A DNA stretch of 38,013 bases from Candidatus Hydrogenedentota bacterium (GTDB lineage Bacteria; Hydrogenedentota; Hydrogenedentia; Hydrogenedentales; CAILVY01). Under the pieces are notes generated by a model. It was not told the DNA's origin. It searched no databases and saw nothing but the letters and a program-made list of their open reading frames with translations. The stretch covers positions 1 to 38,013 of the forward strand of contig CAILVY010000127.1 in assembly GCA_903837785.1 (NCBI GenBank), read 5' to 3'. A program made the position numbers and the translations under genes. Below, piece after piece: positions 1-38,013 of the stretch (positions are counted from its first letter, which is position 1; the number at the start of each line of letters is the position of its first letter).

Positions 1-486
1 GCAAGCCACCCAGGCAAGGGAAGCTGTTTCACGGTCTATCTCCCGACCGCCACAAATGAAGTCCCCAGGTCCACGCCGGTACCGGAATGTGCTCCCCCCG
101 CAGTTTCCGGCCCCAGAACGGTCCTCTACGCCGAGGACGACCCGGGCATTCGTGACCTTGGCTGCATCCTTCTCAAGAAGGCCGGATACTGCGTCATCCC
201 CGTTCCGGACGGGAAGGTCGCCGTTTCCGAATTCAAAGCCCACGTAGGCGAAATCGACATGCTCCTTTTCGATGTCGTCATGCCTAACATGAACGGGCAG
301 GAAGCCTATGACCTGATCAAATCCATCAACAAAAACATTCCTGTTGTTTTCGCCAGCGGCTATACACGGGAAGCCCTGCATAACGAATTCATTCTCGACG
401 AAAACGTGACTCTCCTTTCGAAGCCATTTCAATATGAGGAACTGAAGACCGCCCTGCAGCGGGTATTCGACGCCGCCCGTATCTAA
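1..486 (+). CDS. Hybrid sensor histidine kinase, C-terminal end (partial at window start)
   Basis: The frame is open from base 1 to the TAA at 484-486, so the gene begins outside the window. The first residues (GKGSCFTVYLPT) look like the last strand of a histidine-kinase ATPase domain. A proline-rich linker follows, then a full receiver domain from about codon 43 (VLYAEDD). The likely phosphoacceptor is Asp91 in LLFDVVMPNMNG and the conserved Lys141 lies in SKPF. This order (ATPase tail, linker, receiver) is typical of hybrid kinases that pass phosphate to their own C-terminal receiver. The receiver resembles that of the large hybrid kinase at 1490-5182 (both have SGY after the fourth strand), so the two may be paralogues. 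The sensor part is not visible, so the signal cannot be guessed. The alternative, a free response regulator starting at an internal ATG, is unlikely because the upstream frame is protein-like. Confidence 0.85.
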   Translation, partial: ASHPGKGSCFTVYLPTATNEVPRSTPVPECAPPAVSGPRTVLYAEDDPGIRDLGCILLKKAGYCVIPVPDGKVAVSEFKAHVGEIDMLLFDVVMPNMNGQEAYDLIKSINKNIPVVFASGYTREALHNEFILDENVTLLSKPFQYEELKTALQRVFDAARI

Positions 487-815
487 ACGGAGCGAATCAC
501 CCCGGTCTCGTTCCATAGGCTATTTCACTTATGTGGTCGCCGCTACTCCTAGGTGAATTGGCTTAAGAAAAGCTCGGTGAAACCTTTGTCCTTATCATCT
601 GCGGGCCATTTAGCCTTCAATATCCGCACGACATATGCGATGATTTATTCGGTCGGATAGTTAAAGCCTCGGCATATGGGACGTCGGATTCAACCTGCGG
701 ACGTTGGTCATGATTTTGGCGTCCATGGCGGAAGCTGTACCGGAAGGGGTGTCGTGCAATGTCGGAAACGGGAACGTATCGTGTGCAGGCGGTGAAGGAA
801 GAGAGGTTATTCGGA
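487..815. other. Intergenic stretch without recognisable gene
   Basis: This 329-base stretch is less GC-rich than the neighbouring genes. It holds no convincing coding frame, hairpin with T-tract or consensus promoter. An in-frame ATG at 759 could extend the next gene by 19 residues, but the added residues do not look like part of the domain. Confidence 0.5.
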
Positions 816-1193
816 ATGCAAATACTGATCGTAGACGATGAGCCGGACCTGTGCAACCTGCTTGCAGCCGGACTCCGGGCATTTTTCCGATGTCAAGTGA
901 CAACGGCACTCACCGCCGAGGAAGCGCTGCGCGACCTTGAACATTCCTCCGTTCAACCGCACGTGCTCATTTCGGACGTGCAGTTGCCGGGAATGAATGG
1001 CGTGATGTTCGCCCGGGAATTTGCGAACCTCCATCCCGAGGCGAGAATCATCCTGACCTCCGGCGATATCGCCGGGGCGCTCGCCAGCGACCTTCGGCCG
1101 CCAAGCAACATCCTGTACCTTGAGAAACCCTTCGGTTTGCGCGAACTTGCCGGGGTGATACGCGGGATTATGCCCAAAGTAAGAACGGCATGA
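816..1193 (+). CDS. Single-domain response regulator (CheY-like receiver)
   Basis: A 125-residue protein made only of a receiver domain. It starts MQILIVDDEPD, giving the acidic pair Asp7-Asp8. The phosphoacceptor is Asp54 in LISDVQLPGMNG, the switch Thr is Thr81 in ILTSGD, and the conserved Lys104 lies in LEKPF. There is no output domain, so it probably acts by protein contact or in a phosphorelay. The ATG at 816 is preferred because the receiver fold begins there and a GAGAGG-type ribosome site lies just upstream. An ATG at 759, with its own GGAAGGGG about 11 bases upstream, would add 19 residues unlike any receiver and cannot be excluded. Placement between two hybrid kinases suggests a shared signalling pathway, with the large kinase downstream as a possible phosphodonor (inference). 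Confidence 0.85.
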   Translation: MQILIVDDEPDLCNLLAAGLRAFFRCQVTTALTAEEALRDLEHSSVQPHVLISDVQLPGMNGVMFAREFANLHPEARIILTSGDIAGALASDLRPPSNILYLEKPFGLRELAGVIRGIMPKVRTA

Positions 1194-1489
1194 ACATCCG
1201 TGCACAGTATTGCGCGGAAACTCGCCACGGAGAAACGGAACACATGAGTCTTTGATGAATCCGTCTGCTTGAAGATTGTGCGTAAAAATGTCCGCGCCGG
1301 GCGGCGTTTTGCATCTTACATAACACTTTGGAACACGCCACGGAGGCAAGAAGTCTGCGGACAAGATCCCCAGTGCTGGAAGGCCGATGGCACGCAACAG
1401 AGTCGAGACAGGTGCTGACCCGTCCCGCTGCGTGCGGCTTTCCGGAAACGAAGGAATCCGTCCCATAACGGTGTAGGAATTGCACTGAG

Positions 1490-4400
1490 ATGGATGATAC
1501 AAAGAGAGCCCCATGGGAAGAAGACACGGCATTCAACGGATTGGGGTGGCATCCCCAGCTCGCGGAGACCCCTGCCGCTTCTCCCATGGACCCCATGAGC
1601 CACACGGCCTTTGAACGCGGGATACGGCTGGCCTACGAACTCGGGGAACGCGTCAAGGAATTGAACTGCCTGTATGGCCTGACGCGCTTGATAGAAACCC
1701 CGAACATCTCGCTCTCAGAAATCCTTCAGGGCACCGTGGAATTGCTTCCGCCCGCTTGGCAATATCCCAGTATCGCTTCCGCGCGCCTCGTCTTGAACGG
1801 TCAGGTTTTCCAGACCACAGACTTCCGCGAAACATCCTGGCGCCAATCCCATGCCATCCTTGTCTACGGGACCCCGGTCGGCACGATTGAACTGGACTAT
1901 CTCGAACAGCCACCCTGTGGTCACAATGACCCCTTCTTGAGGGAAGAAGAGGCGCTCATTCAAGCCCTCGCGCACCGGTTGGGCCGTGTCATCGAACACG
2001 TTCAGACAGAGGACGTCCTAAACGAAAGCACGTCACGCCTGCACGCCATCGTGGAGGCCGTCCAAGACGCGGTCCTGGTACTGGACAAGAAAGGATGCAT
2101 CTCGTTCTGGAATCCGGCCGCTGAATTCATTTTCGGCTATTCCGAGGAAGAGGCCTTGGGTCTGGATTTCCAGCAGTTGCTCGCCCCCAGCAGTGACCAC
2201 GCAGGCCACTTCACGGACTTTTCAGTTCTTGAAGAGGCCGGTGTTGGCCGCCCAGTCAGCCGTACGCTCGAATTAGAGGCCGTGCGAAAGAACGGCGAAG
2301 TGTTTTTCATCGATCTCTCGCTCGCGGCCATTCGCCGTACAGACGCTTGGCGCGCTGTCGGAATTGCCCGCGACATTACCCAGCGCAAACGCTCAGAAGA
2401 AGCCCTTCAGAAGACCGAGTGGCTGTTGCGGGAAACCCAACGCATTGCCCGGGTGGGCGGTTGGAAGGCCAATCCGGGCACCGACTACCTCGAATGGACT
2501 AAAGGAGTCTACGACATAGTCGACGCGTCTTTCGACCATCAGCCGGGCCTCGCCGACGGATTGAAGTATTTTCTCCCCCAATATCTCCCCGCGCTCAGGG
2601 CGAACATCGCCGCGTGCCTCGAGACGGGCGCGCCCTTCACGACCGAATGCCAACTCCTCACGGAATCTCAAAAGACGGTTTGGGTCGAAGTCAGCGGCCT
2701 TGCCCCCGTTGTAGACGATGTGCGGTCCTATGTCATAGGAACCATCCAGGACATTAGCGAGCGCAAGGCGATTGAAGCCCTGTCCAAGGAAGCTGACCGT
2801 CGCACCAGAACCATTCTGGAGAACCTCCCGGCGGGGATCGTCGTATTGGACCGAACAAAGCACAACTTCGTTTTCGCGAATCGAACGTTCTGCGGGATGC
2901 TGGGATATGACCCGGAAGATGTCCTGCACCTGGGCTTCTCCGACATCCACCCGCCCGAGAGTCCCTGCGATGTTTCTTGCCAGTTCGAGAACCTCTTGCA
3001 AGGCGAATCCCATTTCGCCGTCAACATCCCCGTCCTGCGGAAAAACGGGGCTTTCTTCTCCGCCGATATCGAGACCTCGCTCGTGGACCTGGACGGCCGT
3101 CCATGTTTGCTCGCAGTCTATTCCGATACCAGCACACGGAGGCAGGCCGAAGAAGACCTCCTTGCCAGTCAAAAACGCCATCAGGACATCTTGTTGACGG
3201 CCATGGATGGATACTGGCTTGTCAATAAGCACGGCCGCCTTGAAGAAGTCAATGCCGCCTACTGCCAAATGAGCGGATACTCGGCCGATGAACTCATGGA
3301 AAAGCACATCCACGACCTCGACGCGATCATGACCGAAGAAGACATCGGGATGCGCATGACGCGCATCACCGAAGCTAAGCGTGCGCGCTTTGAAAGCCGG
3401 CACCGCCGCAAGAACGGTACATTCTTCGACGTCGAGATCTGTGTGCAGCATCGCACGGACCAACAGCAGTTCGTCTGCTTCCTTCGAGACATCACCGGCC
3501 GCAAACGCGCTGAAAGAGTCATGTCCGCGCGCTTCCATCTGCTGCAGCGTTCCACGGCCGAACCCCTTGCCGAACTCCTGCGCGTAGTACTCGATGAAGC
3601 CGAAACGCTCACTGAAAGCCGGGGCGGTTTTTACTATTTCGTGGACGAGGGACAAAGCACCCTGACGCTGCAAGCCTGGTCCACCAGCGCGATACAAGAT
3701 AGGGGCACAGCCGAGGAAAGGGGCGCCCAGCATGACCTCCACCAGACCGGCCTCTGGGCCGACTGCATCCGCCGGCGGAAACCCATCATCCGTGAAGATT
3801 ACGCCATCCTTGCCGACCGCCGGAGTCTCCCCTCCGGCCACGTCAAAATCGTCCGTGTACTCGTCGTTCCCGTATTCCGGGGCGACCGTATCGTTGCCGT
3901 GATGGGCGTGGACAGCAAGCCAACGGCCTACGAAGCGCACGACATCGAAACCGTCTCGTCTCTCGCAGATTTCGCCTGGGACGTTGCGGAGCGAAAACGG
4001 GCCGAAACCGAGAAGACAGTCATTCAAACCCAGCTTCATCAGGCGCAAAGGATGGAGTCCATCGGGCAACTGGCGGGAGGTGTCGCGCACGACTTCAATA
4101 ATCTCCTCCAGGTCATTCTGGTCAACGCCGAGCTAACCCAGGAAAACCTTGACCACAGGTCCGCCTGCCGGCAACACCTTGACGAGGTCCAAAAAGCGGC
4201 CGGGCGCGCTGCCGAACTGACCAGGCAATTGCTGGCCTTCGGTCGGCGCCAGGTCATTCGCCCAATCAACCTCGACCTGAATGATGTGATTCACGGCGTA
4301 TCAAAGATGTTGCGCCGTCTCATCGGCGAACACATTCAGCTGCAGACTGTCGCCGCGGATGCGCTGGGTACGGTCTGGGCCGACAAGGGACAAGTCGAAC

Positions 4401-5182
4401 AAGTCATCATGAACTTGTGCCTCAACGCACGGGACGCCATGCCGCGCGGCGGAAAACTCGCAATCCAAACCGATAACGTGGTCCTCGACGAGGAATTCTG
4501 TTACCGGCACCCTTGGGCGAAGCCCGGAAGTTATGTACTCCTCAACGTGACGGATACCGGAGAGGGTATGGACGAGGACACCCGTGCCCACATCTTCGAA
4601 CCCTTCTTTACGACAAAAGAACAAGGCAAAGGAACCGGCCTGGGCCTTGCCAGCGTTCACGGCATTGTCAGTCAGCACGCCGGACTCATTCATGTCTACA
4701 GCGAACTGGGTGTTGGCACGGTCTTCAAGGTCTATTTTCCGGCCGTCGAGGGCACGGTCGCCGCCCATGTTCCCGATGCCAAGACCCATGCCACGGGCGG
4801 TGCGGAGACGCTCCTGGTTGCCGAAGACGACCCCACCATTCTCACAATGCTCGAGAACTTGCTGGACATCTCCGGATACACTGTACTCACCGCCGCCGAC
4901 GGGGAGGAAGCCCTCCAAGTCTTCAGGGAAAACGCTGCTTCGATTGACCTGATTGTGATTGACGTCATGATGCCCAAACTGGGTGGAAAGGCCGTCATGA
5001 ATCGCTTGCGGAGCGAAGGCTACCAGGTGCCATTCCTCTTCAGCAGCGGCTACAGCGAGGATATGCTCCACCGCGACTTTGCCGTACCCGACGGCTTTAA
5101 CCTCATCCAGAAACCCCATAGCCGACAAGCCCTCTTGAGCGAGGTCCGCCGCGTCTTGGACATGACGAAAGGGGGACAATGA
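1490..5182 (+). CDS. Hybrid sensor histidine kinase with GAF-like, four PAS, GAF, HisKA, HATPase and receiver domains
   Basis: A 1230-residue protein with no obvious membrane segment, so probably a cytoplasmic sensor. Rough order: a GAF-like N-terminal region (50-170), four PAS modules (180-300, 305-430, 435-560 and 565-680, most ending in a DIT/DIS..RK motif), a GAF domain (685-835), then HisKA with the phospho-His at 867 in GGVAHDFNN. The ATPase follows with an N-box near 975 ([11 protein letters not shown]), a G1 box DTGEGMD, an F-box FEPFFTTK and a G2 box GKGTGLGLA. The C-terminal receiver has AEDD near its start and the phosphoacceptor Asp1158 in VIDVMMP. Autophosphorylation at His867 and transfer to Asp1158 is the expected chemistry. 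No cofactor-binding residues could be assigned in the PAS domains, so the ligand is unknown. The start has a modest AGGA about 11 bases upstream. Confidence 0.92.
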
Positions 5183-5404
5183 GGGGCCGAGTCCGGCACG
5201 GCGCGAAGGCGAAAGTACCCCCCTGTTGATGAATGTTGTGCCGTTAACCTGTGCACTTCTCATCGCTCTTTATGGATTGTCCGCAGGCCCGGCGCTCAAG
5301 ACTACGGGTGACCGGCGAGACTACTCTGTTCAAAAGTCCATATGGGCCATTTCTTCCTTTAGCTGCGAATTGGGGGCCGTTATGGAGACTGTTATCCAGG
5401 ATAA

Positions 5405-5782
5405 GACTTTAGGGGACCAACGGGCGGAGTTAGATCGCATGACCTCGTCATCGAATCCGTGGGTGGCCAGGTATTCGACAAGAGCCTACGCTGCATCAAG
5501 ACTCGCGGACACATGATCGTCGTCGGGGCCGCATCCGGAGCCCCCGGGAGCGTCTGCGTGCTTGGCAACTGCATAACAGTTTCAGGTTTCAACCTTATGG
5601 TTTACTTGGCCGACGAGCCCGCCATGGCCAATGCGCACAGTGATTTGCTCCAGTGGCTGGCGGGAGGCGCGCTGGAAATCGTCGTCAACCATGTCCTGCC
5701 GTTGGAGCGCGCAGCAGATGCCCAACAACTGATTGCCGCACGGAAAACGACCGGTAAGGTGGTGCTGAAGGTGGAGGACTAA
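5405..5782 (+). pseudogene. Remnant of a medium-chain dehydrogenase / quinone-oxidoreductase-like gene (C-terminal part only)
   Basis: The frame closing with TAA at 5780-5782 reads HDLVIESVGGQVFDKSLRC, then GHMIVVGAASG, and ends TGKVVLKVED. This is the C-terminal half of the nucleotide-binding domain and the closing helix of the zinc-type alcohol dehydrogenase / quinone oxidoreductase (MDR) family. An intact member has about 320-340 residues, but only about 110-125 are left. A stop at 5402-5404 closes the frame upstream, and the preceding 200 bases show no trace of the catalytic domain or the GxGxxG dinucleotide loop in any frame. A GTG at 5459 could in principle start a 107-residue product, but it would lack the active site and most of the cofactor pocket. 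Most likely a deletion remnant. Confidence 0.65.
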
Positions 5783-6210
5783 TCACCTGGAGGTGTTTGA
5801 CCTGTCTCCTTTCCGACCTCCGACACAGGATGGTGTCTTCTTCGCTTTGCTCGCCAATGGATATTCGGCTATGATCGGGACTCCGATCATCGGGCCTCGC
5901 ATGCTGACGAGAATGACGGACCTGATGTTGGCCGTCTCCGTTTATGGTCCATTCCAGGCATATCCGCCGGAGGTTCTCCGAGTCCAGATCTGAATCCTCC
6001 ACCAGTTATGCGATCCGGCGCCCTCCAGACGCAGGTTGCGTTGAGAGGGCGCTTTCTCTTCCGTGCGGGTGCGGCCGGGGAATCGTGAGGGGAGGCAGGG
6101 AAATCCTTGCTCGCCGGCAAGTCAATCGCCGGTCTTCTTCTCCTGTCCCGGCCGCCACCCGGGGCCTACCGGGTCGGGCAGGGGCGGGTGGGCGCCGGGT
6201 CTTTCGGCAC
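5783..6210. other. Non-coding gap between decayed gene and kinase cluster
   Basis: Apart from the hairpin at 6018-6060, this 428-base stretch holds nothing recognisable. A 66-codon open frame at 5793-5993 starts with GTG next to a GGAGG, but its product resembles no family I know and I do not call it. Confidence 0.5.
6018..6060 (+). terminator. Candidate intrinsic terminator (plus strand)
   Basis: An 8-bp stem pairs GCGCCCTC (6018-6025) with GAGGGCGC (6045-6052). Inside it is a second 5-bp pairing, ACGCA with TGCGT, and it is followed by the T-rich run TTTCTCTT. It lies between plus-strand remnants and the minus-strand kinase cluster. The tail suits rho-independent termination of plus-strand transcripts. 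On the minus strand the A/G-rich flank fits less well. Confidence 0.45.
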
Positions 6211-8031
6211 TCACCAGCCGCGCGACGAAGAATCGCTGCTGTAGGAGTCGCTGTCCAAGGTGCTTCTCGACCGGGACCGGCTGCTCGAACTGCTGCTCCG
6301 GCTTCGGGTGCTGCTGGAGCCGAATTCCCGGTCGGAGTCGCTGTCGGTTACTTTTTCCCGCTTCGGGATGGTCGATGCGGGGCCGGTGTAGTGCGGCGTA
6401 TTGTCCTGTTCGGGCTCCGTCGCCTCGGGCGACGCCGCCGTACGCTTGAGGATGCCTTCCTCATGCGCCAGAAACCCATCCAGGGTCTTGTATGCGGTTA
6501 CGAGATTCTCGCGTTTGGCCCGCTTGCTGAGGTAGTTGGTGAAGTCCGACCAGGCCAGGTTATGCCGCTTGATAACAGTCTCCAATTGACGCTTGGTCCA
6601 ATTGGGATCGATGCTGAAAGTACTGGCAATGTACGTGACGTCCTCGGCAATTCTCCGTGCGGTGAGATCGCCATAGGCCTTCGTCCATTGGGGATCCACC
6701 TCGATCATGCGCATGGCGGCCGGCTCCGGGACAGGAGACTCCGCGGGTTGCGCTGCGGACTCCGTCGCCGCGGCTACCGCCGCCGCGGGGGCGGGGCTGA
6801 CGGGCGCGGGCGCGGGCAGAACCTCGGGTGCGGGTGCGGATTCAACTTTCGGCGACCCCGCTCCCAACAGGGTGGACAACGGGATGAATTGCGTGGCCAG
6901 CGGCATCCCAACAACGCATACGAGGGCAACCGCCGCCAAGAGCAGCCCGCGGCGTTTCCCCGAGGAGTTGTCTGACGCGGCGGGCGGAGTCGTCTTCGCG
7001 CGGGACGTATTGCCGAGAATCTCTTCCGCACTCATGGTTGGGACGTATCCCGGCACCTTCATGGCCAGTTTGGCCGGGTCGCCGGCGGATTGGGGGGAAG
7101 CGGCATTGGACAATACTTCTGACGGGCTCTTGGGATGAATGCGCGGGGTGTCTTTCGCCGCCTGGGTGAGGGGTTTGGGCGTGCTCTTCTCCAAAATCAG
7201 ATCGTAGAGCGCCTTGGCGGAGGGGGGCCTCCGGGCGGGGTCGGCACTGAGCAGGCTGTCAATGACATCATCCACCCATTGCGGGATTTCCGGCCGGAGT
7301 TCCGAGGGCATCTTGAAGCGGCCCATGGGCATTTCGCCCGTGAGGCATTCGTAGATGACCACGCCGAGTGAATAGAGGTCGCTGGCGGGACTGGTTTTCG
7401 TGCCCTTGAGCTGCTCCGGCGCCATGTAGACCGCCGTGCCGACAGCGGCACTGGACTGGGTGAATTGCCCCGAGCCGACCACGCGGGCAAGGCCGAAATC
7501 CAGCAACTTCGCCTTCCCGTCCTGGCAAAGGAAGATGTTCTGCGGCTTGATATCCCGGTGAATCGTGGTCTGATGCGCGTAGCTCAGCGCATTCAGCACC
7601 TGGTTGATAATCTGGAAAGTGGTGTGCAGGGGCAATGTCTTGCACGCATGAAGTTCCTCGGCAAGGCTCCGGCCCATGAGGTATTCCATCGTGAGGAAAC
7701 GCACCCCGTTGTCTTCACCGAGATCATAGGTCTTGACGATATGGGGATGCGCCAGTTCCTGGGCGATCTCCGCCTCGTGGAGGAAACGCCGCTGCGCATG
7801 GTCGCTCTGCATGAGCGAAGGGCGGATGACCTTGAGGACCTTCTGCCGGCCGGACATGACCTGATCGCGCACGAGATAGACCACGCCCATGCCGCCCTTG
7901 CCCAGCACCGAGACGATTTCGAATCGTCCCGCCACCAGGTATTTCGGGGCGAAGATGATGCCTTCATCTTCGGACTGGAAATAGGACGGAAGATCGCCGA
8001 GGCTTTCCTTGTCGTAGCCGCCGCTTGTCAT
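6211..8031 (-). CDS. Membrane-anchored Ser/Thr protein kinase (PknB-like) with Arg/Ser-rich C-terminal tail
   Basis: A 606-residue Hanks-type kinase. The catalytic domain (about 35-283) shows the glycine loop GKGGMG (44-49), Lys67 in VLKVI, the catalytic loop HRDIKPQN with Asp160, DFG with Asp178, and MAPEQ at the activation segment end. All essential residues are present, so it should be active. A basic stretch (GKRRG) precedes one membrane helix at about 361-382. A Pro/Ala-rich linker, a helical region (445-525) and a tail of alternating Ser and Arg (about 571-605) follow, perhaps as an autophosphorylation or docking segment. Without a signal peptide, the kinase domain should be cytoplasmic and the tail periplasmic. 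The start has AAGGGG eight bases upstream. It is the last gene of the minus-strand cluster, 258 bases after the FHA gene, so FHA-phosphothreonine pairing is an obvious hypothesis. Confidence 0.93.
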   Translation of the reverse strand: MTSGGYDKESLGDLPSYFQSEDEGIIFAPKYLVAGRFEIVSVLGKGGMGVVYLVRDQVMSGRQKVLKVIRPSLMQSDHAQRRFLHEAEIAQELAHPHIVKTYDLGEDNGVRFLTMEYLMGRSLAEELHACKTLPLHTTFQIINQVLNALSYAHQTTIHRDIKPQNIFLCQDGKAKLLDFGLARVVGSGQFTQSSAAVGTAVYMAPEQLKGTKTSPASDLYSLGVVIYECLTGEMPMGRFKMPSELRPEIPQWVDDVIDSLLSADPARRPPSAKALYDLILEKSTPKPLTQAAKDTPRIHPKSPSEVLSNAASPQSAGDPAKLAMKVPGYVPTMSAEEILGNTSRAKTTPPAASDNSSGKRRGLLLAAVALVCVVGMPLATQFIPLSTLLGAGSPKVESAPAPEVLPAPAPVSPAPAAAVAAATESAAQPAESPVPEPAAMRMIEVDPQWTKAYGDLTARRIAEDVTYIASTFSIDPNWTKRQLETVIKRHNLAWSDFTNYLSKRAKRENLVTAYKTLDGFLAHEEGILKRTAASPEATEPEQDNTPHYTGPASTIPKREKVTDSDSDREFGSSSTRSRSSSSSSRSRSRSTLDSDSYSSDSSSRGW

Positions 8032-8289
8032 CGGATGACCCCTTATTCGTAGCTAGCCAATCCTGAATACACGTTGCACACGCCTGTCTCGACAAGGCCT
8101 GGCGGCGGATGACGTCCAAAACCCGCCTTCCCGCCGCACCCCGCGGCGAGGGTCCGGAGACGCCCCAACGCCCGCCACTACGGATTCATGGAAACGCTCC
8201 CCATTCCGACGCGGCGTGCCGCCGTTCGCAGCGCAGTGAGGATCGCTGCTTTCGGCCTCCACCGCGGCGTCCGTGGGATTTCCATTGCA

Positions 8290-9375
8290 TCACACAGCTC
8301 CCGGCTCATAAAAACTCGTGTCCTCCACCGCGACGGCTTCGATGGCGAAGTCGCCCGCGCGCAAGACCACTCCCGGCTTCAACGTGACCGTCCCGTCCAT
8401 GGAGGAACTAACCTCCGGGCGAAGCGGGCTCTGTTCACTGGGGCAATACACGTAACGCGCCCCGCGGACCCGGATATGCCCCCACAGCACGGCCGGGTCA
8501 TCCACCAGCGGAATCGTCAGATCGCATCCCCAACCGATGCTGGCCTCGCGGACGATCATCACATAGCGGTGCTGGTCCTTCAGCGCGTCCGTGCACAGGA
8601 ACGTCACCGCATCAACCAGCATGGGATTGGCCAGGTTCCGCTGCACCTGCGCGTAGAGCGTCAGCCCGTTCAGGTTGCGCCCCAGGTCCCGTCCCAACAA
8701 CACCGGCGTGCGGTCCGGCAGCGCATGCCAGGCCGCCTTGGGCAGCGGCTGTTCCTGCAGCCACGTGCCGCCGCTGCTTCCCGCGCCATCCTGGCCGCAG
8801 TCCACCACTTTGAGGGTTTCCTGCCCGGCGTCCATGGCCACCCGGAAGGCGCCGTGAACGCGGCTGATCAGGCGGGATTCGTCCGGCATCGCCTGCACCT
8901 CGGCATGCTGCCGCTGCATCCTGCGCAGCACGATGTCGTTGAGGGTGGGTGTGTACACGCCCTTCGGCTGGTTGCCCCGGGTGGACGGGAGTTGATCATG
9001 GCGGGCGCGCCCCACCTGCAAAGTCCGTTTGGCAAACAGGAAAACATCCTGCGACCCGAAGGGTGAGGTTGTCCGCAGGAGAAGCCGGCCGCATTCCTGG
9101 CGCTGCAGTTCTTCCGATTCATAGATCCGGGCGCACGCCTTGCAGATCCCGAGCGCCGCGTCGCAGCAGGCCAGATGGATGGGCTGCCGGCCGCAGTGGG
9201 GACAGCGGAATCGCTCTTCCCGGACGGTGACCTCATGATTGCAGCAGGGGCAGTACTCGAGTTGCGCGCCGGCATTCTGGATGATGGTAACGTTCCGAAC
9301 CAGGCCGTCGTTCACCTGCAGCGCAGGACCAAACGCGTCTCGCTTGATTTCGCTCTCGTCGCCGATACCGGTCAC
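8290..9375 (-). CDS. Zinc-ribbon protein with tandem FHA-like domains
   Basis: The GTG at 9375 gives 361 residues. It is chosen because GGAGGGGAGG lies six bases upstream; a TTG at 9393 in the same frame would place that site inside the gene. Residues 42-81 hold paired cysteines (Cys42/Cys45, Cys58/Cys61, Cys70/Cys71, Cys78/Cys81), a double zinc-ribbon or RING-like cluster. An FHA-like domain follows: LQVGRA, a loop insertion, NDIVL, then ISRVHG (the Ser-x-x-His signature) and GTWLQEQPL. A second, degenerate FHA-like unit (ASIGWGCDLTIPL, then LKPGVVLRAGDFAIEA) closes the protein. FHA domains bind phosphothreonine, so this may read signals from the downstream kinase. No membrane segment is seen. 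The insertion and the missing Asn after Ser-x-x-His make phosphate binding uncertain. Confidence 0.7.
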   Translation of the reverse strand: MTGIGDESEIKRDAFGPALQVNDGLVRNVTIIQNAGAQLEYCPCCNHEVTVREERFRCPHCGRQPIHLACCDAALGICKACARIYESEELQRQECGRLLLRTTSPFGSQDVFLFAKRTLQVGRARHDQLPSTRGNQPKGVYTPTLNDIVLRRMQRQHAEVQAMPDESRLISRVHGAFRVAMDAGQETLKVVDCGQDGAGSSGGTWLQEQPLPKAAWHALPDRTPVLLGRDLGRNLNGLTLYAQVQRNLANPMLVDAVTFLCTDALKDQHRYVMIVREASIGWGCDLTIPLVDDPAVLWGHIRVRGARYVYCPSEQSPLRPEVSSSMDGTVTLKPGVVLRAGDFAIEAVAVEDTSFYEPGAV

Positions 9376-9406
9376 GCAGCGCCTCCCCTCCAATGCAGCC
9401 CAAACC

Positions 9407-10318
9407 TCATTTCGCCAGATCGTCGATCCGGGTACATGCCGAGAAGTTGTACACAGCAGCCAAACCCAAGATAAAGAGCATAGTAAGCAAACCCCGAATT
9501 GAGGTCAAGTTAATGTTCAGAATGAGCAGGGCGAGTACTAGATCAGCCAGCACAAACCCCAGCAACATCAATAGGTTCCAGAGGTTAGACTCCCACCGCG
9601 TCACCCGCGAGACGGCAAAGGAGAACAGGACCGGCAGTATCAGGCACGCCAGGATGAAGAGGATGACGCGACCCAGGAGGCCCGTGTCGCGAAGTTGGGA
9701 TTCAACGTAGCCCGGAGACGCCAGATTCTTGCTCAGGCCTTCCTGTACTGTGAATTCTGCCAGTTTCTCTCCGCCGGGAACCCGTAGCATCGCCACATTC
9801 ATCAAGAGGCCGGCCTGCGCGCCGGTCTGGGCAAACTCGGGCACGGAGCCGTAGACCACGGCATCCACCCCGAGCCGCTTGCCGGCCTTGAGGGCCGCAT
9901 CAGCGCCAGTGACCTCGCGTGGATCGAAGCGGATCCGCTGCCAAAACTTGGCGAAGACGCCTTTGTCCCGGACATTGTAGCGCCCGCTTTCGGACAGTTT
10001 CCGTCGCAGGCTGTCCGTGACATACGAGGTGTAATCCCGCTCAAAGGGAAGGACTGCCACCCGGTAGATGGACTTCTCGTGGGGAAGTTTCTCGAAAGCC
10101 TGGGCCACGGCGGCGTCCGCCACCGCGCGCCGCACGGAATCCAGGCTCTTCTTCTCCGGACCCAGCACGTACCACGCATAGGAGAGGACCGAAAACGTCA
10201 GGAGAATCGTGCCGATGCGTGTCGTCGCCAGCGTGAAGGTCCCCTTGATGAGGTCGCTGAACACCTGGTACGTGAAAAACGCCCAGACGCCTCCGCCAAG
10301 GTCACTTTTCTTCTTCAT
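9407..10318 (-). CDS. Polytopic membrane protein with CsgG/LpoB-like central domain
   Basis: A 303-residue protein that I do not recognise as a named family. Membrane segments are expected at about 33-52, 216-236, 246-268 and 275-292. The soluble middle (about 80-200) begins IYRVAVLPFERDYTSYV, continues with SLRRKLSESGRYNVRDKGVF and includes GKRLGVDAVVYGSV. This pattern (a beta strand ending in LPF, a helix whose end reads 'sgrynV.d', then 'GadavvyG.v') is shared by the CsgG, LpoB and FlgT-like periplasmic or outer-membrane domains. One N-terminal helix would place this domain in the periplasm, which would fit a role linking the cytoplasmic system to the envelope (inference). The start is well supported by GGAGG eight bases upstream. 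The next gene begins 31 bases after the stop, which suggests co-transcription. Confidence 0.65.
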   Translation of the reverse strand: MKKKSDLGGGVWAFFTYQVFSDLIKGTFTLATTRIGTILLTFSVLSYAWYVLGPEKKSLDSVRRAVADAAVAQAFEKLPHEKSIYRVAVLPFERDYTSYVTDSLRRKLSESGRYNVRDKGVFAKFWQRIRFDPREVTGADAALKAGKRLGVDAVVYGSVPEFAQTGAQAGLLMNVAMLRVPGGEKLAEFTVQEGLSKNLASPGYVESQLRDTGLLGRVILFILACLILPVLFSFAVSRVTRWESNLWNLLMLLGFVLADLVLALLILNINLTSIRGLLTMLFILGLAAVYNFSACTRIDDLAK

Positions 10319-10426
10319 GTGTCATTCCTCCGGCTCCCGGCCGTGCATCGTGCATGGATGGCCATCTATTACGCAAAACCGCGTTGCGGTTGGCCTCGAT
10401 TTGGGGATAATTTAACATTGACTCGT

Positions 10427-11980
10427 TTATCGTCCGAATGGAAGACGGAACTTCTTGCCCAGTTGCCTGAGACGTTCATCCGCGTCATGCACCCCCAGTT
10501 TGGCCGCCTGACGATACCACTTCATTGCTTCTTCCCTGTCTTTGGGCACTCCATCGCCCTCCTCGAAACACACACCCAAATTGAATAGCGCCACGGCATG
10601 ACCCTGCTCTGCCGCTTTGCGATACCACATCGCGGCGCTGGCTTTGTTCTGAGGAACACCTTCTCCATTATCCAGACACATTGCGAGTGCATTTTGAGCA
10701 CCAGCCAATCCTTGGTCTGCCGCTTTGCGATACCATTTCACTGCTTCCTGCTTGTCCACCGAGACTCCTTCGCCCCGGGCATACATCGTGCCGAGCCACC
10801 ATTGACCCATCGAATCCCCCAGGTCCGCAGCCTTTCGAAGCCATCGTAACGCTTCTTCTGGGTTCTTGTCCGTGGAACCGTCGCGCAGATAATACTCGCC
10901 CACTTCACACAGAGCCTTCGGTTCATCCTGTTCTGCCGCCTTGCGATACCACTGGATGGCCTCTTCCTTGTCTTCGGCTACCCCCCAGCCCCTGTCATAA
11001 CATCTGCCAAGTTCCACCTGTGCCAAGGCATCTCCCTGCTCAGCAGCTTTCCTGTACCACATTGCCGCGCTTGACTTGTCTTGTTGCAGCCCGATTCCGA
11101 CGAAATAAAGGGTACCCAGCGCACGCTGTGCCATTGCGAATCCCTGCTCCGCGGCTACCAGCCAATGAGAGATAGCTTTCCCATAGTCCTGAGTTACCCC
11201 CACACCCTCCAGGTAGCAGTCACCCACGAGATACTGCCCTTCAGGCCATCCGCGCATGGCCGCCCAACTCCACTGCGGGAGACGTGTCTCCTGAACCTTT
11301 TCTAGATACTCGCGCGTATTATTGCCAAAACGAAGACAACGGCGGCATTCCTCAATATCGAATAAGACAAGCCGCCGAACTTCATCTTCGTTATCTTCAG
11401 GATCATCTTCTGTGCCCTTGTCTGCCTGAGCGCGGTCACGAGGATCCCACACATTCTGTTGAGACTCTCTTGTCAAGCTTGAGACCTCGGAGTCCTCCTC
11501 TGCTTGTTTGGATGTCTTCCTTGCCACGCATTGCTTGCACAAATACGATCCTTCATCCTGGTGTTCAACATGAATGTAACTGCGGCCACATTCGCGACAC
11601 ATGAACCAGTCCGCGCCCTGAACGACCTTGCTGCAAATTGGGCACAACTCGCCGTGGACTGTCACGGAAGAAACGGTCGGGGGGGCAACATTGACATAAA
11701 TGCTTCCCCCCACGGTTGCTCCCTCCGCGTGTTGATGATGAGTCTCAATCCTGTTGCCGCCAATAATGTCGCCTCCTGCACGCATCAGACCGTCTTGATT
11801 GAGCAAGCCTTTAGGCGCTGTGGCACCAGCGCCGCAAGCAGGACACAGCTTCCAATGCGCCTGCAGTTCGCATCCGCACGAATCGCACGACTTTCTCTCA
11901 AGCACCGGGGTGCCGCACTCAGGACAAGACTTCCATTCCGCCAGGATCTCCGCATGGCATGCAGGATTCATGCACTTCAT
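10427..11980 (-). CDS. Zinc-ribbon and Sel1-repeat protein
   Basis: A 517-residue, probably cytoplasmic protein. The N-terminus has consecutive zinc ribbons: CMNPAC with WKSCPECG, then CDSCG with WKLCPACG. A Gly/His-containing linker and a further ribbon (CPICS, CRECG, CKQC) follow. Residues from about 247 to 500 form seven Sel1-like helical repeats of 36 residues, recognisable by AEQG..AQ..LG..Y..G.GV..D...A..WYRKA. Sel1 repeats form a superhelical scaffold for protein-protein contacts, and in bacteria they often occur in signalling or adaptor proteins. The first ribbon pair shares the WK.CP.CG pattern with the end of the upstream SPFH protein, so they may bind the same partner or each other. 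The start has GGAG about 11 bases upstream. The gene is 140 bases after the SPFH gene and 108 bases before the next one. Confidence 0.85.
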   Translation of the reverse strand: MKCMNPACHAEILAEWKSCPECGTPVLERKSCDSCGCELQAHWKLCPACGAGATAPKGLLNQDGLMRAGGDIIGGNRIETHHQHAEGATVGGSIYVNVAPPTVSSVTVHGELCPICSKVVQGADWFMCRECGRSYIHVEHQDEGSYLCKQCVARKTSKQAEEDSEVSSLTRESQQNVWDPRDRAQADKGTEDDPEDNEDEVRRLVLFDIEECRRCLRFGNNTREYLEKVQETRLPQWSWAAMRGWPEGQYLVGDCYLEGVGVTQDYGKAISHWLVAAEQGFAMAQRALGTLYFVGIGLQQDKSSAAMWYRKAAEQGDALAQVELGRCYDRGWGVAEDKEEAIQWYRKAAEQDEPKALCEVGEYYLRDGSTDKNPEEALRWLRKAADLGDSMGQWWLGTMYARGEGVSVDKQEAVKWYRKAADQGLAGAQNALAMCLDNGEGVPQNKASAAMWYRKAAEQGHAVALFNLGVCFEEGDGVPKDREEAMKWYRQAAKLGVHDADERLRQLGKKFRLPFGR

Positions 11981-12097
11981 TGGGCCGTCCGCTCCATCGT
12001 TTCCTTTACTTCCCCAAGTTTCGTCATCGATCTTGACTCAGCTGGTCTGATACAGAACGGGGAACAACTCGTCTTTCTAGATTGTGCAACGCGTCTT

Positions 12098-12122
12098 GAA
12101 GTCCTGCCGCGGCAGGGACTTC
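12098..12122 (-). repeat. Near-perfect palindrome at the 3' end of the SPFH gene
   Basis: The 25-base element (GAAGTC, then CTGCC paired with GGCAG, then GACTTC, with one unpaired base) overlaps the SPFH stop codon. It would form a strong hairpin in the minus-strand transcript. No T-tract follows, so it is not a classical terminator. It may protect the upstream message end or attenuate readthrough into the Sel1 gene. Confidence 0.45.
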
Positions 12123-13710
12123 ACTTGGGCGCACTGTCCAGGGCCTTGCCGCAGAAGGGACAGGCTTTCCAGGTCTTCTGGACCCCTTTTCCACAACCCG
12201 GGCACACTGCATCGCACTCGGCAGCCGGGCCGGAAGCGGGCGGTACGTTGACGATGTGGACGCTGGGCTGAACGGGCGAGCCCGATGCCGGGGAAGCGCC
12301 GCTGAGGGGTACCTGCTGTTTTGACGCCTGCATCATCTCGCCGGACAGGCGCGTCATCTGCTGTTGATGCAGCCGCTCGCGGTCTTCGGCCTGCTTCATG
12401 GCGTCCATGGAATGCTTGGCGGCTTCGGCCGTGAAGACCGACCCCGCGACGGCATCGCCGCGATCCAGGGCGCGCATCTTGGTTTGTTCTTCGAGCATCT
12501 TCTGAAGGGTGGCCGCGTCGACCGCCCCGGCCGCGAGCCCCTGGCCGATGATCCGTTCGATCATGCCGAGCTGCACGGCCATCTGCTGCATCTGCATGTC
12601 CATCTGGAGGCGGTTGCTCTCCTGCTGGTTTCGAAGCAGGGTGAGCTGGTGTTCCTGCTCTTCGCGCATCCGCTCGCGCTTGTTCTGCTGAATCATTTCG
12701 AAATCGAGCCGGTCCTGCTCGCGATCAAAGAGCTCCTTGTCCTTGATCAGCGCCAGTTCGTCGCGCTTGCGATCCATCGCAATGCGGTCCTGTTCGCGGT
12801 CCACGGCCAGCTGCGCCAGTTTCAGGTCGGTGTCAAGCTGTGCGATCTCGGCATTCACCTCGGCCAGGCGCAGGCGCATCGCCGCCTGCTTCTCCTCGGC
12901 GGAGTGTTTCGCATCCAGCCGGATGCCTTGAATCTCGAGTTCACCCGCCTCAACCCGCTTGCGCTGCTCCAGGGCCAACTGCTGCGCGGTGCGCACCGCC
13001 TCGGCCTTGCGCTCGAGTTCGCGGAGCATACGGGCCTGGGTGAAGTCCTTCTCCTCCTCCTCGAGCTGCTTGGCTCGCCGCGCAATCTCGAGTTTCTCCT
13101 GCTCGGTCAGGCCCCAGACCACGGTGATGTTGTCGACGCGGATGCTCCAGGCGCCGAGGGTCTGGCGAAGCTCCTCGCGCGCGCGGTCCTCGAGTTCGCG
13201 GAGAAACGCCACGTTGCCGCGAATCTCGTCGTGCAGTTTTCCGGCCACGGCGGGCTGGAAGATCCGGGACGCGAGTTCCGGCTTGATTCGGTTCAGGAGG
13301 TCGAAGGTGGCGATGGAGTTGTCGCGTCCCAGCATGGCGGTGAGCCGCGCGGCGTCATCCGTGAGGACGGAGCATCGCACGGTGGTCTGGCCGCTGATCA
13401 TCTGCTGGTCCATGGTCCACATGTTCACGTTGAACATGAGGTCGAACGGGAGCGTGGAAACCACGAAGGCGCGGTAGTCCGTCCCGGTGGAAAACAGCCG
13501 CTTGAAGGTCGGCAGGTTGCGGTCGGCCCAGTTGCCCAGCGCGCGCCGCTCCTCGGTAATGACTTCTTCCGCCTTGCCGTCCTTGATGAGCACCGCGGCC
13601 TCGGACGGCCCGACAACCAGGTCGTTTCTCAGCCAGGTCCGGATCTCCTGCGGTGTCAGCATGCGCGCAATCGTGCGTTCCCCGTCTGTCATCCAAGCGC
13701 CGCTCGTCAT
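12121..13710 (-). CDS. SPFH-domain protein with long coiled coil and C-terminal zinc ribbon
   Basis: The ATG at 13710 gives 529 residues. It is preferred over the ATG at 13725 because GGAGG lies eight bases before it. Residues about 15-215 read as an SPFH (band-7/stomatin-like) domain, with strand-rich segments such as FVVSTLPFDLMFNVNMW and a helix-strand ending WSIRVDNITVVW. A highly charged coiled coil spans about 215-400 (EQEKLEIARRAKQLEEEEK and many DREQDR-type heptads). A Met/Gln-rich region and a Pro/Ser linker follow. The C-terminus is a zinc ribbon, CPGCG...WKACPFCG. The layout resembles the Bacillus YdjI type, which works with PspA at membranes. SPFH proteins form large membrane-bound rings or platforms. 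No hydrophobic anchor is seen, so membrane binding would need the SPFH edge or partners. Immediately upstream is the ESCRT-III-like gene (82 bases). Confidence 0.8.
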   Translation of the reverse strand: MTSGAWMTDGERTIARMLTPQEIRTWLRNDLVVGPSEAAVLIKDGKAEEVITEERRALGNWADRNLPTFKRLFSTGTDYRAFVVSTLPFDLMFNVNMWTMDQQMISGQTTVRCSVLTDDAARLTAMLGRDNSIATFDLLNRIKPELASRIFQPAVAGKLHDEIRGNVAFLRELEDRAREELRQTLGAWSIRVDNITVVWGLTEQEKLEIARRAKQLEEEEKDFTQARMLRELERKAEAVRTAQQLALEQRKRVEAGELEIQGIRLDAKHSAEEKQAAMRLRLAEVNAEIAQLDTDLKLAQLAVDREQDRIAMDRKRDELALIKDKELFDREQDRLDFEMIQQNKRERMREEQEHQLTLLRNQQESNRLQMDMQMQQMAVQLGMIERIIGQGLAAGAVDAATLQKMLEEQTKMRALDRGDAVAGSVFTAEAAKHSMDAMKQAEDRERLHQQQMTRLSGEMMQASKQQVPLSGASPASGSPVQPSVHIVNVPPASGPAAECDAVCPGCGKGVQKTWKACPFCGKALDSAPK

Positions 13711-13792
13711 ACCTGCATCCTCCATTCTTTGTCGCTGTTCTCGACGTGAGTCCTCTTGATGTGAATTGAATTAGTCCGCGCCGGGAACGCGC

Positions 13793-14371
13793 CTACCGGC
13801 CGTCCCCCAGTTCCCGTTCGATCTGCTTCAGCCCTGCGGCAACTTCCTTGTCGAGCACGCGTTCGCCCGCAATCAGGCGATCCAATTCAGCGTCGCTCAT
13901 GAGGTCATCCCCCGCCACGTCCATCGAGCCGAGGGTTTCTGTGGTCATGTCCAGGAAGACGGCCATGCGCTGTTCCATCGTCTGCGCCTGCACCATCGCC
14001 CGCTCGAACTCCTGTTGGGTCTTGGTCAGGTCGGTGGCCCCAAACACCTCCGCTATCGACTGCGACACGGCGGTCATGGACTTGGCAAAGGCGGCGTAGG
14101 ATTCCGCCTGGTTCTTCATCTGTGACGCGGTCTCGATGGAGAGCAGCTGCCGCTCCATCTGGCGGCGGCTGGCGATGCACCGCTTAAGGGTCTGCCGGAG
14201 AAAGGCCTCCTGGTCCGCCGCGCCCAACTGCCGGGCCTTCTTCGCCTTCTCCAGATAGCCTTGTTCGTTCTTGGCCAGGGCCTTGATCTGCCGTTGAATC
14301 TGCGCGATCCCCTGGCGCACCTGCACGTCTCGCTCGATCCGCCGCTGTTCCTTGCTCTTGAAGAGTGGCAT
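13793..14371 (-). CDS. ESCRT-III (Snf7/CHMP)-like protein
   Basis: A 192-residue, almost wholly helical protein. It starts MPLFKSKEQRRIERDVQ, a short hydrophobic-basic N-terminus like the MGLFGK start of eukaryotic CHMP proteins. A long helix (10-48) with IQRQIKALAKNE leads into KKARQLG, followed by a second long helix with LRQTLKRCIASRRQMERQL. This matches the CHMP helical-hairpin pattern (.RQI..L...E...., K.A...G, L....+.R..). Later helices include TKTQQEFERAMVQAQTME. The C-terminus is acidic, with DDLMSDAELDRLI, then a final helix (KQIERELGD) that could act as an MIT-interacting motif. ESCRT-III proteins polymerise on membranes and are recycled by Vps4. Length and order agree with that family. 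PspA/Vipp1 is the alternative, but the next upstream gene is a Vps4-like ATPase. The ATG at 14371 is chosen because the frame further upstream is antisense-like shadow inside the ATPase gene. Confidence 0.72.
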   Translation of the reverse strand: MPLFKSKEQRRIERDVQVRQGIAQIQRQIKALAKNEQGYLEKAKKARQLGAADQEAFLRQTLKRCIASRRQMERQLLSIETASQMKNQAESYAAFAKSMTAVSQSIAEVFGATDLTKTQQEFERAMVQAQTMEQRMAVFLDMTTETLGSMDVAGDDLMSDAELDRLIAGERVLDKEVAAGLKQIERELGDGR

Positions 14372-14396
14372 GATGTGCTGTTCTCCCTGTCCCGGT

Positions 14397-15605
14397 TCAA
14401 ATCCGGGGGTCTGTGGCCCATTGCGCATATCTGAAGGCCGATTCGGGATTGGTCTTGGGCCGAATCCGCTGCAATGCTTCCTCAAATTCCTTCTGTTCAA
14501 TGGGGCGTATCCGCAACTCGCCGCCGCTCCGGTTCGCGTCCGCGCTTGCATTGAGCAGGTGCGGATTGGCGTTGAGCGCCATGATCTGCGTCGCCTCGGC
14601 GCAGAGGCGCTCCAGGTCGCGCCCGCTGTACCCGTCGGTCTTCCGGACGAGTTCCTCCCGCGGCACGCAGCAGGAAAACCCGTTGCGCTCCATGTGAATG
14701 CCCAGGATGTCCGCGCGCGCGGCGGCATCCGGCAGGGGCACCAGCACGAGTTTGCCAAAGCGCGAGAGTATGGCCGGATCCAGGTCCCACGGGGCATTCG
14801 TGGCGCCCATGACATAGAGGAATCCGCTCTTGTTCTTGCTTTCCAGGCCGTCCATCTCGGACAACAGCGTGGACAGGACCCGTTTCTCCGCGCCGTCGAT
14901 ATTCCCCGAGCGCGCGGGGGCCAGGGCATCCACCTCGTCAAAGAAGAGCAGCGCCGGGGCATGCTTGCGCGCCTCGGCGAAGAGGGCCGACATCAGCTTG
15001 GAGGATTCCCCGAAGTACTTGGACAGGAGGCCGCTCGTCTTCACGTTGAAGAACGTGGCGGACAGTTCGTTGGAGGCCGCGGCGGCCAGCAAGGTCTTGC
15101 CCGTGCCCGGCGGGCCGTAGAGCAGGATGTTCTGCGACGTCTTGAGCCGGACGCCCCGCGGCAGCCGGGCGGTGGACAACGCGTAGGCCGCGCGGATATC
15201 GCGCTTCGTGCCGTCGAGTCCGCCGATCTGTTCCCACGTGACGGTCGTCCGCTGAACGAGGTCCAGCACGGCCGAGGAGAATTCCTCCTTCTGTTCCTGC
15301 TCGGCGTTCGAACCGCGGGCCGTTTCGCGCGGGCGGCCCCGGAATTCCGCGCGTTCCTGCGCCGTGATGGCGACCGCTTCGCCGGCGCGCAGGCGCTTCG
15401 AGAGCTCCAGGTACTGCCGGGCCTTCTCCAGGCGCTGCCGTTGCACCGACGGGCTCACCGCGTCGGGCACCAGTTCCTTCATGATGCGCGCACACCGCTC
15501 GTATTCCTGGGCGGCCGCCTCGCGCTGCCCTTCCTGATACAAGGATTGGGCGCGCGTGAGCGCGGTTTCCAGCTGCGCATGCAGACCCGCCGAAATGTCC
15601 ACCAT
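14397..15605 (-). CDS. Vps4-like AAA ATPase with MIT-like N-terminal domain
   Basis: A 402-residue protein. Residues about 5-76 form a predicted three-helix bundle (LETALTRAQSLYQEGQ, AAAQEYERCARIMKELV, QRLEKARQYLELSKRL) that reads like an MIT domain, the ESCRT-III-binding module of Vps4. The AAA domain has Walker A GPPGTGKT (164-171), pore loop SKYFGES, Walker B LLFFDEVDAL with Asp223 and Glu224, sensor-1 Asn270 in MGATNAPWDLD, Arg282 in AILSRFGK (position of an arginine finger) and GYSGRDLERLC (sensor 2). The end, EFEEALQRIRPK followed by AFRYAQWA, resembles the C-terminal helix of Vps4 and other meiotic-clade AAA proteins. It is expected to be a hexameric unfoldase acting on the ESCRT-III-like products encoded on either side. 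It starts three bases after the preceding stop and ends 25 bases before the next start. Other meiotic-clade AAA types (katanin-, spastin-like) are the main alternative. Confidence 0.82.
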   Translation of the reverse strand: MVDISAGLHAQLETALTRAQSLYQEGQREAAAQEYERCARIMKELVPDAVSPSVQRQRLEKARQYLELSKRLRAGEAVAITAQERAEFRGRPRETARGSNAEQEQKEEFSSAVLDLVQRTTVTWEQIGGLDGTKRDIRAAYALSTARLPRGVRLKTSQNILLYGPPGTGKTLLAAAASNELSATFFNVKTSGLLSKYFGESSKLMSALFAEARKHAPALLFFDEVDALAPARSGNIDGAEKRVLSTLLSEMDGLESKNKSGFLYVMGATNAPWDLDPAILSRFGKLVLVPLPDAAARADILGIHMERNGFSCCVPREELVRKTDGYSGRDLERLCAEATQIMALNANPHLLNASADANRSGGELRIRPIEQKEFEEALQRIRPKTNPESAFRYAQWATDPRI

Positions 15606-15608
15606 GGA

Positions 15609-16202
15609 TTACTCCGCGTCCCGATCTTTGCGATCCAGCATTTCGGACACTTCGGAAAACTTTTCTTCAATGGCCCCGGATTCCGAGGCCTGCTCCATCT
15701 TCTCCACAAGGGCCAGCACATCTTCGTCTTCATCGAGGGTCCGCGTGGCGCGCGGGTCCGCTTCGATGACGTCGATCAGCGCCTGGATCTTGTCCCGGGT
15801 AACCGTTTCGTCCACCACGGCGCCGGTCAGCAGGCCGTCCAGTTCTTCCGCGCTCAAGCGGGAGATGACGCTCCAGACGCCGCTCTCCTGAAGCTTCTTC
15901 TTGTTGCGCTGCACCGACGAGAGCCGGTTCACCACGCGCAGTTGCTTCGAGATGATGTTGGCGCGTCCGTCCAGTTCCTTCCCCTGTTCGTCTATCTCCT
16001 TGATCTTCCTCGCCACGACAATCCGCTGGCGCTGCGACTTCTCCGTGGCACCCTGTTGGAAGAGGCGCTTCTTCTCGTCTTCCGTCTTTTGAAGACGGGC
16101 CAGCACCCGGCGCTCCTCCTCCTCGAGACGTATGCGTTCCGCATCGAGCTCCGCCGAGGTCAAGTCGGTAACCGTCCGCTTTCTGGTGAATGGCCACTTC
16201 AT
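15609..16202 (-). CDS. Coiled-coil protein, possible second ESCRT-III-like subunit
   Basis: A 197-residue, highly charged helical protein with a start like the other subunit (MKWPFTRKRT, basic with aromatic residues). A long helix (17-48) ends at LFQQGA. A second long helix (54-104) follows, containing IVVARKIKEIDEQGKELD, then RANIISKQLRVVNRL. From memory, CHMP2 proteins have a similar RANI segment after the helical hairpin. Residues 110-150 are shorter helices, and the C-terminus is acidic with EDEDVLALVEKMEQ, which could serve as an MIT-interacting motif. The similarity is of pattern and helix order only, so a generic coiled-coil adaptor remains possible. Its ATG overlaps the TGA of the subtilase gene by four bases, and the ATPase gene starts three bases after its stop. 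The three are therefore probably translated together. Confidence 0.55.
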   Translation of the reverse strand: MKWPFTRKRTVTDLTSAELDAERIRLEEEERRVLARLQKTEDEKKRLFQQGATEKSQRQRIVVARKIKEIDEQGKELDGRANIISKQLRVVNRLSSVQRNKKKLQESGVWSVISRLSAEELDGLLTGAVVDETVTRDKIQALIDVIEADPRATRTLDEDEDVLALVEKMEQASESGAIEEKFSEVSEMLDRKDRDAE

Positions 16203-19075
16203 ACCTGTTCTCTCCTACGCAGTGTTAAGCCTACCCCTGAGATGGTTTCCAGTACGAAGTCGCCGGACTCCGCAACCAGTTGTTCCATGGCGGCCCGAAT
16301 TACGGTTTCGGAAAAGGGAAGCGCCTCCGTCATGGCGCTCAACGTGACATAGCGTGACCCCTCCATCTGCGCCCCAAGCGCCGCCAGACACCGCACCAGG
16401 GTGTCTCGCGGGAGTTCCCCACGGACCAGCGGCGCACAGAATGCCGCCCGGCCGTCCGTGGGATCAAGCCAGCACGCATCCGGTCCCGGACCCAGCAGGA
16501 TGACGGACACGTCCGGCGAGGCGAATTTCGCCACCGGAGAATTCTCGTGCGGCGCAACATATTCGATCGCGTCCGGCGTCCACCCCGAAGGCGAGAAGAT
16601 CGCGAGAACGATGGGCTGCTTCTGTTCCCGGCCGCGCTTCGCCGCGTCCATCAGCCGTTCGGACAGCTCCGCGGCGCTTCTGGGCCGGGTCGCATCACCC
16701 TTGGCGAACGTATCCTCCCACCGGAACCAGAACTTCGCCTCCACCGAGACCGAGACGGCCTTCTTGCCCAAGACCCCTTTGGGCACCTTCACCGCGTACT
16801 GCAGCGACCGGTTCAGGGGAAGGTTCCGCGCGAACTCCGGCGCGTAGCGGGGATGCCTCAGGATGGCCGACTGCTCATTCTGTTCCCGCAGAAACTCGAA
16901 GGTGCCCCGAAACGGAACCGGCTTGGCCGAGATCGGGTGGGGCAGTTCCTGGGTTTCCGCGAATTGGGAGCGCACCCGTTCGATGAACGCGGACTCCAAC
17001 GCCAGCAGCGAGATCAGGGACAATGGGGCCGCGCCGGGCGCGAGGCCCTCAAGGAGTCCCGGGGCGGCAGTGGCGGCGAAGCCGGGGACAGGCATGGCCG
17101 AAAGGACGGAAGCTTGTTCCGTATCGCGGTATTCCGCGCCCCGGATCCCGCTTCGGTGATCCTTGCAGTGGTGGCGGGACCGGAGGTTCCAGCACCGGTC
17201 GCAGATGGGCGCGCCACAGTCTTCCGCCTCGCATTGATGGGCGGGAACCGATTTCAGGCGCATGCCGCAGAGGCCGCACTCGATCGTGAACGCGGCCGGC
17301 GGACGGGCCGGCGCTTCCTCCATCGCCTCCTCGCCCGCCTCCAGTTCGCGCCGCTCGATCCACTCGTCGATGGTCGCACGGCGAAACCGCCACGTGCCGC
17401 CCACCTTGAATCCCGGCACCTTGCCTTGTCGCAAAAGCTTGTACAGGGTCACCGGCTTGAGCTTGAGGTACTTCGCAAGCTCATCCACACTCAGAATATC
17501 GTCTTGCATGGCACTATCCATTCTTCTGCCTCCGTTTTCCACGGACTCTGTCGGCACACTCTCGCGTCCGCCCCGAAGCGTGTCCGCGGCGGCGGAGAGG
17601 TTCAGCAAACCAGCGCCCTGCGCTTCCACCCGTGCGCCCGGGACCGGCGTGCAGGTCGAGCAGAGCAATTCTTTCAATTCGAGGGGAGTCAGTGTAACAC
17701 CGCCGCGCCGCGCGAGTCCCAGCAGGACCGCCGCCGCGCCGGCCACCATCGGCGCCGCCATCGACGTGCCCGAGGCCCGGGCATAGCGCACTGCGCCGGC
17801 AACCGGCGGCCACAGGCTCGGGTTGCTCTTTGACGCGCGGCAGGAAACGACCCGCTCTCCCGGTGCAAGCAGGTCCGGCTTGGGACCGGTCAGGTCCGGC
17901 GCCGTCGTCGGCCCCCGGCTGCTGAATGCACAAACGGTCCGCTGGCGGGACAGTGCCCCCACAGTGATTGCGTCCCTGGCATCCGCGGGGACCCCCAGGG
18001 TGCCGTCGTCCGGTCCGCCGTTCCCTGCCGAGACGATGACGGACACGCCCTTGCTGACCAGCGCATTGCAGACCCGCGATTCCAGCGATTGGCCGTCGGT
18101 CACGTCGCTGTCATGTCCCAGGCTGAGATTGATGATATCCGCCCCGTGGTCCAACGCCCACTGCAGCCCCGAGATGACTGAAAAGATCGTTCCGTTGCCT
18201 GTTCGGTCCAGCACGCGCGCGGAAAGGAGCGTTGCCCCCGGGGCCACGCCCAGATACCGCCCGTTCGAGGCCCGTCCCCGTCCCGCGATGATTCCCGCCA
18301 CATGGGTCCCATGCCCGCAGTAGTCGCTGCCGTCACCCTCGCCCACGAAATCCATCGCCGCTTCCACCGCGCCGGCAAGGTCGGGGTGCGTCTCGTCGAT
18401 GCCCGTATCACAGACGCAAACTCTCACTCCCGCGCCGCACGCCTCCAGGCCAATCCGCTGCCGGATGCCCCGGGGGTCGATTACCGGCACGCTTTCCGCG
18501 AGCTGGGCACGAACCGCATCGGGATCCGGAACGATCAGCCGGACCGGCCGTTCCGCGTCATAGACGGCCGCCACCCCTTCCAGGGAGGCAAGCGGTTCGA
18601 TCAGTTCCACGAGCGGCGGCACCTGCAGCGGCACCAGTTGAAACGCTTCAAAGAAACGTTCGGGGGATTCGCCGCTGCCGTAGGGAACGGCGCCAATCGG
18701 ATAGCCCATCCCGGCGGCGAGGGACGCAACTTCGGCAACCCCAGGGGAGGACGCGGCCACAAAGACGCGCGGCCAGTACCGAGTGGGACAATAGGCCGCA
18801 AGGTCGCGGATACAGGCCTCCGTCTTTATCTCCCGCTGCTTCCATCGGCGAAGCGTTTCCTCCAGCGCCTGGGCCACCTGCGCCTCGACGCGCTGCACGT
18901 ATTCCGGCAGCTGTGGCGCGGCGCCCGGGTCTGCCTGGAATCGCGCCCGAACCGAGTCGTCAAGCCCTTCCTGCAACCGCTCACGATAGCGTTGCACGGT
19001 CTGCTCCAGGGAGAAGGACGCATCGATATAGGCGCGCACCTCGCCCTGCCGTTGCACTTGGTCATCAGCCTTCAT
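16199..19075 (-). CDS. Cytoplasmic subtilisin-like protease fused to helix-turn-helix, zinc-finger and C-terminal winged-helix-like region
   Basis: The ATG at 19075 gives 958 residues; the frame is open 17 codons further, but this start overlaps the upstream TGA by 11 bases, as expected for coupled genes. An N-terminal region of about 200 residues precedes an S8 peptidase domain with Asp223 (VCDTGIDETHPDL), His255 (GHGTHVAG), oxyanion Asn352 (SAGNGG) and Ser438 (SGTSMAAPM). All catalytic residues are intact. No signal peptide is visible, so the protease should be intracellular. From residue 519 comes an excisionase/MerR-like helix-turn-helix (ILSVDELAKYLKLKPVTLY, ending WRFRRATIDEWIERRE). A Cys/His cluster (CGLCG, CEAEDCG, CDRCW, HHCKDH) follows, then about 260 residues that I cannot assign, ending in a winged-helix-like stretch. 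An internal ribosome site before Met519 suggests a second product. In the cluster it could process envelope or ESCRT-like substrates (inference). Confidence 0.85.
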   Translation of the reverse strand: MKADDQVQRQGEVRAYIDASFSLEQTVQRYRERLQEGLDDSVRARFQADPGAAPQLPEYVQRVEAQVAQALEETLRRWKQREIKTEACIRDLAAYCPTRYWPRVFVAASSPGVAEVASLAAGMGYPIGAVPYGSGESPERFFEAFQLVPLQVPPLVELIEPLASLEGVAAVYDAERPVRLIVPDPDAVRAQLAESVPVIDPRGIRQRIGLEACGAGVRVCVCDTGIDETHPDLAGAVEAAMDFVGEGDGSDYCGHGTHVAGIIAGRGRASNGRYLGVAPGATLLSARVLDRTGNGTIFSVISGLQWALDHGADIINLSLGHDSDVTDGQSLESRVCNALVSKGVSVIVSAGNGGPDDGTLGVPADARDAITVGALSRQRTVCAFSSRGPTTAPDLTGPKPDLLAPGERVVSCRASKSNPSLWPPVAGAVRYARASGTSMAAPMVAGAAAVLLGLARRGGVTLTPLELKELLCSTCTPVPGARVEAQGAGLLNLSAAADTLRGGRESVPTESVENGGRRMDSAMQDDILSVDELAKYLKLKPVTLYKLLRQGKVPGFKVGGTWRFRRATIDEWIERRELEAGEEAMEEAPARPPAAFTIECGLCGMRLKSVPAHQCEAEDCGAPICDRCWNLRSRHHCKDHRSGIRGAEYRDTEQASVLSAMPVPGFAATAAPGLLEGLAPGAAPLSLISLLALESAFIERVRSQFAETQELPHPISAKPVPFRGTFEFLREQNEQSAILRHPRYAPEFARNLPLNRSLQYAVKVPKGVLGKKAVSVSVEAKFWFRWEDTFAKGDATRPRSAAELSERLMDAAKRGREQKQPIVLAIFSPSGWTPDAIEYVAPHENSPVAKFASPDVSVILLGPGPDACWLDPTDGRAAFCAPLVRGELPRDTLVRCLAALGAQMEGSRYVTLSAMTEALPFSETVIRAAMEQLVAESGDFVLETISGVGLTLRRREQV
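17519..17533 (-). promoter_or_regulatory. Internal ribosome-binding site and ATG at the protease / HTH junction
   Basis: In the minus-strand message GGAGG (17533-17529) stands seven bases before an in-frame ATG (17521-17519). The spacing is ideal and the position is exactly between the subtilase and the helix-turn-helix module. A separate 440-residue HTH/zinc-finger protein could be made from here, in addition to the full fusion. Confidence 0.5.
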
Positions 19076-19412
19076 GTGCGGAGACTCCGGCGTCCTCGGT
19101 GATCGCCAGCACGCACTCCAGCGCAAGCAACTCCGCCAGCTCCCCCGACCCCAGCACCGCCCGCACTATCGGATGATCCAGGACAGACGGAAGCTCCGCC
19201 CACCCCGACGGAAGCCCTGAAGCGGCGACACCCGATTCAAGCCCCGGGAAATGCGGCAACCCGCCCAGCGCGCGGATCAGCGCCGTTACCGAGGACAGCT
19301 CTACCAGCACCGGCACCCCGCAGCCCGCGTTCAGTTTCTCCCGCGCTACAGCCGAAACCCGCAACTTAGCAGATTCTAGCCTATATTGTATTTTGCGCTG
19401 TGAATTATCCAT
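19065..19412 (-). CDS. Hypothetical protein leading the ESCRT-like operon
   Basis: A 115-residue protein that I do not recognise. It has no signal peptide and no clear membrane segment. A basic N-terminal helix (NSQRKIQYRLESAKLRVSAVAREKL) is followed by short hydrophobic helices (PVLVELSSVTALIRALG) and a C-terminal helix rich in Leu and Glu (ELAELLALECVLAI). The ATG at 19412 has AAAAGAG seven bases upstream and lies about 28 bases downstream of the predicted transcription start, so the leader is short. Its TGA overlaps the protease start by 11 bases (ATGAAGGCTGA), which implies translational coupling. A small partner, regulator or inhibitor of the protease is possible, but nothing in the sequence proves it. 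Confidence 0.6.
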   Translation of the reverse strand: MDNSQRKIQYRLESAKLRVSAVAREKLNAGCGVPVLVELSSVTALIRALGGLPHFPGLESGVAASGLPSGWAELPSVLDHPIVRAVLGSGELAELLALECVLAITEDAGVSAHEG

Positions 19413-19446
19413 TTGTAAACTCTTTTGATATATTTTCTACAGGCCG

Positions 19447-19475
19447 ATTATGACAGAAGCCTGCCCGCGTGTCAA
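19447..19475 (-). promoter_or_regulatory. Sigma-70-type promoter of the ESCRT-like operon
   Basis: On the minus strand TTGACA (19475-19470) is separated by exactly 17 bases from CATAAT (19452-19447). The -35 box matches the consensus perfectly and the -10 box in five of six positions. An A-rich tract (AAAAAAAGC) just upstream of the -35 box could act as an UP element. Transcription would start near 19440 and lead into the ATG at 19412. Confidence 0.75.
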
Positions 19476-19519
19476 GAGCTTTTTTTGCGTTTCGAAAAGC
19501 GCTTCGCGGGCAGGCTTCT
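19455..19519. repeat. Perfect 15-bp inverted repeat, one arm inside the promoter spacer
   Basis: AGAAGCCTGCCCGCG (19455-19469) is repeated inverted as CGCGGGCAGGCTTCT (19505-19519), with 35 bases between the arms and 50 bases between centres. One arm fills the spacer between the -35 and -10 boxes and the other lies upstream. The spacing, close to five helical turns, would suit a repressor holding both sites. There is no T-tract after it, so it is not a terminator for the upstream efflux genes. Confidence 0.65.
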
Positions 19520-19663
19520 ATTCGAGGAACGCCGGCATGCGCCCCCAGATTGTGCCGAAATGGCTCAAGCCATTATGGATAAATGACTTAGAATGAAATG
19601 CGACCGCCACATCGTGCGTGTCCGCCATGGCTGCAAACGCCTGAACACGTCCCCCGTCGGCGC

Positions 19664-21115
19664 TTACGGCGTCACCGCTTCCCACCCGCCGCCCAAGGCC
19701 TTGTACAGCGCCACGAGGTTCGTGAGCACGGTCGTTCGGCTCTGAACCATCTGGTCTTCCGCCGAGTAGAGCGAACGCTCGCCATCAAGCACGTTAAGGA
19801 AGTCGACGAGGCCCTTGCTGTACAGTTCGTTGGCCATGTTCACGGCCTGCCGGTTCGCGTCCACGGTCTGTTCGAGGGCGTGCAGGCGGGTCTGTTCGTT
19901 GGCGTAGGCTGCGAGCGCATTTTCCGTGTCTTCGAGCGCAGTCAACACGGACTTTTGAAACTGCTGCAGGGCCTGTTCCTGCCGCGCGTTCTTGAGCTTG
20001 ACGTTGCTCCAGATGTGGGCGGCATCCAGGATGGGCCAGCGCACCGACGGCCCGAAGGACCACATGCGGTTCGCGCCGGAGGTGAGCCCGTCAAGGGCGC
20101 TCGCTTCGAGGGTCAGCGAACCCGTGAGCGAGAACTTGGGGAACCATTCGGCCTGCGCCTCGCCCACGCGCGCCGTGGCGGCCGCCAGTTGGCGTTCGCT
20201 CGCAGCCACGTCGGGCCGGCGCCGCAGCAGGTCGGAGGGCAGTCCGACGGGCACCTCGGGAGGGGCCGCGGGCAGGGCGGCCTGCGCCGACAGCTCTTCG
20301 GACAGGGCGCCCGGGGCCTGGCCCAGCAGCACCCCGAGCCGATGCACCGCCAGCCGGCACGCGGTCTCGAGGTTGGGCACCTGCGATTGCGTCGAGCTCA
20401 GTTGCGCTTCCGCGCGTTTCACATCGAGCTCGCTCGTCAGTCCCGCCTGATGCCGCGCTCGGGTGAGTTCCAGGGTCTCCTGCTGGCCCTTGATGTTCTC
20501 CTCGGCGATAGTCAGGCGGTTCTGCGATCCGCGCAAGTCAAGGTAGTTCCGCGCGACTTCGGCCATGAGCGTCACGAGCACGCCGTTGCGGTTGTCGCGC
20601 GCCGCGTCGACGTCCGCCTTGGCCGCCTGTGCGGCACGGCGATTACCGCCGAAGACATCGAGTTCCCAACTGGCATCGAAGCCGGCCTGATGGAGATCCA
20701 CCTGCCGTTTGATGTCGGGTTGTCCCACGCCGGCGATGGCGCCGATCGTGCCGACGATGCCCGTGGGGCCGGCGCTTGGCTTCTTGATCTGCGCATGTTT
20801 GTACGTCGCGGAGGCCGCGCCCAACGGCAGGAAATCGGCCAGGCTGTAGCCGCGCGCGGCGCGCGCCTCGCGAACGCGCGCTTCGGCGATGCGGAGGTCG
20901 AGGTTCGAAACGACCGCGCGCTCGATGAGCGAATCGAGGGTGGGATCCTTGAAGAGAGTCCACCACTGCGCAAGTTCAACGGGCTTGGCCGCGGCACCGC
21001 CCTTCAGGGTTTCGCCCCACTGATCGGGCGCGGCGGTTTTCGGCGTGCGGTAATGCGGGCCGACGGCGCAGCCCGCCAGGAGCGCCAGCACCCAGACGCA
21101 ATGCAATGCCTTCAT
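19664..21115 (-). CDS. Outer-membrane efflux lipoprotein (TolC/NodT family)
   Basis: A 483-residue outer-membrane factor. It starts with a lipoprotein signal (VLALLAGCAVGPHY), so Cys16 should be acylated. The typical NodT-family opening AVGPHYRTP is followed by two helical-barrel repeats rich in Ala and Gln, with LDLRIAEARVREARAARG in the first and SNVKLKNARQEQALQQFQ in the second. Length and start match RND/ABC efflux outer-membrane channels. It would form a trimeric channel docked to the membrane-fusion protein encoded immediately upstream, whose stop is one base before this ATG. It is the last gene of the MarR-controlled exporter operon. Confidence 0.93.
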   Translation of the reverse strand: MKALHCVWVLALLAGCAVGPHYRTPKTAAPDQWGETLKGGAAAKPVELAQWWTLFKDPTLDSLIERAVVSNLDLRIAEARVREARAARGYSLADFLPLGAASATYKHAQIKKPSAGPTGIVGTIGAIAGVGQPDIKRQVDLHQAGFDASWELDVFGGNRRAAQAAKADVDAARDNRNGVLVTLMAEVARNYLDLRGSQNRLTIAEENIKGQQETLELTRARHQAGLTSELDVKRAEAQLSSTQSQVPNLETACRLAVHRLGVLLGQAPGALSEELSAQAALPAAPPEVPVGLPSDLLRRRPDVAASERQLAAATARVGEAQAEWFPKFSLTGSLTLEASALDGLTSGANRMWSFGPSVRWPILDAAHIWSNVKLKNARQEQALQQFQKSVLTALEDTENALAAYANEQTRLHALEQTVDANRQAVNMANELYSKGLVDFLNVLDGERSLYSAEDQMVQSRTTVLTNLVALYKALGGGWEAVTP

Positions 21116-21116
21116 C

Positions 21117-22205
21117 TCAGGCGCCCTTCCGCGCGACCGTGGATTCCGTGTCTATCTTGAGCGGCAACGCGTCGATAAACACGTCCATCTGCTGCCCGAC
21201 ATACAGCGGCAATTCGCCGCGCGTGAAGCGGTAGACCACCTGGAGCACCCGCGTGTCGACGCGCTCGCCGCTGTCGCCCGTGAGCGATTTCTTGGGGACG
21301 ACGTAGGGCTCAAAGCGCACGAATTCGAGCGCGGTCTGAATGTCGCGGTTGCCGCGCGCGAACGCCACGGCGCTCTTGCCCGACTGCACGCGCCACGCAT
21401 CGTTTTCGTCCACGTCCACGCGGATGTGCAGGGTGTCCACGTTGCCCAACAGCATGAGGGGTGTGGAGAGCGGCCCGACCTGGGCATATTCTCCCGCGCG
21501 GATCTTCACCTGAAGCACCTCGCCGTCGATGGGCGCGCGCACGACCAGGCGGTCAATCTCCGTTTGCACCGCGGCCATCTGCGCCTCGGCCGAGGCGACT
21601 TGCGCCTCCGACACGGCGACGTCCGCTTTCCACGCGCCGGCTTTGAGCAGTGCAAGCTGTGACTTTGCCTCGCCCAGCTTCGCTTCTCCCGCGTCCACGG
21701 CGAAACCGGCCTGCCGCAGTTCCTGCTCGCTGATCGCGCGCTTGTCCGTGACGCTCTGCCGCATCTGCAACTGGTTTTTCATGTCCGCGAGCGAGGCTTC
21801 GGCCTCGCGCACGCGGGCCTCGGCGGCGGGGATATCCTCGGGGCGCGGCAGGCTCTTCATGCGCGTCAACTGTTCGCGCGCAACCTTGAGCGCGGTCTGC
21901 TTCACCGCGAGTTCTCCCTGCAACTGGCGGTCATCGAGCTTGAAGAGGGGATCGCCCTGATGCACGCGGCTGCCCACGGTCACGAGCACTTCCATCACCA
22001 CGCCGGGGACCACGGCGCCCACCATGATGTTCTCGGAACTCGCTTCGATGAGCCCGGAACCGGCGACGAAGTTCTCGAAGGGCGCTTTGGCGGGCTGGGC
22101 GATCGGCTTGGAGACCGGCACCTCCCGCTGGCCGGCAATCACGGTGTAAACCCCGAAGCCAAACCCGGCCAGGGCCAGCATGGGAAGCATGTATCTGCGA
22201 ATCAT
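21117..22205 (-). CDS. HlyD/DevB-type membrane-fusion protein
   Basis: A 362-residue periplasmic adaptor with one N-terminal membrane anchor (LPMLALAGFGFGVYTVIAG). It then has a lipoyl-like half (GVVMEVLVTVGSRVHQGDPL), a long alpha hairpin (about 95-205) and the second lipoyl half (LVVRAPIDGEVLQVKIRAGE), followed by a beta-barrel domain. It links the inner-membrane ABC transporter to the outer-membrane factor. A good AGGAG lies seven bases before the ATG. The gene follows the ATPase gene by nine bases. The transported substrate cannot be inferred from the sequence. Confidence 0.9.
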   Translation of the reverse strand: MIRRYMLPMLALAGFGFGVYTVIAGQREVPVSKPIAQPAKAPFENFVAGSGLIEASSENIMVGAVVPGVVMEVLVTVGSRVHQGDPLFKLDDRQLQGELAVKQTALKVAREQLTRMKSLPRPEDIPAAEARVREAEASLADMKNQLQMRQSVTDKRAISEQELRQAGFAVDAGEAKLGEAKSQLALLKAGAWKADVAVSEAQVASAEAQMAAVQTEIDRLVVRAPIDGEVLQVKIRAGEYAQVGPLSTPLMLLGNVDTLHIRVDVDENDAWRVQSGKSAVAFARGNRDIQTALEFVRFEPYVVPKKSLTGDSGERVDTRVLQVVYRFTRGELPLYVGQQMDVFIDALPLKIDTESTVARKGA

Positions 22206-22214
22206 GGGTCGCTC

Positions 22215-22925
22215 CTATAATTCGGCGTGGGAATCCACCACTTTCTCGATGTGTCCGTCGTCCATCTTGGCGATGCGGTCCGCAAATTCGAAGATGCGCG
22301 CGTCATGCGTGACGATCACCAGAGCCCGATCCCGGCCCACGGCCACGTCCCGCAGCAGTTCCATCACTTTGTGGCCCGTGCTGTGGTCGAGCGCGCTCGT
22401 CGGCTCGTCGCACACAATCAACTTCGGTTCGTGCACCAGCGCGCGCGCAATGGCCACGCGCTGTTGCTGCCCGCCGGATAGCTGCGCGGGTAGCGAATGC
22501 TCGCGGCCCTTCAAGCCGACGCGGTCCAGGCACTCGCGCGCACGATCCAGTGCCGCCCGCCGCTTCACCCCGTTCACGAGCAGGGGCACCGCCACGTTCT
22601 CGGCGGCGGTCAGGGGCGGCAGCAGGTTGAACGCCTGGAAGACGAAGCCGATGTTCTTCCCCCGGTACTGCACGCGCTCCCGCGCGCCCATCGCGGTGAA
22701 ATCGTTGTCGAAGACATGGCAGTCGCCGCCGTCGTGGTCCAGAATCCCGGCAATGACCGAGATGAGCGTCGTCTTTCCGCAGCCGGACGGCCCCACGAGC
22801 ATCATTAATTCGCCCGCCTGCACTTCGAGGTCGATGCCGCGCAGCGCGCGCACGGCGGCGTCGCCGGACCCGTAGGTCTTCGTGACGCCCTGGCAGCGGA
22901 TCGCGATGTTGCCGTTGTTTCCCAT
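22215..22925 (-). CDS. ABC transporter ATP-binding protein (DevA/MacB/LolD-like)
   Basis: A 236-residue ATPase with all motifs: Walker A GPSGCGKTT, Q-loop FVFQAFNLLP, signature LSGGQQQR, Walker B LIVCDEPTSALD and the H-loop VTHD. This subclass powers FtsX-like permeases that drive efflux or lipoprotein release without acting as classical importers. It lies five bases after the permease stop and nine bases before the fusion-protein start, so one tripartite DevBCA-like machine is the simplest reading. Confidence 0.95.
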   Translation of the reverse strand: MGNNGNIAIRCQGVTKTYGSGDAAVRALRGIDLEVQAGELMMLVGPSGCGKTTLISVIAGILDHDGGDCHVFDNDFTAMGARERVQYRGKNIGFVFQAFNLLPPLTAAENVAVPLLVNGVKRRAALDRARECLDRVGLKGREHSLPAQLSGGQQQRVAIARALVHEPKLIVCDEPTSALDHSTGHKVMELLRDVAVGRDRALVIVTHDARIFEFADRIAKMDDGHIEKVVDSHAEL

Positions 22926-22930
22926 GCAGG

Positions 22931-24085
22931 TCAGCTCTTGAACACGATGGCCGGCTCGAGCCGGATGACTTTAACCATGCTGATCGTCGCGGCGAACATG
23001 CAGATGAGCAAGACGGTGCCCGCACTTATCAGCAGCAATTGCCACGGCATGAAGAAGGACAATTCCGTGTCTTTGGCCAGCGCGCCGATGACCGACGCGG
23101 CGCCGACGCCAAGCCCATAACCGATGGCGCCGACCGTCAGCGATTGCAGCAGAATCATGCGCAGGAGCATGCCCGTGGTGGCGCCCATCGCCTTGAGCGC
23201 GCCGAAATAGCGGAGATTGTCCTGGGTGAAGTTGTGAAAAGTCTGTCCGGCGATGGCCGCGCCGACAATGAATCCGAGCACGACGGCAATGCCGAAATTC
23301 AGCGGGATGCCCGTGTACTTGAGGTAATAAACCATCGAGATCCACTTGAACTCGTCCCGGGTGTACGCGGAAAGGTCCGTGTGCTCCCGGATCCGGCGGC
23401 ACAATTCCAGTTGATCCACCCCGGGCTGCGCCTTGACGAGGACGTAATTCATGAGCTTCCGTTCGAACGGCGCGAAGCTCATGGCACGCGAAAACGTCGT
23501 GTAGACCACGGGTTGGGACTGGAAGGTCCGCGTCGTCTCGCACAGGCCCACCACGATGGCGCGGTGATCATTGATCTCGAGCGAATCCCCGACTCTCAGG
23601 GGAACGGACTTCCCGTCGGGGCCGGGCGTGGCCAAACGCGTCGTGGCCCCCGCCACGTTGATGATCACCCCTTCGTTGCGCCGCAAATCCGCAAGCCGAC
23701 CCTCCGTCATTTGCGCCGGACCCCCGACCAGCGTGGCATCGTCAATCCCGACCACGAGACACTGCTGAAACGCGCCCGTCCGCAGGCGCGCGCGGATCAT
23801 GTTGCGGAACATCGGCACGGCCCACTCGACCCCAGGAATCCCGCGCACGCGATAAAGTTCGGTCGTGTTCACCGGCTTCGGGTCGTCCACATACTGGACG
23901 CGCGGATCCATCACCCAGATGTCCGGCTGGCCGATGTCGGTGATCAACCCGTACGTGCGCTGCATCACGCCCACAAAAATCGCCGCCTGCTGCGTGATGA
24001 GCAGGGAGGCGAAGGTCAGTCCGGTGACGATGCCGAGGTATTTCGCCCGGTCGCCCATGAGCATCTTGATGGCCACGAAATTCAT
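22931..24085 (-). CDS. ABC transporter permease (DevC/MacB-type FtsX family)
   Basis: A 384-residue permease. One membrane helix near the N-terminus (YLGIVTGLTFASLLI) is followed by a large periplasmic domain (about 45-260) and three C-terminal helices (FGIAVVLGFIVGAAIAG, ILLQSLTVGAIGYGLGVG, WQLLLISAGTVLLICMFAA). The conserved coupling segment LRYFGALKAMGAT lies between the first two of these. Size and topology match cyanobacterial DevC. Its ATG overlaps the MarR stop by four bases (ATGA), indicating coupled translation with the regulator. Confidence 0.9.
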   Translation of the reverse strand: MNFVAIKMLMGDRAKYLGIVTGLTFASLLITQQAAIFVGVMQRTYGLITDIGQPDIWVMDPRVQYVDDPKPVNTTELYRVRGIPGVEWAVPMFRNMIRARLRTGAFQQCLVVGIDDATLVGGPAQMTEGRLADLRRNEGVIINVAGATTRLATPGPDGKSVPLRVGDSLEINDHRAIVVGLCETTRTFQSQPVVYTTFSRAMSFAPFERKLMNYVLVKAQPGVDQLELCRRIREHTDLSAYTRDEFKWISMVYYLKYTGIPLNFGIAVVLGFIVGAAIAGQTFHNFTQDNLRYFGALKAMGATTGMLLRMILLQSLTVGAIGYGLGVGAASVIGALAKDTELSFFMPWQLLLISAGTVLLICMFAATISMVKVIRLEPAIVFKS

Positions 24086-24576
24086 GCCGCGTCCCCCCGG
24101 CGCTCAAGCGTCCGCAGGAGTTGCTCCGACACGCCGCACCACATCTGGGCGTATTCCGGGCCGATCTTCTCCAGGACCTCGACCAGCGACTGCAGCACCC
24201 GCCGCTCGAGCTGCTCCATCTGCTCCGCCACCGCGGGCGCCACCCGCACCTCCACCTCGCGCCGATCCACCCGGCTGTGTTCCCGCGTCACCAGGCCCGC
24301 GTCCACCAGCCGATCCACCGTCACCGACGCCGACGGCGCGGACACCCCCAGCGATTCAGCCAAGTCCTTGATAGTCATGGGTTCACCATGGCGAATCACC
24401 ATCAGCGCATGCATCTGCTGCAGGCTCAGCTCCTCGCAGCCAGGATGCCCATTGCCGCGGGTGGCCTGGGCGGCGTGCTGGGCCGTCAAGCGCCGACGGA
24501 GCAACAACTCGGCCGCCTGGATCATGCGGGCCTGTCCCCAGACGTTTCCGGTGCTTTCGGCGGCCAGCATTGCCAT
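24082..24576 (-). CDS. MarR-family transcriptional regulator
   Basis: A 164-residue winged-helix regulator. The helix-turn-helix reads MTIKDLAESLGVSAPSASVT, followed by the wing with DRREVEVRVA, and helices at both ends serve dimerisation. The ATG has AGGA six bases upstream and lies about 45 bases downstream of a strong promoter. MarR proteins often repress their own operon and release DNA on binding small aromatic or toxic compounds. Here it heads the exporter operon, so ligand-induced export is likely (inference). Confidence 0.93.
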   Translation of the reverse strand: MAMLAAESTGNVWGQARMIQAAELLLRRRLTAQHAAQATRGNGHPGCEELSLQQMHALMVIRHGEPMTIKDLAESLGVSAPSASVTVDRLVDAGLVTREHSRVDRREVEVRVAPAVAEQMEQLERRVLQSLVEVLEKIGPEYAQMWCGVSEQLLRTLERRGDAA

Positions 24577-24621
24577 GATGTTCCTGCGAGTCCTTCCTGG
24601 GGCTATTGATTAGCCTGATGA

Positions 24622-24663
24622 ATTATATCTACACAAAATCATTAAGTCAACTAAAAATTTTGT
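24622..24663 (-). promoter_or_regulatory. MarR-exporter operon promoter with candidate operator
   Basis: On the minus strand TTGACT (24650-24645) and TATAAT (24627-24622) are 17 bases apart, close to consensus. An inverted repeat (ACAAAAT at 24633-24639, ATTTTGT at 24657-24663) brackets the -35 box. It is a plausible site for MarR autorepression. The promoter is clear; the operator is only a suggestion. Confidence 0.7.
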
Positions 24664-24711
24664 GGGTTAAGGAATGGCGCCAAGGGGGGGGAAGCGGGGC
24701 AAGGGTGCCGG

Positions 24712-24741
24712 TTGGACGCTCTCCACGCCGCTGTGTTAGAC
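24712..24741 (+). promoter_or_regulatory. Possible surE promoter
   Basis: TTGGAC (24712-24717) and GTTAGA (24735-24740) are 17 bases apart. The -10 box is a modest match. It would give a leader of about 30 bases. Confidence 0.35.
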
Positions 24742-24776
24742 TGCCGCCGCACATCCTACCAACGAGAATGGAAAAC

Positions 24777-25532
24777 ATGACATCCCCGCTGATCCTGGTG
24801 ACGAATGACGACGGTATTAACGCGCCGGGCTTGGCCTTGCTCGCGAACGCCATGATGGACCTGGGGGAAGTCTATGTCTTCGCGCCGGACCGCCAGCAGA
24901 GCGCCGTGGGCCATGGGGTTTCCCTGCACAAGCCGTTGCGGGTGTCCCGGCTCAAGGATCACTGGTTCATGGTGGATGGCACGCCCACGGACTGCGTCAT
25001 GCTGGCGGTGCGATCGCTGATAGGCCGCCGGCCCGATTTGGTGGTGTCGGGAATCAATACCGGAGCCAATCTGGGCGACGATGTAACGTATTCGGGGACC
25101 GTGGCGGGGGCCTTTGAGGGCATGCTGCTCGGGGTGCCGTCCTTCGCCATCTCGAACACCAGCCATCGCCCCCAGCATCTCGAGGCGGCCGCCCGCTTTG
25201 CCCCGAAACTCGGGCGCTACATCCTCGAGCACGGCCTGCCCGAGGACACCGCCCTGAACGTCAACCTTCCGGATATTCCCTACGAGGCCTTGCAGGGGGT
25301 CGAGATTACCCGCATGGGCCGCCGGAACTACCAGGACGAGATTGTGCGCCGGGAAGACCCCCGCGGCGGGACCTACTATTGGATCGGCGGCGCCGAGCCG
25401 GACCACGTCATCGAGTCCGGCACGGACTTTGAGGCCATCGAAAACAAGAAGATCAGCATCACCCCCCTCCACCGCGACCTCACCCACCACGCGGTGCTCC
25501 ACCGCTTCTTCGAGCCGAGAATCGGCCTGTAG
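24777..25532 (+). CDS. surE: 5'/3'-nucleotidase SurE
   Basis: A 251-residue SurE phosphatase that removes phosphate from nucleoside monophosphates. The metal-site residues are intact: Asp11-Asp12 (VTNDDGI), Ser42 (DRQQSAVGHG) and Asn98 (SGINTGANLGDD), three positions later than in Thermotoga SurE as I recall its numbering. The YSGTVAGAFEG motif follows. The ATG at 24777 puts the first strand directly at the N-terminus and has GAGA nine bases upstream. An ATG three codons earlier is possible but has no well-placed ribosome site. It stands alone on the plus strand, divergent from the MarR operon. Confidence 0.95.
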   Translation: MTSPLILVTNDDGINAPGLALLANAMMDLGEVYVFAPDRQQSAVGHGVSLHKPLRVSRLKDHWFMVDGTPTDCVMLAVRSLIGRRPDLVVSGINTGANLGDDVTYSGTVAGAFEGMLLGVPSFAISNTSHRPQHLEAAARFAPKLGRYILEHGLPEDTALNVNLPDIPYEALQGVEITRMGRRNYQDEIVRREDPRGGTYYWIGGAEPDHVIESGTDFEAIENKKISITPLHRDLTHHAVLHRFFEPRIGL

Positions 25533-25746
25533 ACGAGCCTCGTTCGGATCTCCGGTGATGCGCAGCACCGGGGTGCTCGTGTATATGTCCACTGCCGGAC
25601 CACACGCCCTCTATCCCGCCACCGGCCACTTTCCTATTGTGTTCTACGCCCATGTGTGATAAAAATGAAACATCTGCACGTAAACTGCAGAATGCGGGGT
25701 CAAGGTCTTGGGTCCCCGGACGCGGGGTGGAAGGGCAGGGTGCAGT

Positions 25747-27480
25747 ATGAGGTGCTTTTTCGGTTCGCGTGCAGTGTGGTGTGTTGTTCCGTTTCTCGTG
25801 TTGGCGCTGTTCGAGGGCGCGTCCGCCTCGGCGCAGCCCCATTCCGCCGATCAGAACGGGGATTACCGCGTCGAAGTGAGCGAACTGCTGCGGGTGATCC
25901 AGTTCTTTAACAGTGCGGGGTATCACTGTGAGGCCGGCACTGAAGACGGCTATGACCCCGGCGCGGGCAGTCAGGCCTGCACCCCACACAACAGCGACTA
26001 CGACGGGGCGCCAGACTGGGTCATCAGCCTTTCCGAACTCCTGCGTTTGACCCAACTGTTTAACGGTTGCCGCTACGTCCCCGACAGTTTGGGAGAAGAC
26101 GGCTTCGTTCCCGGTGACTGTATCTGGCATGTCAAGCCCGGGGGCATGGGAGTCCATGGAAAGACCTGGGGCGACGCCTTCGGCTCTATCCAAGAGGCCG
26201 TGGAAGCCGCCGCCAGCAACAACGATGGAGAGGTCTGGGTCGCGGAGGGAGCTTATAGCGGCCAAACCATCCACATGCGCGAGCGCGTTCGCCTCTATGG
26301 CGGTTTCGCCGGAACGGAGGGTGTGAGAGACAGCCGGGACTGGAGTAAGCGTCCCACGATTATTGACGGTGGTAGAAGAAGGTGCTGTGTCATTGGGGCG
26401 CCGTCCGCGCTCCTGGACGGATTCGTGGTTCAAAACGGCAAGTCCAATTCTGGTGGCGGGATGTTCAACTCTGCCGACCAGGTGACTGTCGCCAATTGTG
26501 TCTTTTCTGGCAACTACGCAAACGTAGATGGCGGCGGTATCTTCACCGAAGGGTTCCACTTTACCATCATGAATTCCGTATTCACGGAAAACACTGCGAG
26601 ACTCAGCGACGGCGGGGGAGTGTATTCCATTGGCAGCGATACGAGGCTTATCGACTGCAACTTCTTCGCGAACACCGCTTTCCAGAATGGCGGCGGCCTG
26701 AACGCCCCCTTCTTCAACTTGAGCAACTGCACTTTTTCCGAAAATACCGCACGTTACGGCGGCGGCCTATTCAGTTCGATTGGACCTTCAATTCTGACGG
26801 CTTGTACCTTCAACGGGAATTCTGCCAGCTTCGGCGGGGGCGGCATATGTGATTCGGATTCCGCATCGACGTTAACCGCTTGCGCTTTTCATGCAAACTC
26901 AGCCAGCCAAGGGGGGGCCGTATTCTACGACCTGTCATCTCCCGCGATTCTGGGCTGCAGCTTCTGGGGGAATGCGGCGGTCAGCGGTGGCGGAGCCATT
27001 TACTGTCACCGGGCCTCACCGCTGCTGTTAAACTGTGTCCTGTCCGGCAACAAATCTGGTGATGGCGGCGGAATGTACAATTGCGCAGAGTCTGTTGGGA
27101 CACTGATAAACTGCACCTTCTTCATGAATTCCGCAGACTTCAAGGGTGGGGGCATGTACAGCCTCTACTCTTCGGCGACCGTGACAAATTGCGTGATGTG
27201 GCGAGATGGCGACGCACCATCCGGAGTCGAGATTTATAACAGCAACTCGACAACCGAGGTGTCCTTTTCAGGCATTTGGAACGGCTACGTTGGCGAGGGC
27301 AACATTGACGCGGATCCGCTGTTTGTCGATGCCGTGAATGGCGATTTGCGCTTGCAGGCGGGTTCGCCGTGCATTGACGCGGGGACGGACGTGGGTGCGC
27401 CGGAAACGGACATCCTGGGCGTGTTGCGGCCGCAGGGCGCGGGTTACGACATGGGCGCATACGAGTTTGCGGGGAAGTAA
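25747..27480 (+). CDS. Secreted beta-helix protein with N-terminal EF-hand pair
   Basis: A 577-residue exported protein. The ATG at 25747 is chosen because a signal peptide starts there (CVVPFLVLALFEGASASA, cleavage near residue 30) and AGGG lies six bases upstream. Residues 35-55 hold an EF-hand-like loop (DQNGDYRVEVSE) in a SELLRVIQFFN helix, and residues 85-107 hold a second, looser copy (SELLRLTQLFN). From about 115 to 530 many 20-25-residue repeats (GGG.., then NC.F..N.A) form a right-handed parallel beta-helix as in pectate-lyase-like and polymorphic outer-membrane proteins. The end (GSPCIDAGTD, then GYDMGAYEF) matches the tail common to such surface proteins. No catalytic residues could be assigned, so a binding or polysaccharide-lyase role is open. 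Confidence 0.82.
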   Translation: MRCFFGSRAVWCVVPFLVLALFEGASASAQPHSADQNGDYRVEVSELLRVIQFFNSAGYHCEAGTEDGYDPGAGSQACTPHNSDYDGAPDWVISLSELLRLTQLFNGCRYVPDSLGEDGFVPGDCIWHVKPGGMGVHGKTWGDAFGSIQEAVEAAASNNDGEVWVAEGAYSGQTIHMRERVRLYGGFAGTEGVRDSRDWSKRPTIIDGGRRRCCVIGAPSALLDGFVVQNGKSNSGGGMFNSADQVTVANCVFSGNYANVDGGGIFTEGFHFTIMNSVFTENTARLSDGGGVYSIGSDTRLIDCNFFANTAFQNGGGLNAPFFNLSNCTFSENTARYGGGLFSSIGPSILTACTFNGNSASFGGGGICDSDSASTLTACAFHANSASQGGAVFYDLSSPAILGCSFWGNAAVSGGGAIYCHRASPLLLNCVLSGNKSGDGGGMYNCAESVGTLINCTFFMNSADFKGGGMYSLYSSATVTNCVMWRDGDAPSGVEIYNSNSTTEVSFSGIWNGYVGEGNIDADPLFVDAVNGDLRLQAGSPCIDAGTDVGAPETDILGVLRPQGAGYDMGAYEFAGK

Positions 27481-27501
27481 TGGATCGGCCGGATTCCTGA
27501 T

Positions 27502-27519
27502 GCGGGGCATCTGCCCCGC
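27502..27519. repeat. GC-rich hairpin after the beta-helix gene
   Basis: GCGGGGCA and TGCCCCGC form an 8-bp inverted repeat 22 bases after the stop. No T-run follows on either strand, so its role as a terminator is doubtful. Confidence 0.3.
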
Positions 27520-27694
27520 CGCCTGAGCCCCGGCGGTCCGTAGTGTCCGTAACGTCCAGGGTCCTCGCGCGCGAGTCGATTCACGCACCGGACGGATGCC
27601 GGCCGCGTGTGCACGGACCCGCCGGGTTTCTGTATGCTTTCCCTCTGGAGGATTGGCACAGGCCGGTGCCCACAACACGGAGAGGAAACGCATC

Positions 27695-29692
<1,998 letters not shown>

Positions 29693-29721
29693 TGCCCTGA
29701 GAACAAAGGAGAACTCGATCC

Positions 29722-32052
29722 TTGAAGACACATGCCTCGCTCTTGGCCGTGCCGATGCTTCTGGCATGGGCGCTGAGTCCGCACACGGCGGCGGCAGCCC
29801 CCATCGCGCTCCAGGAGGAGCCCTTCGAGCTGGAAGAGGTGCGCCTGCTGGACGGGCCCTTCAAACAGGCGATGGAGCGCGATGCCGCGTATCTGCTCAA
29901 GCTTGAACCCGACCGCTTGCTCGCGGGCTTTCGTGCAGACGCCGGCCTGAAGCCGAAGGCGGAACGTTACGGCGGGTGGGAGTCGCAGGGCGTGGCGGGC
30001 CATTGCCTCGGGCATTATCTGTCGGCCTGCTCGAAGATGTACCGCGCGAACGGCGATGCGCGCTTCCGCGAGCGCGTTCACTACATCGTCCGGGAACTCG
30101 AGGCATGCCAGCAGGCCAACGGCAACGGCTACGTGGCCGCCATCCCGGAAGGCAAACGCATCTTCGACGAGGTGTCGCGCGGCCAAATCACCTCGAAGGG
30201 ATTCGATCTGAACGGGGGCTGGGTCCCGTGGTACACGATGCACAAAGTGCTCGCCGGCCTGCGTGACGCGTATGTTTGCTGCGAAGACGAGACGGCGCGC
30301 GCGGTTTGGATTCGCCTGTCGGACTGGGCGTTGCGCACCACGGACACGCTCAGCGCCGAACAGATTCAGACGATGCTGCGATGCGAACAGGGCGGCATGA
30401 AGGAAGTCGCCTGCGACCTCTACGGCGTGACCGGAGACGCCAGGTACCTCGAACTCGCCAATCGTTTCACGCACAAGGCGGTGCTCGACCCGCTCGCACG
30501 CCGCGAGGATTGCCTGAACGGCCTGCACGCGAACACCCAGATCCCCAAGATGATCGGCTGCGCCCGGGAATACGAACTCACCGGTGATCCCTATTTCCAG
30601 ACGGCGGCCGCGTTCTTCTGGGAGACGGTCACGCGAAACCACAGCTACGCGACGGGCGGCCACAGCGACGGCGAGCATTTCGGGCCGCCGCGCCAGCTTT
30701 CCAAACGGCTCAGCCCGAACACGACCGAAACCTGCAACGTGTACAACATGCTGAAACTCACGAAACACCTCTTCACGTGGCAGCCCGCGGCGGAATATGC
30801 CGACTTCTACGAACGCGCCCTCTTCAATCACATTCTGGGGTCGCAGGATCCGGAGACCGGCCGGGTGACGTACTACATGTCGCTGTTGTCCGGCACCTCG
30901 AAGCAGTATCAAGGCCAATTCGACACGTTCTCGTGCTGCGTGGGCACGGGCATGGAGAACCACGCGCAATACGGCGAGGCCATTTACTTTCACGATGCGC
31001 AGAAGCTCTATGTGAATCTGTTCATCGCCTCGGAACTGCATTGGAAAGACAAGGGCATCGTCTTGCGCCAGGAGACAAGTTTCCCCGAAGAGGCGAAGAC
31101 GCGGCTTGTCGTGAACTGTGCGAATCCCGTGGAATTCACGCTCTGCGTCCGGCGCCCGTATTGGGCGGTCTCGGGCTTCTCTGCTTCCATCAACGGAGTG
31201 AAGCAGGACGTTCCGGCGGCGCCGTCCAGCTTCGCGACAGTTCAACGGACCTGGCGCGACGGCGATGCGGTGGAGATCGCGTTGCCGATGGGCCTGCGCC
31301 TGGAGCCCATGCCGGATGACCCGAACCGGTCCGCATTGATGTATGGCCCGCTCGTATTGGCGGGCGGCATGGGCAAAGGCGAAGAACCGGCGGCGCAGGT
31401 TCCCGCGCTCGTCACGGAGAATCGGGATTGCGCCGCGTGGCTGAAGCCGGTCCCGGAGCAGGCGCTCGCATTTGTGACCGCGGGCGTGGGCCGTCCCAAC
31501 GACGTGCCGCTGATTCCCTTCTATCAGATGCATCATCAGCGGCACATCGTCTACTGGGATCTCTTCAGCGAAGCGCAGTGGGAGCAGAAGCAGGCGGAAT
31601 ATCGCGCGGAACAGGAACGCGTGCGTGCGCTCGAAGCGCGCACGATAGACTTCGTGCAACCGGGCGAAATGCAGCCCGAGCGCGATCATGCCTTCGATGG
31701 CGTCAACTCGCGAAACGGCGTCCACCTCAACCGGAAATGGCGCGATGCGGCGGACGGCGGCTCCTTCTCCTTCACGATGAAAGTCCTGCCGGATCAGCCC
31801 GCGTCCCTGCTGTGCACGTATTGGGGCAGCGACAACGGCCCGCGCACTTTCGACCTCCTCGTGGACGGCAGCAAGATCGCCACGCAGAACCTGAACAATA
31901 ACAAGCCCGATGCCTTCTTTGAGGTCGAGTATCCGCTTCCCGAATCCTTGACGAAGGGGAAGGAGAAGCTTCGGGTGACGTTCCAGGCGCATCCCGGCAA
32001 CATGGCGGGCGGCTGTTTCGGCATCCGCGTCGTGAAGCCCGAAGGAAAGTAG
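29722..32052 (+). CDS. Secreted GH127-family (DUF1680) beta-L-arabinofuranosidase-like glycosidase
   Basis: A 776-residue exported protein. It starts with TTG (AGGAG about ten bases upstream), giving a good signal peptide (SLLAVPMLLAWALSPHTAAAA). The GH127 catalytic region follows, with GWESQGVAGHCLGHYLSA and GGWVPWYTMHKVLAGL. The zinc-thiolate active site known from HypBA1 can be matched: Glu336 and Cys338 (TETCNVYNML) plus Cys405-Cys406 (SCCVGTGMENHAQYGE), with Cys405 as probable nucleophile. A C-terminal beta-rich domain of about 130 residues (from HAFDGVNSRNGVHL) may bind substrate. The specificity could be L-arabinofuranosides or a related glycan. Its stop lies five bases from the stop of the convergent response-regulator gene. 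Confidence 0.9.
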   Translation: MKTHASLLAVPMLLAWALSPHTAAAAPIALQEEPFELEEVRLLDGPFKQAMERDAAYLLKLEPDRLLAGFRADAGLKPKAERYGGWESQGVAGHCLGHYLSACSKMYRANGDARFRERVHYIVRELEACQQANGNGYVAAIPEGKRIFDEVSRGQITSKGFDLNGGWVPWYTMHKVLAGLRDAYVCCEDETARAVWIRLSDWALRTTDTLSAEQIQTMLRCEQGGMKEVACDLYGVTGDARYLELANRFTHKAVLDPLARREDCLNGLHANTQIPKMIGCAREYELTGDPYFQTAAAFFWETVTRNHSYATGGHSDGEHFGPPRQLSKRLSPNTTETCNVYNMLKLTKHLFTWQPAAEYADFYERALFNHILGSQDPETGRVTYYMSLLSGTSKQYQGQFDTFSCCVGTGMENHAQYGEAIYFHDAQKLYVNLFIASELHWKDKGIVLRQETSFPEEAKTRLVVNCANPVEFTLCVRRPYWAVSGFSASINGVKQDVPAAPSSFATVQRTWRDGDAVEIALPMGLRLEPMPDDPNRSALMYGPLVLAGGMGKGEEPAAQVPALVTENRDCAAWLKPVPEQALAFVTAGVGRPNDVPLIPFYQMHHQRHIVYWDLFSEAQWEQKQAEYRAEQERVRALEARTIDFVQPGEMQPERDHAFDGVNSRNGVHLNRKWRDAADGGSFSFTMKVLPDQPASLLCTYWGSDNGPRTFDLLVDGSKIATQNLNNNKPDAFFEVEYPLPESLTKGKEKLRVTFQAHPGNMAGGCFGIRVVKPEGK

Positions 32053-32057
32053 TCCCC

Positions 32058-32744
32058 TCAGCCTTCGAAGCGATAGCCGGCGCCGTGAACCGTCCGAATG
32101 ATCTCCGGCGCCTTGGGATCCCGCTCGATGCGCTTGCGCAGTTGCGAGATGTGCTGATCCAGCGTGCGGCTGTTCGGCATGAAGTCATAGCCCCAGCAGG
32201 AGTCGAAGAACATGTCGCGCGTGACCACTTTGCCGCGGTTCGCGTGGAGCAGTTCGAGGATCTTGACCTCGCGGAGGCTGAGGTCCATCGCCTGATCCCC
32301 CCGCCGCGCGCGCAGTTCCGACGGAATCACCTCGAGATCGCCCAGGGCAAAACGTTCCCGAGCCTCCGGCCGGGCCTGCGCCGCCCAGACCCGGCGGGTG
32401 ACTGCCCGGATGCGAGCAATCACCTCGCGAACGCCGAACGGCTTCAGGATGAAATCGTCCGCGCCCAGTTCCAGGCCGACCACCCGATCGATTTCCTCCG
32501 ACTTCGCGCTGATGAAGATGATCGGCACGAGCGCGTTCTTTGCGCGAATCGCGCGGCACACATCATAGCCGTTCACGCCCGGCATCATGATATCGAGGCA
32601 GACGAAGCCGGGCGCGTGCTGCTCGAAGAGCGCCAGCGCCTCCGTGCCGTCGCGCGCGGCAATCGGACGATAGCCCTCTTGCTCCAGCACCTCGACAAGC
32701 CCTTCGCGAATCGGCCCGTCATCTTCGGCAACCAGCACCTTCAT
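32058..32744 (-). CDS. OmpR/PhoB-type response regulator
   Basis: A 228-residue protein with a receiver domain (AEDD near the start, phosphoacceptor Asp51 in VCLDIMMP, the conserved Lys near 101 in LKPFG) and a C-terminal winged helix (about 135-226, ending EIIRTVHGAGYRFEG). It binds DNA as a phosphorylation-driven dimer. Its ATG overlaps the end of the sensor kinase gene by four bases, so the two form a coupled pair. Confidence 0.95.
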   Translation of the reverse strand: MKVLVAEDDGPIREGLVEVLEQEGYRPIAARDGTEALALFEQHAPGFVCLDIMMPGVNGYDVCRAIRAKNALVPIIFISAKSEEIDRVVGLELGADDFILKPFGVREVIARIRAVTRRVWAAQARPEARERFALGDLEVIPSELRARRGDQAMDLSLREVKILELLHANRGKVVTRDMFFDSCWGYDFMPNSRTLDQHISQLRKRIERDPKAPEIIRTVHGAGYRFEG

Positions 32745-34315
32745 GCGTCCTCTCCCTCTTCTGCGCGGATTTCCAGCCGAAAGGAAGCGCCCTGTTCCGA
32801 CGGAATCAGTGACAGCGACCCCCCATGCAATTCCGCGAGGCTGCGCGCAATGGCCAGGCCGATGCCCGCACCCGACACGCCGTCCGTCAACGCATTCGAG
32901 ACGCGATAGAACGGCTCGAAGACGCGCTCTCGATCCCGGAGCGAAACGCCGGGCCCGTCATCCGCCACTGTAATCACGATCCTGCCGGGCTGCTGTTCAC
33001 TCGCAATGTCCACCCGCGTTCCGCCGCGCGCGTATTTCTCCGTGTTGCTCAGGAGGTTGCCGACGATCTGCTTGATCACGTCACGATCAAAACGCACGCA
33101 CCGGTCCGCGCCGCCCGCAAACGAGATCTGCAGGCCCTTGGCGGACAAGGCTTCACGATGCTGCTCGACAATCTCCCACAGCGCCTCATCCATCCGGCCC
33201 ATGGCCAGGTGGAGCTTCAATCCGTTCCGGCGTTTCCGGCTGAAAGTGAGGACATTCTCGATCAGGCGGCTGAGACGCTGGCTTTCCTCCACAATCACCT
33301 TGAGATAGCCTCGTGGCTTCTCGTCGCAGTCGTCGAGGGCCGTCTCGAGCAGCTCCGCATACATCCGGATGCTCGTCAGCGGCGTCTTCAGTTCGTGCGA
33401 AACCTGATTCACGAAAGTCACCCGCTGCGACGCCTCGCGCAGTTCCCGCGTGTTCTCCCGATAGAAATAGGCTGCCAGCGCCGCGAGTGCAATCCCCAAG
33501 GCAAGCAGGCTGAGCAGCAGCGTGAACATGCTCCCGGTCCCTGCGGCCACCACGGCCGTGGCCGGCGCGTAATACGCGAGCGTCCACGCCGCCAGCGGCG
33601 GATCGAGGGCGCGCCGGGCCTGCGGTGCTTCCTGCGCGTCCGGTTCATAGGCGCCCCACTGATAGAGCGTGCTTCCCTTTTCGCTCATGAGGGCAATGCG
33701 CGCGTCTCTGGAGGATCCCTCCGAGGTCGCGGGCAACTTCGCGATGATGTCGGCCAGCAAGCGCACGGAATCGAGTTCCGCACCGCAGACGAGCCCGGAC
33801 TCCGTGCGCCACCAGAAGATGAGGCCAAGTCCGTCGGCGGACGTCCAGGCATGCCAGCCGCGCTGAAGATAGCTCTTGTTCGAGGCGGCCTTGGCCGCAT
33901 TCGCGCCGTCGTTCGCCGCGGACGGCACCTCGCCCTTCTGCCAAATGGCCGCTGTCCGCGTCAGGAAGGCCCCCTCCCGTTCGTTGCGCGGCGCGCTCGG
34001 TGCGGGATATGCCAACCGATTCTCCCCGTTCAACCGGAAGTATTGACGAACCAGCGGCGACTGCCGGGACATTTCATCCAGGGCCACCGGATCCGCCGTC
34101 ATGAATGCGGGCAGGTTCAGAAATGCGCGCTCGCGGTCTTCCATCACCTGACGGATCACCGCGGCGGTCTCCCGCAGGCGATCCTGCAACAGGGCCTGAA
34201 AACGCTGCTGCACCACCGCGCGTTCATCATGCGCGAGACGCGCCCCCAGCCCGCCGAGCAAGGCCAGGGGCGCCACCACGATAACCACGTAGATAATGAG
34301 CAGTCGTTTCTTCAC
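32741..34315 (-). CDS. Membrane sensor histidine kinase
   Basis: A 524-residue kinase with an N-terminal membrane helix (LLIIYVVIVVAPLALLGGL) and a periplasmic sensor domain (about 30-262) with no family I can name. A second helix (FTLLLSLLALGIALAALAAYF) is followed by HisKA with His307 in VSHELKTPLTSI. The ATPase has NLLSNTEKYARGG (N-box), ADDGPGVS (G1), FEPFYR (F-box) and GAGIGLAIA (G2). All catalytic motifs are present. It lies 13 bases after the vWA gene and overlaps the regulator gene, forming a vWA-kinase-regulator operon. Confidence 0.93.
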   Translation of the reverse strand: MKKRLLIIYVVIVVAPLALLGGLGARLAHDERAVVQQRFQALLQDRLRETAAVIRQVMEDRERAFLNLPAFMTADPVALDEMSRQSPLVRQYFRLNGENRLAYPAPSAPRNEREGAFLTRTAAIWQKGEVPSAANDGANAAKAASNKSYLQRGWHAWTSADGLGLIFWWRTESGLVCGAELDSVRLLADIIAKLPATSEGSSRDARIALMSEKGSTLYQWGAYEPDAQEAPQARRALDPPLAAWTLAYYAPATAVVAAGTGSMFTLLLSLLALGIALAALAAYFYRENTRELREASQRVTFVNQVSHELKTPLTSIRMYAELLETALDDCDEKPRGYLKVIVEESQRLSRLIENVLTFSRKRRNGLKLHLAMGRMDEALWEIVEQHREALSAKGLQISFAGGADRCVRFDRDVIKQIVGNLLSNTEKYARGGTRVDIASEQQPGRIVITVADDGPGVSLRDRERVFEPFYRVSNALTDGVSGAGIGLAIARSLAELHGGSLSLIPSEQGASFRLEIRAEEGEDA

Positions 34316-34328
34316 ACCGGACAGATGC

Positions 34329-35660
34329 CTATTGTTTCTGTTGTTGCTTGATGCTTTGCTGCATCTCCCGCAGCGATTTGCGTTCCTTCTTCCAGTTGTT
34401 GTCCAAATCGGAATGGGCGAACGCCGCGTTCTTCCGGGCGTCTTCCGCCAATTCCGGGCTATTCAACTGCGCGGCTTTTCGGCTCAACTCTGAGGCGTTG
34501 TCGACAAACCGCGGCACACCCAGCATGCTGCCGCCCCGGTCCACAAGCTCCGCGGCCTTGACCGTGTTCTCATTGCCGATTTGCCGGGCAACACTGATCG
34601 CCACCTCGCGGTTGGTCCTCGCCTCCACGGTCGCTTCGGAATCGACATACTCCACAGGACCGGCGAGCAGGGTCCGGTTCTCGCTGCTGTGCGACAACAT
34701 GTTCACAAACGAAATGTTGACCGATGCAATCTGCCGGGCGCCCCCCGCGCCTCCTTCGGGCAATTCCGTCTCCAGGAGAATGTACTTGGTTTGACCGGCA
34801 TAGAGCTGGCTGATGTTCGCCGTCACGCTGTTGTTCGAGATCTCGGCCTCGCGGCCCAGCATGCGCACGGGCCGCACGTCGCTCGCGCAATTGACTTGGA
34901 TGCGGATTTCCTGCGCCACCACTGTCAGCACGTCTCCAAACTCCTTCTGAAAGGCCTTCTCCACATCCTCCGGCCCTTCCGCAAACATGTGGTTGCCGTC
35001 GCTGGCCTGCGCCAGACGCACCATCAGGTCCTCATTGTAATCCAGGCCGTAGCCAATCGTGGTGACGACCATGCCCTCGCGGCTGAGCGAAGCGCCCAAG
35101 GCGCCCAAATCGCCGGGCGAACTCGGCCCGACATTCGCGATGCCGTCGGACAGCAACACGATGCGGTTCACCCGGTTCTTGTCCAGGAATTTGCGCAATT
35201 CCTCGGCGCCCTTGCTCACCCCCGCGAAAAGGGCCGTCGAGCCGTCCGGCTGAATGCTGTTGATCGCATTGACGATGAATGCCCGGTCCGACGCGCGCGT
35301 CGCCGGCACGAGCACGTTCACGGCGCTGCTATAGGCCACCACGGACACGATGTCCTCCCCGCTGAGGCGTTCCAGCGCCATCAGCGCGGACATCTTGGCC
35401 TTCTCGAGCTTCGCCCCCGTCATCGAGCCCGACTTGTCGATCACCAGGCAGACATTCACCGGGGGCCGGGTGTTCCCCGCCCGAATATCCCCCCCGGTGA
35501 GCGCCACGCGCAGATGCACGACCGGTTTGCCCTTCGCCAGCACCGCGGGCGTATCCACGGCCACGTCCACCTTCACATCCTCGGCAGAGGCGCTCCAGGC
35601 AATGAGCGCCAGCAACAGGCACAGCGGCCCCATGCCTCGCAGGTTCTTCAGTGCGTTCAT
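34329..35660 (-). CDS. Exported von Willebrand factor A-domain protein
   Basis: A 443-residue protein with a signal peptide (GPLCLLLALIAWSASA, cleavage near Ala26). A vWA domain (about 68-240) has the metal-site motif DKSGSM at 75-80, a Thr in DGSTALFAG and LLSDGIANVG. A beta-rich region then precedes a highly charged helical C-terminus ending in a Gln/Lys tract. The layout resembles periplasmic Ca-activated-channel-type vWA proteins. AAGGG precedes the ATG by eight bases. Co-transcription with the kinase suggests it feeds the sensor or is the envelope function under that control (inference). Confidence 0.88.
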   Translation of the reverse strand: MNALKNLRGMGPLCLLLALIAWSASAEDVKVDVAVDTPAVLAKGKPVVHLRVALTGGDIRAGNTRPPVNVCLVIDKSGSMTGAKLEKAKMSALMALERLSGEDIVSVVAYSSAVNVLVPATRASDRAFIVNAINSIQPDGSTALFAGVSKGAEELRKFLDKNRVNRIVLLSDGIANVGPSSPGDLGALGASLSREGMVVTTIGYGLDYNEDLMVRLAQASDGNHMFAEGPEDVEKAFQKEFGDVLTVVAQEIRIQVNCASDVRPVRMLGREAEISNNSVTANISQLYAGQTKYILLETELPEGGAGGARQIASVNISFVNMLSHSSENRTLLAGPVEYVDSEATVEARTNREVAISVARQIGNENTVKAAELVDRGGSMLGVPRFVDNASELSRKAAQLNSPELAEDARKNAAFAHSDLDNNWKKERKSLREMQQSIKQQQKQ

Positions 35661-35976
35661 GACGCTACCCTTTCATGGTTGATCCTATCAGCAAGCTTCT
35701 GTCTCAGGGTAGCCCGAATCCCGCGGCAGCGGGTCACCACTGCGAAAAAGAAGTGTAAAAGTCCGGTAAAAGCGCCCCCCGCCTTCCCGGCTTTGCAGGG
35801 TCGATCTCAAGGCAAGGCAGTGTTTTCGCAGTATTCGAAGTGGCTCGCACTCTGTCGCTTGCCGTATAATTAAATGTCTGCCATTGGATCGGCCTTTCGC
35901 GGACAGGAAACCGGGCTCGACGAACGCTGTTCAGGTCGGGCCGTTTTTCGGGGTGTAACCAAGGGAGAGTGTGATC
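35661..35976. other. Divergent intergenic region
   Basis: This 316-base region separates the minus-strand vWA operon from the plus-strand SGNH gene. It holds the -10-like box listed separately and no coding frame I would call. No clear promoter could be set for the vWA side. Confidence 0.5.
35865..35870 (+). promoter_or_regulatory. TATAAT box, possible -10 of the SGNH gene
   Basis: A perfect TATAAT lies 106 bases before the ATG, but the -35 region (GGCTCG) is poor. An activator or another sigma factor would be needed. Confidence 0.35.
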
Positions 35977-38013
35977 ATGAGGCGTGGTGTAGGGAGTCTG
36001 GTATGTGCGGGCGTGGCGCTAATCGCGGCGTGCATGATCTTCGGGAACGCGGCCTTCGCGGCCGACCTGACCAAGATCCCCCGCGTGCTGCTCATCGGGG
36101 ATAGTTGGGCGGGGTTCGTTCAGGTCTTCAAGTCCTACGACAACGACCTGCCCGAATTCGCCGGCCTGGAGAACTTCCGGCAGGTTGGTTACAAGACCGC
36201 CATCATGGGCGGACGCTCCAGCGAATTGAACAACCCAGCGATGCTGGCCACGATTTCCAGCGAACTCGACCGCTATCCCACGATCGACGTCGTGCACATC
36301 AGCCTGGGGGGCAATGATGTCCTCTGGAGCAGCGGCTGGCACCCGTGGCAAACCCCCGAAGAGGTGCAGGCCCTGCTGGACAGCATCATCGCGAATATCG
36401 AAGCGGTGATCGACACCGTGCTGGCCGTGCGCCCGAACCTGCGCGTGGTGATCTGCGGCTACGACTACGCGGACCACGAGAAGGACGGCGCCACCACGCG
36501 CCAGCTCAATGACGCCTTTGTCGGCATGGAGCTGGCCAAACGAAACATGGCCGCACAGCCGAAGTATGCCGGCCGCGTCCACTACGTGCACAATTTCGGC
36601 CTGATGCAATGGACATACGGCGACGCGTCGCCCACGAACGGCATGCCGCCCTACGCGCCGCACACGGTTCCCCTTCCCGGGGGCTACCCCGATTACGATC
36701 CGTGGCCGGGCGGCAATCCCGACTACAACGGCCCGCTCGAGTCCCTGATCGATCAGGACATTCACCTCACGCAGGAAGGCTATGCCATCCTGATCCGCAA
36801 CTGCATCCAGGAATTCGTGGGCACCTGGCTCGGCTATCCCACCGTGGTCGAGATCCTGCCCCTGGCGCGCAAGACCGCCCAGGCCCAGTTTCAGGTGACG
36901 TTCAGCGAACCCGTTACGGGCGTCGATGTCACCGACTTCAGCGCCGAGGCGGAGAGTGGCACGCCCTCTGTCGTGGAGGTTTCGGGCTCCGGTGCCGTCT
37001 ACACGGTAACCGTCGATATCGCCGGCACCACCGGCGCCGTGACGCTGACGGTCCTCGATGACGGGACGATTCTGGATGTGAACAGCAATCCGCTCTCAGG
37101 CGACTTGTCCGGCGAATACGCCGTCAACGCGGAGATGTTCTTCGACGATCCGCAGCCGCCTGCGGCCGACGATTTCGACTCGGCGCTCCGGTTCTTCGCC
37201 ATCGCCACCGCGCCCTACGGCGAGTTTCTCGGCGATTTCAGCTTTGACCCCGCTTACTGCGATGCCAATGGCGGCATCTCGAGCATCGATCCGATCGTGA
37301 TTAATGGCAACACTCTGCTGGACAGTTTCGAGTTCGCCGTCGTCAAGGCCTGCCTGGACGACGCGACCCTTGACCTGAGCGCTACCGGCGGCGTGACGCA
37401 CGCCATGGTCCAGGCCGCCTGGGACAACAACTACCCCCATATGCAGACCAATTGCGGCGGCCCCGACGGCCTCTTGCGCCTGGTCCTGCCGGGTGTCGAT
37501 ACCTTCCTCGCCGGCATGATGATGCTCGGCGATGAACAGTCCCGCGCGCTGCCGGTGCTCCTGCTCACCGCGCTGGCCGCGGTCGACGAGTTCCCGCCCG
37601 AAGTGACGCATGTGACCACGCCCAACCTTGCAGACTATATCTTGCTGCCCGATTACCTCGGCTTGAACGGGGATGCGGACGGCGACGGCTATACGAATAA
37701 ACAGGAATACGACGGATTTGCGGCACAGGGACGCGAAGCCTATCTTGCGGCTGTCCTTGATCCAGCCACCCATCCCGACGTCGCTGAAGGCGAGGGCGAA
37801 GGTGAAGGTGAGGGCGAAGGCGAGGGCGAAGGCGAAGGCGAGGGCGAGGGCGAGGGTGAGGGCGAAGGCGAAGGCGAGCTCAACTTCTGCGCGCTGATGG
37901 ACGGGATCGTGGCGACGACGGGCAGCCCGACGCTGCAGCCGCTGATGGAGCTCCTGGGCGACGACGCGGCGCTGGTGCACCTGCTCGAATGCGCGACGGC
38001 GGACCTGAACGGC
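35977..38013 (+). CDS. Exported SGNH/GDSL hydrolase with Ig-like domain and (Glu-Gly)n linker (partial at window end)
   Basis: The frame stays open for 679 codons to the last base, so the C-terminus is missing. A signal peptide (LVCAGVALIAACMIFGNAAFA) precedes an SGNH hydrolase domain with Ser43 in LLIGDSWAGF, Gly112-Asn113 in LGGNDV, and Asp261/His263 in DQDIHLTQEGY. These are blocks I, III and V of the esterase/lipase family. From about 285 to 380 comes a bacterial Ig-like domain (VTFSEPVTGVDVTDF, then VTLTVLDDGTILD). A helical region of about 200 residues follows, then a Ca-binding loop (NGDADGDGYTNKQEY), a run of alternating Glu and Gly, and a new domain (ALMDGIVATTGS). It probably acts on acylated glycans or lipids at the cell surface. 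A GGGAGA lies about nine bases before the ATG. Confidence 0.85.
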   Translation, partial: MRRGVGSLVCAGVALIAACMIFGNAAFAADLTKIPRVLLIGDSWAGFVQVFKSYDNDLPEFAGLENFRQVGYKTAIMGGRSSELNNPAMLATISSELDRYPTIDVVHISLGGNDVLWSSGWHPWQTPEEVQALLDSIIANIEAVIDTVLAVRPNLRVVICGYDYADHEKDGATTRQLNDAFVGMELAKRNMAAQPKYAGRVHYVHNFGLMQWTYGDASPTNGMPPYAPHTVPLPGGYPDYDPWPGGNPDYNGPLESLIDQDIHLTQEGYAILIRNCIQEFVGTWLGYPTVVEILPLARKTAQAQFQVTFSEPVTGVDVTDFSAEAESGTPSVVEVSGSGAVYTVTVDIAGTTGAVTLTVLDDGTILDVNSNPLSGDLSGEYAVNAEMFFDDPQPPAADDFDSALRFFAIATAPYGEFLGDFSFDPAYCDANGGISSIDPIVINGNTLLDSFEFAVVKACLDDATLDLSATGGVTHAMVQAAWDNNYPHMQTNCGGPDGLLRLVLPGVDTFLAGMMMLGDEQSRALPVLLLTALAAVDEFPPEVTHVTTPNLADYILLPDYLGLNGDADGDGYTNKQEYDGFAAQGREAYLAAVLDPATHPDVAEGEGEGEGEGEGEGEGEGEGEGEGEGEGEGELNFCALMDGIVATTGSPTLQPLMELLGDDAALVHLLECATADLNG
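37786..37878 (+). repeat. Six-base tandem repeat coding for 31 residues of alternating Glu and Gly
   Basis: A 93-base tract of GARGGY-type units encodes Glu-Gly repeated 15 times plus a final Glu. The third codon positions vary (GAA/GAG, GGC/GGT), so it has been kept at protein level and not only by slippage. It forms a flexible, strongly acidic linker in the SGNH protein. Confidence 0.9.

Follow-up and report, generated by a model that had tools for sequence, protein, structure and literature searches.

Whether bacteria possess an ESCRT-III filament system driven by a Vps4-type ATPase of its own is the question raised by a locus in a contig of Candidatus Hydrogenedentota bacterium (CAILVY010000127.1; its whole 38,013-nucleotide stretch is referred to here as the window). 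In the excerpted text of a 2024 survey, Vps4-driven ESCRT-III is reported in archaea and eukaryotes and not in bacteria, and PspA/Vipp1 are counted as ESCRT-III kin. The excerpted text of PMC8281802 describes as unclear both a Vps4-like action of PspF and the existence of an equivalent ATPase for Vipp1. A CHMP-like protein and an MIT-bearing ATPase encoded in one bacterial operon make both ATPase questions testable in a bacterium. Such an operon may give a minimal reconstitutable ESCRT. It is also relevant to how old Vps4-ESCRT-III coupling is (ancestral or transferred), to the membrane biology of Planctomycetota and to the cutting and mending of bacterial membranes. A complete bacterial ESCRT, if true, would break the view of Vps4-driven ESCRT as archaeo-eukaryotic.

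Organization of the locus

The first-pass annotation of the window had described three consecutive genes, and all three were found as open frames on the minus strand, with the ends given there. Read 5′ to 3′ on that strand they are C (15609..16202, 197 aa), V1 (also AAA1; 14397..15605, 402 aa) and B (13793..14371, 192 aa), separated by gaps of 3 and 25 bases; the upstream gene overlaps C by 4 bases. The three frames are not chance, as database relatives exist: at E ≤ 1e-3, and with the query itself counted, single-sequence searches give 228 proteins for B and 7 for C, and a profile search raises the latter to at least 201, the best 7995 candidates having been scored. The sequence shows N-termini of hydrophobic-basic character (MPLFKSK..., MKWPFTRKR...), tails that are acidic and, in B, a last helix with leucine/isoleucine spacing.

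For the scan of related loci, 80 of 94 relatives were kept (L001 duplicates part of the window and lies outside the 80), and the AAA frames counted were those of at least 300 aa and 100 bits. The order C–(V1)–B–(V2), V2 being a second ATPase clade, holds across the 80 loci with one distant V2 as the exception. C adjoins B as partner family in 71 of them, and a long V1 or V2 frame is present in 60. At sequence level, the scan shows C, V1 and B to be neighbours in a fixed order across phyla. Profiles were built from members hand-picked for spread and complete frames: 43 B, 60 C, 17 V1 N-termini, 25 V2 N-termini, 26 of 55 F1 modules (see below) and 55 of 68 ATPases.

Protein B is a relative of ESCRT-III

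Window B matches Pfam Snf7 with an E value of 2.2e-4 and 21.4 bits, below the cut-off of 27.3. Snf7 is found at E ≤ 0.01 in 12 of the 43 family members, and a precomputed Snf7 label (PF03357) is carried by 65 of 120 B relatives among the matches listed. When the family profile (A4) was compared with 177,635 PDB sequences, all 8 matches at E ≤ 0.05 were CHMP3 (E 3.7e-4), Snf7 or CHMP2A, and PspA/Vipp1 were absent from the 12 matches at E ≤ 5. The AlphaFold2 model (pLDDT 68.5) consists of helices 7–49, 52–109, 115–152, 160–167 and 172–189; the first 8 Foldseek rows obtained with it are all ESCRT-III, with E values of 0.066 and weaker. Identity to archaeo-eukaryotic ESCRT-III chains is 11–17%. 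Judged from its sequence, B is a relative of ESCRT-III. Its earlier description as Snf7/CHMP-like is thus borne out by profile search, and the outcome that neither small protein would match ESCRT-III or PspA did not occur.

The C-terminal helix of B (residues 172–189; 13805..13858, minus strand) has MIM1-like spacing. An acidic-xx-hydrophobic-xxx-hydrophobic-xx-hydrophobic register occurs in 26 of 43 B tails, compared with a mean of 5.5 and a maximum of 14 upon shuffling; the Arg and Lys that belong to the MIM1 consensus are missing from it. The tail is a predicted MIT ligand.

The ATPase V1 carries Vps4 traits

V1 has a clear AAA core (Pfam AAA, E 1.5e-37) with Walker A GPPGTGKT, Walker B FFDEVDA and an ATNAPW motif. 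ATNxPW was found in 30/30 V1, 38/38 V2 and 4/4 Vps4/CdvC references and in 0/6 p97/FtsH references, its standing as a mark of Vps4 kin referring to these 10 references. In the N-terminal domain (about residues 1–80; 15366..15605, minus strand), Pfam MIT gave no match with window V1 alone. The profile of 17 V1 N-termini found the VPS4B MIT domain (2cpt, E 1.6e-5) as first PDB match, and 8 of its 9 matches at E ≤ 0.01 were VPS4A/B, the ninth being a designed repeat protein. By hhalign it matches the V2 N-domain profile with E 2.1e-8; for the latter, designed proteins are interspersed among the MIT matches. At the other end (residues 362–397; 14415..14522, minus strand), Pfam Vps4_C matches window V1 with E 0.048 and 14.1 bits, against a cut-off of 21.3. 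It is detected at E ≤ 0.1 in 49 of 55 ATPases (best 3.1e-7) and exceeds the cut-off in those of loci L036 (30.7 bits) and L067, which also has MIT at E 2.8e-5 (24.6 bits, below the cut-off of 30). What the first pass ascribed to the ATPase, an MIT-like bundle and a last helix like that of Vps4, therefore stands at family level and not for the window protein by itself. We read V1 as an AAA core preceded by an MIT-like domain, seen at family level, and followed by a weakly supported Vps4_C end.

In a tree of 19 of 30 V1 and 26 of 38 V2 sequences, calculated without katanin, spastin and PAN, V1 groups with Vps4/CdvC rather than with p97 or FtsH, at a limited support of 88/86. A firm placement with FtsH or Cdc48 was not obtained, and AU tests rejected neither V1 with p97 (p 0.133) nor, narrowly, V1 with FtsH (p 0.056). 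The whole-protein PDB ranking of V1 and V2, headed by p97/Cdc48, was set aside as a measure of kinship, because that lead arises from the summing of two AAA domains; per domain, V1 scores are close (167.0 bits for p97 D2, 170.3 bits for yeast Vps4). When V2 was sought in the window's own genome, the best match was V1 itself. A nearby ESCRT-III gene is criterion ii for the Vps4 family in the excerpted text of PMC10936438; B adjoins V1 in the window, and V1 lies near B in 29 of the 80 loci. Taken together, the data support the view that this bacterium has a dedicated ATPase of MIT-AAA-Vps4_C layout, encoded next to a CHMP-like protein.

The fact that CDC48 and PAN models outscore CdvC on V1, and that the AU test does not reject V1 with p97, would suit another explanation, namely a PspA-type envelope-stress system into which an ordinary Cdc48/PAN-like unfoldase was drawn, the likeness to Vps4 being convergent; Band-7/zinc-ribbon partners occur with PspA too (PMC11237479, excerpted text). 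We consider this unlikely. B matches Snf7, its profile retrieves CHMP/Snf7 chains, and Pfam PspA_IM30 (PF04012) gives no match in it at E ≤ 1; the MIT profile, ATNxPW and Vps4_C are Vps4 traits; and the genome has a true PspA of its own at a separate locus (146.5 bits).

Protein C is a likely second ESCRT-III-type subunit

The AlphaFold2 model of C shows a confident hairpin (16–53/57–99, mean pLDDT 81.3), for which CHMP3 is the first Foldseek row (E 0.30). The best PDB match of the C profile is Sulfolobus islandicus CdvB, with E 0.023 and a best-stretch i-E of 0.4; the C-CdvB comparison scores 16.8 bits, the best of 200 shuffles reaching 9.4. Pfam Snf7 is found at E ≤ 0.1 in 3 of 60 C members (best 0.02) and another family in 4 of 60. 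Homology between B and C is not significant by hhalign. MIM-like patterns occur in 8 of 60 C tails, a count within the range of shuffles (mean 4.1, maximum 11) and not taken as a signal. VIA-align lists were also tried as a test of ESCRT-III membership and rejected, as they do not tell ESCRT-III apart from other long helical hairpins and do not exclude families missing from them. From profile, fold and synteny, C is likely an ESCRT-III-type member and co-subunit. Of the two Snf7/CHMP-like proteins originally proposed, B is hence established by profile, and for C the assignment is a likely one.

The upstream protein and the accessory genes

The gene overlapping C encodes a 975-aa protein whose C-terminal part (16199..17005, minus strand) is a conserved adaptor module, F1, found upstream of C in 54 of the 80 loci as well as in the window. 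F1 possibly ends in a winged helix; we keep this as a suggestion because GntR matches its end with E 0.25, behind a lac repressor match (E 0.1) over another part, and HTH matches are single-member. The remainder of the protein (17006..19126, minus strand) holds a subtilase domain (Pfam Peptidase_S8, E 2.1e-56) and HTH_17 (E 1e-15).

An AAA ATPase near a subtilase is also what characterizes IetAS, and the locus could be taken for an anti-phage or conflict system of that sort, with coiled-coil scaffolds that merely resemble ESCRT-III. PADLOC IetA matches V1 (E 1e-33), IetS matches the upstream subtilase (E 1e-15), and the sporadic distribution described below would fit. The NCBIfam models, however, score 110.3 bits against a cut-off of 510 (IteA) and 41.5 against 900 (IteS), so far under the cut-offs that generic AAA and S8 similarity accounts for them. 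Moreover, of 25 N-terminally extended F1 proteins, the window copy alone has the subtilase, as a local addition, the conserved core being C, the ATPase and B; the MIT and Snf7 signals would be left without explanation. We regard an IetAS-like system as quite improbable.

Downstream of B, also on the minus strand, lies a gene (12121..13725) for an SPFH protein (Band_7, E 5e-5, 23.9 bits against a cut-off of 23.6) with a zinc ribbon (E 0.002, below cut-off) and a long charged middle which, read by eye, is likely a coiled coil. This protein is likely a membrane recruiter; in the excerpted text of PMC10936438, the bacterial SPFH protein YdjI is needed for PspA localisation. There follow on the same strand a zinc ribbon and Sel1-repeat protein (10427..11980; Sel1 E 5.1e-74, DZR E 3.5e-7); a CsgG/LpoB-like protein whose C-terminal part has three TM-like segments by hydropathy (9407..10318; LpoB E 0.035, below cut-off), with homologues in loci L015 (CsgG E 3.3e-5) and L002; a zinc-finger-like and FHA-like protein (8290..9393; FHA below cut-off both in the window, E 0.014, and in the L002 homologue, E 0.001); and a Ser/Thr protein kinase (6211..8031; Pkinase E 2.9e-49) in which hydropathy shows one TM-like segment. 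The kinase gene belongs to the operon less surely, as 258 bases separate it from the FHA gene upstream.

Distribution of the system and FtsZ

The set is found again in Planctomycetota, Bacillota and Sumerlaeota, and its distribution is sporadic: B is present in 1 of 68 genomes of the window's phylum and in 3 of 291 genomes of the class of genome G074, of which one is G074 and another has a match of 36 residues. Locus L075 comes from a genome whose title, Inordinaticella fortuita strain 4B, hints that there may be a carrier in culture.

FtsZ was not matched in any of 6 tested Planctomycetota genomes with B, and it is present in all 6 other genomes tested (the window genome, 2 Clostridia MAGs, Inordinaticella fortuita, L015 and L002). 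The latter result rules out the system as a general FtsZ replacement. To our knowledge, FtsZ loss is general in Planctomycetes, which weakens the first observation as an argument for a Cdv-like machine cutting the division neck, above all in the FtsZ-less Planctomycetota. Archaeal CdvB/CdvC do divide cells (PMC10936438, excerpted text); with FtsZ in the six remaining carriers and so sporadic an occurrence, a division role is very improbable here.

Origin of the contig

The flank at 19680..24346 aligns by blastn at 69–70% with positions 171329–176002 of contig C171 of a same-genus genome (G001), within the 37 kb of it compared, and detectable homology stops near the cassette edge and at 24346. 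That the contig comes from another organism and was misplaced in the bin is extremely unlikely: B is in a single genome of the phylum, reported contamination is 3.7% and same-genus homology spans only 4.7 kb of the contig within the stretch compared, but contamination is argued against by the synteny of this very block, whose HlyD-like protein is 73% identical at amino acid level. In either case the source is unlikely to be an archaeon or a eukaryote, as the titles or names of the 80 related loci are bacterial save Inordinaticella, a name absent from the taxonomy used.

A proposed bacterial ESCRT-III/Vps4-type operon

We favor, with a probability of about 0.74, a bacterial ESCRT-III/Vps4-type operon in which B, with its likely partner C, would form polymers on the inner membrane and V1 would likely grip the subunit tails, that of B serving as MIT ligand, and pull subunits out. 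Their ATP-driven removal would let the filament remodel the membrane. The SPFH/zinc-ribbon protein may anchor the filament, and the FHA and kinase genes may regulate it. As the window genome also has FtsZ, the job would be envelope repair or vesicle/membrane fission and not essential division. We lean, with slightly better than even confidence, towards a fuller version: a complete multi-subunit ESCRT of two to four subunits (B and C paralogues), an F1 adaptor, an SPFH anchor, control through the kinase and FHA genes, and one or two dedicated MIT-AAA-Vps4_C ATPases, spread horizontally in Planctomycetota, Sumerlaeota and Bacillota. The cassette proposed at first pass is accordingly supported by the B profile, the V1 N-domain and ATNxPW, its membrane function being predicted.

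That the system would be new to bacteria holds in part. The main text of Ravi et al. (2024; PMC11237479, excerpted) reports that Vps4-like AAA genes were transferred to bacteria, a TPR-6TM gene having displaced snf7, and that some bacteria have Snf7/PspA-AAA operons with transporter/OmpA genes and Snf7 homologues bearing a TM segment. A bacterial Vps4-like AAA and the idea of ATP-dependent remodelling by Snf7/PspA with AAA are thus shared; the C-(V1)-B-(V2) operon does not appear in that excerpted text, nor did we find a paper describing it in excerpted open-licence literature, supplementary tables excluded.

In archaeal ESCRT loci (Main, Halo_FHA and Meth_adaptin clades; excerpted text of Makarova et al., 2024; PMC10936438), an MIT-bearing Vps4 adjoins ESCRT-III and accessory kinase, FHA and SPFH, coiled-coil and zinc-ribbon genes occur, as in the window; some have a winged-helix gene upstream of ESCRT-III, which here is a suggestion. 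The present system differs in its bacterial host, in that V1 and V2 form two ATPase clades apart from CdvC references, and in that the C family is not recognisably CdvB at strict thresholds; in an unsystematic look, adaptin-like, CdvA and arCOG09748 proteins were not recognised. With PspA/Vipp1 the system shares the helical hairpin superfamily and SPFH/zinc-ribbon partners, but it has a dedicated Vps4-like ATPase. With eukaryotic ESCRT-III/Vps4 (CHMP, Snf7, VPS4) it shares the MIT-AAA-Vps4_C architecture, several ESCRT-III-like paralogues per system and a CHMP3/Snf7-like B with an amphipathic tail helix, the differences being the low identity, window-only matches below Pfam cut-offs and an operon in which no ubiquitin machinery was seen. 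Eukaryotic CHMP7 carries ESCRT-II-like winged helices; here, the F1 adaptor is fused to the N-terminus of the likely ESCRT-III-like C in 19 loci, mostly of Phycisphaerae.

A conserved cassette encoding an ESCRT-III relative and an AAA ATPase

The cassette proposed as a bacterial ESCRT-III/Vps4-type operon consists of three consecutive genes on the minus strand. The first gene, C (16202–15609), encodes a helical-hairpin protein of 197 aa. It is followed, after a 3-base gap, by that of the AAA ATPase V1 (15605–14397; 402 aa) and, after a further 25 bases, by that of the Snf7/CHMP-like protein B (14371–13793; 192 aa). Upstream of C, and overlapping it by 4 bases, a gene on the same strand (16199–19126) encodes a single 975-aa protein in which a subtilase is joined to an HTH_17 of excisionase type, a stretch resembling a zinc finger and the conserved module F1. 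When 25 F1 proteins with extensions were compared, the subtilase was found in the window copy only. Downstream of B, the first gene encodes an SPFH/Band_7 protein carrying a zinc ribbon at its C-terminus, and the second a protein that combines a zinc ribbon with Sel1 repeats; then come genes for a CsgG-like protein (three TM-like segments), an FHA-like protein and, last, a Ser/Thr kinase.

C, V and B form a conserved system. From a pattern scan of a species-genome collection, which yielded 94 relatives of B, we retained the best 80 loci. According to their titles, 59 belong to Planctomycetota, 15 to Bacillota, and one each to Sumerlaeota, Pseudomonadota and Inordinaticella fortuita, three being titled only "bacterium". 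The genes are generally arranged as C-(V1)-B-(V2), V2 being a sister ATPase family; the exception is a single locus with a distant V2 first. Loci with V1 only include C V1 B (17) and C C C V1 B (5); those with V2 only, C B V2 (15), C C B V2 (11) and B V2 (5); those with both, C V1 B V2 (4) and C C C V1 B V2 (2); and those without a long V1 or V2 frame, C C B (10), C B (6) and B alone (4). V1 or V2 is present in 60 of the 80 loci, and three further loci (L066, L068, L071) contain truncated or broken copies. F1, a 261-residue module, lies upstream of C in 54 loci and in the window. A fusion of F1 to the N-terminus of a C protein, reminiscent of CHMP7-like fusions, occurs in 19 loci in the range L044 to L064, 12 of which bear Phycisphaerae or Phycisphaerales titles.

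B as an ESCRT-III relative

Judged by its sequence, B is an ESCRT-III relative. B matches Pfam Snf7 with an E-value of 2.2e-4, which falls short of the Pfam cut-off. Among 5.8 billion proteins searched, 228 match B at E ≤ 1e-3 (B included), and among the matches listed 65 of 120 homologues carry a precomputed PF03357 assignment. When a profile of 43 relatives was compared with 177,635 PDB sequences, the 8 matches at E ≤ 0.05 were all CHMP3, Snf7 or CHMP2A; taken singly, 12 of the 43 members match Snf7 at E ≤ 0.01. PspA_IM30 was not matched by B in the Pfam search, and a separate PspA (146.5 bits) is encoded in the window genome. The AlphaFold2 model of B (pLDDT 68.5) has the helix order of ESCRT-III, and ESCRT-III proteins fill the top 8 rows of its Foldseek list, although with E-values no better than 0.066. 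The VIA list for B also includes bMERB and BAR domains, with equal or higher Z.

V1 and the Vps4 family

V1 appears to have the domain layout of Vps4, with MIT and Vps4_C recognized mainly at family level. A profile of 17 V1 N-termini, the window copy first, matches the VPS4B MIT domain in PDB (E 1.6e-5), VPS4A/B accounting for 8 of the 9 PDB matches at E ≤ 0.01. For V2 N-termini, the best MIT match is that of chitin synthase (E 0.0035), the next being Sulfolobus (0.079) and VPS4B (0.11), interspersed with designed proteins; the V1 and V2 N-domains match each other (E 2.1e-8). Taken singly, window V1 does not reach MIT in Pfam and matches Vps4_C only at E 0.048. The V1 of locus L036 scores 30.7 bits for Vps4_C (cut-off 21.3), and the V2 of L067 is above the cut-off for Vps4_C and under it for MIT (E 2.8e-5). 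Vps4_C is detected at E ≤ 0.1 in 49 of 55 ATPases. The motif ATNxPW occurs in 30/30 V1, 38/38 V2 and 4/4 Vps4/CdvC references versus 0/6 p97/FtsH references, and a YFG aromatic pore loop in 29/30 V1.

In trees, V1 and V2 are each monophyletic (support 100 and 99), and a branch with support 88/86 places both with Vps4 and CdvC, the p97 D1/D2 domains and FtsH lying on the other side. This placement of V1 is not decisive, because constraining V1 with p97 or with FtsH gave p-AU values of 0.133 and 0.056 in the AU test and because, among NCBIfam models, CDC48 and PAN score slightly higher than CdvC. Makarova et al. (2024; PMC10936438) give two criteria for Vps4, an MIT domain or adjoining ESCRT genes. 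These would class V1 as Vps4; its family placement is not decided by the tree.

The C protein

C is a weaker link in the ESCRT-III case than B and V1. It is nevertheless a constant member of the system, present in 71 of the 80 loci, in up to three copies per locus. Searched against PDB, the C-family profile has its best match in CdvB, an ESCRT-III protein of archaea (E 0.023; i-E 0.4 for the best stretch). In a shuffle-controlled comparison C scores 16.8 bits against CdvB (top of 200 shuffles, 9.4) and does not match CHMP3. The hairpin model of C is confident (pLDDT 81) and its top Foldseek row is CHMP3 (E 0.30), while VIA ranks ESCRT-III no higher than other coiled coils. Comparison of C with B gave no significant match, and single C members match Snf7 no more commonly (3/60) than an unrelated family (4/60).

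Three C paralogues stand in tandem ahead of V1 in L007, L012, L016, L031, L034, L035 and L036, resembling a set of ESCRT-III subunits. An additional remote C copy is found in 24 loci; this paralogue is a coiled-coil gene (L020:6311-6991, L025:6149-6835 and 22 more loci), located in the F1/C interval in the cases examined.

Relation to known systems and proposed mechanism

The abstract of Makarova et al. (2024; PMC10936438) describes many ESCRT components as having homologues in archaea and not in bacteria. According to Liu et al. (2021; PMC8281802), it is unclear if PspF works in the manner of Vps4 or if there is a corresponding ATPase for Vipp1. Passages in Ravi et al. (2024; PMC11237479) report transfers of Vps4-like AAA into bacteria, where snf7 is displaced, and bacterial Snf7/PspA-AAA operons with transporter genes. 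In the open-licence literature, mostly judged from listing-level information, we found no description of a C-(V1)-B-(V2) operon.

Given these parts, the likeliest course is the following, in which we infer every step beyond gene content. The SPFH/zinc-ribbon protein would mark a membrane patch, at which B would nucleate a filament with C as co-subunit. V1 hexamers might then dock through MIT onto amphipathic tails; of the 43 B tails, 26 have a MIM-like hydrophobic register (maximum in shuffled tails, 14). By threading subunits through its aromatic pore loop, V1 would alter the shape of the filament and hence that of the membrane, and the kinase and FHA genes may gate this remodelling. With its kinase, FHA-like and SPFH/zinc-ribbon genes, the window operon is like some archaeal ESCRT loci: in different clades these include genes for kinases, for FHA proteins and for proteins joining SPFH, a coiled coil and a zinc ribbon (PMC10936438). 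The same paper states that PspA localisation needs the SPFH protein YdjI.

B and FtsZ occur together in 5 further carriers besides the window genome, which excludes a general replacement of FtsZ by the system. FtsZ had no match in the 6/6 Planctomycetota carriers tested (genomes of L026, L012, L021, L038, L062 and L064), and a division role is conceivable in that phylum.

Origin of the cassette in the window genome

With fair, not full, certainty, the contig can be assigned to the host lineage, because a 4.7-kb block (19680–24346) is syntenic with a same-genus genome (69–70% nt). In the stretches compared, this homology stops close to the cassette at one end and at position 24346 at the other. 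Of the 68 genomes of the phylum examined, only that of the window contains B. The simplest reading is that the cassette was acquired locally, probably horizontally. It is sporadic in Bacillota as well: in the class of G074, a genome carrying B, it was detected in 3 of 291 genomes, one being G074 itself and another a 36-residue match. The window genome also encodes two other AAA proteins with long uncharacterised N-terminal regions (G000:C105:412-1143 and G000:C32:32253-32810).
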